Shown: positions 1 through 64,000 of the stretch, piece after piece
Position numbering within the stretch: the stretch's first letter is position 1
Layout of the letters: every line of letters starts with the position of its first letter
DNA from: Conus ventricosus
Lineage: Eukaryota > Mollusca > Gastropoda > Neogastropoda > Conidae
Assembly: GCA_018398815.1 (NCBI GenBank)
Contig: CM031602.1
Span: 102,100,511-102,164,510 of the forward strand
DNA: 64,000 nucleotides
Direction: 5' to 3'
Made by a program: the position numbers and the translations under genes
Notes under the pieces: generated by a model
Told to the model about the DNA's origin: nothing
The model's database searches: none
Seen by the model: only the letters and a program-made list of their open reading frames with translations

Positions 1-1126
1 GCAGTTATTAAGCGATGTCGCTGTGTTGATTTATTTCCTAAGGAAGGAAAAACGTTAAGCAGTGGGGTGAGAGAAGGGTGAAGATAATTCATATTTGTTT
101 TATAAAACCCGTTGATTTAATGCAGTCTTTTTTACCTGCATCGTGTGAGAAGACTTGATTCAATGGGTTTTCTGTGTGCGTTGAATACACTTCCCCTCGC
201 CCATCATGCAGTGGCTAAGACTTGACAGCAATGGTCAGACGGTACTGACGGCAGGGTTCCAGTACCCTTCTTCCTTCTCCTTTCTTCTTCTTTTCCTCCT
301 CTCCGACTCTCCTCCCAGCTACGTCCTCCCCCCTCCCGGGGGCTTTCACCTGGAGCACGATCTGGATGGTGCCACGTACTGGTCGAGGCCACGTTCTGGC
401 TGAGACCACGGACGGGATGGTGCCCCCACGCTGATCGAGGCCACGCCTTGGTCGGGACCGAGGGCTGGTTAGAGACGCCCGCCGTCTTGACTGGCCGGCC
501 TGGACCCCGTCCAGGACCTCCAGTAACAGCTACGTCCCCACCCCCCCCCCCGCCGGGACACGCTCTTCACTGCCCGCTTGGAAGTCGAGGGTGCGGCTTT
601 GGGCGACTCCCTGCGAGAACCAACCCGGCTCGGAGCACCTAGTGCGACAGGGTGGCTCCCTGCGGACTTGGCAGGGACAGGGATGTGGACGCACTCCATG
701 GTGTGAGAAGGGACGACTGGAAATATTTCCTTTAATTGTGTGTTTGTCATATGTGCTGGAATGCTGTAATTATGATCATGTGCGTCGTATGGCGAAATAT
801 TTATTTATAATCGTGCATGTTGTGGGTGCGGGAGTGCTTGATTGTGATTGTGCATGTTGTGTGCGTTGAAGTGCTTGATCGTGATTGTGCATGTTGTGTG
901 CGTCGGAGTGCTTGATCGTGATTGTGCATGTTGTGTGCGTTGGAGTGCTTTATTGTGATCGTGCATGGTGCGTGTGTTGGAATGTTTATTTGGCTGGTGT
1001 GAATAAATGGGTGTTGTATCGTAATCTTTATTGTGTGGTCTCTTGCGGAGCGTGTGAGGTCAGTCACTCCCTTCACTCCACCTAGACGATCCTGTCAGGG
1101 CAGACCTCCAGGGGTCGGTCGTGACA
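1..1126 (+). repeat. 5' LTR of LTR retrotransposon A (truncated by window start)
   Basis: Base 1 corresponds to about base 6151 of the 3' LTR. The two copies then run in parallel to TCGTGACA here and TTGACA at 7266. Differences are mostly single-base indels in homopolymers, so the insertion is probably young and part of the difference may be sequencing error. About 1.05 kb of this LTR lies left of the window. An AATAAA polyadenylation signal sits at 1002-1007, before the LTR end. A pyrimidine-rich tract (265-315), a C-run (about 540) and a 37-bp minisatellite lie inside. Confidence 0.9.
812..995 (+). repeat. 37-bp minisatellite inside LTR A
   Basis: About 4.5 imperfect copies of a 37-bp unit beginning GTGCATGTTGTGTGCGTTG and continuing AGTGCTTGATCGTGATT. 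The same array with the same copy number is in the 3' LTR at about 6950-7122, so it predates this insertion and was carried through reverse transcription. It sits just before the polyadenylation signal. Confidence 0.85.
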
Positions 1127-1130
1127 ATTG

Positions 1131-1148
1131 TGGGGGCTCGTCCGGATG
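1131..1148 (+). promoter_or_regulatory. Primer-binding site, tRNA-Pro type
   Basis: Four bases after the LTR end the sequence reads TGGGGGCTCGTCCGG then AT. This matches the well-known proline tRNA primer-binding site used by many gammaretroviruses, with one G missing after position 15. It fixes the LTR/leader boundary and the plus orientation of the element. Confidence 0.8.
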
Positions 1149-1850
1149 TGAGGGGCTCTGGCTGTCTCTCTCTCGTTTCGCAGAGTACCTGTTTAGTTTT
1201 GTCTGTTTTGTATATGTTTAGTCAGTTTGTCATGTTTGTTCGTGGGTGGTTGGCTGGGTGACTCTAGAGTGAAGGGAGTCTTTTGGTGGCCTGAGGGAAC
1301 TTCCGGCGTGACTCGGGAGTCGAGGTGAGACCGAGGGGAGTCGACCGCGTCCAGACCTCCTTCCGCCGGGTACCTCACGCAGGTACGGCCGTAAGTCTTG
1401 CCCTTCTGTTGCCGCTCAGTCTTCCATTCCTGTGTTGTATTTAGCCAGTTCTTGTTTTTTTTTTTTCTCTACGGGTTGTTGAGTACAGGGGGTTGTATTG
1501 GACGCTAGTGTTTTTTTTTTTCCTCCTCCGGATTCCGTCTGCTAGGTTTTGTTTTGTTATTTTTTGCGGCCAGCCCCACCGCACTGTTGCTCGTGCTGTA
1601 GAGCGCGGTGTTGCCAGAGTGGGGGCAGCCGGACATAGTTTTTTTTTTTTTTTTTTTTCGGTGAGCCCCACCGCACTGTTGCTCGTGCTGTAGAGCGCGG
1701 TGTTGCCAGAGTGGGAGCAGCCGGAACTTGTCCTTACACACGCACACACACACATACACAATATTTCACACGCCCCTAAAATATTTGTTTTTTTTTCTCT
1801 AGTGGAATTGTTTTTCCCCTGTATTTGGAAAACTGTAGGATATTGTTGTC
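1149..1850 (+). other. Untranslated leader of element A, with a duplicated block
   Basis: Between the primer-binding site and gag there is no convincing reading frame. A block of about 62 bp (1572-1633), beginning AGCCCCACCGCACTGTTGCT, is repeated at 1664-1725 with a spacing of 92 bp. Long T-runs separate the copies. The duplication may be part of a structured packaging or translation leader, but that is inference. Confidence 0.7.
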
Positions 1851-3500
1851 ATGGCGACGTCCGGCGCTGGTGGTATGGCGACGCGGGCGTCGAAGAAGAA
1901 GGGTATTCAAAATGTTACTGTAGTCCCTACTATTAGTACCAGTACTTCGACTACGGTAACTTCTACCTATTCCATTTGCTGTAGCAGGTAGCCAGTGAGT
2001 ACTTTTACTACCTCTTCGCTGGGGGGTCTCCCTGTCGAGACCCCGACTGGCACTTCCGCTCGGAAGCGTCAGAGTATAGCGAAGCAACTGTGGGCTTCTT
2101 TTGAGTCGCAGAGACCGAAACCTTCTCCTCTCCAGGCTTCCCCTCGTAAGGGGCATGCCCCAGAAGACTTTCCTTATGGAAAGTCGAGACCCAAGGGACG
2201 GGTCAGACGGATCATCCTCCCGTGTCGGGAGTGGTGAACCCCGCCCAGGACATCACTTCCGTCCTGATGTTTCTAGAGCGACAGCGACGGGAGGATGAGG
2301 CCCAACGTAGTGAAGAGGCTGCTAGGCAGGAAGCTCTGCGTAGGGAAGAGGCTGCTAGGCAGGAAGCCCTGCGTAGGGAAGAACGTAGGGAAGAGGCAAG
2401 GCTCCGTAGGGAAGAGCTAGATAGGATGGAGGCTCTGCGTAGAGAGGAGACTGACAGACAGGAGGTTATGCATAAGGAAGAGGCTATTCTTCGTAGGGAG
2501 GAGGCTGCTAAGCAGGAGGCTCAGCGTAGGGAGGAGGCTGCTAAGCAGGAGGCTCAGCGTAGGGAGGAGGCTGCTAGACAGGAGGCTCAGCGTAGAGAGG
2601 AGGCTGATCAGCGTAGGGAGGAGGCTGCTCAGCGTAGAGAGGAGGCTGCCAGACAGGAGGATCGGCGTAGGGAAGAGGCTGACAGGCAGGAAGCCCTCCG
2701 TAGGGAAGAACTAGACAGGATGGAGGCTCTGCGTAGGGAGGAGATGGAACAACTTCTTTCGCGGCCTCCCGCTTCTGTAAACCAGGGAGTTAATCACCGG
2801 CAGGTGATAGAGTTAGAGGCCCAAAGTTAAAGCTTCCAGAGTTCAGACCTAGTGAGGACATTGATATGTTCTTAGAAACATTTCGACAAGGTTGCTTGTT
2901 CATACCAATTGTCTGAGGAGCAAAAGGCTATGCACCTTTTTTCTGGATTATCTGGTGCTGCAAGGGAGTGTGTGCTCACTCTAAATGAAGGTGCGTCTTA
3001 TGCAGACATGCAGTTGGTTCTGCGTAAGCGTTTCCACCTTACCCCAGAGACCTACAGGAGGAAGTTTAGGTCCATGAAGAAGAATAATGACGAGACCTTC
3101 GTGCAGTTTGGTGATAGGCTGCGCAAGACGCTAGGGTACTGGCGTCAGTTAGCTAAGTTGGAGCTGGAGGATCTGATCCTCATTGAACAGCTCACCAACA
3201 CTGTGTCCCCAGAGTTGAGGATCCGGATAGGCGAGACAGCACCTCAGGATTTCGCGGCTGCGATTCACACAGCTGAGGTGTTTGCTGAAGCTCGCAGGGC
3301 TTATGGGCATCGCCCAGATAGGAGAGGAAGCCCTCCACAGGATTTAGTAGCAATAAGGTACCGACAACTGCTAGCGGGTCGAATAAGACAGGCAGTCCAT
3401 CGGGGACCTCAGCACCTCGATTTTGTTTTCTTTGTGGTCGTCCTGGCCACATCAGGAAAGATTGCCCTAGAGCCGCTGGTAGTCATGGGGCTAGTCCTTT
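1851..3500 (+). pseudogene. gag: gag of element A, frameshifted
   Basis: Gag would be the structural protein of the retrotransposon particle. The first ATG (1851) opens a short basic segment that soon hits a stop. From 2222 to 2830 a frame encodes about 20 tandem REEAARQEA-like heptads, a long charged coiled coil. From 2909 another frame encodes a helical retrotransposon gag core (residues include KRFHLTPETYRRKF). A CCHC zinc knuckle (CFLCGRPGHIRKDC, 3424-3465) closes it in a further frame. At least three frame changes are needed. Some may be sequencing indels, since homopolymers are unreliable throughout the window. Confidence 0.85.
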
Positions 3501-3559
3501 CCAGCATCCTCGCGCCTCGGCTAACGTGGGTCCATCCAAGCTTCTGGTGGTACAGAGTG

Positions 3560-4055
3560 TCCAGTGTTTCTTTCTGTTGTTGGTTCATCCTTGGTCGACA
3601 CCATCAGGGATTCGGAGCATCAACACTCTTTGTGGATAAGAATTTGTTTCCCCTGAGGCCCGGCGGGGCGCTAGTTATGATGTGTGCGGGTTGGAGGCTG
3701 GTTTTATTTCCACCCGTCCTTCTGTACTTATTCCTATCTCCACCCCCTACTTCTGTGGCGAAGTGTGGGCCATCGCGGTGGAGCGACCTCTGTATTCCCT
3801 TATCATAGGGAATACTATCACCTTTGCGGACGGACGCAGTCAGTCCGTGTCTACGGATCTGCCCGTACAGGCGTGTGAGGGAGTCACCACACGCGCCCAA
3901 GCTAAGAAGCAGGAACAGGAATTGCGTCCCGTTCTTCAGCCGATCTCTGACGAGGTTCTTGCTAGGGCCGATCCTGCTTCCATTGTTCGTCTTCAGGCCA
4001 GGGACTTGGATGTCCAACGCCTGCGACAACTGGTAGATCGTCCCGCTCAGTCTGC
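3560..4055 (+). pseudogene. pol: pol of element A: protease region and linker
   Basis: After the zinc knuckle a degenerate aspartic protease is suggested by a VDT-like triplet near 3596 and by the protease C-terminal signature PLYSLIIGN near 3810. A linker with TTRAQAKKQ follows from about 3885. In this element the linker leads straight into the integrase zinc-binding domain rather than into reverse transcriptase. The protease active site is not clean; frameshifts cross it, so the call rests on the flanking signature and position. Confidence 0.6.
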
Positions 4056-4560
4056 CCAACACGCCAAGGTGAGCTTCAAGCTCCACAAGGGGATCCTCTT
4101 TAGGGTTTTCACTCGGGCAGATCGTGTGGCCAAGCAGCTTGTCGTTCCCAAAGCTTGAGAGAGTCTGTCCTCCGGCAAGCCCACGATTCCCCATGGCAGG
4201 TCATATGGGCTCCAAGCGGACTCTCGAGCGAGTTAGGCAGGATTTCTTTTGGCCAGGGATGAACTCACAGGTTAGGCAGTACTGCCGCAGTTGCGATGTC
4301 TGCCAACGGACAACGCCTAAGGGTCGCTTGAAGCGTGTTCCCCTAGGGTCTGTGCCACTGGTTGGGGAGCCATTCAGCAAGGTTGGGGTTGACCTGGGGG
4401 ACCCATTAAGCCACCATCCGATCGCGGTCACCGCTACACTTCTGTAGCGGTAGACTCTGCGAGTCGGTACCCCAGAGGCTGTCCCGCTTAGGACTATCGA
4501 TGCCCCTACTGTTGCTGAATCTCTCAGGCAGATTTGGACGCGCACTGGCGTGCCCAAGAA
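4056..4560 (+). pseudogene. pol: pol of element A: integrase, 3'-truncated
   Basis: An H2C2 zinc-binding domain is readable: GHMGSKRTLERV, then FFWPGM, then CRSCDVCQR (about 4200-4310). The catalytic core begins with VGVDLG and, after frameshifts, AVDSA and EAVPLRTIDAPTVAESLRQ up to RTGVPK at about 4556. The second and third catalytic acids (normally in a DxGxxF and an E motif) are absent because the sequence jumps directly to RNase H. The integrase is therefore inactive. Confidence 0.8.
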
Positions 4561-4744
4561 GAAGTACGGCCGGAAGTTTGTACTGGAGAGCGATCATCAT
4601 CCTCTCCAGTGCTGGACCGGATCCGGCCAGTCAGTCGTCGGACTCAGGAGTTAGGCAGTGGAGCTGCAGAGTCATGCGTTCACTTTCCGTCATATCAAGG
4701 GTTCCTGTAATACGGATGCTGACTATCTTAGCCGAGCTCCGTAG
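4561..4744 (+). pseudogene. pol: pol of element A: RNase H C-terminal remnant
   Basis: Immediately after the broken integrase come FVLESDHHPLQ (about 4573-4606) and, in another frame, FTFRHIKGS and DADYLSRAP followed by TAG at 4742-4744. These are the end of a Ty3/Gypsy RNase H domain. All of reverse transcriptase and the first part of RNase H are missing, so an internal deletion joined integrase to RNase H. The final stop directly after the RNase H end implies that RNase H, not integrase, is the last pol domain. Confidence 0.8.
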
Positions 4745-5097
4745 TTAGCGTATTGGAAAATCAGTCAGAGGGGACACCTCCCCTCAACCAGGGTTATATC
4801 CCTTTTTGGTCTCTGTATCAGTTGTAGTGACAGTTGTCACTTCAGTGAGGTTAATGGTTAGTGAATCACCAATGGTTCGGATTGTTACCTTCATGGTTGG
4901 AAGGTTCGCTTAGTTGTTTGATAAATGTAGTATTATGTATTTCCCCGTGTGATTCTATCGTGAAATGTTTGTATTGGATTCATCGTACTCTGTCGATCAC
5001 AGAGAGTTGGGTTCGGTCCCATTGTTGTGAAGTTGCACATGCGACAAGGTTCAAAGGAGCACTGTATCTCAGAGAAACAGATGCTTTTAGAAGGGGG
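4745..5097 (+). other. Element A 3' untranslated region and polypurine tract
   Basis: No reading frame resembling env or any other protein was found between the pol stop and the LTR. The purine run AGAAGGGGG at 5089-5097 lies directly before the LTR start and is the likely plus-strand primer. Confidence 0.65.
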
Positions 5098-5099
5098 TT

Positions 5100-7266
5100 T
5101 GTCACGAGTTTGTCACGAGGCCTACGACGTTCGACCCACCTAGGGTGGCGGAATTACTTATTTGTTTATTGTCGTTGCTGTTGTCGTGTACCGTCCCTTA
5201 GTGTGGCTTGTGGTGCGGTTGCACCTTGGTATAGTTCAGCTCAACTTCGTTTGCTTCTCTCTCTCTCTCTCTAATTCCACCGCCCGTGCTATTCATCCTG
5301 CAAGTTCACGGGTGGCCGGTACCTTTCTCTCGAACTTTCTGTCTATCGGCCTCTCGCCTGTCTTTTTACCTGTCGCACGTGCTTCGTTTTTTTTTTTTAG
5401 TTTGAAGTATGCTCACTTCTGTGACGCAGCATGGCATGTTGGCCGCCATTGCTGAGGGAGGTTAGCTCTTCACTCGAGCGGAAGATGTCTCTGGGAGCGC
5501 CTGCTCCAGTCTCGGTTCCTTACCGTATCATCGAGAGTACAGTCAGTACTTTCAATTCCTGCAGTCGGCCTGTAGGAGAGGACATCGCTTCTCTGTTTCC
5601 GCATCTTCGCCTCTGTCCTCTCGACTGGACAGAGGGTAGAGAGAGTCCTTTGACCCGCCTCTTCGGGGTCACCCACGGGTAGCTGGTAAAGCATCAGTTT
5701 CGTGGTCTGTTGTTTTGATTTGTCGTTGTTAGCCGGCTAGTCTTCGCTTTTGCGCAATTTTCTTTTGTTTTCGAAATTGTAAGAGAAATATTGTGTGAGA
5801 CCTTTTCTCTGGTTAATTCCATCTTTAACCTGGCCATTCTAAATTATTTCCAAAATTCTTTCTCCTGTTTATGTATCTGGTGATGCGGTAGTCGGTGGGG
5901 AAGGGAGAGAACCTGGTGATTCAGGGTTGGAACTTGCTTGGTCTCGCTCGTCCGCCCCTGTCACATTCGCCGGACTTTTATCCTTCGGCCACCGTCTGTT
6001 TGTGTGTGCAAGGAGAACGAGTTTTATGTTCACGAGCGTGCGTACGCATGATTTGTCGTTCGGATGCGTGGTTGGAAATTGTGTTATTTTGAAATGTGTT
6101 TATAAAATGTGACAGTTGTGCCATTGAATTATTATTTGCAAATGTGGTGGCAGTTATTAAGCGATGGTCGCTGTGTTGATTTATTCCTAAGGAAGGAAAA
6201 CGTTTAAGCGTGAGTGAGAGAAGGGTGAAGATAATTCATATTTGTTTTATAACCTGTTGATTTAATGCAGTCTTTTACCTGCATCGTGTGAGAGACTTGA
6301 TTCAATGGGTTTTCTGTGTGCGTTGAATACACTTCCCCTCGCCCATCATGCGAGTGGCTAAGACTGACAGCAATGGTCAGACGGTACTGACGGCAGGGTT
6401 CCAGTACCCTTCTTCCTTCCTCCTTCTTCTTCTTTTCCTCCTCTCGACTCTCCTCCCAGCTACGTCCCCCCCTCCGGGGGCTTCACCTGGAGCACGATCT
6501 GGATGGTGCCACGTACTGGTCGAGGCCACGTTCTGGCTGAGACCACGGACGGATGGTGCCACACGCTGATCGAGGCCTACGCCTTGGTCGGGACCGAGGG
6601 CTGGTAGGACGCCCGCCGTCTTGACTGGCCGGCCTGGACCCCGTCCAGGACCTCCAGTAACAGCTACGTCCCCCCCCCCCCCCCCCCGGGACACGCTCTT
6701 CACTGCCCGCTTGGAAGTCGAGGGTGTCGGCTTTGGGCGACTCCCTGCGAGAACCAACCCGGCTCGGAGCACCTAGTGCGACAGGGTGCTCCCTGCGGAC
6801 TTGGCAGGACAGGGATGTGGACGCACTCCATGTGGTGAGAAAGGGACGATACTGGAAATATTTCCTTATAATTGTGTGTTTGTCATATGTGCTGGAATGC
6901 TGTAATTTATGATCATGTGCGTCGTATGGCGAAATATTTATTTATAATCGTGCATGTTGTGGGTGCGGGAGTGCTTGATTGTGATTGTGCATGTTGTGTG
7001 CGTTGAAGTGCTTGATCGTGATTGTGCATGTTGTGTGCGTCGGAGTGCTTGATCGTGATTGTGCATGTTGTGTGCGTTGGAGTGCTTTATTGTGATCGTG
7101 CATGGTGCGTGTGTTGGAATGTTTATTTGGCTGGTGTGAATAAATGGGGTGTTGTATCGTAATCTTTATTGTGTGGTCTCTTGCGGAGCGTGTGAGGTCA
7201 GTCACTCCCTTCACTCCCACCTAGACCGATCCTGTCAGGGCAGACCTCCAGGGGTCGGTCTTGACA
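5100..7266 (+). repeat. 3' LTR of element A (about 2.17 kb)
   Basis: It starts TGTCACGA at 5100, behind the polypurine tract; a second TGTCACGAG at 5111 is an alternative start. It ends TTGACA at 7266, where the 5' copy ends TCGTGACA. TGTCACGA and TCGTGACA are perfect inverted termini, as expected for an LTR. AATAAA lies at 7139-7144. The 37-bp minisatellite is at about 6950-7122 and a C-run at about 6670. Beyond 7266 the sequence changes abruptly to a LINE reverse transcriptase. Confidence 0.88.
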
Positions 7267-9070
7267 TCCACCTTCTTGGAGAGAGGCGGTTGTTATCCCT
7301 ATTCCTAAACCAGGGAAAGATCATTCGGATCCTAACAACTATCGTCCTATAACTCTCACTAGTTGCTTATGTAAAACTATGGTGAGAATGGTATATTCTC
7401 GATTGTTATGGCAGTTAGAATGTCTCGGGGCCTTAGATGTTTCCCAGTGTGGATTTCGGAACAACCGCATTACTACTGATCACCTGGTTCGATATGAGTC
7501 TTTTATCAGGAATGCTTTGATTAATGGAGAACATGTAGTTTATATTCTTTTTGATTTAGAAAAAGGTTATGACACAACATGGAGGCATGGAATTCTTCAG
7601 GACGTGAAGGCACTTGATTTCAAAGGTAATTTACCAATGTTTATTGCTAGTTTTTTTGTCTAACAGGCTTTCATTCGACCTTTTCGGATCCTTTTGATCA
7701 GGAGATGGGTGTCCCTCAGGGTAGCATCCTTTCTCCACTTCTGTTCAATCTGAAGATTAATAACATCGTCCAGTCAGTAAAGTCTGGAATTGATAAGTCA
7801 TTATTTGTTGATGACTTCTCCATCTCTGCCAAGGAGAAAACGTTGGCTGCAGCTGAGCGTCAACTTCAGTTGTGTGTTAATCATGTTCAGCAGTGGGTTA
7901 CTGAAAATGGATTTAAGTTTTCAGCTACTAGGACAGAGTGTTGCGATTGTATCGGGTTTTGGTGAGACCAAAGCTAGATTATGGGTGTGTGGTATATGGT
8001 TCTGCACGAAAGTCTTACCTCAAAGCTTTGATCCAATTCATCATCAAGGACTGCAGATTGCTCTGGGAGCACTTCGCACATCTCCAAAAGAGAGTTTGTA
8101 TGTTGAATCTGGTGAACCCCCTCTGGAGCTAAGGAGGTTGTGTCTTTCCATGAATTACTACCTGAAACTGAGAGCTAATCCAGAAAACCCTGCTTATGAT
8201 ATTGTCATGAACCTGCCTTTTAGAGCCAAATATGACTTAAAGCCAAATGAGATTCCTCCACTGGGTATTCGTATTTTGCCCCACTTCGGGGCAGCTGGCA
8301 TTGACCTTGATGCTGTTGATGACGGTCCATTACAGACTGATTTACCTCCTTGGAAGGTCGCCAATCCAGAGATTAATTTATATTTAACTCAATTTCGAAA
8401 GGAGGTCACCTCGAGTGCTGCATATAAACAACTTTATCTTGGGCAATGTGAACTTTATAAAGATTTTATCAAGATTTTTACTGATGGTTCTATAAAAGGT
8501 GAGGGCTGCAGCTGCCATTGTGTGTGATAACAATTTTCAGGAGCCTACTTTTTTTTAGATTGCGGGATTGGTCGTCTGTTTATACTGCTGAACTGAAGGC
8601 TTTAAATCTGGCCCTCAGTGCGGTGTCCACATCAGATCAGAATGATTTCCTTATTTTATCAGATTCATTGTCGGCATTGTCGGCTTTATCGACAAGAGAA
8701 GTGTCACATCCAGTTTTGGCTGATATTCATGATCTTCATTCTCAGCTTGTCTCTTCGGGAAGGCATATAGTTTTCTTGTGGGTCCCCAGCCACATGGGAA
8801 TCTATGGTAACTCAGTGGTGGACAAAGCAGCCAAACAAGCTCTCGGTGCAAGTCTTTCCAGGAAGCCTATGCAGTTTGTTCCTCACTCTGATTTACGTCA
8901 TAAATCTAGTTTGTATTGTCGTGAACTGTGGCAGAGTGAATGGTGTAATCAAATTCATAATAAATTGTTTAAAATTTGCCCAGATTTAACCAATCCTTTC
9001 CCATCGGTGGTATGTAACCGTAAAGAGGAATCGGTTTGTCACGGTTACATATTGGGCACAGCTATATAAC
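7267..9070 (+). pseudogene. LINE reverse transcriptase plus RNase H, frameshifted
   Basis: Reverse transcriptase motifs in order are PIPKPGKDHSDPNNYRPI (from about 7298, in a broken frame), FDLEKGYDT (7549-7575), MGVPQGSILSPLLFNL (7705-7752) and the catalytic LFVDD (about 7801-7815). Further on an RNase H domain follows: FTDGS (about 8477), AELKALNLAL (8588-8617), LSDSLSAL and HMGIYGNSVVDKAAKQA (about 8790). RNase H after RT is characteristic of the I superfamily. Frame changes occur near 7663, 7965 and 8525, so no intact protein is encoded here. The RT palm sequence retains the two aspartates. Confidence 0.85.
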
Positions 9071-9458
9071 GCACAGTTGGATATTCAGAAGGGAAGAACC
9101 CCCATGGTGTGTTGCATGTGACAGCTTGTTCAGTGTTAATCATTTTTTGACAGAATGTGCTGATTTGATGTGTATCAGAGAGAAGTTCTTTTCCACCAGT
9201 GATTTATCAGTTCTTTTTCGTGAGATTTCAGTAGATCTTATTTTCTTTTTTGAAAGAGGTAAACTTATTTTATAAAATATAGTGTTTTAATAATGTATAC
9301 AGGTGTCGTCGGAGTTGAACAGATAATTGTGCTTTTGTCTTCATAAATTTTAAGCGATGTGTTAATACTAGTGTGGGTATTTGTATCTAGAGACTTAGAT
9401 AGATAGCTGAGGTCCTGATTTGGCTCCTAGCATTCCGCTGGACCCTATAAACACTAAA

Positions 9459-9497
<39 letters not shown>
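7267..9497 (+). mobile_element. I-group non-LTR retrotransposon, 5' part cut off by element A
   Basis: The block begins inside reverse transcriptase at the LTR boundary and ends in a (CTAA)n tail at about 9455-9497, a tandem tail typical of LINE 3' ends. The N-terminal part of the LINE should lie left of the window on the other side of element A. Nothing except this LINE is seen up to the tail. Confidence 0.8.
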
Positions 9498-9799
9498 GTG
9501 CTCTTTAACTGATCTTTATCAGCCTCCCACTCCAAATCCAACTCGTAAAGTATATTAATAAGCTCTGTAGCTACTTCGGCCTTCAGTTTTTAAACCAGAT
9601 TAAAATCATAAATTACAAAATAAGTAAGCCGCGGCATGGGCCTGAACGCTCTCCGCAATACGCGCCGTAAAAAAAATCGATAAAGGTGGCTGAGGTCTAT
9701 TTGAGCCCTGGGTTTTTCCGCTCTCTGGCAGCAGTTGTAGTAGAATATGATTGGTTAGCAGGCACATTGCAGATGTGAAGAGTGGTCCTACATTCCACT
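9498..9799. other. No recognised feature
   Basis: No open frame, repeat or element similarity was recognised in this stretch between two LINE remnants. Confidence 0.5.
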
Positions 9800-11000
9800 A
9801 CATGACATACCTTGCACCTTGACACCTTTCGCCCTTCAATGTCTTTCTTTCACCAGCATGCTGTCCCACCACGCTGTCCAAGACCTGGAGAGGGAGTCTA
9901 CTTACTTCCGCTATCTTCTGGACGGCCTCCCTCTTGACCTTCGTCGCGCCCCTCACGCCCAAGACAAAGAGCCTCAAAGACTCTCTCAAGAATCCTCTTT
10001 GCCGATGACTGCGCACTGGTGGCCCATGCAGAAATACGATCTGCTAACGATTCTTGACCGCTTCTCCGATGCTTCAAAGCACATTGTGGCCTGACAATCA
10101 GCCTCACAAGACTGAGGTTCTTCACCAACCCTGCACCAAACACCACCCCTCGGCACCCACCATCGTCATTAACGACTCCCAGCTTGCGGACGTTAACATT
10201 TCAGATATCTAGAAGTACCATCTCCTGAGATGGCACCCTGGACAGGGAAGTTGATGTCCAAAATCACAAAAGGCAACGCCAGGCGCTGGGGAAGACTCGC
10301 GCAACAGAGTGCTTAGGGTCAACACAACATGCGGCTGACTACAAAACTGCGAGTTTACAACGCAGTGGTCTTGCCCTCTCTCCTCTATGGGTGCATCTTG
10401 GCTAACTGTAAACCGCAGAACACGTCAACAAGCTGGAGAACTTCCACATGCGAGCTCGTTCGCTCATACTCGGAATCCATTGGCAGGACCGTGTTTCCAA
10501 CCTTCCGGAGTCCCCTGGACTGTGCTCACACTACAATATCAAGTCCCTGCTCATCAAGGCCCAGCTTCGATGGGTGGGGCATGTCATCCGTATGGAAGAG
10601 CACCAAAAGCCAAGGCGACTGACTGTATGAGAGCTACTGCACGCAAGAGAAACGAAGGAAGCCCAAAGAAAACGGTAACAAGGACCGGTGGTCCCCCATA
10701 TCAAACCTTCCAGTGGTGCAACTCAAACAAAGAACTAGAGGAGTGCGCACAGTGACCCGACCTCTGGGCGGGCCACAATTCTAAAAGCTGCTACCAACTT
10801 TCGAAAGTACTCGACGCCAAAATCTGACGGCCGCCAGGGATCAACCCACAGAGCAGCAGCAGCAGTGATCACTGACAACGGACCTTCCAGTGCCCCCACT
10901 GTTCCAGACTCCTGCGCCTCCAGATTGGGGCTGCAGATCCACCACCGCGTACATCGATTGAGCTCAGAAACCTAACTCATCTTCGAACCCGCAAGGACTG
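9800..11000 (+). pseudogene. Degenerate LINE: reverse transcriptase C-terminal half and zinc finger
   Basis: The palm motif LFADDCALVAHA is at about 9995-10030. It is followed by the thumb and connection region typical of metazoan endonuclease-reverse transcriptases: TKLRVYNAVVLPSLLYGC (10338-10391), HMRARSLILGIHWQDRVSNL (about 10446-10505) and KAQLRWVGHVIRMEEH (about 10555). A C-terminal zinc-finger remnant FQCPHCSR lies near 10885. At least five frameshifts and stops are present. The endonuclease and N-terminal RT are missing, as in a 5'-truncated insertion. Clade is unresolved (RTE- or Jockey-like). Confidence 0.75.
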
Positions 11001-11289
11001 ACCATCAGTGTTTTCATGGGATGCACATGTTCGACGATGTGAAAGGTGTTTCTTTCACGTCTGCGGTCTTTCAATCTCACAGCTCGTCCCTCGAAAATCG
11101 AGGCAGGTTTCGTTCTCTGGAAATTCCTTGACATATCGTTGGAGGAGATAGTATGCGTCCTGAACAGAAAAGATAGATAAGATTCTGAAAAATCCCACCC
11201 CTGAACAACCAGAAAGCAAGTCAGATCTTTGCCAAGGTCTCTTAGCTTTTATAGAAGGTATTCGCTGACTGTTTTTTTTCCACTTTGAA

Positions 11290-11830
11290 TGCTCGCACTC
11301 TCTGACTTAAACAAGGATGTGGTCGAACTGGACGATCTGTCTCTTGGACCCCTGAATGTGCATTAGCGTTACAGAAGATCAGAGTATTTTAATCGTCGGC
11401 AACCAGTTTTTGATGTTACCTCAGTTAGGTAAGCCCTTTGTTCTGTGAACTGATGCAAGTTCTGTTGGGCTAGGTGGCTGTACAGCTGCGGAGATGAATG
11501 TACTACACCCAGTTGTATTTGGGAGTCACAAGTTGTTTGATCGTTAGAAATCCTACAGTACCATCGAAACGAGAATGTTTAGCCATTTCTGGCTGTTCAA
11601 AATTTTCGTTCCATACCATTGGGGAGTCAGGTTTATACTTCCAAGCAGACCATCGCCCTTTGACGTATCTGCACAACGCAAATTTCAGATTCTCGGGATT
11701 AGCGTTGGGCATTGTCGCTGCAAGGAATTCTTGCTCTCAATGGAACAACTTCCCGGATACATCTAACATTTATCGCAGAACTTGCCTACTCGTTCTTGTG
11801 CAAACCAGTCCTGTCCCTTAAGATGGGGTT
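11290..11830 (+). pseudogene. pol: pol of LTR retrotransposon B: RT/RNase H junction
   Basis: Scattered over three frames are QFLMLPQLGKPFVL and TDASSVGLGG (about 11409-11475), HPVVFGSHKL, YSTIE and ECLAI, and then HRPLTYLHNANF (about 11650-11690). These are the RNase H domain of a Ty3/Gypsy element. The sequence runs through the expected position of the RNase H end (about 11800) and about 130 bp later reaches a purine tract and probable LTR. No integrase follows, again placing RNase H last in pol. Confidence 0.75.
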
Positions 11831-11953
11831 TGAGTTACATCCCTGTTTATGATGTTCTTTTTCATGTACGTTTCTGGAATTTTGGTGACCTGGATTGTTT
11901 TCCTTCTTCCTCTTGTAAAAACAATTCGGCGGACAATGTTTTTTTTTTTTTTT

Positions 11954-13623
11954 ATGGAGGGGAGTATGTGACGGACCGTTTTTCATTGGGTCCCATCAAC
12001 ATTTCGGTGTGACGGTGCTTACCGGAAGATAGTGTCCGAGCGGTATGCACAAGTTCAACGACTGCTTACTCACGCGTGATGCTATAAAACCGGTATGCTG
12101 GATCAGTTAGGCAGTCTCTACAGATATTCCGTCCGGCCACTCCCCGTATACCGAAGGCCGAATAGGGACACAAGTGTTTGAGTCTGCGTAGCCAGGTACT
12201 TAATGAATGTTTGGTTTTTTTAGTAGCGACTGAACCTCCTCAAGCGCTCATCTGAAGATTTTTATTTATTTTTTTAAAAAAGAGGGAAAAAAGAATGTAT
12301 TTTTCTTACTCTATATCCTATGACTTGGTAGGGTACAAAACGGAATTGGTGTTTTCGTAAATGTGAATAGATGAAATGAATTTAATATGACGGTGGTCTA
12401 CCAGAAAGGAAAGAAAAAAATTTTATTTTGTGATTTAAAACTGGTTATGCACTTCATGAGAAGAAAAAGTGTCTATTCTAATATGGATTGCAAGAAGAAT
12501 GAGAGTTTTGATGCTATGATAATAAGCACCCGAGTGAGCGACATAGACATTTGTTTTCATCTGATGTGTGATGTGTTTACATGGGTATCAATATATTTGT
12601 TGTTAACCAGAGTGTGGTGGAAATCTTTCCCTACATATATTGAATTGATGAATCGAAATAAGTGTACATTCTGGTGTTACAAGAATAGAAATGAACATTT
12701 GTTGAATTGACGACAGACATGATTATATGAAGAATTGAACATTCTTGTTTACAAGAAAGCAATTAACATGGATGGGAAATAAGAAAGACATTTAAAGTTA
12801 CGGTAAAAAAAAATCAATTGTGAAATCATCCGTATGCAATTACTTGTGATCATTGTTTATTGAAGAGGATCCAGATGGAAATACTTTCCTAAGTTTGAGG
12901 AAGACTAGACGTAAAAGGTTTATAAGAAATCATTTTCTGTGCAGTGTTATGCTTCCGGAAAAGGAATCTGTAGTGTGATGAATCCGGAAAAGGGAATCAT
13001 TGTAATGCTAACCTTTTTGAAAAAAAAAAAATTGTATTGTTGTTCACACGAAATGCTGCGGTGTAGTCTCAAGGTCATAGAAAAATAAGATTGTTGGTAA
13101 TGAATATTAACGAATGAAATGTTATATGTGGCTCAAGTTCTAACAAGAAATTAAGTAGATTAATCGACAAGACTGTAGTTGTGGAAATCTAAAGAAATTG
13201 GGCCTGATAAGTCAAGGTGTTAAACAGTTCCCCCCAGGTTGATATTGTTCGCCTGGACAAGGGAATAGCTACTACCCAGGTGAGGGGACGAGGCCGTGAT
13301 TGTGTGGACGGCCCCGACTCACCAACCTGACTGCTGTGGAGCGTCGGTCGGAGAGCCAACCTCTGCCCTAAGCCATCTAACAACTACTGTGTTATGTTTT
13401 GATGGCTCAAGCAGCAACCAACAAAAGAAGATTCGCTCCAGTTGCCTGGCCGTTCCAAGTAAATGGATGAATGGGTAGTGTGTAAGTAACCCCTAAATTT
13501 CGTGCATGCAACCACAATGTTCTGAGTGAGAGTCAGACAACACAGACACATACACACACGCCTTTACCATCCGTAACACTGAATACATCTTGTATATAAT
13601 GAAGTTTGTGGGGCGTATGTCAC
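11954..13623 (+). repeat. Probable 3' LTR of element B (right boundary uncertain)
   Basis: The purine tract ATGGAGGGGAG (11954-11964) is followed by TGTGACGG at 11967, a plausible LTR start. A TATA box (TATAAAA, 12083-12089) with possible initiator sequences about 25-30 bp downstream fits an LTR promoter. The end is a guess: GTCACA at about 13618-13623 roughly mirrors the start. Otherwise the stretch is AT-rich and non-coding. No second LTR copy is in the window to confirm it. Confidence 0.4.
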
Positions 13624-13774
13624 ATGTCGAATGACACTAATGCAAACATATACTGTCATTCCAGTGAGATACCACAATTATGGAATACAGTAAACTCTGG
13701 CCGGGACAATGAATATGTTATGTTGTGACACAGCGCTATAAACATTATCATTTCAAGTCTGATTGCATTGTGCT

Positions 13775-13858
13775 GCGTGTGTGTGTGCGTGTGTGTGTGT
13801 GTTGTTTGGGTGTGAGTGTGTGTGTTGTGAGTGGTGTGTGTGTGTGTGTGTGTGTGTT
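13775..13858 (+). repeat. (TG)n microsatellite
   Basis: Interrupted TG dinucleotide repeat lying about 40 bp left of the element C LTR. Open frames on either strand here are artefacts of the repeat. Confidence 0.9.
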
Positions 13859-13894
13859 GTCGTTGTTGTTTGGTTTTACGCCCCTTTTCTTCAT

Positions 13895-16129
13895 TGTCAT
13901 CGTCACTGACATTGCACTTGAGCCAGTACACTGTATGTACAAATGTTACAGATAGATCTAGTTGAGGCCGACTCATGTTTGAACTGTGCATGTGCGACTG
14001 ATTATGTTCCAGTGTCAGTGTAACTTTGCTTATATGTTCCCATCATAGTCACAAATTGTCCTCTAAAAGTGCTAGGGAGAGCCGGCGAACATTTTCCGGT
14101 TCACGTCGCATGCAGTGTGTGCGTCAGTGGATATCTGTGTGACAGCACAGCTTGGAAGAGGGTTAGGAGGTAATCTTGAACTATAGTATGTTATATTGTC
14201 GCGGAATGTGTGGGAGTCAAGATAGGAGTATCATGCATCAACTCACTGTGAGTTGCCCAATCATAGTTAACCTTACGTTTGAATTAACCAAACACAGCCA
14301 AGTTTACTGTACAAGCAGGCTGGGGGTTAGGTGAACTGTCGCTCAGTGTTTTTTTGTCATCTTGTTTTTCAGAGTGGAAGTCCTGACGTTGTGTGTGTTT
14401 GATTCTATGTTGAAAGTCCAGGTGAAGTCCATCTAGAACCTTGTGTTCATGTTCGGCTTAAGGATTACCGGAGCTTGCCTTGAGTCGGAGGGGACTGAAT
14501 TCTGTGTTATGTTTCCCCCCTGTTAATTGTAATCTTTCTCGCTGTTGGAGGTACAGTAGAAGAACTGTCCGTTACGTAATTGTGAAGACGTGGTTCTGCA
14601 TTTGTGTTTTAACTGTAACCGGATGTTCCTAGTCTACCCTGATGGGGATGAAGACTTGGTTTCTGCGTTCTTGTGAACTTAACAGTGTTCCTGAGACCTG
14701 GTGGGGTGAAGACTTGGTTGCTGCGTTTTCTATTGAACGTACCTGAGTAACCTGAAACCTGGTGGGTGAAGACCTGGTTGCTGGTGGTTCTGGTGCTGTA
14801 GACGTCCTGGTCATGGGATGGCCTAGGTGGCGCTGGACAACCCCTCTCGAGTTGGGCCAGGACATGTGTTTGGTTCAAGATAACTCCCTGTAATCCTTCC
14901 ATAGCTGTGCCCGTAATCCAGCCTAACTGGTGCCGTAATCCCCATAGCTGGTCCCTGAAATCCTGCCATAGTCTGGTCACGGGAATCCATGTTCGAGGAG
15001 TGACACAGCGTGGGCTACTCTTCCTGTTTGCTGTGACAGTCCGAGTGGTACATGTGAATGTTGACGTGACTAACAGGGCTGTTTTACGGTAACAACATTG
15101 AACCATTATTTCCAGACCAAGGAAATAGCCAAACATTCATCGGTCATGGAGCGGGACTACCCAGTGTGTGAAAGACACTAGCAAAAATCCTTAGTAACTA
15201 AATTTATTTAGTAATAGTATCATGCATAGTAGCTGGATTGAGGTATGATGGCCTAATTAGTCATTACATGTGCGAGTCGCTGGCTCTGCACAAGGGTTAT
15301 TGTTGTTTTTTTTTTTTTCAAGACAAATTTCTTTTGTGTGGTGGCACGACACATTTATACAACAATTTTTAACATTCTGGCCACATGGTTGGGCCATTCT
15401 CTGCGAGTAAATTATTAGCAACCCAGTTACTGATTATCAATCGGTCAAGCGTGTTTTAAGTGCCCAGTTGTTTGGAATGTGGACCCGTTAATATAATCTT
15501 GAAAGGTGTGAGGCATTACAGAATGTGTAGTTTTGTGCATTCAATATCGGTGAATGGTCTGTCACTGCGTTTCAAAATTTGTAAGTTCTGGGCATTCCTG
15601 CATTGTTGTTTGGTCTGTCATTGTGGTCTGGAATACATTCACTCTGGTTGCTAGGCTTTGTGTATGAGCCAGTACGTGAATTTGTTGAGTAAGTCTCGAT
15701 TTCAAGTGTCCTTTGAGCCAATAGCCCAAGTAGTATCGTCGTGTGGGTTGTAATGCACGGTAGCGATGCATTCGCAGCCAGGGCATGGGCACATGGGGAT
15801 TTGACCCTAATTAAGGTTAGTCCATTGTTAATTTTCATGACCTTGCGTAAGTTTGGATTGTGCATGGTGGGTGGGGGGGTGACAAGAATCTGTGTGCGAA
15901 TTGGGTAAGTGGTTGAATGTTTGAGTTAAGAGAAAATGCTTGAATTGGGTATAGGTGGAATATTCAGTGGTATGGACCCCCCATTGTCGTGTTTGATGAA
16001 ATTATACATGATGTTGAACTGTTTCATCTGTTTCTGGACGCTTATTATGAGTTGGGGCGTTAGGTCATGTAAAGGTCTGTAGCGACATTCTGACCTCCAA
16101 TTTAGTTTCAGGTCTTAGCGAGCCTGACA
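13895..16129 (+). repeat. 5' LTR of LTR retrotransposon C (about 2.2 kb)
   Basis: It aligns along its length with 25362-27537, with many substitutions and indels. Shared landmarks include GAGCCGGCGAACATT near 14080, GCCCAATCATAGTTAACCTT near 14255, TAGCAACCCAGTTACTGATT near 15415 and CTTAGCGAGCCTGACA at the end. The start reads TGTCATCGTCAC and the end CCTGACA. The divergence from the 3' copy is clearly greater than in element A, so this insertion is older. Confidence 0.85.
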
Positions 16130-16986
16130 TATGGTGAGATGCAGGGTACAATTAGGGGTACGTAGGATTAAAATAGTTTATAAGGAAGGGTTGGTTAAAT
16201 GGAGGTTGTTAGGGGAACTTCAGGCAAGATACAGACTCACTCTGAGTGTAAACAATAAGGAACTCAGAGTAGTCGTGGTGGATGTAGGGTGCGTTCCCTA
16301 GTAAGGGTGGAGGCTATACAACAGCACTCATGCGTGGTAAGACCTCCAATTACCGTTGTAATGTGTGGGAAGTGATGGTCTTAGTCTGTAATTTCTGTTT
16401 TAGTCATGGGGTCAACGATAGTGGTAAATAACTCCCTAATTATTTTATTTTCTGCATTTGTTGTAGAAAACTGTAGTTATATTGTTTGCGTCTCCATTTG
16501 TTGTGGGAAAACTACAGCAATTAACATTTTATGCGCAATTCGTTGTGGTTCATATGTGTCGACCAGATGGTTGTGGGCATGGCCAGAGGGGGCTAGTAGG
16601 TGATAAGTAGTATGGATTTGACATTGTTGCAGCTGTTTGGCAAGAGGGCCATCTTATGTTATCTTTGACAATCCAGCGTTGGTGCGGTTTTTTCTCGGTG
16701 TGTGTGGCTCTTGCGAGTTAGTTTCCTCTTGAAAGGGTGGACTTTGAAGTATTGTGACACCAACATCAATGTGATGGTTTTATGAGCGGCCGAGAAGTAG
16801 TTGTAACTTTGGCATTTGATTGTATCGGTTTAGTTCAGTACCCAGTTACATAGAACCGGGAGGCTGCAGATCCAAAAAACCCCATAGTGTATATCCAATT
16901 TGTATGTCTTGTCTGCAAGCGCACAACGGAACGGTTAGCTAGATTCAGACCCTAGAATCAAAGGAGATGACTACTGGTGGGATACT
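16130..16986 (+). other. Element C leader
   Basis: Non-coding leader between the LTR and gag. The bases after the LTR (TATGGTGAGATGCAGGG) hold the expected position of a primer-binding site, but I could not match them to a specific tRNA. Confidence 0.55.
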
Positions 16987-17386
16987 ATGGAGGCCAAAAA
17001 GGAGTTGAAGGCGAGCTACAATGCCGAGGGGATGGAATTTTGGATTTGCAGGGCAGGACTTAACCTGTATATCAACGACGGAGTCCTGTATGCTAAATCA
17101 CGCGTGATGAGTATGGAAAGGATAACGAGAGCAAGAGCGTAGGGAGGAGAGGGAGTTATAAACTGCAGTTGTTGAAGGAACCGCAAAGCCTAGAAGAAGA
17201 GCAGCAGAGTGTGATCGACTCGCTAAAAAGGAGCAGGATGAATGGATCAACAGGCTTGTGATTGAGAGAACGCCAAGCCGAGGCGGACAGAAGGGCAAAG
17301 AAGAAGCAAAATAAAGAGAGAGAGAGATGTAGAGAGAGAAGAGAGAGAGAGATAGAGAAGAGAGAGAGAGCGAGAGACTCAAGACA
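16987..17386 (+). pseudogene. gag: gag of element C, 5' part
   Basis: The ATG at 16987 opens MEAKKELKASYNAEGMEF, a short globular N-terminus. It is followed, after frame changes, by a charged helical region (RREREEREYKL, ERQAEADRRAKKKQN) and a GA-rich tract that encodes Arg-Glu runs. This coiled-coil arrangement resembles the gag proteins of elements A and D. The gene is interrupted at 17386 by a LINE and resumes near 20920. Confidence 0.7.
17308..17386 (+). repeat. (GA)n tract, left flank of the LINE in gag C
   Basis: Interrupted GAGAGA repeat forming the gag Arg/Glu-coding region. A matching tract lies on the other side of the inserted LINE at about 20920-20991. Confidence 0.9.
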
Positions 17387-18399
17387 CACGACATTCAAAA
17401 ACTTTATTACTCAGGATAGAGTTTAGGCAGTGCCTCAATCTTTCCAATACTGTCCATGCTATTCTACAACATTCAACTAAACACACTGCACATATTAATA
17501 AATGTAGAAAACAAAGAAGAATATAGCCAACAATATAATAATAACAATTAACCAATAGTAATAAGAATAATAATTATTTTTTAAAAAAAATAAAAATAAA
17601 AAAAAAAAATAATAAAAAAAAAAAATCCATTACAAATTACACAAACATAATCAAGCCGTACGTGTGCGTTCACCATGCTCGCACAACGCCCACACATATA
17701 CGCACGCACGCGTACACCCACACACACTCAACCCACCCACCCACGCACACATACATACCTACACATTTTTCATCAGCTAATTAAGCAAACATAAAAGTAG
17801 GACGTTGAGACTATGATCACAAGTAGATTATTGTTCCAAGTAAATGATTATGTATTGCTGATTTGAAGGACGGCAGTGATTGACATGTTTGGGCAGACGA
17901 GGAAGAAGACCACACCGATGTACCAAAAAATTGCACAACAAGATTTGAACAAATCAATGCGGACACGTGGTAAAAAGTAATTATTTGAATCATAACGCGT
18001 TGTGCCATATGGATAAACTCAGCAAAATTATGATTGGCGGCCAATGTTTGCATGGACTTTAAACATTATACTGCCTTATTATAGATCATTGGCTCTGCAG
18101 TGGTAGCATCATTAGTTTTGCGAATTTGCCCGTGGTTGAAAGAAACTTGTCGGGAAGAATTCAGCTTAATCCCCGCCTAATCATATAGTTGATTCTTTTT
18201 TAAGTGAGTTTCACACCGGCAACCACTCCAGACAGTGAGACGCATAGATGATGTGAGAAAGGCAATGGGGCATCAAAAATATTTCCCGGATGTGAGGTGT
18301 TTCAACATAATAAACTGAGTTATTGAGCAAAAACTACTTGCGATCCAAACTGTTGCAAACATGATTTAGATATGTGATTGCATTTAAAATATCACAATA

Positions 18400-18800
18400 A
18401 TCCACGCCTACACACGGAGTTCGTAACCCTGCACGATCAAGGTTTCACTCATTTTTAGGCTCAACATAAAATGCTGTCGGTTGATGTTTCTGTCTCGCTG
18501 CTAGGACCATACATATTTGTTTTGTGCGGATTAAGACCATTCGGTTTTGGTTGCACCATTCTACAGCCATCATATTATTACTTGTTGTAACGAATATTTG
18601 TACAGACAAGATGTTTATATCACTACAGTGAAGAGAACTGTCGTCAGCGAACAGAATCACCGATGACAATCATTGGTGAGATATTAGCATCGTAGGTCAT
18701 TTAATAAAAATACAGAAGAGAAGATGTCCCAAGGACAAGCCCTGTTGGAACACCACAGCTCACTATTCCTTCAGAGGACTAAGTACCGATAAAAGAAAAC
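18400..18800 (-). pseudogene. LINE in C: reverse transcriptase palm
   Basis: On the minus strand CGVPTGLVLG (about 18758-18730) is followed downstream by SSVILFADDSSLHCSDINIL (18666 to about 18607). These are the motifs of a CR1/Jockey/Rex-like reverse transcriptase palm, with the catalytic FADD at 18651-18640. Frames between and around these segments are broken. Confidence 0.75.
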
Positions 18801-19899
18801 ACGCGTGGGACCTTTTTCAAGATAAGACGTGAAGCAGTTGACATACAGTCCGACTTTTGAACATAAGCATCATTTTTTTAATAATACGTTGTGGTCACAG
18901 ATCAAACGCTTTCTAAAAAACGAGAGTTCTTCTTACGTTGCTGGCTGATAGCCATGATCCCAGAGCGGTTTAAGGCCGTGTGGCATGAGTGATATCGACA
19001 AAGCCTGACTGAAATGGGTGGAACAGTTTGGATGTACCATATGTTTAGATAGGTGTTAGTGAACATGCATCGTCAAAGGGTTGTCGATACAACGGATTAA
19101 AAGAGAATTGGTCTAAAATTGTTTTAAATCAGTGAGATCGTCTTGGATATGGGTAAGGATCTAACATTTGCTGCCTTTAGACCACATGGAAAACATTCTG
19201 ATCAATACACAATTATAAACATACGTAAGGGTATCAACAATGTAAGGTAGAGCAAGCTTGAGTATAGAAGCATTTAAGTTATCAGGACCCATTGCATTTA
19301 ATTTTTTAGTTTTGAAATTAAGGAACCAACTTCATATAATAGCAAACAAGGGTGATGCTAAATGAAATCTCTAGTATTTCAATCGTTCTTGGCAAAACGA
19401 TTGGAGAACAGCGGAGTCTCATAACGATTAAAGAATGTGACACTGCAGCTGTATGAACAGATTCAGTTACCTGAAGAAATAATGTGGAAAAATAGTGTTA
19501 GCAGACCACATAGTCGCAGAATTATCTGATTTCTTTACTCGACTTGTCAGACAATTCATTAACAGCACGCCAAAATGATGCAGTATCCCTGTGTGCTTAT
19601 CAGTATCCTAAACTGCTCAGCTTATGATTTTCAAACTAGATCTGATACTCTGTTACTCTGCTTTTTATATTAATCACACTTTATTTAGACCGGTTTTAAG
19701 TGCATCCTTAGTGCCCTATTCTATAATAATGTCTTTAGACAGCAGCTGGGAATTACTCTGTGTTCTAACCCTTTTTCTCTAAGTGGGCATGTTTCTCAGC
19801 CGATTGAGAGTAAAGAAATTCTACCAGAAATTATACGCTTCATTTGGATCTTGTGTACTTGAGTACACTGTAGAAAGGAGCTATCTTAAGTCGAGAAAA

Positions 19900-20240
19900 A
19901 TTCCCCTTACCTGAAATTTCATGCGCAGCAGCGATATTGAATGTTGTGTGGTCCCTTATTCTGTTGCTTTGGGAGTTTTTACAAGACCAAGTACACAAAA
20001 TGAGCACAGTGGTCGCTGATGCTTTTGTTGACCCACTGTTTATAAAGGGATACCATGCTTTGTTGTTCAGAGAATATGATCCATAATTTTATAAGATGTC
20101 TTTGCGCGATTCTATTTGGATTATGAATAAGCTGATGCAAGCCAAAGCGTGTGGTGTTCGCATCCCAGGCAAGCTGCCGTTTGAAACAGATCATTGTTAA
20201 AATCACCAAGAAGAATGACCATTTTGGATAGCTATATATA
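19900..20240 (-). pseudogene. LINE in C: apurinic-like endonuclease C-terminal part
   Basis: The minus strand reads VILLGDFNNDLF with GDFN at 20207-20196, the conserved block of the endonuclease/exonuclease/phosphatase fold that nicks target DNA in LINEs. Downstream it continues with a region whose pattern resembles the end of this domain (DHTTFNIA near 19940). The upstream catalytic blocks are not clearly readable. Confidence 0.65.
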
Positions 20241-20919
20241 CATCATCCATCAATGTACAAGTAGTCATACCCAAAGGAAAGTGGCAGTCGGGATTCCTTA
20301 CACATATCCAACTAGAAGAAGGGGCAGAGTTGGAGGGTTGACCTGCAGCCACATACATTCAACATTATCAGGCTCAAGGTCACGCCGCCGCCTATTTTTG
20401 TACAGTGAGCGATTGCTCTGATGAAAATATATTCCAAGTCCTGTTTTCACCAGAGTGAAGAGCATCGCGGTCGGACCAAAGTTATAGTTAGTATGGATAA
20501 AGCTTTATCAGTGAAACGGGAGTCCAGCGAGTTTCATCTAAGACCAAGCAGATGAATAGAAGGGGAGTCGTTTAGAAGAAAGACAGACCTCATGAATCTT
20601 AATTGGCAATGCAAAACATTTATGTGTCCAATCGTAATCCAGTAACATTATTAATTACATTACAAATGGTCCATTGTATTATTTCTATAGCAAAATCCTG
20701 AGCAATAAAACAAAATAGATATACTGATACAAACAACAATTACAAATATAAAACAGCAATAAAAAATATCTAAGAACACGACAAAATCAGAAAGCAGGGC
20801 ACTGAAGTACAGACCCAAGGACAATTCAAGTATGTGCACAGATGTGAAGATTATAGGAAACGACGATTTTTGGCACGTTAAACTTGTCGTTCAGAATTGT
20901 ATAGTCCAAGAACCGATTA

Positions 20920-21800
20920 ACGAGAGAGAGAGAGAGATAGAGAGAGAAGAGAGGAGAGAGAGGAGAGAGAGAGAGGAGAGAGAGAGAAATGGTGGAGATA
21001 AGAGGTAGCTAAGAGCCAAGGACAGAAAGTGGCCGACAGGAAGCCACGACAAACTAAAAAAAACTTTTGGCAGCCAATGAGAGATGAAGAGGCTTGTAGA
21101 TGAATACCTACAGCATTTTGAGCTGGAAGCCAAGCTGAGTTGGTTTGGCATCCCAACTGCATGGGCATTTTTCATTATGGCTCTGCTGGAAGGGAAGGCT
21201 ATGGATGCCGTTCCTTAAGTTACTGCAGATAAGTTGTGAGGTCTATGCAGACGTAAAGCTGCTTGCTCAGGTATTTTCGCCCTCAAACGCAGACGCCTAC
21301 CAACAAAAGTTCCAGAAGGATGGAACAAAGGAGCTGAAACATTTTGAGCAGATGCAGGACAGGGGCTTAGGGCATGTTTCTCCAAGTAGCGGTATACTGC
21401 TTGACAAAGGATCAAACTAACCTAATGAATGTCCTTAGATTATTCCTAACAGAGCACCTAAACGACCAGCTCTCTGCTGATAATTATCAAAGAAAGGAAT
21501 CCTCACCGAAGGATGCAGAAGAAGTGGCTGCACGTGCTACTCGCCTGCAGAGGCCAAGAGAGCCGATGAGGAGGTGCAGAGCGAACGAGCTCATGAGGTC
21601 AGCCTCAGGCAAAAGTAGAGGGCAAAGCGCCATGCCATGAAGCAAAACCACCAGTGAACAGCACCCAAATGGATTAGAAAGCCTGTCCAGGAAATGGCGT
21701 ATAACACCACAGTCATTACCTAACGCCAAGGGGGCTAAGACGAGTTGGTGTGCGGCGACAAGGGCAACTACTGAGTGCGTCGTGTCCACAAAGAAGGCTT
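20920..21800 (+). pseudogene. gag: gag of element C, 3' part
   Basis: After the second GA tract (20920-20991) the gag core resumes in several frames: ELEAKLSWFGIPTAW (about 21120-21165), CEVYADVKLLAQVFSPSNAD (21236-21295), YQQKFQK, and NVLRLFLTEHLNDQLSADNY (21428-21487). This is the helical retrotransposon gag core also seen in elements A and D. A knuckle-like VCGDKGNY near 21750 marks a decayed zinc finger. The gene is dead here through frameshifts. Confidence 0.75.
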
Positions 21801-21879
21801 AGGCGACAAAGGGAGCACAGGTGGGCAGGGCAACAAACCATCGGTGGCTAGAGTACAGGCATTGGGCCGAGTTTGAGAG

Positions 21880-22215
21880 CCCGGGGGGGGGGAGGAGAGG
21901 CCCGAGAGCCCACTGTCCCCTCTGCATTACTTGTGCTGCGAAGCATTACACCACCACTGTTCACAGTTACTGTGAATGGTGGCCAAAGTGTGAGAGGTCT
22001 TACGAGACCACTGGAGCTACAAATACTGAAGTGGCTGAAGCACTGGTTGACCTTAGGACTACATTGGGAAGTGGTGGATGTAAGATGGCAGAGAGTGGCA
22101 CCTTCGTACAAGGTACCTGTGGCCAAGTGCATGTATCGTACACCGATCGTGGAGGGCAACAAGTTTTTACAACTGTTAGAAACCCTTTGAGCAAGTCCTT
22201 AATGGGGAATTGGGC
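21880..22215 (+). pseudogene. pol: pol of element C: aspartic protease
   Basis: The flap-side block TTGATNTEVAEALVD (about 22008-22055) matches the DTG-A-T protease signature with the catalytic Asp codon apparently changed to Thr. It is followed by VPVAKCMY, EGNKF and a C-terminal stretch near 22180. Because of indels the substitution could be real decay or sequence error. Position directly after gag and before integrase supports the call. Confidence 0.65.
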
Positions 22216-22479
22216 TGCTAATGAATAGGAAGAAGCACCCAGCAGAAAGTACCAGGTACGAGAATCCCACCGCAGTGATGGCTGTCATGACCATGAGCCC
22301 ATGCCAAGATGCAGTGAGAGAAACCAACCAAGTGATTGCCTATCAAAAGAGCAATTCATTAGGGGGTGGGACTTCAAAGACGCAAATATGCAGGAGGAAG
22401 ACCCAACCGTTGGATGCACCCCGCGGGCACACAGAGACTGGGTGTACGACGCTCGGTCAGTGTGAGTTCCCAAGTGTAT

Positions 22480-23580
22480 GAGGCTTGAGTCATGAATATG
22501 GCACACCTGATGTACACCCATGGCAAGGACACCTGGGGACTAAACGAACAAAAGCTAGATGCTGCATGACTTCTACATGCCTGTGAAATGTGCAAGGAAG
22601 TGGCTCCGGACTGGCAGATCATGCCCAGAATGTCAAAAACATAGACAAAAGGTAGAGTGCCACCAAGTGCCCCTAGTGAGAATCTCCTGTCACAAGGGAA
22701 TCCATTTGACAAAAGTGTAGAGGATCTGGTAGGGCCGATCATGTCCAGCGTTCCAGTCAGGGTAAACAGATTATCTTGTCCCAGTAGACTATTGCCACTG
22801 GTACCCCAGCAGCCACCGCACTCTGTAACATCGATACTGCCACAGTAAGCCGAAGAAGCATTGGTTCTCACCATGTGGTCAAGGACCAGGATTCCCGCAG
22901 TGTAACTATCAGACAGAGGGTCCCAATTCACCAGCGAAACTATTCCTGGAGGGTCCACAGACTCTTGGCGATCAAAGGATGAACGTCAACGTCTTATCAC
23001 CCCAATGAAACGGGCTGGTGGAACGTTACAATGCAACACTGAAGAAAGATGTCAGAAACGCCTTGCCAAGGAACAGCCAAAGGAATGGGACCGGCATGGA
23101 TTCAGGCTGCACTTTTCACATATCTAGAGGCCGCCACAGACAAGCAAGTGCATATCGCCATTCAACTGCACTACTGGAGACGGAGTTAGAGGGCCAATGA
23201 AGATCCACACGGAAAGCCTGGCCACACCCAGAAGAACCGAGACTCGAACTGGCAGCCGAATACGTCGTGTAGAGCTCGTACCATGATCGTGGACAACATG
23301 CGAAATCGAGAGGAAGCACTGAATCACGGCTGTGTGAGACCCCAAAAAGCGCCAGTTTGAACCGCAAGGCCAAGATCCGGGAGATCCGGCCCGGAGAGGC
23401 GAGTCATAAGTGCTTCGCCCCGAGAAGGTCAACAAGTTGACTGACATGGAAGGACCATACCGGGTAGTTAATCGGTTTAGGATAAGTGGATTACAAATCC
23501 AAATGGAACAGGGCACCAAGTATTCCATACGACTCTCCCTGAAAAAAGTACAATGAGAGAGAAGAGCCACCACAATCCCC
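22480..23580 (+). pseudogene. pol: pol of element C: integrase
   Basis: The H2C2 zinc-binding domain is recognisable in HPWQGHLGTKRTKARCCM (about 22518-22565) and the CEMCKEV-like block that follows. Core fragments occur near 22750-22900. NGLVERYNATLKKDV (about 23008-23055) carries the third catalytic glutamate region. The C-terminal domain (LRPEKVNKLTDMEGPYRV-like, about 23420-23465) ends near 23553. All fragments lie between protease and reverse transcriptase. Multiple frameshifts make it non-functional. Confidence 0.75.
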
Positions 23581-23859
23581 GGCAGCCAAGCGAAGCCGTC
23601 ACAACCCAACCAATAGGAAAACTGACAATGGAATGAACTGTAGACATGGGATCCTCACAGCTGATCAGGAGAAGTGAAGAAGAAAACCCAAATGACGGCG
23701 GTCATGAGGCAGTTTGTGATCGAGGTAAGAGAACTGAAGGAAGTGACCCCCATTACAACCAATGGACAGTACCTTTGATACCACTTGGAGCATCCCCCCC
23801 GAGGGGGAAAAAAAAAACAAAAGCAGATGATGTGGTAAATTGGAAATGGGAACGACCCA

Positions 23860-24720
23860 GCGTTCGCACAGCTCACATAGATGCTGACCAAGGCGACCCT
23901 GACGTGTTTACGGACCTACCGACGCTGACTAACTTGGAGGAATGTCATATCCGTTTACGAGACTCTACTCCTGTGCGTTGCAAAGCCATACCCGGTACCA
24001 TACGCACAGAGGAATACAGTGAAAGATGAAGTGGCGAGATGCTGATGTTAGGGATTCATAGAACACTCCACGTCGCCATAGTCATCGCCAGGGTCCTAGT
24101 TAAGAAAAAGGACGGAAAGAACCGCTTCAGCGTGGATAACAGGCGTTTAAACAAGGTCGTGGAGTTTGAACTGTAGAGCCAATGCCAGAAGGTAGACATT
24201 TACTCGCAAGCTTGGGCAAAAGAGTTCCTCCGCAAAATCGCCCCCCGATCTGGCTAAAGGCTATTGCAGATCCCTGTGGCTGAAGAAACCGACTCCAAAA
24301 CAGCTTTCATCACTCCATCAGGGTTTGTTTCCGTGGCGGGTGGTACCAGTGTATGGTTTGTGTACATCAGGAGGTGTCTTCACTCGATGAGAGAAGCTGA
24401 AGCTAGCCTCTATGATACAGAGAAGTTTAGATAATTTTCAACGACGAACATCCCTGGTGCCACGGAGACTCAGGAAGATCACATCCAGTGCTTGACAGTT
24501 ATTTCCCGACGGCTTGCGGAGTGCAACATGACAGCAAGGCCAACCAAGTGAGAGCTCGTTGCCGTGAGGTCGAGTACCTTGGTCACAAGGTTGGCAGAGG
24601 GAAAGATGTCGGCCTAACGGAGGACAATATGGCTAAGATCCAGGCAGCAACCAGACCTGAAACCAAGACAGTCCGTAGTTATATTGTGCCCTGGTAGGCT
24701 ACTACCAGCCGATAACACCT
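23860..24720 (+). pseudogene. pol: pol of element C: reverse transcriptase
   Basis: Fragments in order: a pre-RT stretch with RLRDSTPVRCKAIP (about 23952-23993), VKDEVARMLMLGIIEHSTS (about 24022-24075), VRKKDGKNRFCVDYRRLNKV-like (about 24098-24160), KIDLAKGYWQIPV-like (about 24232-24280) and SKTAFITPSGF (about 24292-24325). Further RT sequence with a tail of EYLGHKVG (24570-24594) precedes RNase H. The YXDD catalytic block is not cleanly readable near 24420-24480. It lies downstream of the integrase. Confidence 0.75.
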
Positions 24721-25265
24721 CAGTTCTCTGATATTTCTCTTCACAGAACCAACCCAGACCAAGGTGGAGAACCAAGGAAAGTTCGCTGGACACACCGGAA
24801 TGCCAGGAAGCATTGAGAGTCCTCAAGGAGAAGTTCTGTGGGCACCCGCCTGAGTGCAGGCTCCCAGCGCCTGACTGCAAGTTCGTTCTGCAATACGTGA
24901 TGGCGTCGAGACAGGGATCGAGCCATTCTACTCCAGGAACAGGAGGGTTTGCTGCACCCACTGGTATGTGCTAGCAGAAGCTCTTGCCTTCTGAGAGAAC
25001 CTAACTACCCCAAAGTCGAGAATGGAGTGCCTAGCACTGGTGTGGGGAGGAATCAGTTTGCCCAGTACCTTACGTGTACAAAGTTAGGGATCCAGGTGGA
25101 TCACTCCCTTGCAGTATCTCGAGTGGGTCAAGTCGACTAATGGAAGGGTAACAACAGGTGGGCACATACAGCTGGCAGCCCTACAAAGTTCAAGGTTGAG
25201 GCTATCCCTGTGATCAGAAAGGCGTCAGCAGACTACCTCAATAGGCTGGGTGTGCATTGGAGGGT
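24721..25265 (+). pseudogene. pol: pol of element C: RNase H
   Basis: The domain follows RT and includes the segment with HPLVCASR (24955-24978) and, at its end, VEAIPVI and ADYLNRLG (about 25229-25252). The last motif is the typical end of a Gypsy RNase H. Only about 110 bp separate it from the polypurine tract GGAAGGGG (25351-25358), so no integrase follows. Confidence 0.7.
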
Positions 25266-25361
25266 ATCAAGAGTATCTGTATACTAAGCATCCTAGTGGT
25301 TTGGAAAGCATTTGTCTACCTGTCGTTAATTGAACGTAGAGATCAATCTTGGAAGGGGTTA

Positions 25362-27537
25362 TATCAGGTCACAGACCATTGCTACTTGAGCCCGTACAAT
25401 GTATGTACTATGTTTACAGATCTAACAATTGGGAGGCGACTCATGTTTGCACATTGCATGTAGGCGGACTGATTATTTCCATGTCAGTGTATGAACTGCT
25501 TGGTTCACCATCAGAGTCAATATTTCCTCTAGATGTGCTAGGAAGAGCCGGCGAACATTACCGCTCACGTCCCGGTGGGCGTTGTGGGGCGTCAGTAGAT
25601 ATCAGTGTGACATCACAGCTTGGAGAAGGTATGGAGTAACCTTGAACTTTTTAGTGTTTTGTCCGTGGAAGTGGGGAAATTGGGGTCATCATCATCCTCA
25701 CGTGAAGTTGCCCAATCATAGTTAACCTTAACTTGAATTAACCAATCACAGCCAATTTTACTGTAAGCAGGCTGAGGGTAAGGTTAACTATCGCTCAGGG
25801 TTTTTAGCAGCTGTTTTTCAAGTGAATCCTCTGACGTTGCGTGTTTGAATTCATGTTGAAAGTCCTGTGAATACCTTCTAGGAACCTTGTGTTTCAGGAT
25901 TCGGCTTCAAGGATTAAGTTAAGCATGCCTTAGTCTGGAGGGACTGATTCTGTTTCTTCTGTGTAAATTGTATTCTTCCACGCTGTTGGAGGTACAAGTA
26001 GAAGGACTGTCATTAACAGTAATTTGGTGAAGACGTGTTGCTTGCATTTAGTGTTGAACTGTAACCGGTGTTTCCAGAGACCCAGATGGGCTGAGACTTG
26101 GGTTTCTGCGTTTCTTGTGAACTATCACCTGTGAACCTGAAATCATTGGTGGGTGAAGACTTGGTTTCTGTGGTTGGGTGCAGTAACGAGCTGGTCTGGG
26201 GATTGGGCCTTGGGTGCGCTGGACAAACCCATCTCGGAGTTGGGCCGGACGACTTGTATAGTTTTTCAAGTATAACTCCCTGCAATCCACCATAGGCTGG
26301 TGCCCGTATCCTGCCTTAGCTGTGCTGTAATCCTGCCTTAGCCTGGTCCCCTGTAAATCCTTTACTTAGCAGAATCACGGGATCCCTGTGCGAGGAGTGA
26401 CTCGCACTGGCTAACTCTTCTTCCTGTTGCCGTGACAGTCCGAGTGGTACATGTGGGAATGTTCGACGACAAACAGGGGCTGTTTATGAGGTAACAGCAT
26501 TGAACAATTATTTCCAGGACCAAGACATGCGCCATCAACATCGTCATGGCGGACTACCCATGGTGTGAAAGAACACTAGCAAAAATCCTATGTGACTTTT
26601 TTAAATTATTTAGTAAAATTCTCCATTGCATAGCTGGTTTATTTGTAAGCTAATTATTCATTTACTTGTGTGATGTCGCAGTCATCACACGGTTATTCAA
26701 GACCAAATTGACTCTTTTATGTGGTGGCAATGAAACATTTATATCAAGACAATTTTACATTACACAACTTTGGATGGGCCATTCTCACGAGTATTTAATA
26801 GCAACCCAGTTACTGATTATCCATTGACATGCGTGTTTTAAGTGCCCAGTTGTTGGAAATGTGACCCGGTTTAATTAATCTTGAAAGTGTGTGAGCATTA
26901 CATAATTGTTTGTAATTTGTGCATTCTATATCGGTGATTTGGTCTTTCACTGCTACAAAATTGTAGTTCAGGGCATTCCTGCATTGTTGTTTGTCTGTCA
27001 TTGTGTTGGAATTCATCCCTGGTTGCTGGCTTGTTTAGAACCAGTAAGTGAATTTGTTTGTGTAAGTCTACGGATACACAGTGTCCTGATTTGGGCCAAT
27101 AGCCAAGGTGTAATCGGTTCATGTGGTTGTATGCATGGTAGCGATTGCAACGAACCAGGCTGGGCCACATTGGGATTTGACCCGAATAAAGGTTTTAGTC
27201 ATGATAAAATTACATGACCTTGTGGTTATTTGGTGTGCAGGGTGTGGGGGGGGGGGGGGGGGGGGGGGGGGGGTGCCTAGAAATCTGTGAGCGAATGGGG
27301 TTAAGTGGTTTTGAATGAATTGAGTTTGAGAAAAGTTTTGGGGAAAAAATTGGTAATGGTTAGTAATGGAATATTCAATGTATTTATGGACCCCGGTGTC
27401 CATGTTTGAATGAAATTATACATGTAGTGAACTGTTCATCTTTTCTGGACTGCTTAATTGAGTTTGGGGCGTTAGGTATTGTAGGTCTGTAAGTCGTCTG
27501 ACCCTCCCTAGTTAGTTCAGTCTTAGCGAGCCTGACA
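25362..27537 (+). repeat. 3' LTR of element C
   Basis: It starts TATCAGG behind GGAAGGGGTTA and ends CCTGACA at 27537. The start would be a perfect inverse of the end if the second base were G, as in the 5' copy. It is collinear with 13895-16129. A G-run of about 30 bases (about 27244-27273) replaces a short G-rich stretch in the 5' LTR. No clear target-site duplication flanks the pair. Confidence 0.85.
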
Positions 27538-28623
27538 ATCTTTACGTGGATATTAGACGGGGGAAAAAATCGTGGCCGGGAAAAAGCTAACACAACTAGT
27601 CAACAAATAACTTATCTACAGCTATAGCACAAAAATGGAAAGTCGACTAACCAAAGATGCCCCCCCTCCCCATCCCCCCCCCCCAAAAAACAACAACTAA
27701 TATTCTCAATACTGACTATTATCTATTATTAGAATTAGCCCAATTGGACTTTTAGCTAATGCACAAAAAAAATATATATTCACTTGCGACAGAAAACATT
27801 TTTGAAAATACTGAACAGACGAATTTGGATTGATTTTGTATTTCATTAACGTACACAGAACAATGTGAACGTATTGATATCTATGACCACCTAACAATGA
27901 ATGTTTTTGACAACTTTGTTTTATAAAACCATCCAGTTTCCATCGCCCAGATCAAGGAACTTAACTGTCGTCTACGAATAAATGTTTTTGATACGTACTT
28001 ACTTAACTTTTCATGACTATTTTATTCATTTCATCGGTGTAAACCAAGACAACGCCAGATTCTCTTTTCAATGAAATTAAAATTAGAAAATTGTACTTTA
28101 CTCTCCATAAGTATAGCACTCTTGCTTGACATAGAGAAGTTAAATGTGAATCCGATATCGTTTGCTCCTCTCATTGCAAGAACAATCAAACCATTCCATT
28201 AAAATATAACACACAGTGTAGGGCACGCAAAGAACTGTTATTTACAGTGTCTCTACTGAGATGAAATGTACTAAATTATTTATAACAATCATCATCTCCG
28301 TGTCTAACTTGTTTAATTTACAAATCTTTCAGCTGCAGTAAGAACTGAGACTTTGAACTACACATAAAACAACTTTAAAAAATTTGAAGGGTAATCAACA
28401 ATAAACTTTTAAAGCCATAATTATAGCAGTACCTCAGCAGTGAATATATAGAATTGTTTTATTTTTCCGAGATAAAAGGACTTTTCTTTGTTACCCGCCG
28501 GGAACGTGTATGCTGCACCCGCACGTTCATTGATTAATGATCCAACAGCGTATAATCTTTAAATGGTTGTAAAAGTGATCATGCAAATTGCAATTTGAGA
28601 TTGGATAATACAAATTAGAAGTG

Positions 28624-28654
<31 letters not shown>

Positions 28655-30429
28655 TTGTGTGTGTGTGGGTGTGGTGTGTTGTGTGTGTGTGTGTGTGTGT
28701 GTGTTGTTTGTGTGTGAGGAGGGCGAAGTATCAATCTCCTTTTATGGGTGCTGTTTAATTAACTCAGTGGAACATGAGCAAGAGTTTTCAGATGCCTATG
28801 CCGCAAACGAATCAGTTTGCAAAAGTTATATACGCATCACATGATTTCCCTCAACGAGTAAATCAGCATTTAAAAGACGGCATCGAAAAGAAACTGAAGA
28901 AGACTCAGAAAAAGTAAAAGAAGATGAAGTTATTTATGATTTTAATAACTATGCAGTTTACGTTCGACGGACCATCTTCATGAACAGAAGTAATCTTCGC
29001 AGTAAAAATACAACAAACAACTAAATAAAAAAAACAATTATTGTAACGCAGCATCCAGACATCACATAAGGTAAATATTGAAAAGAGATGTTATAGTAAT
29101 TAGAAAATGAAGATGCCGTGCAGACGAGAGAGCGATGGTCGATGGTGAGCAAATGGCTATCGATAAACTGGTGCTAATCTTGGTATATTATTTTTCGAAC
29201 AGAACAGATACTGCAAGCAGGCGAAAAAAGTATTGTTATTCATCTATCAATGATAGTACACACTTAAATGTATTTTGCTTAGAGGTAATATCAAACTTTT
29301 ATGCTCAGGTGGCAAGCCAAGTGCTCTCCTATTGTGCCGACACTGTGGGATTGGATGTTGCCGTTGTTCCAAGTTGAAAAGGTTTATTTGTATGCTCTAA
29401 AGAAGTTTAGGGGTATTGGGGGGGGGAGGGTTAGAAATGCCTGCAGATCTAGTCTATAGGAGAATGTTGGACATTACCCCAGTCACGCTATTACATGGAT
29501 TCAAATGTGCCGTGTATTCGACGCAGCTAAAGAATCACGGATTAATGATAGGAGCTGCGTTTTGAAAGCTACAAATGTTCTTTTTGTATAGATTCAGAGG
29601 TAAATCCAAATGGGCGTCAAGTGTCAATAAATCACATTTATGATAGTTTTGAGTTTGTATTGTTTGAACTGGGTGTGCAAATGTAAATACGTTTTGTCAA
29701 AATGTTTTCTTCAAGAAAATATTGACAGCATATAGCACAACTGGAATCAACATGTTAAGGAAAGAGATAGTGTTTTCTGTGGTAACAGATATCGTTTTAA
29801 AATTATCCCAATAAGTGCGATAATACCTTCTTTCAATATTGACAGGCATATAGAAAACTACATCACCAAGTTTATGATGTGGGTGTCAGATGTAGCCAAG
29901 GTGAAGTCAAGTGGTATAAAATGTAAATTCTGAGAGCCAGTTTGATATGAAAAGGTAAATGAATGACGAAATACAATTTTTGTTCCTTCTGTCACTGCTG
30001 ACATTGACTTTTATGGGAGGAATATAAATGTTTTTAAATACTAGCAAAATTTCAGTGATTTTCATGTCACTTTGTTAATGATGAATAAACACACAACGAA
30101 GTTGAAGAATTGTGCATAAATGTAAATAAAATCTTCAGTCGCGCTCCTGTTGTTAGTTTAATAAATTCATTGAACAAGCTGTATACCCCCCTTACTTGAA
30201 TACAGATAACGACAGATATGAATTTAATATCGGTCAGTACTTGTACGTCTATGCTCATGTGTAGTAAACTGCGTTTTAAAGCGATAGGATATCCTTTTGC
30301 TGTTGGAGTTGTTGATGTTGTTTACACTCCTTCATGAATGAGTTATCATGCCATCCCTCGTCAGAAGGGCTGAGCCTATCCTGAATAAAACAGCTTTCAA
30401 TTTGAGGGCTGACCGCCAGAACCAAGTAT
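27538..30429. other. AT-rich non-coding stretch, no recognised gene
   Basis: About 2.9 kb of AT-rich DNA without a convincing open frame or recognisable element on either strand. It holds a (TG)n microsatellite at 28621-28718 and short C- and G-runs at about 27660-27690 and 29418-29429. Confidence 0.6.
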
Positions 30430-30475
30430 CTCATATATATAAATTTATATATATATATATATTATATATAAATAT

Positions 30476-30556
<81 letters not shown>

Positions 30557-30615
30557 CAGAGGGGCGAGAGAGAGAGAGAGAGAGAGCGAGAGAGTGAGAA
30601 GAGAGAGAGGGAGAT
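30430..30615. repeat. (TA)n followed by (GA)n microsatellites
   Basis: Interrupted TA repeat at about 30430-30521, then interrupted GA repeat to 30615. The TA part is self-complementary. Long frames on both strands here are repeat artefacts. Confidence 0.95.
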
Positions 30616-30754
30616 TTCGTGCAGTATGTCTAGTGTGAAGAAGTCCGTGATTTTGTGATTCTCACTGCAGGTAATAGTTTGTCTGTGACAAGGTACCAAT
30701 TCCACAGCAGAACGAAGATGGGACAATGGCGTATCCCATACCCACTGACATCAA

Positions 30755-30756
<2 letters not shown>

Positions 30757-30789
<33 letters not shown>

Positions 30790-31027
30790 TTGTTGTGTGT
30801 GTGAGTGTTGTGTGTGTGTGTGTGAGTGTGTGTTTTGTGTGGTGTGTGTGCTGTTATGAGTTGTGTGTTGTGTGATCTATTGGTGTTCGTGTGTGGGTGT
30901 GTTGTGTGTGTGTGTGTGTGTGTGAGTGGTGTGTGTGTGGTGTGTGTGGTGTGTGTGTGAGTGTGTGTGTGTGCATGAGCGCACGTTTGTATGTGATCAC
31001 GCGCGCGCGCACGTGTATGTGGTTGTG

Positions 31028-31075
<48 letters not shown>
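30757..31075 (+). repeat. (TG)n microsatellite, outer left end of the palindrome
   Basis: Long interrupted TG/GTGTG repeat with a GCGC-rich interruption (about 30990-31015). It mirrors the (CA)n tract at 35727-36052, which carries an equivalent GCGC-rich interruption near 35810. Confidence 0.9.
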
Positions 31076-31076
<1 letters not shown>

Positions 31077-31326
31077 GTAGTTTCAGGCGCGCGCTCATGA
31101 ACACATACACATGAATGTTGTACAAGAGGTAAACAGATTAAAAGAATGTATGTTTATGGAGCGAGACAGCTAAACGAAAGCAACCAGGGAGGAGTTGTGA
31201 CCGAGGACGAATAAAGGAATGGCAGTTAACACATCTGTGTCATTCATCCGTGGACATTCTATCCAGACAACATGTGTGTGAATAAGTCGTGAGTGGGAGC
31301 AAATAGTAACACACAACACACAAATC

Positions 31327-31361
<35 letters not shown>

Positions 31362-33354
31362 CACACACCCACACCACACACACACACACACACACAACCA
31401 CACACACACACACACACAGCACACACCCACACACACACTCCCTGAATACGTTTTGCGGTTGAAATCACTGCTCAGCTGCGCACAGTGACTAACTGTCAGT
31501 GTCCACGCATCAGCTGCCATTCACATCTCCATGGCTTTCCGTCAGATGTCACCTACTCGCTCATTCCGATTCAGCTTCATGCAGCCGTCAGCTTTCACTT
31601 GTACCTCCAGCAGTCTTTTTGCTCTGTTTCAGCATCCATCAGGCTGATTCTGTTCAGCTCCAGCAGTCTGTTCTTTTCACCTCCAGCCAGTCTGTTTGCT
31701 CTGTTTACCACCTCCAGCAAGTCTTTTGTTCCTTCACTCCAGCAGTCTGTTTGTTCTGTTCACCTCCAGCATCTGTTGCTCTGTTCACCTCGCACCATTC
31801 TGTTGCTTTGTGTTCACCTCCCGCATCTGTTGCTCTGTTCAGTATCCCAGCAGACTGTTTGCTCTTTTCATAAACCCCCACAGTCTGTTTAGCTCGTGTT
31901 CACCTCCAAGCAGTCTGATTGTACTGTTCACTTTTCTCAGCAGTCTGTTTTGCTCTTTTCACCTCCAGCAGACTGTTTGCTCTTTTCACCCACCCCCAGA
32001 CAGTCTGTTTGCTCTTGTTACCTCCAGCATTCGATTGTACTGTTGCCTTCCCAGCATCTGTTTGCTCTTTCAACGCTCCAGCAGTCTGCTTTTTCACCTC
32101 CAGCAGTCCGTTGCTACTTTTCACCCCCAGCAGTACTGTTTGCTCTGTTCACCTCCAGCAGTCTGTTTGTCTGTTCACCTCCAGCAGCTGACATTTGTTC
32201 AGTTCACTCCCCAGCAGTCTGTTTTGTTCGTTCACCTCCCAGCAGTCCCTGATCCGTATCAGTCACTTCCAGCAGTCCTTGTTGCTCTGCTGTTCACCTC
32301 CAGCATTCCTGCACTGTTCACCTCCCACAGCAGTTCTGATTGTCGTTCACCATCCAGCAGTCCTGTTTGTTCTGTTTCCCCTCCACAGTCTGTTGCTTTA
32401 ATCAACCTCCATCAGTCGGTTTGCTCTCCCCAGCTCCACAGTCTGTTTTACCTCTCCTCCCACTCCACAGGCCTGTTTTCTATGCATCTCGCAACAGTCT
32501 GTTCCCATCCATCCCACATCTGTTTGTTATATTCAGCTCCAACAGTCTCTTTGCACTTTACAGCTCCACAGTCCCGCTTGTTCTCTAATGCTCCATCCGT
32601 CTGTGCTTTAACTAATCCAGCAGTCTATTCTTTACTGTTCAGCTGTCTGATCTTTTACAGTTTCCAGCAGTCTGTTCTTTACTTTCCAGCTGTCTGTTTT
32701 CTTTATACTGTTTCCAGCGAGTCTGATCTTTACTGTTCCAGCTTTCCTGTCTTACTGTTCCACAGTCTGTTTCTTTACTGTTCCAGCTGTCTGTTTCTTT
32801 ACTGCTCCAGAAGTCTGTTCTTTTTACTGTTCCACAGACTGTTCTTTACAGTTCCAGCAGTCTGTTTGTTCGTTACTGTTCCAGCAGTCTGTCTCTTTAA
32901 CTGTTCCAGCATTCCGTTCTTTATACTGTTTCCATCAGTCAGTTCTTTACTGTTCTCAGAGACTGTTCTTGTAACTGGTTCCAGCAGTCTGTTCTTTCAC
33001 TGTTGCCGCAGACGTTCTTTACTGTTCCAGCATTCTGATTTGTTTTTTACCCTGTTCCATCTGTCGTTAATTACTATCCAGCAGTCTGTTATGTTTTCTT
33101 TAACTATTCCAGCAGTCTCTTCTTACTGTTCCAGCATCTGTCTGTTTTCCTTTACTGTTCCGAGCAGTCCTGTTCTTTACTGTTTCCACAGAAATGTTCT
33201 TTACTGTTCCACAGACTGTTTCTTTACTGTTCTTTACTGTTCCAGTAGTCTGTTCTTTACTGTTCCAGCAGTCTGTTTCTTTACTGTTCAGCAACTGTTC
33301 TTACTGTTCCAGCTGTCTGTTCTATTACTGTTCAGCCACTGTTCGTTACCAGTT
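31077..33354 (+). repeat. Left palindrome arm: flank plus 23/27-bp satellite
   Basis: A unique flank (31077-31600) holds (CA)n at about 31327-31435. The satellite follows. From about 31600 to 32350 the unit is 27-bp CACCTCCAGCAGTCTGTTTG plus CTCTGTT. At about 32430-32590 it is a CAGCTCCA-type unit. From about 32600 to the gap it is TTTACTGTTCCAGCAGTCTG plus TTC. Units are riddled with one-base indels. The order of subfamilies is the exact mirror of the right arm. Confidence 0.9.
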
Positions 33355-33454
33355 NNNNNNNNNNNNNNNNNNNNNNNNNNNNNNNNNNNNNNNNNNNNNN
33401 NNNNNNNNNNNNNNNNNNNNNNNNNNNNNNNNNNNNNNNNNNNNNNNNNNNNNN
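33355..33454. other. Assembly gap, 100 N
   Basis: Exactly 100 N at the point where the satellite switches strand. A round 100 usually denotes a gap of unknown size. Confidence 0.99.
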
Positions 33455-35262
33455 GAACAGTAAAGAACAAACAGACTGCTGGAACGGTAAAGAACAAACA
33501 GACTGCTGGAACTGTAAGGACCAGACTGCTGGAATAGTAAAGAACAGACAGACTGCTGAAATAGTAAAGAACAGACTGCTGGGAAAAGTAAAGAACAAAC
33601 CGACTGCTGGAACAGTAAAGAACAAACAGACTGCTGGAATAGTAAAGAGCAGACAGACTGCTGGAACAGTAAAGAACAGACTGCTGGAACAGTAAAGAAC
33701 AAATAGACTGCTGGAACAGTAAAGAACAGACTGCTGGAACAGTAAAGAACAGATAGACTGCTGGAACAGTAAAGAACAGACTGCTGGAACAGTAAAGAAC
33801 AGACAGACTGCTGGAACAGTAAAGAACAGACTGCTGGAACAGTAAAGAACAGACTACTGGAACAGTAAAGAAAAAGACAGACAACTTGAACAGTAAAGAA
33901 TATGCTGCTGGAACAGTAAAGAACAGACAGAAAGCTGGAACAGTAGAAGCAGACAGACTGCTGTAGTAGTAAAGAACAGACTGCTGGAATAGTAAAGAAC
34001 AGACTGCCGGAACAGTAAAGAACAGACTGCTGAAACAGTAAAGAACAGACAGACTGCTGGAACAGTAAAGAACAGACGGACTGTTGGAACAGTAAAGAAC
34101 AGACAGCTGGAACAGTAAAGAACAGACTGCTGGAACAGTAAAGAACAGACAGACAGCTGGAACAGTAAAGAACAGACAGACTGCTGGAACAATAAAGAAC
34201 GACTGCTGGAACAGTAAAGAACAGACAGCTGGAACAGTAAAGAACAGACAGACAGCTGGAACAGTAAAGAACAGACTGCTGGAATAGTAAAGAACAGACG
34301 CTGGGAAAAGTAAAGAACAGACTGCTGGAACAGTAAAGAACAGACAGACTGCTGGAACAGTAAAGAACAGACTGCTGCAACAGTAAAGAACAGTCTGCTT
34401 GAACAGTAAAGAACAGACTGCTGGAACAGTAAAGAACAGTCTGCTGAAACAGTAAAGAACAGTCTGCTGGAACAGTAAAGAACAGACAGACTGCTGGAAC
34501 AGTAAAGAAAAAGTCTACTGGAACAGTAATGAACAGACTGATGGAATAGTAAAGAACAGACTGATGGAACAGTAAAGAACATACAGACTGCTGGAACAGT
34601 AAAGAACAGACTGCTGGAGCATTAGAGAACAAAGCGGACTGTTGGAGCTGTAAAGAGCAAGTACACTGTTGGAGCTGAATATAACAAACAGACTGCTGGA
34701 GATGGAGGGAACAGACTGTTGGAGCTGACTATAACAAACAGACTGCAGGAGATGGAGGGAACAGACTGTTGCGAGATGAATAGAACAGACTGTTGGAGCT
34801 GGAGAGAGTAAGCAGACTGCTGGAGCTGGGGGAGAGCAAACAGACTGCTGGAGTTGCATAAAGCAAACAGACTGCTGGAGGTGAACAGAGCAAACAGACT
34901 GCTGGAGGTGAGCAGAGCAAACAGACTGCTGGAGGGAACAGAGCAGACAGACTGCTGGAGGGAACAGAGCAAACAGACTGCTGGAGGTGAACAGAACAAT
35001 CCGACTGGCTGGAGGTCAACGAGCCCGACAGACTGCTGGAAGTGAACAGAGCAAACAGACTGCTGGAGGTGAACAGAGCAAACAGACTGCTGGAGGTGAA
35101 CAGAGCAGACAGACTGCTGGAGGTGAACAGAGCAGACAGACTGCTGGAGGTGAACAGAGCAGACAGACTGCTGGAGGTGAACAGAGCAAACAGACTGCTG
35201 GAGGTGAACAGAGCAAACAGACTGCTGAGGTGAACAGAGCAAACAGACTGCTGGAGGTACAA
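33455..35262 (-). repeat. Right palindrome arm: satellite in inverse orientation
   Basis: 33455 to about 34620: CTGCTGGAACAGTAAAGAAC plus AGA (23 bp), with 27-bp variants carrying an extra CAGA. 34620-34860: CTGTTGGAGCTGAATATAAC-type units. 34860-35262: CTGCTGGAGGTGAACAGAGC plus AAACAGA (27 bp). This arm is much cleaner than the left one. Because 27 is divisible by three, long open frames such as Gln-Gln-Ser-Val repeats appear, but they are not genes. Confidence 0.95.
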
Positions 35263-35420
35263 AGTGAAAGCTGACGGCTGACACTGAAGCTGAACGGAAT
35301 GAACGAGTCAGGTGACAGCTGACGTGAAAGCCATGGAGCTGTGAATGGCAGCTGATGCGTGGACACTGACAGTCACGTGCGCAGCTGAGCCTGTTGATTT
35401 CAACCGCAAAACGTATCCGG

Positions 35421-35479
<59 letters not shown>

Positions 35480-35844
35480 GTGTGTGTGTGTGTTTACTAT
35501 TGCTCCCACTCACCGACTTCATTCACACAACATGTTGTCTGGGATAGAAAATGTCCATTTCCCACGGATGAATGACACAGATGTGTTAACTACCATTCTT
35601 TATTCGTCCTCTGTCCACAACTACTCCCAGGATGCATTCGCTGTCTCGCTCACATAAACATCCATTCTTTTAATCTGTTTACCTCTTGTACACATGTATG
35701 TGTATGTGTTCATGAGCGCGCACCTGCACACACCCCACAACACACACACAAAACACACACCACACACACACACACACAACACACACACACACACCACACC
35801 ACACACACGTGCGCGCGCGTGTGCACACATACACACGCTCGCTC

Positions 35845-35927
<83 letters not shown>

Positions 35928-35955
35928 ACACACACAGTTCAAAACAACACACACC

Positions 35956-35998
<43 letters not shown>

Positions 35999-36006
35999 CA
36001 CACACA

Positions 36007-36052
<46 letters not shown>
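35263..36052 (-). repeat. Right palindrome flank and (CA)n tract
   Basis: 35263-35720 is the inverse of 31085-31600, including the block around GCAGCTGATGCGTGGACACT and CTTTTAATCTGTTTACCTCTTG. (TG)n at 35424-35492 corresponds to (CA)n in the left flank. The CA tract runs from 35727 to the LTR of element D at 36053. Confidence 0.9.
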
Positions 36053-36054
<2 letters not shown>

Positions 36055-37881
36055 TGACGTTCATTCATAAGCTCGGGTCATTTTCATTGAGAAAATGACG
36101 CAATCGATACATGACGTTTATTTGCTCTGCACTTGTTTTATATTTCTATATCCAAACGACGAAACTAATTGTTAGTTTTTGCTTTAGTGCAGTGCGCTCA
36201 TGATTTCAAACGTTGTGTATACTTGTATTTGTATTAATAATAAAATAATTTACAATCTTAGAGTTTGGAAAACCATGGTATTGACCAATCATAATAATCC
36301 AAGTGTCAGTTGTTTCTCCATCCGCGCATGTGCAGTAAGTGTTGGCCGTTGCTTCTTACAAAACTGATCAACCAAGTTGACGAGAAATTGGCGACACGAA
36401 AGGTCTAACTTTTCGAAGAGGACAAACCTTCGAAGGAATCATCGAGGCAGACTGAAAGGGGACTGCAGGCATCGACGACACCACACCTTACGGGAAGGCG
36501 AAACGATCATCGTTCCGTGGCGGGAAGACGATAGTGTAGCCATTGAAGACTGTGTTGAGGTAAATAGATCGAAATCATTTTTTCGTGTAGCGCAACAAAA
36601 TTTATTTCAATATAATCGTATTAAGGCACATTTACCGGTTCAATAATATTTTGTGCGTGCGATCATCTAAAATGCTCTAAATTAATATTTCAGATTTACC
36701 AGTCAACACATATGATTGATTGTGGAGCTGTCATTTTCATTTGTTTGCTCTCATCATATCGTGTTGTCATTTATTAATCTATATTATACAAATTCTATTT
36801 CAGTTCACCGTTGCATGCAAACATATTTAGAAGATATGATATTTGTGTGAATGCAGATTATTATTTATAGAATCGTAAACGAGTTCAAGTTATGAACGGA
36901 ACATTTTCTCAGATCTAAGTGATCTGTATAGTATGAAGATTAACGTGATTTGATTTAATCTGTTCAGGGATTAAATATAATCGTAATTTATCAAGCATTA
37001 AGCCTTGGCGAATAACACAGTCAAGGCAGATTGGAATATTCATGTACACTTTCCTTCTTTGTTAACGAGTTATATTGTAAAGCAATTTTTGAAGGAAATC
37101 AATTGTAAATGATAGAGCAAGCTAGTGCAATTGTAAAGTGTGTCTAGAGCGTGTAGTGGGTGGAATAGTGATGTGCCACTATAGAGCAAGATCTAAGACG
37201 ATTGTTATCTTGCAGGTACTTTTCCTTTTACGTCCATCCTGTTCATCTCTCCGCATCTTTATCCTCATCTTCGTCACACATCTTTATCCTGCTACATTCT
37301 TCGTCGAGAGGAACGTGCTGGCGTGACAACCTTGCCGGGATCTGGAAGTGAACTGTGAACGTCAGCGGAACTCTGGAACGCTACACGATTCTGTGAAGCT
37401 GAGTGGCAATCACATAAACACATCCCTCCGCATTCAAGCACGCCACAACACACTCAGACATTTTGTATATTTTTTTTGTGCATAACTATATTCCATGTGT
37501 ATTCTCCGGAAGATATTCTGGTAGCACGAACGGACAATCGATATTTGTGCTACTGCAAGAAGCGAAGTGGAGATGGACAGAGACTTTACTGTTTCCAAGT
37601 GAATGTGCTGATCAATTTCTTTTGTGTGTAATTCATTTCATAGGGGACAAACGGACATCAGCATTGAAAGCAACAAAACGACATATTCACTGCAGATCAT
37701 CATCATCGTTACTCATACTTTATTAAATTCAGTTGTTGTTATCAAGATCAAACCTCTTGTTCCATCTTCAGAAAGAAAGTGAAGGGAGTGGACGAAAGTT
37801 TGACTTTCCTACAATTGTCTATCGTTCTTGTCTGAGCATTCAACCATCATTTATGAATGGGGCTTTATTAAAAACGTCACA
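36053..37881 (+). repeat. 5' LTR of LTR retrotransposon D (1829 bp)
   Basis: It starts TGTGACGTT directly at the end of the CA repeat and ends AACGTCACA, a perfect 9-bp inverted terminus. A primer-binding site follows eight bases later. The LTR has no coding content. The last part (from about 37600) is present again at about 40850 because of the tandem duplication. The 3' LTR is not in the window. Confidence 0.8.
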
Positions 37882-37888
37882 TATTATT

Positions 37889-37908
37889 TGGGGGCTTGTC
37901 CCAGGGAT
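37889..37908 (+). promoter_or_regulatory. Primer-binding site of element D, tRNA-Pro-like
   Basis: TGGGGGCTTGTCC followed by CAGGGAT resembles the proline tRNA site seen in element A (TGGGGGCTCGTCC), with one difference in the first 13 bases. The second copy of this locus has the same sequence at about 41089. Confidence 0.65.
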
Positions 37909-38004
37909 CTTTCGATCTGAAAGTACCTGGAGGTTCAGTGACGCAGGCAAGAATTGTAGACCACAACCTTCACCTTTTTTCTAGTGGGAGGTTGGACGGT
38001 ACTA

Positions 38005-39610
38005 CACATCATTATTGAAGGGCCAGGAACGTTTTTGAGTCAATTTTTGAAAGGAGAAATAACCTATTTTCTCTTACTCTTTTCTCCAATTCGTTGCCGT
38101 AACTGAATGGATAAGAGCTCAGACAACATTGCAGTTTCCTTTTGGCACGTGTTTGGGGATTTGGCGATTTGCAATGGGCGGCCCAAGGAAGACAATTTCC
38201 ACACGAAATTGTCGAATTTTCAGCAGGGTCTCTCTGACGACGCAGGCAAGGTAGCGACAAAATTCGCTTTGCACGTGCAAGGCAAGCCCTTTTTGAACAC
38301 TACTCCAGCCAAAGTTGCCCGCAGACGAGGATAAAAAGGACCCGTTCTTGGTTCGTTTTAACCATGCTTGCAAGACGACGGATGACGGACGAGCAGCGGG
38401 GGAGAGCCCTCGCTCTGCTTGATGAAGGCCTAGCGCAGCGGGAAGTTGCTAGACGACTTGAAGTGTCGCATTCCACAATCCAGAGACTGCTGGAGCGCTT
38501 CAATGAGACTGGAGCAGTCCAGGAAAGGCGTCACACGGGTCGACCCAGAGTAAACGACAAGACAGCAAGACCGCTACCTTGTCCTCTCCGTCCTGAGGGA
38601 AAGGGCATTCACTGCGGTGACCTTGAGGGGTCAGCTGAGGGACGCAACAGGTGCTAACATCAGCTGCAGCACGGTGAGAAGACGGCTACATGAGGCAAAC
38701 TTGAGGTCACGGAGACCGGCCGTCCGACCCGTGCTGTCACCAGTCAACAGAGTGCGCCGCATGACCTGGGCCAGGGAGCACGTGACCTGGACAAGGCAAC
38801 AGTGGGCCCGAGTCTTGTTTTCGGATGAGTCCAGGTTCACCCTGACCTTTAACGATGGCCGGGCTCGGGTGTGGCGACGTCAAGGGGAGAGGTTTGCTGA
38901 CGCCACTGTCCAAGAGCATAACCGGTACGGCGGCGGGTCGGTGATGGTGTGGGGTGGCATGAGCCTTGTTGCCCGGACCCCCCTGCTCCCCATTGACGGC
39001 ATCCTGAACAGGGTCCGGTACCGGGACGAGGTTCTGGTGGCCGTGGCACTGCCTGCGCTTGTGGACCTTGGTCAAGGCGCCATCTTCCAGGACGACAATG
39101 CACCTGCGCATCGAGCACGCCTCATGACCGACTTCCTGGAGCAGCATGAAGTCGTCCGTATGGCCTGGCCAGCGTGCTCACCTGACCTGAACCCAATTGA
39201 ACACCTCTGGGATGTGCTCGGGAGGCGCATCAGGGACAACCACCCCCACCGGGCACCCTGGCCAGGCTGGTCGACATCCTGCAGATCGAGTGGGCGGCCA
39301 TCCTCAGGACACACTCCGTACCCTTGTGGGGTCGATGCATCGGCGCTGTGAAGCATGCATCCAGGCTCGGGGCAGACACACGCGATATTGAAAACAGATT
39401 GGCCAAATCTGACACTTTCTGGTTTTTGAAAAGGGGGGGATGTTCCTTTAAATGCATGTGCTGTTCAATAATGGGTCATTGTGCTAATTTCTTTTTCCAA
39501 AACAGGTGTGGAAATGATGAAATAAAACATAGAATCAATTCTAAACATTGTCAATTATTTCAACTTAAAATTAGAGAGGAAGGAAGAAGTGGCCCTTAAA
39601 TTATGATGTG
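38005..39610 (+). mobile_element. Tc1/mariner-like DNA transposon, copy 1
   Basis: Length is 1606 bp. The terminal inverted repeats start CACATCATTATTGAAGGGCC at 38005 and end with the inverse GGCCCTTAAATTATGATGTG at 39610 (18 of 20 match). The left flank is TA; the right flank reads CA, so the expected TA duplication is imperfect. It lies in the leader of element D. Confidence 0.85.
38364..39389 (+). pseudogene. Tc1-like transposase, frameshifted in copy 1
   Basis: The same protein as the intact copy at 41561-42589. An extra A near 38552, and missing C residues in runs near 39244 and 39303, break the frame. Because the other copy is intact at each of these sites, the breaks may be assembly errors rather than decay. 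Confidence 0.8.
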
Positions 39611-40384
39611 CAGTTTTATGTGTTGACCATCTAAACATATAATTAGAAAATTTTGAATTTCACATTTTGTTCATGAATCATTTGTATTTATTTCGTTAGT
39701 CGCGACGCTATTTGTTTATTATTTCCCTTATTTTAGAAAAGGCCTCAACACAGTACAGAGAAAGTAACGACCTTGGCCAATTCACGTCATATTACCAGGA
39801 CATGTCTTAACTTCTTATTAGATCTATTTCACTAGATCTATTGTGAAGAAAAAGATTTTATTCAAGTTGCCAGGTTAGTGCAATCTTGACGTTACTGCAT
39901 TGGAGTGGTGCAGTGGTATTGTATTTTGTGTCGATTGGGACACAAGGATTAGAGTAAAGTATTGATACTCTAAAGCGCATTTCAATGAAAGCTATTAACT
40001 TGGGTGCGAGGTGGCACCACAGGCTATTTTGCGGGCGCCGTATTGCTTTGGTGAATCGTACGTACGATATCGGAGATATATTTTTCAGCGCGTCCGTTCG
40101 TCAGTTAGTATGTTCGTTGGGTAGCTGAGTGTACAAACCTTGGTTTGGTTTGTTGACGTGTTTTGAATACACGTGTTCGGGGTTTCGAGTGTAGTTATCC
40201 CATTTTTACTGCACAGGGTTGTGTAGTGTGTTTCCCAGTCGTGGTGGGAAGTTGTTTCTTTACACTCTGTGTTCTGAAACGTGTGTCAATATCATTTGGC
40301 ATTAATGCGTGATGGTGTTCAGTTTCCGCGTTATTTGTATTTATCAAATTTGTTAAGACAACAGGACTTGCAGTGGTAGGGGAC
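39611..40384 (+). other. Leader of element D, copy 1
   Basis: Non-coding leader between the transposon and gag. The same sequence is at 42809-43583. No frame or repeat was recognised. Confidence 0.6.
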
Positions 40385-40800
40385 ATGCCAACAAGAAAGT
40401 CCCGACGTCAGGCATCTGCCACTGACGAAAGTCAGTCTCAGCAGATTCAAACTAGTGCGCAATTCCAACAATGGAAAGCCGAGGCACTAGAGCTAGGCCT
40501 AAAAGGAGCAGAACTCGCTCTTTACATCAAGGAAAAGGAAGAACGTGAAATGGAATGAGAACGAGAGAAGGAACGTGAGGAACGAGAACGAGAGCAACAA
40601 GAAAGAAAGGACGAAAGAGATCGAGAAGAAAGAGAGGCCGAGAGACAATTACAGCTAGAGTTAGCAAGAATAAAAGCAGGAAGCAGTGATGATGCTCAAC
40701 CAAGTGCTAGCGCCCAAGCATTCTAAGACTGTAGTGTCGGCTAAGGTCAAGTTACCTTACTTAGAAGACAAGGACGACCTTGAGTCAATGACTCAATTTG
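40385..40800 (+). pseudogene. gag: gag of element D, truncated first copy
   Basis: Starts MPTRKSRRQASATDESQ and runs into a charged helical region (KEKEEREME, then EREKEREEREREQQERKD). A TGA (40556-40558) splits the helix in the same place in both copies. This copy keeps the frame through REEREAERQLQLELARIKAG, where the other has lost a base. It breaks off at about 40800 at the duplication join. Confidence 0.8.
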
Positions 40801-41202
40801 ACAGGGGATTATTTTCCATAATGTTGATCATTCTTTTTGTTAATTCATTCAAGGGACAAACGACTCGATTGAACAACAAAACGACTATTCACTGCGTCAT
40901 CATCATCGTTACTCAACTTTATTAAATTCGTTGTTGTTATCAAGATCAAACCTCTTGTTCCATCTTCAGAAAGAAAGTGAAGGGAGTGACGAAAGTTTGA
41001 CTTTCCTACAATTGTCTATCGTTCTTGTCTGAGCATTCAACCATCATTTATGAATGGGGCTTTATTAAAAAACGTCACATATTATTTGGGGGCTTGTCCC
41101 AGGGATCTTTCGATCTGAAAGTACCTGGAGGTTCAGTGACGCAGGCAAGAATTGTAGACCACAACCTTCACCTTTTTTCTAGTGGGAGGTTGGACGGTAC
41201 TA

Positions 41203-42808
41203 CACATCATTATTGAAGGGCCAGGAACGTTTTTGAGTCAATTTTGAAAGGAGAAATAACCTATTTTCTCTTACTCTTTTCTCCAATTCGTTGCCGTAAC
41301 TGAATGGATAAGAGCTCAGACAACATTGCAGTTTCCTTTTGGCACGTGTTTGGGGATTTGGCGATTTGCAATGGGCGGCCCAAGGAAGACAATTTCCACA
41401 CGAAATTGTCGAATTTTCAGCAGGGTCTCTCTGACGACGCAGGCAAGGTAGCGACAAAATTCGCTTTGCACGTGCAAGGCAAGCCCTTTTTGAACACTAC
41501 TCCAGCCAAAGTTGCCCGCAGACGAGGATAAAAAGGACCCGTTCTTGGTTCGTTTTAACCATGCTTGCAAGACGACGGATGACGGACGAGCAGCGGGGGA
41601 GAGCCCTCGCTCTGCTTGATGAAGGCCTAGCGCAGCGGGAAGTTGCTAGACGACTTGAAGTGTCGCATTCCACAATCCAGAGACTGCTGGAGCGCTTCAA
41701 TGAGACTGGAGCAGTCCAGGAAAGGCGTCACACGGGTCGACCCAGAGTAACGACAAGACAGCAAGACCGCTACCTTGTCCTCTCCGTCCTGAGGGAAAGG
41801 GCATTCACTGCGGTGACCTTGAGGGGTCAGCTGAGGGACGCAACAGGTGCTAACATCAGCTGCAGCACGGTGAGAAGACGGCTACATGAGGCAAACTTGA
41901 GGTCACGGAGACCGGCCGTCCGACCCGTGCTGTCACCAGTCAACAGAGTGCGCCGCATGACCTGGGCCAGGGAGCACGTGACCTGGACAAGGCAACAGTG
42001 GGCCCGAGTCTTGTTTTCGGATGAGTCCAGGTTCACCCTGACCTTTAACGATGGCCGGGCTCGGGTGTGGCGACGTCAAGGGGAGAGGTTTGCTGACGCC
42101 ACTGTCCAAGAGCATAACCGGTACGGCGGCGGGTCGGTGATGGTGTGGGGTGGCATGAGCCTTGTTGCCCGGACCCCCCTGCTCCCCATTGACGGCATCC
42201 TGAACAGGGTCCGGTACCGGGACGAGGTTCTGGTGGCCGTGGCACTGCCTGCGCTTGTGGACCTTGGTCAAGGCGCCATCTTCCAGGACGACAATGCACC
42301 TGCGCATCGAGCACGCCTCATGACCGACTTCCTGGAGCAGCATGAAGTCGTCCGTATGGCCTGGCCAGCGTGCTCACCTGACCTGAACCCAATTGAACAC
42401 CTCTGGGATGTGCTCGGGAGGCGCATCAGGGACAACCACCCCCCACCGGGCACCCTGGCCAGGCTGGTCGACATCCTGCAGATCGAGTGGGCGGCCATCC
42501 CTCAGGACACACTCCGTACCCTTGTGGGGTCGATGCATCGGCGCTGTGAAGCATGCATCCAGGCTCGGGGCAGACACACGCGATATTGAAAACAGATTGG
42601 CCAAATCTGACACTTTCTGGTTTTTGAAAAGGGGGGGATGTTCCTTTAAATGCATGTGCTGTTCAATAATGGGTCATTGTGCTAATTTCTTTTTCCAAAA
42701 CAGGTGTGGAAATGATGAAATAAAACATAGAATCAATTCTAAACATTGTCAATTATTTCAACTTAAAATTAGAGAGGAAGGAAGAAGTGGCCCTTAAATT
42801 ATGATGTG
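41203..42808 (+). mobile_element. Tc1/mariner-like DNA transposon, copy 2
   Basis: Also 1606 bp, with the same terminal inverted repeats and the same flanks as copy 1. It is probably the same genomic insertion seen twice. Confidence 0.85.
41561..42589 (+). CDS. Tc1-like DD34E transposase, intact (342 aa)
   Basis: It would cut and paste the transposon at TA sites in the nucleus. The N-terminus is a paired-like helix-turn-helix (residues about 5-60, with GLAQREVARRLEVSHSTIQR) and a basic GRPR hook near residue 60. The catalytic triad is D in SDESRF (residue about 151), D in QDDNAPAH and E in SPDLNPIEHLWD; 34 residues separate the second Asp and the Glu. Length is normal for the family. The start is the first ATG, 358 bp inside the left terminus, and the stop TGA is followed by about 220 bp to the right terminus. 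No stop or missing catalytic residue is seen, so it may be competent. Confidence 0.93.
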   Translation: MLARRRMTDEQRGRALALLDEGLAQREVARRLEVSHSTIQRLLERFNETGAVQERRHTGRPRVTTRQQDRYLVLSVLRERAFTAVTLRGQLRDATGANISCSTVRRRLHEANLRSRRPAVRPVLSPVNRVRRMTWAREHVTWTRQQWARVLFSDESRFTLTFNDGRARVWRRQGERFADATVQEHNRYGGGSVMVWGGMSLVARTPLLPIDGILNRVRYRDEVLVAVALPALVDLGQGAIFQDDNAPAHRARLMTDFLEQHEVVRMAWPACSPDLNPIEHLWDVLGRRIRDNHPPPGTLARLVDILQIEWAAIPQDTLRTLVGSMHRRCEACIQARGRHTRY

Positions 42809-43583
42809 CAGTTTTATGTGTTGACCATCTAAACATATAATTAGAAAATTTTGAATTTCACATTTTGTTCATGAATCATTTGTATTTATTTCGTTAGTCG
42901 CGACGCTATTTGTTTATTATTTCCCTTATTTTAGAAAAGGCCTCAACACAGTACAGAGAAAGTAACGACCTTGGCCAATTCACGTCATATTACCAGGACA
43001 TGTCTTAACTTCTTATTAGATCTATTTCACTAGATCTATTGTGAAGAAAAAGATTTTATTCAAGTTGCCAGGTTAGTGCAATCTTGACGTTACTGCATTG
43101 GAGTGGTGCAGTGGTATTGTATTTTGTGTCGATTGGGACACAAGGATTAGAGTAAAGTATTGATACTCTAAAGCGGCATTTCAATGAAAGCTATTAACTT
43201 GGGTGCGAGGTGGCACCACAGGCTATTTTGCGGGCGCCGTATTGCTTTGGTGAATCGTACGTACGATATCGGAGATATATTTTTCAGCGCGTCCGTTCGT
43301 CAGTTAGTATGTTCGTTGGGTAGCTGAGTGTACAAACCTTGGTTTGGTTTGTTGACGTGTTTTGAATACACGTGTTCGGGGTTTCGAGTGTAGTTATCCC
43401 CATTTTTACTGCACAGGGTTGTGTAGTGTGTTTCCCAGTCGTGGTGGAAGTTGTTTCTTTACACTCTGTGTTCTGAAACGTGTGTCAATATCATTTGGCA
43501 TTAATGCGTGATGGTGTTCAGTTTCCGCGTTATTTGTATTTATCAAATTTGTTAAGACAACAGGACTTGCAGTGGTAGGGGAC

Positions 43584-44640
43584 ATGCCAACAAGAAAGTC
43601 CCGACGTCAGGCATCTGCCACTGACGAAAGTCAGTCTCAGCAGATTCAAACTAGTGCGCAATTCCAACAATGGAAAGCCGAGGCACTAGAGCTAGGCCTA
43701 AAAGGAGCAGAACTCGCTCTTTACATCAAGGAAAAGGAAGAACGTGAAATGGAATGAGAACGAGAGAAGGAACGTGAGGAACGAGAACGAGAGCAACAAG
43801 AAAGAAAGGACGAAAGAGATCGAGAAGAAGAGAGGCCGAGAGACAATTACAGCTAGAGTTAGCAAGAATAAAAGCAGGAAGCAGTGATGATGCTCAACCA
43901 AGTGCTAGCGCCCAACGCATTCTACAGACTGTAGTGTCGGCTAAGGTCAAGTTACCTTACTTAGAAGACAAGGACGACCTTGAGTCATATTTGACTCAAT
44001 TTGAAAAGGTGGCAGTCATCAACGGATGGAACGAGGAGGAATGGGGTGCCAGGTTAGCTCCATTACTCAAGGGCAGAGCTAGGGAAGCGTATGTGAAACT
44101 ACCCGCGGCAGAGTCGGCGGACTATAACCTCATCAAACAGGCACTTTTGCATAAGTATCAACTGAGTGCTGGTCATTACAGACAGAAATTTCGTACAGCA
44201 CACAAAGAGAGCACTGACACGTCATTGTCATTATGGGATCGTTTGTCTATGTGGCTAGAGAGTGGTTGAATTTGTCCAACAGGACAGAAAAGATTTGAAA
44301 GAAATGTTAATCCTGGAGAAATTTTTGGAAGCATTGCCTTTTGATCAGGCAAGATTTGTCAGAGAGAGAGATCCACAGACTGGAAAGGAAGCTGTTGCAG
44401 CAGCAGATCTGTTTGAACAGACGAGACTTGTGGAGAGGAGTTACCATGATAGCAAACCTGATCATCGTAGGTATGGTCATGGAAATGACAACAGAGGTCC
44501 ACACAAGGAAGCTCGGAAAGAGGACAAGCCGAGGGGATCTGTACCTGACAAGGGAGCAACGACAGGAGAAATTATCGCTTTCAGATAAAGTGTTACCAAT
44601 GTGGAGGACGACATCACCAGAGGGATTGCACGCAAAAGAG
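43584..44640 (+). pseudogene. gag: gag of element D, full-length copy
   Basis: The N-terminus is the same as the first copy, with the in-frame TGA at 43755-43757. The gag core follows from about 43934: AKVKLPYLEDKDDLESYLTQ, KGRAREAYVKLP, HKYQLSAGHYRQKFRTAHK, and after a frameshift near 44262 LEALPFDQARFVRERDP. The zinc knuckle KCYQCGGRHHQRDC lies at about 44588-44629, one residue short of the standard CCHC spacing. It has a coil plus helical core plus knuckle layout like element A. Frame breaks occur near 43828, 44262 and 44585. Confidence 0.85.
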
Positions 44641-44754
44641 AAATGACACAGCGATGTGTACTACGACAACAGCTGCACAATGTCAACTGAAGGATGATCA
44701 ACAGTTGTGTGATAATTGAAAGGGGATCGAATTCAATCCTTATTGCACGGTAGA

Positions 44755-45020
44755 AGTAGAAGGAAAAAACGGTGGATGCTGTGAGAGATACAGGCTCTAC
44801 CATGACGATCGTGAGGAAGGACTTAGTTCCAGAGCATTGTTATACAGGTCTGAAAAAGGAGGTATCACTGGCATCGTCATCAGTCAAACAAAATCTTCCT
44901 GTGGCGAATGTACACATGGAGACTCCCTACTTCTCGGACAAAACTGAAGTACTCGTTATGGAGAAACCCGTTTGCCCGGTATTGATTGGAAATACACGCA
45001 AGCAAGAAACAAGGGGATAG
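44755..45020 (+). pseudogene. pol: pol of element D: aspartic protease
   Basis: VDAVRDTGSTMTIVRKDLV (44773-44829) carries the DTG active site of a retroviral-type protease. The domain continues to FSDKTEVLVMEKPVCPVLIG (44933-44992), its normal C-terminal block. The aspartate is intact. A frame change at about 45000 separates it from the linker to integrase. Confidence 0.85.
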
Positions 45021-46118
45021 TTAATGTACCTGTCTATCCCATCCAAGCAGCAGCAGTTACCGGCAAACAGATGAAACCGCTCAAGATTAAAGAAGCGACA
45101 TGCAGCATTGTATCTCCTGCAGAGTTGAAAGAAGAACAGACAAAAGACCCATCACTCAAGAAGTTGATTGAGTTGGCCCGCAAACCAGAGAACGCACGTA
45201 CCAGCAAAACAGGTGTTGAAACGTCATTTATGATCAAGAAGGGAATACTGTATAGGAAGGTGCGTACACCAACGACGCAACATACCCAAGTTGTGGTACC
45301 CAGGAAACTTAGATCTAATGTACTACTAGTAGCTCATGACATACCTATGTCTGGACACCTTGGTGTGAGACGTACGAAAGAGCGTCTACTACCACGATTT
45401 CTTTTGGCCAGGAGTGGAAGGTGACATTCAAAAGATATTGTGCGTCATGCGATACGTGTCAGAGATGTATTGGCAGAAATAGTATCAGGAAAGCACCAGT
45501 TCAGAGGATGCCACTGATAGAGATACCATTCCATCGTGTTGCAGTGGATATCATTGGACCCATCAACCCCATGTCATCATCAGGGAAGAGATACATTCTC
45601 ACCGTAATCGATTATGCTATGCGCTACGCAGAAGCAACAGCACTCCGTAACATCAACACAGAAGCAGTGGCTGAAGCTTTGTGGGAAATCTGGACGCCAG
45701 TGGGAATACAAACGCAAATTCTCACGGACAGAGGTAGTCAATTTCATTCTGGGACAATGCAAGAGTTCAACAGACTCTTGAACATCAAAGGCATCACCAC
45801 AACGCCATACCACGCTCAGACCAACGGACTCGTGGAAAGATTCAACGGCACGTTGAAGGTCATGTTGAAGAAACTTTGTTTGGATCAACCCAAAGAATGG
45901 GACAGATTTCTTCCAGCAGTATTGTTCGCTTACAGGGAAGCACCACAAGAATCACTCAAGTTCTCACCATTTGAACTACTCTATGGAGACATGTGCGTGG
46001 ACCAATGCAAGTCTTAAAACAGATATGGACAGACGAGGAGCTAGAAACAGACGTCAGAACAACAGCGGAATATGTCATTGATCTGAAGGAGAGGATCGAA
46101 GAAACATGCAAGATAGCT
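45021..46118 (+). pseudogene. pol: pol of element D: integrase, N-terminal and catalytic domains
   Basis: After a linker (AELKEEQTKDPSLKKLIELA, 45123-45182) comes the H2C2 domain: HDIPMSGHLGVRRTKERL (45338-45391), then CASCDTCQR (about 45436-45462). The catalytic core has VAVDIIGPI (first Asp), ILTDRGSQFHSGTMQEF (second Asp) and NGLVERFNGTLK (Glu), all present. The segment 45421-46017 is one open frame. The domain continues as DLKERIEETCKIA until a LINE interrupts it at about 46118. It resumes at 48945. A frameshift near 45405-45421 is probably a base error. Confidence 0.88.
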
Positions 46119-46336
46119 AATAATAATAATAATAATAATAATAACGTACATTTATAGAGCGCCCTTTCTCACTAGAGCTCACAGCGCTTTACAATGTTTA
46201 ACTATAAACATGTCAAAAACAAACATCACTATACAAAACCATAAACCCAGTCACCTCATCAATTATGACAATGAAACACAGCAAGGAAAGGGGGGGGGGG
46301 GGGGGGCTAGCCAACCAACATTGACACCACACACAC

Positions 46337-46374
<38 letters not shown>

Positions 46375-46489
46375 ACGCACGCGCGCGCGCGCACGTGCGC
46401 ACACTGTCAGTTTTCAAGTGTAACACTTACAACACGTAACGCCATGACACACCCAATAACAGGACAAAAATGTTTTCTATAGAAAAAAA

Positions 46490-47015
46490 TCCTTGAACAG
46501 ATGGGTTTTTGAGAGCAGAGCGGAAAGCAGAGTCAGTTTTGGCAGAGCGGATCGAAAGTGGGAGAGAGTTCCAAACGGAAGGGGCTGCAAAAATGAAGGA
46601 CGTTCACCATAGGTTTTTGTTGAAACGCGTGGCTTCCAGAGTGTGAGAGTGTCAGATGATGAGTGGGGTGATTCTTGCCAGTGTGTATATGCGAACCAGG
46701 TGAGAAGATAGACAGGGCCAGATCCATTGACGGCGCGAAAACACATGCATGCAATTTTGTATCTGATGCGTGCTGCTATGGGAGCCAGTGCAGAGTGTAA
46801 AGATTCGGGGTGATATGGTCTCTACGTGGAACCCTCAAGACCAGGCGTGCTGCAGTATTTTGTAATCTCTGAATTCGTTGTATAAGATCTTGTGGGCAAT
46901 TTACAAGGAGACAATTGCAATAATCCAGACGGGAGAGCACAAATGCTGAAACGAGAGTTTTTGTTGCCTCAATTGAGAGGAAATGGCGAATTGAGCTGAT
47001 ACGACGGATCACCAC
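46490..47015 (-). pseudogene. LINE in D: reverse transcriptase C-terminal part, copy 1
   Basis: The minus strand from 47015 reads MVIRRISSIRHFLSIEATKT, then VLSRLDYCNCLLVNCPQDLI and LHWLPIAARIRYK-like, the post-palm and thumb region common to CR1/L2/Jockey-type LINEs. The palm itself (the DD motif) is absent. It is cut by a frameshift near 46775. Confidence 0.8.
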
Positions 47016-48855
47016 TGAACACCAATGGGGTGCGCCACAGTCACTTGAGCGTCCAGATCTTTCCGAATTTTCTCAACCTTGGAACAAAAGAAGTCTGAAA
47101 ACATATTTGCCAATGCAGACAATGGATAGATAGTGGGAAGCTGATTACTTTTAGTCCTAGCACACAGAGTGTTGGTGATGTGATACAGTTCTTTGCTAGA
47201 CTTTGCCTCCGAAATACTGGTGATGTAGAATAAAGTCTTGGCTTTGTGAACAAGGAAAGTCACAAAATTCTTGGCTTTCTGATAGATCTGCTTGTGAACG
47301 GTGAGTCCTGTCAGTCTCCACTGCTGCTCTGCACATCTCCACTCGTGTTTTTGCCTGAAGCAGTTCATCGCCAAGGACACCAAACCACGGGGACGCCACC
47401 TTCCTCTCCATCACCCTGCGTCGAGACACAGGGGCATGCTTGTCCAGAACGTCCCGGAGGGCAGTGTTGTACTGGTCAGTGGTGCAGTTCTCAATGCTGC
47501 CCAGCTCCACCTGCAGATCGTCTCTCAGCGCTGCTCTGTCAATGGCACGGGTGTTGCGGACGTTGCGGAACACCGGCGCAGGGGAAGGGAGATCAATGTC
47601 GAAGGCAGACACCACACTAAAGTGGTCAGACTCCAAGGCGCACGTAGCCTCGGATGATCGGTGAACTCCATCAGAAGGCCGCACAATCACCAGATCTAGA
47701 GTGTGACCCCCCTTGTGAGTAGGGCCAGACACAGTCTGACTTAAATCATACATCGACAGGAGCTCTAAAAACCTGCATGCACTTCTGTCACGAAGGTCAT
47801 TCACATAAAAGTTGAAGTCACCCAATAAACACAAGTGACCACGGAGGATGTTACAGTGATCAAGAAGCACTGGAAGCTGGTAAAAAAACATCGCATCTGT
47901 CAACGTATACTTGTTGGCAGACGTGGCCCAGGGCGATACACACACATAAAGTGCAGTACACTATGCTGTGATGTCAGTGACACTTGTAGCAGTTCAAAAG
48001 TGGCATGATCGAAAGTAAATTTGTCTATGAAGGTAAGATGGGGAGCAAGTTTGTCTCTATAGATGACAGCGATACCACCGCCACCGCGCTTGCCGTAGGT
48101 ACGGGGGAGGGACTTGATGGAGTAACCACCAGGTGTGAGATCGGCACAGAGTGCCTCGTCACCCCGTGGTCTGAGCCACGTCTCCACAACAAACAACATA
48201 TCGAGGTCATTATCAACAATGAAAGTGTTCATCTCAGTTCTCTTTTCTTTGCATGTGGACCGACAGACTGTGCATTAAAAGATGCGATTTTGAGTCCATT
48301 CGGCGTGCGATCAGGAGAAGAGGGTGTGAGCGGAATGGAGATCAGATTGTTTGAATTCACAGTAGGCTTGGCGTGTTGTTTACATGTTGAGGGTTGGGCG
48401 TGATCAGGAGTGAGACAAAGGTAGGTTTGATCACGACTGGAGATGATCACTGGAATTGGCCTACCTCTCTGGAATCTCCGACGCCCCCCACGAAACGGTC
48501 GACGTTTCTTCTTTCTCGAACACGGAAACCAACTGTGCAGACTAAAACACCTAAGTGTGTCACACACAGTTGGGGCAAGTTCAGTGTGCACTTTCCTCAG
48601 TGACAGAAGCTGGTCTCTGCTGTATGTAACCCGAGCGGGCAGCGATGACACTGAAACACCTGGCTGCATAGCATGGACAGCACGTGCCGACTGCAAGCTG
48701 AATGGCCGCTCGCTCAACAGGGTCAATTGGTAGAAGAAAAACAAAAATGTCAGGTATAAGAACCGGGTCATAAATCCGTTGTCCATCGTCAAAAAGTGCC
48801 AAAAAAGACACCAAAATGACGGGCGTGTCATGACGAAAACGATGATGCCATTCAA
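47000..48855 (-). pseudogene. LINE in D: ORF2 N-terminal part with endonuclease, copy 1
   Basis: Same protein as 55411-53564, but broken into three frames by indels near 47345, 47925 and 48235. See that entry for domains. Confidence 0.8.
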
Positions 48856-48944
48856 TCACACAGCAGCACTCTAAATCTCTCACAAACACAGAATTGGTAA
48901 CAGAGCAGTTCCCTCGAGCACACAAGGCGAAGGGACGTAACTCT

Positions 48945-49946
48945 CAAGCTCGTGACAATCTAGACAAGGCTGCCGGACGTCAAGCGAAGCACTACAACAG
49001 GAAAACGAAAATGAGACATCTCATTCCTGGAAACAAAGTACTATGCTACTTCCACAGAAACACAACAAGCTCCAATTGACATGGAAAGGACCGTACACCA
49101 TTTCCAGAAGGGTGAATCCAGTCGATTACAAGATTGAGATCAACGGCAAGGAGAAGACATACCACATCAATCTCCTCAAGGAATACTTCGAAAGAGAAGG
49201 ATTGAAACAACAGGAGTACGTCGCAGTTGTTATGCAGGAGGAGGATCATGAAGAGTATTTGACTGATCATATACCACTCATACCTTTGAAGAGAACCGAG
49301 GACTCCAGCAATGTTGTGTATGGACCACAGCTATCCAAGGAACAGAAGACGGAGCTGGAAAACATTGTTCGTTGTCATGACAAAATCATCACGGATTTGC
49401 CAGGTGAAACCAATCTGGTTACCTGTGAGTTGAGACTGGCATCACAACAACCAGTGAAAGTACATCAGTACCCAGTGCCACATTCTCAGATAGAAACTGT
49501 TGAGAAGGAAGTCGATCAAATGCTAGCCATGGGAGTGATAGAACCAGCCATATCACCATACAATGCGCCCATTGTGTTAGTCAAGAAGAAAGACTCAACA
49601 GTCAGGTTCTGTATCGACTATAGGAGACTGAATCTTATGACAGAATTTGATGCAGAGCCACTACCAGACATCGAAACTATCTTTGCAAAGATCGGAAAAG
49701 CAAAATACTTTTCCAAAATTGATCTGTCAAAGGGATTTTGGCAGATTCAGATGAATGAGGAAGACAAGCCAAAGACAGCTTTCAGTACCCCAAGGGACAA
49801 TATCAATGGAAACGTATGCCCTTTGGCATGAGAAACGCAAGTGCCGTGTTCACGAGGATGATGAGGAAATTATTGAGTGACATAAAATCAAAAGATGTCC
49901 ACAACTTTATCGACGACATTTTGATCGCTTCCGAGACTTGGGAGGA
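48945..49946 (+). pseudogene. pol: pol of element D: integrase C-terminus and reverse transcriptase, copy 1
   Basis: Resumes the integrase after the LINE (DNLDKAAGRQAKHYNRKTK; LTWKGPYTISRRVNPVDYKI) and passes in one frame (49043-49831) into RT: CELRLASQQPVKVHQYPVPH, MLAMGVIEPAISPYNAPIVL, VRFCIDYRRLN and KIDLSKGFWQIQMNEEDKP. A missing C near 49790 shifts the frame; FIDDIL (49906-49917) is the catalytic palm motif. The RT is cut off at 49946 by the viral terminal hairpin. Integrase upstream of RT in a single frame is the key evidence for the unusual pol order. Confidence 0.9.
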
Positions 49947-50037
49947 AGAGAACTAATAAATATTCATTCTGGCTCACTTTGCCTCTCAACCCAGTTTCGG
50001 GGCAAAGTGAGCCAGAATAAATATTTATTAGTTCTCT
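49947..50037. repeat. Terminal hairpin of the virus-like element, copy 1
   Basis: Arms of 37 nt (49947-49983 and 50001-50037) match at 36 of 37 positions around a 17-nt loop. The arm starts AGAGAACTAATAAATATT and ends at the GGCTCACTTTGCC block. It marks the exact switch from the retrotransposon RT to viral sequence. Confidence 0.93.
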
Positions 50038-50077
50038 GACAAGTAAGACTTCAATAACCAAAAAAAATAACGATTAT

Positions 50078-50683
50078 CTACAAACAAACATACTGTGTAG
50101 GATTATCCGTTTTCAATACTAATTTACTAAACTTTTTAGATTTTAGTTTTTGCTTAATCCTGTGTTTTTCCTGATCATTCTCAATAACATCATTTTCACG
50201 CAAACATTCATCAAATGCGTCTCTGTCTTTCATGTGAAATAAACTACAGTCTTTAACTGTTCTCTAAAGTCTTTTAAAACCGAGTATATTTTTGACATAA
50301 AATCCACACACATTATCCCAGCATGTCTTCCACTAAAGGCTAGTTTTGACAAAGTTTTTCTTTTTTAACTATGTCTCTTTCTGCTGAACAGTCATCTGTA
50401 ATAAATAGCGTCTGCGTTCCCTCAAACAATATATAAAACTGTTCTAACCACTCACTCAGTTTATTGCAGGATCAACTAAAAATATGTCATCATCTGCCCA
50501 TATAAACCTTCTATCATAATATGCTTTGTTCCATTTAAGTGTTGGGCAGAAAATCACAATATAATCAAAATTATAGCGATAAACTGTTTGCAATGGTCGA
50601 GGATAAATATTGTTTTTCCACAACCAGTCTGCCCACAAATCAATGAACAATGAGGGGTTTTGTCATAAGTTTAACTGCTTCAT
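50078..50683 (-). pseudogene. Viral packaging ATPase, copy 1
   Basis: Duplicate of the gene at 56635-57243. In this copy the Walker B region reads FITDDC (about 50386-50406 on the plus strand) and the end runs open to the TAG stop, whereas the Walker A region is split by indels near 50600-50665. The other copy shows the opposite pattern. Confidence 0.75.
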
Positions 50684-50699
50684 AGTTTTATAACAGAAT

Positions 50700-51555
50700 T
50701 TAATCTAATCCAGTTATTGTTTTTATCATGCTCTCTGTCAAAACTTGTTCAGTATAATAAAATCCTATAAGGTCTAAATGTGTAAGATTCATCCAATTCA
50801 GTTCTGTAAGATTGTTTCTATTTAGACTAATATTGATTTTGTTGCTTGTTGTTATGACCTTAATATCCTCACCATTGTGAAGAATGACGACGGTAACTTT
50901 AAGTTTTTCAACGTCTAAGTTTTGCCAGCTAATTAGAATTCCTTTTAGAAGGACGTCACTAACGCCCACAACCCCATCCCTCTTTACATCTTTTAAGACA
51001 GAAATTTCAAATATCATTGTGTAACGTGTCTCCTACTTTCATTTGCGGAATGAACTGTAATTTTGTAGAAGCATCTTTCAAAACCGTTTCTCTTCTGTGG
51101 AGGATGTACTGTTTATTCCCATACGGCTTTATTTCAATCTCTTTCCGACTATTGTCATCTGGCATAAGACTTACATGTAAAGGACCTGAGTTGAATGCTT
51201 TCTGAAACTTTTTTGACGGCTAAAAAATGTAAATGGGCTTATGAATTCAAATTTTATGTCCCATTCTAAATATGGTTCTAAGTGCCATTTGCTGTCAGGT
51301 TTTCGAACTATTTTATATTCATACTGCCCAGCATTATTTGCTTCAACATTGTGCAGTTGCTCTAGTTTAGGAAACTTTTTGTTGTCGCCAACCTCTTTGC
51401 GCTTAAATCACCATCTTTAGTGTACTCAAAAACCATACAAAGTGCCTATCTCACCATTCTGTTCAAAGTCCAAACGTCTGCAAGGTCTTTTAATTCTAAA
51501 GTTATACACCTCACAGGCGCTAATGTAACTCCAGGTTCTTCTGGTCCACGCGACA
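50700..51555 (-). pseudogene. Uncharacterised viral protein, copy 1
   Basis: Duplicate of 57260-58111, with several additional one-base indels, for example near 51020 and 51115. Confidence 0.6.
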
Positions 51556-51574
51556 TTATTTTTAGTACAATTTA

Positions 51575-52259
51575 TTATTTTATTTCCAAAACAATGTGTA
51601 GGTTATCACATTTTACGACTTTCCCCGTTTTGTCTGTGATCTTTTATTAATGATCCGACCCTCCCACAAGCTAATTTTTTAAACTGTAAATTAGGAATTG
51701 TATAATTTCATAATCGCAATATGCAGCTTTCCCTGATGGAAGAGCTCTTAAAACAGTTGAGGGCCTTCCATCATATAAGTTTTCATCAGTGCTTAGCTCA
51801 TCCAAATGAACATAGAGTAAGGAATGTAATGCAAGATTGAGCGGACTTTCCCCTCATAAGTAGTTTTGTTGGGTGTAACTCTAAATCTATGATTGTCAGC
51901 TGCAAAGCCTAACATTTTAGCTAGCTCTTCATCAAAATAGTAACCTGCTTCTTCTTCAGGCTTGAATGTTAACATTGTTTTCAGATTTGCATTGTTAAGT
52001 TTGAGAGTAATGTCAAAGTTACTCATTGCTTCTTTTAGTGAGCAAAACCCGTAATAACCATCAGGTATTGTTAACTGGCTAACTTTGGCGCCTGATTTGT
52101 CAACTTTTAGAATCTTATTATTCTTTTTGGATTTACTTATATTAAACCATACGACTTTGTAAAAAATTTCATGGAGCGCGACCATTTTGGTTCCGCAATC
52201 GTTCTCACAGCATGTTCTAAAAACGAAGGGCGGTCTTGAGTTGTTATTGTTACAAACAT
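51575..52259 (-). pseudogene. Probable penton/minor capsid protein, copy 1
   Basis: Duplicate of 58129-58815. This copy stays open from 52185 to 51793, through VALHEIFYKVVWFNISKSKK, where the other copy is broken. Confidence 0.6.
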
Positions 52260-52278
52260 TTTTTTAAACAAAATAAAA

Positions 52279-53160
52279 ATGAGTGCATTTAAATATACTG
52301 ATGCAAAATATTCTGTTGGGTCGCACTACAATCTTAAAATATAACAACTGACGCCCTTGACATTTCTGTGACTCAGTTGTCGCCTTTCAAGTAAAGGTGA
52401 GTACTCCATTGGACAAATATCTTAACCCCCCTATTAAAAAGACTACATCCCAAAAATGTGGTTCAGTCATCCGATGCAGTTTTATCAGAACCAGTTAAAC
52501 TTTGCTGTGTTTTGTGCAACAACTGGGTGGGAGTGTCGTATGCTGATCATCTAAATCATCCTGATCCTTTGGTGAGGTCAGTGTATAGATTTCATTTTTA
52601 TTACACCTTCAACGTATTTTGACTGAACTGCAAGCGCCATTACCAAATGACAAACCGTTTAATCCATTCAGCAACCGAATAGACATGAAGGCTTTTGAAA
52701 GGATCTGTAACGAATTCAATATTAATGTTAAGGAAGACTTTAGACAAAAGTTGGATCTTAATCATGGCTTAGGCACCCTTATTTTTGGGGCGTGCACAAA
52801 AGTATAACTATGGCTGGAATCCTCCTTACACATCTTTCTCTTCAGGCACAGGTGTTCACCTCGGGTTCATAGAGCAAGAGCATAAAACAGCATGGACAAC
52901 ATTTATCTTAGACACTTCTAAGAGCCTAACTAGAGCGGGAATAGAACGAATAAACGACTCTATTCGTACTTACGTTTGGTGTTTGCTAGGTTCGCAAGCA
53001 CAAACGAGATCGAGCATAACTGATCCTCTACTGGTTTTGATGCACAAAAACAATACTTAGCAAATTTAGAGGACGCCATTAATTCTACAGTTGATTTACC
53101 TTCAAGTATTAAAAGGTACCAAGATGTTTTACAATACGCAAGATCAAAAGTATAGACTTA
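52279..53160 (+). pseudogene. Conserved unknown viral protein, copy 1 (breaks off)
   Basis: Duplicate of the first 880 bp of the gene at 58836. Several indels are present, and the match fades out in noisy sequence at 53160-53235, where the LINE copy begins. Confidence 0.6.
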
Positions 53161-53234
53161 AATGCTGATTGGCGCTGGTATTATACTGTGCCTTCGTTCA
53201 AACTACGCTTCCAGTGGAGGTGTCGATGAACTCA

Positions 53235-53570
53235 GTGTGTATATGCGAACCAGGTGAGAAGATAGACAGGGCCAGATCCATTGACGGCGCGAAAACACAT
53301 GCATGCAATTTTGTATCTGATGCGTGCTGCTATGGGGAGCCAGTGCAGAGTGTAAAGATTCGGGGTGATATGGTCTCTACGTGGAACCCTCAAGACCAGG
53401 CGTGCTGCAGTATTTTGTAATCTCTGAATTCGTTGTATAAGATCTTGTGGGCAATTTACAAGGAGACAATTGCAATAATCCAGACGGGAGAGCACAAATG
53501 CTGAAACGAGAGTTTTTGTTGCCTCAATTGAGAGGAAATGGCGAATTGAGCTGATACGACGGATCACCAC
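53235..53570 (-). pseudogene. LINE ORF2 RT thumb fragment, copy 2
   Basis: MVIRRISSIRHFLSIEATKT to VNGSGPVYLLTW, open for 112 residues and then cut by the duplication join. It follows the deletion junction directly. Confidence 0.8.
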
Positions 53571-55411
53571 TGAACACCAATGGGGTGCGCCACAGTCACT
53601 TGAGCGTCCAGATCTTTCCGAATTTTCTCAACCTTGGAACAAAAGAAGTCTGAAAACATATTTGCCAATGCAGACAATGGATAGATAGTGGGAAGCTGAT
53701 TACTTTTAGTCCTAGCACACAGAGTGTTGGTGATGTGATACAGTTCTTTGCTAGACTTTGCCTCCGAAATACTGGTGATGTAGAATAAAGTCTTGGCTTT
53801 GTGAACAAGGAAAGTCACAAAATTCTTGGCTTTCTGATAGATCTGCTTGTGAACGGTGAGTCCTGTCAGTCTCCACTGCTGCTCTGCACATCTCCACTCG
53901 TGTTTTGCCTGAAGCAGTTCATCGCCAAGGACACCAAACCACGGGGACGCCACCTTCCTCTCCATCACCCTGCGTCGAGACACAGGGGCATGCTTGTCCA
54001 GAACGTCCCGGAGGGCAGTGTTGTACTGGTCAGTGGTGCAGTTCTCAATGCTGCCCAGCTCCACCTGCAGATCGTCTCTCAGCGCTGCTCTGTCAATGGC
54101 ACGGGTGTTGCGGACGTTGCGGAACACCGGCGCAGGGGAAGGGAGATCAATGTCGAAGGCAGACACCACACTAAAGTGGTCAGACTCCAAGGCGCACGTA
54201 GCCTCGGATGATCGGTGAACTCCATCAGAAGGCCGCACAATCACCAGATCTAGAGTGTGACCCCCCTTGTGAGTAGGGCCAGACACAGTCTGACTTAAAT
54301 CATACATCGACAGGAGCTCTAAAAACCTGCATGCACTTCTGTCACGAAGGTCATTCACATAAAAGTTGAAGTCACCCAATAAACACAAGTGACCACGGAG
54401 GATGTTACAGTGATCAAGAAGCACTGGAAGCTGGTAAAAAAACATCGCATCTGTCAACGTATACTTGTTGGCAGACGTGGGCCCAGGGCGATACACACAC
54501 ATAAAGTGCAGTACACTATGCTGTGATGTCAGTGACACTTGTAGCAGTTCAAAAGTGGCATGATCGAAAGTAAATTTGTCTATGAAGGTAAGATGGGGAG
54601 CAAGTTTGTCTCTATAGATGACAGCGATACCACCGCCACCGCGCTTGCCGTAGGTACGGGGGAGGGACTTGATGGAGTAACCACCAGGTGTGAGATCGGC
54701 ACAGAGTGCCTCGTCACCCCGTGGTCTGAGCCACGTCTCCACAACAAACAACATATCGAGGTCATTATCAACAATGAAAGTGTTCATCTCAGTTCTCTTT
54801 TCTTTGCATGTGGGACCGACAGACTGTGCATTAAAAGATGCGATTTTGAGTCCATTCGGCGTGCGATCAGGAGAAGAGGGTGTGAGCGGAATGGAGATCA
54901 GATTGTTTGAATTCACAGTAGGCTTGGCGTGTTGTTTACATGTTGAGGGTTGGGCGTGATCAGGAGTGAGACAAAGGTAGGTTTGATCACGACTGGAGAT
55001 GATCACTGGAATTGGCCTACCTCTCTGGAATCTCCGACGCCCCCCACGAAACGGTCGACGTTTCTTCTTTCTCGAACACGGAAACCAACTGTGCAGACTA
55101 AAACACCTAAGTGTGTCACACACAGTTGGGGCAAGTTCAGTGTGCACTTTCCTCAGTGACAGAAGCTGGTCTCTGCTGTATGTAACCCGAGCGGGCAGCG
55201 ATGACACTGAAACACCTGGCTGCATAGCATGGACAGCACGTGCCGACTGCAAGCTGAATGGCCGCTCGCTCAACAGGGTCAATTGGTAGAAGAAAAACAA
55301 AAATGTCAGGTATAAGAACCGGGTCATAAATCCGTTGTCCATCGTCAAAAAGTGCCAAAAAAGACACCAAAATGACGGGCGTGTCATGACGAAAACGATG
55401 ATGCCATTCAA
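53564..55411 (-). CDS. LINE ORF2 remnant: endonuclease domain joined to a deleted RT (615 aa)
   Basis: One open frame on the minus strand. Residues about 1-195 are a basic, low-complexity N-terminus with no recognised domain. Residues about 195-430 are an apurinic-like endonuclease: LKIASFNAQSVG, VVETWLRP, LCLLGDFNFYVND and the final CALESDHFSVVSAFDI, so the N, E, GDFN and SDH catalytic blocks are all visible. The linker to RT follows, and the frame ends at HPIGVQW, where the RT fingers and palm should start. A second frame from 53570 (112 aa) resumes in the RT thumb region. An internal deletion thus removed the polymerase core. It could still make an endonuclease but cannot reverse transcribe. 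Confidence 0.85.
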   Translation of the reverse strand: MNGIIVFVMTRPSFWCLFWHFLTMDNGFMTRFLYLTFLFFFYQLTLLSERPFSLQSARAVHAMQPGVSVSSLPARVTYSRDQLLSLRKVHTELAPTVCDTLRCFSLHSWFPCSRKKKRRPFRGGRRRFQRGRPIPVIISSRDQTYLCLTPDHAQPSTCKQHAKPTVNSNNLISIPLTPSSPDRTPNGLKIASFNAQSVGPTCKEKRTEMNTFIVDNDLDMLFVVETWLRPRGDEALCADLTPGGYSIKSLPRTYGKRGGGGIAVIYRDKLAPHLTFIDKFTFDHATFELLQVSLTSQHSVLHFMCVYRPGPTSANKYTLTDAMFFYQLPVLLDHCNILRGHLCLLGDFNFYVNDLRDRSACRFLELLSMYDLSQTVSGPTHKGGHTLDLVIVRPSDGVHRSSEATCALESDHFSVVSAFDIDLPSPAPVFRNVRNTRAIDRAALRDDLQVELGSIENCTTDQYNTALRDVLDKHAPVSRRRVMERKVASPWFGVLGDELLQAKHEWRCAEQQWRLTGLTVHKQIYQKAKNFVTFLVHKAKTLFYITSISEAKSSKELYHITNTLCARTKSNQLPTIYPLSALANMFSDFFCSKVEKIRKDLDAQVTVAHPIGVQW

Positions 55412-55500
55412 TCACACAGCAGCACTCTAAATCTCTCACAAACACAGAATTGGTAACAGAGCAGTTCCCTCGAGCACACAAGGCGAAGGGACGTAACTCT

Positions 55501-56513
55501 CAAGCTCGTGACAATCTAGACAAGGCTGCCGGACGTCAAGCGAAGCACTACAACAGGAAAACGAAAATGAGACATCTCATTCCTGGAAACAAAGTACTAG
55601 TGCTACTTCCACAGAAACACAACAAGCTCCAATTGACATGGAAAGGACCGTACACCATTTCCAGAAGGGTGAATCCAGTCGATTACAAGATTGAGATCAA
55701 CGGCAAGGAGAAGACATACCACATCAATCTCCTCAAGGAATACTTCGAAAGAGAAGGATTGAAACAACAGGAGTACGTCGCAGTTGTTATGCAGGAGGAG
55801 GATCATGAAGAGTATTTGACTGATCATATACCACTCATACCTTTGAAGAGAACCGAGGACTCCAGCAATGTTGTGTATGGACCACAGCTATCCAAGGAAC
55901 AGAAGACGGAGCTGGAAAACATTGTTCGTTGTCATGACAAAATCATCACGGATTTGCCAGGTGAAACCAATCTGGTTACCTGTGAGTTGAGACTGGCATC
56001 ACAACAACCAGTGAAAGTACATCAGTACCCAGTGCCACATTCTCAGATAGAAACTGTTGAGAAGGAAGTCGATCAAATGCTAGCCATGGGAGTGATAGAA
56101 CCAGCCATATCACCATACAATGCGCCCATTGTGTTAGTCAAGAAGAAAGACTCAACAGTCAGGTTCTGTATCGACTATAGGAGACTGAATCTTATGACAG
56201 AATTTGATGCAGAGCCACTACCAGACATCGAAACTATCTTTGCAAAGATCGGAAAAGCAAAATACTTTTCCAAAATTGATCTGTCAAAGGATTTTGGCAG
56301 ATTCAGATGAATGAGGAAGACAAGCCAAAGACAGCTTTCAGTACCCCCAAGGGACAATATCAATGGAAACGTATGCCCTTTGGCATGAGAAACGCAAGTG
56401 CCGTGTTCACGAGGATGATGAGGAAATTATTGAGTGACATAAAATCAAAAGATGTCCACAACTTTATCGACGACATTTTGATCGCTTCCGAGACTTGGGA
56501 GGAAGAGAACTAA
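55501..56513 (+). pseudogene. pol: pol of element D: integrase C-terminus and reverse transcriptase, copy 2
   Basis: A single frame (55450-56310) holds the integrase C-terminal region (NRKTKMRHLIPGNKVLVLLP, KGPYTISRRV) followed by RT with VRFCIDYRRLN. A missing G near 56289 shifts the frame. RT then continues at 56307 with KRMPFGMRNASAVFTRMMRK and the catalytic FIDDIL (56463-56474). The RT ends with SETWEEEN at the viral hairpin. Each homopolymer break here is intact in copy 1, and the reverse. RNase H and the 3' LTR would lie beyond the viral element, outside the readable sequence. Confidence 0.9.
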
Positions 56514-56594
56514 TAAATATTCATTCTGGCTCACTTTGCCTCTCAACCCAGTTTCGGGGCAAAGTGAGCCAGAATAAATATTTATTAGTTCTCT
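56504..56594. repeat. Terminal hairpin of the virus-like element, copy 2
   Basis: Identical to 49947-50037: 37-nt arms (56504-56540, 56558-56594), one mismatch, 17-nt loop that includes AACCCAGTTTC. The outer arm is AT-rich and the inner third is GGCTCACTTTGCC. It could be a viral telomere captured as a hairpin or two head-to-head terminal repeats. Confidence 0.93.
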
Positions 56595-56634
56595 GACAAG
56601 TAAGACTTCAATAACCAAAAAAAATAACGATTAT

Positions 56635-57243
56635 CTACAAACAAACATACTGTGTAGGATTATCCGTTTTCAATACTAATTTACTAAACTTTTTAGATTT
56701 AGTTTTTGCTTAATCCTGTGTTTTTCCTGATCATATCTCAATAACATCATTTTCACGCAAACATTCATCAAATGCGTCTCTGTCTTTCATGTGAAATAAA
56801 ACTACAGTCTTTAACTGTTCTCTAAAGTCTTTTAAAACCGAGTTATATTTTTGACATAAAATCCACACACATTATCCCAGCATGTCTTCCACTAAAGGCT
56901 AGTTTTGACAAAGTTTTTCTTTTTTAACTATGTCTCTTTCTGCTGAACAGTCATCTGTTAATAAATAGCGTCTGCGTTCCCTCAAACAATATATAAAAAC
57001 TGTTCTAACCACTCACTCATTTATTGCTAGGATCAACTAAAAATATGTCATCATCTGCCCATATAAACCTTCTAATAATATGCTTTGTTCCATTTAAGTG
57101 TTGGGCAGAAATCACAATATAATCAAAATTATAGCGATAAACTGTTTGCAATAGGTCGAGGATAAATATTGTTTTTCCACAACCAGTCTGCCCACAAATC
57201 AATGAACAATGAGGGTTTTTGTCATAAAGTTTAACTGCTTCAT
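56635..57243 (-). pseudogene. Viral DNA-packaging ATPase, A32/FtsK-HerA type (about 200 aa)
   Basis: This would pump genomic DNA into capsids using ATP. On the minus strand the ATG at 57243 is followed within about 60 bp by LICGQTGCGKTIFILDLL, a Walker A loop. FIWADDDIFLVDP follows. Walker B (FITDDC) is clean only in the duplicate copy at about 50386-50406. The C-terminal region contains an FSGRHAG-like block near 56885 and stops at TAG (56635). Length and motif order fit the compact ATPases of Polinton-like viruses. Frame breaks near 57225, 57005, 56955 and 56740 coincide with homopolymers and differ from those of the other copy. Confidence 0.75.
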
Positions 57244-57259
57244 AGTTTTATAACAGAAT

Positions 57260-58111
57260 TTAATCTAATCCAGTTATTGTTTTTATCATGCTCTCTGTCA
57301 AAACTTGTTCAGTATAATAAAATCCTATAAGGTCTAAATGTGTAAGATTCATCCAATTCAGTTCTGTAAGATTGTTTCTATTTAGACTAATATTGATTTT
57401 GTTGCTTGTTGTTATAGACCTTAATATCCTCACCATTGTGAAGAATGACGACGGTAACTTTAAGTTTTCAACGTCTAAGTTTTGCCAGCTAATTAGAATT
57501 CCTTTTAGAAGGACGTCACTAACGCCCACAACCCCATCCCTCTTTACATCTTTTAAGACAGAAATTTCAAATATCATTGTGAACGTGTCTCCTACTTTCA
57601 TTTGCGGAATGAACTGTAATTTTGTAGAAGCATCTTTCAAAACCGTTTCTCTTCTGTGGAGGATGTACTGTTTTCCCATACGGCTTTATTTCAATCTCTT
57701 TCCGACTATTGTCATCTGGCATAAGACTTACATGTAAAGGACCTGAGTTGAATGCTTTTCTGAAACTTTTTTGACGGCTAAAAAATGTAAATGGGCTTAT
57801 GAATTCAAATTTTATGTCCCATTCTAAATATGGTTCTAAGTGCCATTTGCTGTCAGGTTTTCGAACTATTTTATATTCATACTGCCCAGCATTATTGCTT
57901 CAACATTGTGCAGTTGCTCTAGTTTAGGAAACTTTTTGTTGTCGCCAACCTCTTTGCGCTTATAATCACCATCTTAGTGTACTCAAAACCATACAAAGTG
58001 CCTACTCACCATTCTGTTCAAAGTCCACAACGTCTGCAAGGTCTTTTAATTCTAAAGTTATACACCTCACAGGCGCTAATGAACTCCAGGTTCTTCTGGT
58101 CCACGCGACAT
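57260..58111 (-). pseudogene. Uncharacterised viral protein (about 280 aa)
   Basis: It starts at ATG 58111 (MSRGPEE) and ends TAA at 57260-57262. The longest clean part (57679-57260) begins MGKQYILHRRETVLKDASTK and is rich in beta-type alternation (FTMIFEISVLKDV, GVSDVLLKGILISW). I do not recognise the family. Its place between the probable penton gene and the ATPase, 17 bp from the latter, suggests a virion or assembly role. Frameshifts lie near 57670, 57900 and 58080. Confidence 0.55.
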
Positions 58112-58128
58112 ATTTTTAGTACAATTTA

Positions 58129-58815
58129 TTATTTTATTTCCAAAACAATGTGTAGGTTATCACATTTTACGACTTTCCCGTTTTGTCTGTTGATCTTTAT
58201 ATTAATGATCCGACCCTCCCACAAGCTAAATTTTTAAAATGTAAATTAGGGAATTGTATAATTTCATAATCGCAATATGCAGCTTTCCCTGATGGAAGAG
58301 CTCTTAAAACAGTTGAGGGCCTTCCATCATATAAGTTTTCATCAGTGCTTAGCTCATCCAAATGAACATAGAGTAAGGAATGTAATGCAAGATTGAGCGG
58401 ACTTTCCCCTCATAAGTAGTTTTGTTGGTGTAACTCTAAATCTATGATTGTCAGCTGCAAAGCCTAACATTTTAGCTAGCTCTTCATCAAAATAGTAACC
58501 TGCTTCTTCTTCAGGCTTGAATGTTAACATTGTTTTCAGATTTGCATTGTTAAGTTTGAGAGTAATGTCAAAGGTTACTCATTGCTTCTTTTAGTGAGCA
58601 AAACCCGTAATAACCATCAGGTATTGTTAACTGGCTAACTTTGGCGCCTGATTTGTCAACTTTTAGAATCTTATTATTCTTTTTGGATTTACTTATATTA
58701 ACCATACGACTTTGTAAAAAATTTCATGGAGCGCGACCATTTTGGTTCCGCAATCGTTCTCAACAGCATGTTCTAAAAACGAAGGGCGGTCTTGAGTTGT
58801 TATTGTTACAAACAT
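58129..58815 (-). pseudogene. Probable penton/minor capsid protein (about 230 aa)
   Basis: The minus strand starts MFVTITTQDRPSFLEHAVEN. A segment with VALHEIFYKVVW follows, then FGFAADNHRF-like and YIPYSMFIW blocks, ending HIVLEIK and TAA (58129). The layout (an early externally facing segment, a short ALHEI-type strand, and a final conserved strand near the C-terminus) resembles small single-jelly-roll penton proteins found in Polinton-like clusters of cnidarian and molluscan genomes. That assignment is from recollection of the family pattern, not a search. The gene is divergent from the plus-strand gene at 58836 with 20 bp between start codons. Frameshifts occur near 58705, 58575 and 58350. 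Confidence 0.5.
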
Positions 58816-58835
58816 TTTTTTAAAACAAAATAAAA
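58816..58835. promoter_or_regulatory. Bidirectional start region with capsid-gene motif
   Basis: The 20 bp between two divergent start codons lie within TTTTTATTTTGTTTTA (minus strand, 58836-58821) followed by six A and the ATG of the penton-like gene. The same motif at the same spacing precedes the major capsid gene at 61258. On the plus strand the motif reads TAAAACAAAATAAA, one base before the ATG at 58836. Confidence 0.7.
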
Positions 58836-60037
58836 ATGAGTGCATTTAAATATACTGATGCAAAATATTCTGTTGGGTCCGCACTACAATCTTAAAAATA
58901 TAACAACTGACGCCCTTGACATTTCTGTGACTCAGTTTGTCGCCTTCAAGTAAAGGTGAGTACTCCATTGGACAAATATCTTAACCCCCCTATTAAAAAA
59001 GACTACATCCCAAAAATGTGGTTCAGTCATCCGATGCAGTTTTATCAGAACCAGTTAAACTTTGCTGTGTTTTGTGCAACAACTGGGTGTGGAGTGTCGT
59101 ATGCTGATCATCTAAATCATCCTGATCCTTTGGTGAGGTCAGTGTATAGATTTCATTTTTATTACACCTTCAGACGTATTTTGACTGAACTGCAAGCGCC
59201 ATTACCAAATGACAAACCGTTTAATCCATTCAGCAACCGAATAGACATGAAGGCTTTTGAAAGGATCTGTAACGAATTCAATATTAATGTTAAGGAAGAC
59301 TTTAGACAAAAGTTGGATCTTAATCATGGCTTAGGCACCCCTTATTTTTGGGGCGTGCACAGAAAGTATAACTATGGCTGGAATCCTCCTTACACATCTT
59401 TCTCTTCAGGCACAGTGTTCACCTCGGGTTCATAGAGCAAGAGCATAAAACAGCATGGACAACATTTATCTTAGACACTTCTAAGAGCCTAACTAGAGCG
59501 GGAATAGAACGAATAAACGACTCTATTCGTACTTACGTTTGGTGTTTGCTAGGTTCGCAAGCACAAACGAGATCGAGCATAACTGATCCTTCTACTGGTT
59601 TTGATGCACAAAAACAATACTTAGCAAATTTAGAGGACGCCATTAATTCTACAGTTGATTTACCTTCAAGTATTAAAAGGTACCAAGATGTTTTACAATA
59701 CGCAAGATCAAAAGTAGACTTTGCTGTTGGCGCTGGTTTATACATGCTGCCTTCTGACCTCAGACTCCAGATAGGTACAATAATAAACTACAATAATGAA
59801 ATCCTTGTGGCAGGCAATGAACAGAAGGTCGGAAAAAACGACATAAATTCTGGGCCAGTAATATTACAAACAATAAAAAAACACGATGACCCCCCAAGAT
59901 TAAGTCATCCAATCCCGAGGTCCAAAGCCCAAAGACCGTTGAAGAAGTAAAAAAAAATATTGACCACGAATATGAAAAGACAGCGCTAGTTGTTGGATTT
60001 ACTAGCCTAGGATTACTCCTTCTTTATCTTACTAAAT
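58836..60037 (+). pseudogene. Conserved unknown viral protein with C-terminal membrane segment (about 390 aa)
   Basis: The start MSAFKYTDAKYSVGSALQS is soon frameshifted (58893). It resumes as VSTPLDKYLNPPIKKDYIPK and stays open to 59432 (QFYQNQLNFAVFCATTGCGV; DFRQKLDLNHGLGTPYFWGV). After another break it continues from 59435 with AGIERINDSIRTYVWCLLGS and VGAGLYMLPSDLRLQIG to about 59880. After a C-run (59890) one frame leads to a hydrophobic segment TALVVGFTSLGLLLLYLTK and TAG at 60037. I recall similar proteins beside Polinton-like capsid genes in cnidarians, but the function is unknown to me. The single C-terminal membrane segment suggests a virion-membrane or surface role (inference). Confidence 0.6.
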
Positions 60038-61219
60038 AGTAACCCAACTATTAGGAGAACTAATGCCCATAAGTGCTCGGCCATAAAGCCAACTACTTTG
60101 CTTGCAGTAGACAAAAGCCAGCTAACGATACTCCCTAATATACCAGGTAAAGAGTCTATAGCTTTACCAGCTAATTTTTTTAATAAACTCGCAAGATGAT
60201 CAAGCTGTTTTTTTTACCCATGATTTATCAGGCGGTGATGGAGGCGATAGCGGTGGAGGCACTGGACTTTGACCACAGCCGCCTGTAATAGCTAACACCA
60301 GTGTACTTATTGCAAATCCTAAGGCTGTTATAACGCTTGCTAATGTGACTCCCTGCTCTCTAAACAGCGTTCGTATTCGTTCTGCTAGCGTTGTGTTTTC
60401 ATATAAATTTGTTTGGATAGTTTCTCTTATTTCGCTCACTTGAGTTTGTAATTGTTCTCGGTTAGTATTCAACACTTCTAGTCTAGCTAATCTTTATATA
60501 TTAAGTTCTTGTAGTCTTTGTTCTATTCTTTCTTTAACATCACGCCCTAAGTTGGCGTCGTCAGCATCAGCAAGTTTTTCTTTTTCTTTTTCTATACGCT
60601 CCTTTTGTTCAGTCAGTTTTGCTAAATTGTTTAATAATTCCCCATTGATGGTTCTTAAAGCATGATCAAGAGCTAATAATTCTCTCTCAGGTAGCCGTGG
60701 TTCACGTATAGTTTTTAATGCTGCTTCTTCTTCAGCGGTTTCTGCTTCTATTGCTTGATTTATTTTGCCTGCTGTTTGACTTAAAACTTCAGGTTCCATG
60801 TTTTGCATTTGGTTATTTGTTGGGATTTCTTGTTGTATGTTTTGAAAGGAAGCAACTTCCTTCGGATCTAATTTTGGTTTAACAATGCCAAGGCGATTTC
60901 GATCTTCTGCCCTAAGTTTTTGTGTAAGTGTTGTCATGCCTTTAAACTTTGATTGGTCTCGTTTATGTGTAAGCTGAAAAAGTTGTTCTCGGTCGGGGCC
61001 GATTTTTACAAACAAATGGCCATCTTTTAGTTCAAAATCATTAGGGTCTATAACGTCGGGAGGTTTTATATCTAAACTTTTGTAAAATGCTCCGATCGCA
61101 CTTTCTGTTAATTCATGCCGCAATGAGAACGTTGAGCGATGTTCTACTAAAGGGGCCCTTTCATCCATGTCGTCTCCACGATCACGAACCTCATAATCTT
61201 CATCTTCAATGCCTGCCAT
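60036..61219 (-). pseudogene. Coiled-coil/transmembrane viral protein (about 395 aa)
   Basis: The minus-strand ATG at 61219 opens 241 codons without interruption: an acidic N-terminus (MAGIEDEDYEVRDRGDDMDE), a globular part (GHLFVKIGPDREQLFQLTHK) and a long coiled coil ending LQELNI. An in-frame TAA (60494-60496) follows. The same frame continues with RLARLEVLNTNREQLQTQVS, FREQGVTLASVITALGFAIS, a hydrophobic Gly-rich segment and a Pro-rich linker (to about 60215). After a T-run frameshift it ends in a second hydrophobic, Leu-rich block (LASLLKKLAGKAIDSLPG; HLWALVLLIVGLLFSK). Two membrane-active segments behind a coiled coil suggest a fusion, spike or internal scaffold function, unproven. The stop could be real or an error. 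Confidence 0.6.
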
Positions 61220-61257
61220 ATTTTTAAATAATTAACTTTTTATTTTGTTTTATAAAA
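61220..61257. promoter_or_regulatory. Divergent start region of the coiled-coil and major capsid genes
   Basis: 38 bp of AT-rich DNA. TTTTTATTTTGTTTTA at 61237-61252 is followed by TAAAA and the ATG of the capsid gene. This is identical, save one base, to the sequence before the penton-like gene. Confidence 0.7.
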
Positions 61258-61948
61258 ATGTCAGAAGTATATGGCTCAATTCTTAACCCGCTTAGAAAAC
61301 TGAAAGAGCCCCATGGCGTGAAGGGAAATAAACGGAATATTACTGTTCCAAATAATCCATCTACTATTGATGCAGATCAAATTCTTACTGTCAAATTTCC
61401 AGACCTAGGAGCGGATGAAGTGATTGTGCCAGGCTCTGCGCAACTTACTTTCAAAATAGAACTCGAATCAACAACAGATGAAAACAGAACAGTTGTCCAG
61501 AATCTGGGACGGGCAATCGTTAAGAAAATTTCTATAAAACTTGAGGGGCAAGAAATATTTTCTTTACACAATGCAGACATATTTTTAACCTATTGTGATC
61601 TATGGCTAACCGCGAATGAAAGGGATGATCTTGCGTTTCAAGGAATCGAAAATAATGAAGCACTAAAACTTAGAATAGGCGCTGCAGTTCCTGCAGATGC
61701 TAAAAGCAGCAAAAAGGCTTTAGCTGTAAGTTATGCGTATGGTAATCGCTTTCTATTCCCTTAGATTTTGAGTTGTTAAAAGCGCATGCTCCATACTTTC
61801 AAGGAGCATTAAAGACAGATTGTCATACGAATAACTTTAATGATACAAACGTGTATTATATCTGAAGACACCGCAGCAAGTCATTTCGACACGCGTTAGA
61901 GTTTGACGTTGTTAGCAACGCTAATTTAGCAAGGCAGATTGAGCAACA
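61258..61948 (+). pseudogene. Probable major capsid protein, double jelly-roll (truncated by gap)
   Basis: This would form the hexon-like trimers of an icosahedral capsid. The frame opens MSEVYGSILNPLRKLKEPHG and runs cleanly to 61764 with alternating beta-strand patterns (DQILTVKFPDLGADEVIVPG; AQLTFKIELES; LGRAIVKKISIKLEGQEIFS; YGNRFLFP). A one-base loss near 61758 causes the stop; DFELLKAHAPYFQGALK continues in another frame, then LEFDVVSNANLARQIEQ in a third up to the N gap. The strand pattern and the LGRAIVKK and DFELL blocks match my memory of capsid proteins in metazoan Polinton-like clusters. About 230 residues are visible, less than half of a typical double-jelly-roll protein. Confidence 0.6.
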
Positions 61949-62948
61949 NNNNNNNNNNNNNNNNNNNNNNNNNNNNNNNNNNNNNNNNNNNNNNNNNNNN
62001 NNNNNNNNNNNNNNNNNNNNNNNNNNNNNNNNNNNNNNNNNNNNNNNNNNNNNNNNNNNNNNNNNNNNNNNNNNNNNNNNNNNNNNNNNNNNNNNNNNNN
62101 NNNNNNNNNNNNNNNNNNNNNNNNNNNNNNNNNNNNNNNNNNNNNNNNNNNNNNNNNNNNNNNNNNNNNNNNNNNNNNNNNNNNNNNNNNNNNNNNNNNN
62201 NNNNNNNNNNNNNNNNNNNNNNNNNNNNNNNNNNNNNNNNNNNNNNNNNNNNNNNNNNNNNNNNNNNNNNNNNNNNNNNNNNNNNNNNNNNNNNNNNNNN
62301 NNNNNNNNNNNNNNNNNNNNNNNNNNNNNNNNNNNNNNNNNNNNNNNNNNNNNNNNNNNNNNNNNNNNNNNNNNNNNNNNNNNNNNNNNNNNNNNNNNNN
62401 NNNNNNNNNNNNNNNNNNNNNNNNNNNNNNNNNNNNNNNNNNNNNNNNNNNNNNNNNNNNNNNNNNNNNNNNNNNNNNNNNNNNNNNNNNNNNNNNNNNN
62501 NNNNNNNNNNNNNNNNNNNNNNNNNNNNNNNNNNNNNNNNNNNNNNNNNNNNNNNNNNNNNNNNNNNNNNNNNNNNNNNNNNNNNNNNNNNNNNNNNNNN
62601 NNNNNNNNNNNNNNNNNNNNNNNNNNNNNNNNNNNNNNNNNNNNNNNNNNNNNNNNNNNNNNNNNNNNNNNNNNNNNNNNNNNNNNNNNNNNNNNNNNNN
62701 NNNNNNNNNNNNNNNNNNNNNNNNNNNNNNNNNNNNNNNNNNNNNNNNNNNNNNNNNNNNNNNNNNNNNNNNNNNNNNNNNNNNNNNNNNNNNNNNNNNN
62801 NNNNNNNNNNNNNNNNNNNNNNNNNNNNNNNNNNNNNNNNNNNNNNNNNNNNNNNNNNNNNNNNNNNNNNNNNNNNNNNNNNNNNNNNNNNNNNNNNNNN
62901 NNNNNNNNNNNNNNNNNNNNNNNNNNNNNNNNNNNNNNNNNNNNNNNN
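61949..62948. other. Assembly gap, 1000 N
   Basis: Exactly 1000 N, inside the major capsid gene. Frames drawn through it are meaningless. Confidence 0.99.
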
Positions 62949-64000
62949 ACAGCATCTGTTCTTTTTACTGTTCTAGCATACTGTATGTTCTTTACAGTTC
63001 CAGCAGTTCTGTTAAATTACGTTCCAGCAGTCTAGTTGTTCGTTACTTTGTCCAGCAGTATGGTTAATTTACTGCTCCACAATCACATTCTTTAACTGTT
63101 CCAGCAGACTGTTTCTTTACTGTTCCAGCAGCTGTTCAGTAGTGTATCTCCAGCAGTTCCACTTTTGCACTGTTCCCCAGACTGTTCGTTACTGTTCCAG
63201 TAGACTTTCTTTACTGTTCCAGCAGTCTGTCTGTTCATTACTATTCCCGCAGGTCTGCCTGATTTTTTTTTACTGTTCAGCAGACTGTTCTATACGATTC
63301 CAGCAGATCGTTCCTTTACTGTTCCAGCAGTCAGTCCTGTTCTTTACATTCCAGCAGTCTGCTCTTTAACTGTTCATCAGTCTGTTCTTTACGTTCCACT
63401 GATCTGTTCTTTACTATTCCCAGCAGACTGTTCTCGTTCTTTACTGTTCCAGCAGACTGTTCTTTCCTGTTCCAGCAGTCTGTTTGTTCTTTACTGTTCC
63501 AGCAGTCCTGTTTCTTTAATGTTCCAGCAGTCTGTTCCCTTACTGTTGACCATCAGTCTGTTCTTTTACTGTTCCAGCAGACTGTTCTTTACTGTTCCAG
63601 CAGTCTGTTTGTTTTTTTACTGTTCCAGCAGTCTGTACGTTACTATTACAGCGTCTGTCTGTTCTTTACTATTCACAGTCCTCTTCTTACTGTTCCAGCA
63701 GTCTGTCTGTTCTTTACGTTCCAGCATTCTGTTCTTTACCGCTCCACCATACTGTTTCATTTAAACTGTATCCAGCATCTGTTCTTTAACTGTTCCAGCA
63801 GACTGTTCTTTAACTGTTCCAGCAGACTGTTCTTTACTGTTCCAGCAGTCTGTTCTTTACTTTTCTAGAGACTGTTTTTACTGTTACATCAGTCAGTTTC
63901 CTTTTTTTACTGCTCCAGCAGTCTGTATGTTCCTTTACTGTTCCAGCAGTCTTAATTACTGTTTCCAGCAGTCTGTTTGTTCTTTAACTGTTCCAGCAGA
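62949..64000 (+). repeat. 23-bp satellite (TTTACTGTTCCAGCAGTCTGTTC type)
   Basis: Same satellite and same orientation as 32600-33354, with TTTACTGTTCCAGCAGTCTG as the core of each unit, and equally noisy. It continues past the window. No viral or retrotransposon sequence is seen here. Confidence 0.92.

Follow-up and report, generated by a model that had tools for sequence, protein, structure and literature searches.

Six virion-type genes lie within positions 56504-61948 of the window analysed here (a stretch of 64,000 nucleotides from the genome of the gastropod Conus ventricosus), starting at a 91-nt terminal hairpin that stands inside a Gypsy-type pol frame. The interrupted frame, which we take to be a Gypsy-type reverse transcriptase from its RT motif, occupies 55450..56503 on the forward strand, and its open frames end in ...FIDDILIASETWEEE at the junction. 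Its last five nucleotides, GAGGA (56499..56503), would form the left copy of a target site duplication of 5 bp, as judged from the two-ended copies of the element elsewhere (nine of nine). The left terminus of the element follows at 56504..56594, where the fold and the copy alignments define a hairpin of the form AGAGAAC...GTTCTCT with 44-nt arms, 91% complementarity and a folding energy of -36.6 kcal/mol (DNA parameters). Alignments of other copies to the window start at 56504 in four of the 12 copies compared and at 56502 in one. On the opposite side, the sixth gene ends at an assembly gap of 1000 N (61949..62948), which stands in for the remainder of the capsid gene and may hide further sequence. 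The DNA after the gap (62949-64000 and the next 4 kb, L097) contains a minisatellite, and no polymerase half was seen there in the parts inspected by eye. The original prediction of an integrated DNA virus represented by its virion module is borne out.

All six genes of the window copy are broken by frameshifts. The first, a fragmented A32-type packaging ATPase on the reverse strand (56635..57250), has pieces at 57017-57247, carrying the Walker A motif GQTGCGKT, and at 56731-56871; the Walker B motif FITDDC is located in a first near-copy of the region (50340-50471, reverse strand). The 76-aa ATPase piece of the window matches PF04665 at 7.6e-5 and 22.7 bits, just below the cut-off of 22.8, and three intact copies match it with E values of 8.5e-17, 9.5e-16 and 1.2e-16 (58.4-61.9 bits), versus only 0.06-0.18 for HerA (PF01935). 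A HerA/FtsK-type ATPase was rejected on this comparison, and by their profile matches the intact ATPases are A32-type, as had been predicted. Next on the same strand come a fragmented protein (57260..58111) that is a 287-aa frame in copy L018, and a fragmented penton or minor capsid candidate (58129..58815), with frames of about 230 aa in copies L020 and L026. For a piece of the penton candidate taken from the first near-copy (51793-52263), one of 11 candidates was homologous (metagenome P0124, E 1.2e-29, 49%). The fourth gene, also fragmented (58836..59950 on the forward strand, pieces 58920-59435 and 59372-59950), corresponds to a protein of about 370 aa, judged helical by eye, for which L020 and L026 have longer frames without breaks. 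Pfam gave nothing above cut-off for the 287-aa protein, the penton candidate or the helical protein.

The fifth gene (60013..61219, reverse strand) is split over three frames and, from homologues and genome copies, corresponds to a coiled-coil protein of 405 aa whose tail is hydrophobic. Three proteins of 402-408 aa (P0001-P0003) extend, by eye, across all three frames; its first 241 aa gave three homologues among 974 candidates (best 1e-30), and 150 of 150 scored genome places match. The sixth is the N-terminal part of the major capsid protein (61258..61948, forward strand; frame 61258-61764, cut by the gap), for which 163 of 397 candidates were homologous at E<=0.01 (best 5.2e-58), many of them about 425-435 aa long, and all 98 scored genome places match. 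PF16903 (Capsid_N) was found in 31 of 39 capsid homologues at E<=1 (best 3.4e-4), and two homologues scored 16.6 and 13.3 bits, below the cut-off of 24; a jelly-roll fold for the capsid protein is suggested by these weak profile hits, the major capsid protein of Polintons being of the double-jelly-roll type. Capsid homologue P0004 had no match among PDB sequences, and the capsid profile returned from PDB one chance-level dUTPase row and nothing else. In PHROGs, the best family for the capsid proteins was phrog_28965 (unknown function; 13 of 39 members, best 0.0015), and ten window frames gave P-loop families plus weak rows only. No relatives were found in viral_contigs (scans including one DNA pattern) or in genome_contigs. 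A maturation protease is present in most, not all, Polintons; none was found among the frames scanned by Pfam.

The stretch 53233-59754 has a tandem near-copy at 46679..53195 (element part 49947-53195), 98.99% alike by blastn with 3 mismatches and 63 gap positions. A MAFFT alignment of both near-copies contains 47 indel events (43 single-base, 30 in a same-base run) and 40 mismatch columns. On these comparisons the near-copy is probably a false assembly duplication, and the frameshifts of the window copy are best read as uncorrected long-read errors; that 46679-59754 is a real recent tandem duplication with two true copies is less likely. The "duplicate" said to carry FITDDC therefore exists as a near-copy, and is best read as a product of assembly.

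Neither polymerase nor integrase was seen in the stretch 55000-64000, and the original prediction had accordingly left the class of the virus open, allowing for a new lineage. In other copies, however, DNA polymerase B (PF03175; 29.0 bits in L013 and 32.2 bits in L009, cut-off 25.8) and an rve integrase (PF00665; 41.2 bits in L013, cut-off 32.6, one integrase frame scanned) lie just past the capsid gene, which identifies the family as Polinton/Maverick. The feature is thus very probably a Polinton/Maverick, an integrating dsDNA virus of about 16 kb, inserted in a Gypsy element, of which the window shows the left (virion) end. A new capsid-bearing lineage without polymerase or integrase, which the bare interval 55000-64000 might suggest, is very improbable and was rejected, since both genes follow the capsid gene in other copies and the window copy ends at the gap. 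The predicted replication half past the capsid gene was found in those other copies and is unseen for the window copy itself. This kind of virus is already known, and the novelty lies in its ends.

Related groups differ from the snail family in defined ways. It shares with adintoviruses an animal host and a type-B polymerase together with an rve integrase. The adintovirus definition, as given in the sections of PMC11071296 available to us, comprises a C-terminal integrase chromodomain, a BLAST-recognisable hexon and a polymerase OTU domain; Pfam found no chromodomain in the one snail-family integrase scanned (only PF00665 in L013:4184-5134 at E<=0.5), and the family is therefore not filed as an adintovirus. 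With Polinton-like viruses it shares the capsid protein and the A32 ATPase, but these viruses mostly have no polymerase B or rve integrase, according to the portion of PMC11071308 consulted, whereas snail copies carry both and so fall outside the strict sense of that name.

The 22-nt end junction of the element has 6960 exact matches in the genome (3446 + 3514), against 0 for the reversed control. Both ends were found in nine copies, all of them flanked by an exact 5-bp target duplication and none by a 6-bp one. Inverted terminal repeats of 114-369 bp, starting with the hairpin, are present in eight copies, and one copy measures 15,971 bp between the outer heptamers. On C1, 99 neighbouring site pairs included 16 convergent ones no more than 30 kb apart, nine of which measured 14.4-15.7 kb, and 4 otherwise oriented. 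A matching right-end hairpin had been anticipated; it was found in other copies, and the right end of the window copy is unseen. Vertebrate Mavericks, as described in the part of PMC8097293 consulted, likewise have a type-B polymerase, an rve integrase, an A32 ATPase and a capsid protein, a length of about 16 kb (span 12.7-24.6 kb), inverted terminal repeats and ends that open with AG repeats. Two differences should be noted. The target duplication is 5 bp in the snail family, as opposed to the typical 6 bp of Polintons, a criterion for intact vertebrate copies; since gene content names the Polinton group, this is treated as a departure within the group. Moreover, the snail-family repeats open with a copy-specific, self-paired hairpin, unlike those of vertebrate Mavericks as far as PMC8097293 describes them (0 occurrences of "hairpin", "palindrom" or "stem-loop" in its main text).

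Comparison of the hairpins shows that stem positions 8-24 are 54.5% identical between copies, versus 92.5% for the body, with no correlation between the two (r -0.08; 325 pairs, 26 copies), and 28 of 30 left arms are distinct at these positions. The same positions are paired in 95.5% of 510 cells (shuffled mean 55.2%, 0 of 10000 as high). The first hairpin set (40 ends), from which the hairpins of L017 (an inverted piece) and L025 (imperfect) were left out, was picked through a filter on the stem that is biased towards pairing, and the count was therefore redone without it, giving 88.4% paired in 38 ends (shuffled 53.5%, maximum 62.1%). The unfiltered set was drawn from 60 stretches, of which 20 had no inner junction, 2 had an inner junction but no outer heptamer and 38 had both; in one of the 2 a hairpin is visible, but its outer end deviates. 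Six unfiltered ends were less than 80% paired, which by eye reflects a shift of one base or a bad anchor in five of them, while the sixth, C5:28179371 L, is truly unpaired. A chance palindrome was rejected, as the hairpin recurs at the ends of other copies and its pairing is far above shuffled values. Genome-wide, matched arms number 1478 for AGGA/TCCT and 771 for TATA/TATA, counts that are inflated by whole hairpins inherited by many copies and are not independent events; unpaired combinations do occur, as in 31 TATA/TCCT hairpins and the C5 end. Reassortment is seen between positions 8-11 and 15-22, with TACCAATC accompanied by five different tetramers. In the nine two-ended copies, the arms of both ends at positions 8-24 are identical in six and 76-94% alike in three. 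Copy C22 combines an AGGA end with a GTAA end; both are self-paired, in stems otherwise alike. The loop orientation in the 40 ends was the same in 35, flipped in 0 and regex-ambiguous in 5.

The account that we favour is arm-templated correction during replication, a step inferred from the stem comparisons: if the arms are templated from each other, new stems arise already paired. The polymerase would start at the ends of the linear genome and copy it by protein priming, while the A32 ATPase would package the genome and the integrase would insert it. Nascent or displaced strands would fold back during replication, and the arms would be rewritten from one another, a quasi-palindrome correction without loop inversion. 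Reiteration of AGAG at the ends would fit jumping-back. We put forward only tentatively that the hairpin is preserved structurally, its arms being rewritten from each other in replication, and with slightly more reserve still that arm-to-arm copying maintains the ends, the stem being a rapidly renewed, modular and replicon-specific end signature in a hairpin mode of telomere. No report of arm-templated end correction or of a hairpin telomere mode for polymerase-B Polintons was found in the literature searched.

It is also conceivable, if rather doubtful, that the stem serves the polymerase or terminal protein, or the integrase, as a variable tag for recognition, under diversifying selection and with hairpins swapped as whole cassettes. 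Swapping of whole hairpins between elements would keep self-pairing, and the distinct left arms, the stem types uncorrelated with body identity, the reassorting tetramers beside TACCAATC and the likeness of both ends in two-ended copies are all consistent with a tag. However, cassette swapping alone makes no new paired stems, and the C22 tetramers differ between its two ends within otherwise like stems.

An improbable alternative is that the hairpin acts as a genuine telomere in replication, either closed covalently or copied by rolling hairpin, as in parvoviruses or poxviruses. The hairpins resemble these in being terminal and self-complementary, with an imperfect loop and arms that co-vary, but loop orientation is fixed per end, the polymerase encoded by the elements is a type-B enzyme of the organellar/viral family, and the Pfam matches of the scanned frames include no parvovirus-type nickase. 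With 0 flipped loops in 40 ends (5 ambiguous), a flip-flop rolling hairpin was rejected as the main model, though a telomere with a single fixed orientation may be compatible with these counts. Parvovirus ends form hairpins, and bidnaviruses carry a Polinton polymerase with terminal repeats that form no hairpins, as stated in the part of PMC4061559 consulted; the snail family differs from both in its Polinton-type genes and in showing no flipped loop. Sequencing or assembly artefacts, which the two probable false duplications in the window and the many single-base differences between them might bring to mind, are a scarcely credible source of the hairpins, given ends at differing sites with exact target duplications (nine of nine), family-typical arm imperfections and hairpins that number thousands.

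Ideas on the maintenance of Polinton ends appear to rest largely on comparison with adenovirus and phage phi29. A stem that can change in sequence without losing its pairing may reveal how Polintons keep their ends; every copy offers two such ends and the genome thousands, which allows the mechanism to be tested from sequence alone. If arm-to-arm rewriting is true, these ends represent thousands of natural experiments within one animal genome, in a group that the sections of PMC11071308 available to us hold to be central to eukaryotic DNA virus evolution. The paper on the host does not use the word "Maverick" in its main text, and the genome of Conus ventricosus carries a heavy, partly intact load of this integrated dsDNA virus.

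Between position 56504 and the assembly gap that opens at 61949 lie six clustered genes that, as originally predicted, bear no visible likeness to the neighbouring retroelements. The minus strand carries an ATPase, a 287-aa protein and a penton candidate, after which come a helical protein (plus), a 405-aa protein (60013-61219, minus) and a capsid protein (plus, cut off by the gap). Frameshifts break the genes in this copy. The three minus-strand frames at 60013-61219 represent one protein, because homologues of 402-408 aa (P0001-P0003) span all three. The block starts with a 91-nt hairpin, which interrupts a frame that we take, from its reverse transcriptase motif, to be of Gypsy type.

The proposed A32-type packaging ATPase is supported by intact versions from three other copies, which match PF04665 at 8.5e-17, 9.5e-16 and 1.2e-16 and HerA only at 0.06-0.18; the piece in the window falls slightly below the PF04665 cut-off (7.6e-5). 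For the capsid piece, 163 of 397 candidates are homologous at E<=0.01 (best 5.2e-58, 63% identical), many being 425-435 aa long. PF16903 (Capsid_N) is matched by 31 of 39 aligned members at E<=1 (best 3.4e-4), below the cut-off in both members with bit scores, and these sequence matches are no more than suggestive of capsid identity. A search of solved structures by sequence gave no match for this protein. The penton candidate has one homologue and unbroken relatives in other element copies, and matched no named family. Two capsid relatives (P0045 and P0053) among the 120 matches listed are filed under genomes of Candidatus Thiodiazotropha, which are clam symbionts, and may be DNA of the clam that was binned with the symbiont. 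Compared with seven other cut-out copies, parts of the 405-aa gene (60401-60850; 0.70-0.97 identity) and of the capsid gene (61601-61900; 0.81-0.91) are more variable than DNA at 60101-60400 (0.91-0.98), possibly reflecting a variable virion protein.

Stretches past the capsid gene were taken, as separate pieces, from eight other copies (L009-L016). In L013, two frames of 849 and 322 aa precede one of 317 aa that runs on the opposite strand. DNA polymerase B (PF03175, Pfam cut-off 25.8) scores 29.0 bits in L013 and 32.2 in L009, and the rve integrase (PF00665, cut-off 32.6) scores 41.2 bits in L013. L009, L012 and L016 align with L013 along the polymerase half at 84-92%; alignment is partial for L011, L015 and L010, the last being mostly N, and L014 does not align. 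Since both domains lie beyond the capsid gene in other copies, the family is assigned to Polinton/Maverick, contradicting the original view that its class is open because neither polymerase nor integrase is visible. By eye, L013 also carries a small cysteine-rich frame near its right end (6800-7050) and a palindromic repeat array (TGCTAAAAATAGCCGTTCATGTATAAACGGCTATTTATAGCA; 7440-8001) a little ahead of its terminal hairpin.

The alignment of other copies to the window begins at 56504 in four of 12, at 56502 in one and elsewhere in the rest. The expected matching right-end hairpin was found in other copies: one (C24) has a hairpin at both ends and measures 15,971 bp between their outer edges, and nine two-ended copies were obtained in all. 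Left ends of 40 copies, and right ends of the first 20 of these, were searched with a regular expression requiring AGAGAAC, GTTCTCT and a stem, which found hairpins in 27/40 left and 8/20 right ends; five further ends gave a set of 40 hairpins, 30 being left ends. Terminal repeats are 114-369 bp long with 86-100% identity (eight measured). Polintons are usually described (PMC12747079) as having a protein-primed polymerase, an rve integrase, mostly an ATPase and protease, terminal repeats and 6-bp target duplications. The cone snail copies, in contrast, have exact 5-bp duplications (9/9 two-ended copies; 6 bp in 0/9). A limited literature search, mostly outside subscription papers, showed no report of such hairpin ends in Polintons among the papers listed. 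The Polinton group itself is known, and what is new about this family is its hairpin ends, its target duplications of 5 bp and its genomic load.

That load was estimated across 3,523,720,488 bases in 12,740 contigs. All 150 scored genomic places match the 405-aa gene (59-100% identity; 25,839 first-look candidates), 48 of them with a surrounding open frame of at least 395 aa, and all 98 scored places match the capsid gene over at least 423/426 residues (E<=4.1e-188; 41,244 first-look candidates). A 22-nt end junction occurs exactly 3446+3514 times (reversed control, 0), which extrapolates to ~3480 elements if each has two such ends and solo and variant ends are ignored. The first 100 junction sites on contig C1 form 99 neighbouring pairs; convergent orientation within 30 kb is seen in 16 of them (spacing 14.4-26.6 kb, nine at 14.4-15.7 kb), and four pairs under 30 kb have another orientation.

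Within the hairpins, pairing is mostly retained while the stem sequence is not. Counting from the outer end, positions 1-7 (AGAGAAC) are nearly invariant, and positions 8-24 show 54.6% identity between copies and 94.7% pairing with the partner arm. For the 30 left ends, 95.5% of 510 cells are paired; shuffling partner arms among copies gives a mean of 55.2% and a maximum of 67.6% (0/10000 reach the observed value), and sliding the arms by 1-3 leaves 30-36% paired. Because the stem filter biases the sample toward pairing, 38 ends were recounted free of any stem criterion: 88.4% are paired (shuffled mean 53.5%, maximum 62.1%) and positions 8-11 are completely paired in 33/38. Genome-wide, with the outer heptamers fixed, AGGA...TCCT arms number 1478, TATA...TATA 771 and TATA...TCCT 31. 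Ten of these 31 were viewed over their first 80 nt; some combine different arm types (e.g., C1:2087642), and others seem paired except for the tetramer and 1-2 bases (e.g., C5:12179495). Five of the ten share a core, CCTCCACCAAGTTTTTGGGCG, and are perhaps a subfamily tolerating an unpaired stem.

Relatedness of the copies does not account for the pairing: for the 26 left ends (out of 30; 40-copy set plus window) that have enough inner DNA, the adjoining 330 bp average 92.5% identity against 54.5% for the stems (r = -0.08, 325 pairs). Positions 8-11 also reassort relative to positions 15-22, and one copy (C22), flanked as a whole by an exact target duplication, has different tetramers at its two ends, AGGA and GTAA, each self-paired in its own hairpin. 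Together with low stem identity despite pairing, this suggests a process that works within individual hairpins and carries a change in one arm over to its partner. At the two ends of the same copy, positions 8-24 are identical in 6/9 and 76-94% alike in 3/9.

Rolling-hairpin copying with terminal resolution could also match the arms, but it would invert the loop; viewed from outside, the orientation at both ends is the same in 35 of 40 hairpins and flipped in none, with five ambiguous to the regular expression and read by eye as the same. This explanation is disfavoured because the inversion is absent. Instead, the polymerase may initiate at the element ends, where the AGAG reiteration resembles the jumping-back of protein-primed replication; ends that are displaced or nascent would fold back on themselves, template switching inside the quasi-palindrome would make the arms agree with the loop unturned, and terminal repeats would make the two ends alike. 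Pairing alone does not account for stems diverging far beyond neighbouring DNA: either copying is mutagenic there or rare stem types are favoured.

The window also contains tandem near-copies. The stretch 53233-59754 recurs at 46679-53195 (by blastn, 98.99% identity with 3 mismatches and 63 gap positions; by MAFFT, 47 indel events, 43 of a single base and 30 in single-base runs, with 40 mismatch columns), and a second near-identical pair lies at 37602-40801 and 40820-44004. Both pairs differ chiefly by one-base gaps, and the best reading is that they are probably false duplications with uncorrected long-read error. The host genome paper describes PacBio CLR data, with error rate as a stated limit and possible false exon redundancies (PMC8152183). 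A minisatellite with units of about TTCTTTACTGTTCCAGCAG, at 62949-64000 and at 32556-35258, adjoins both gaps in the window; at 32556-35258 it is present in both orientations.
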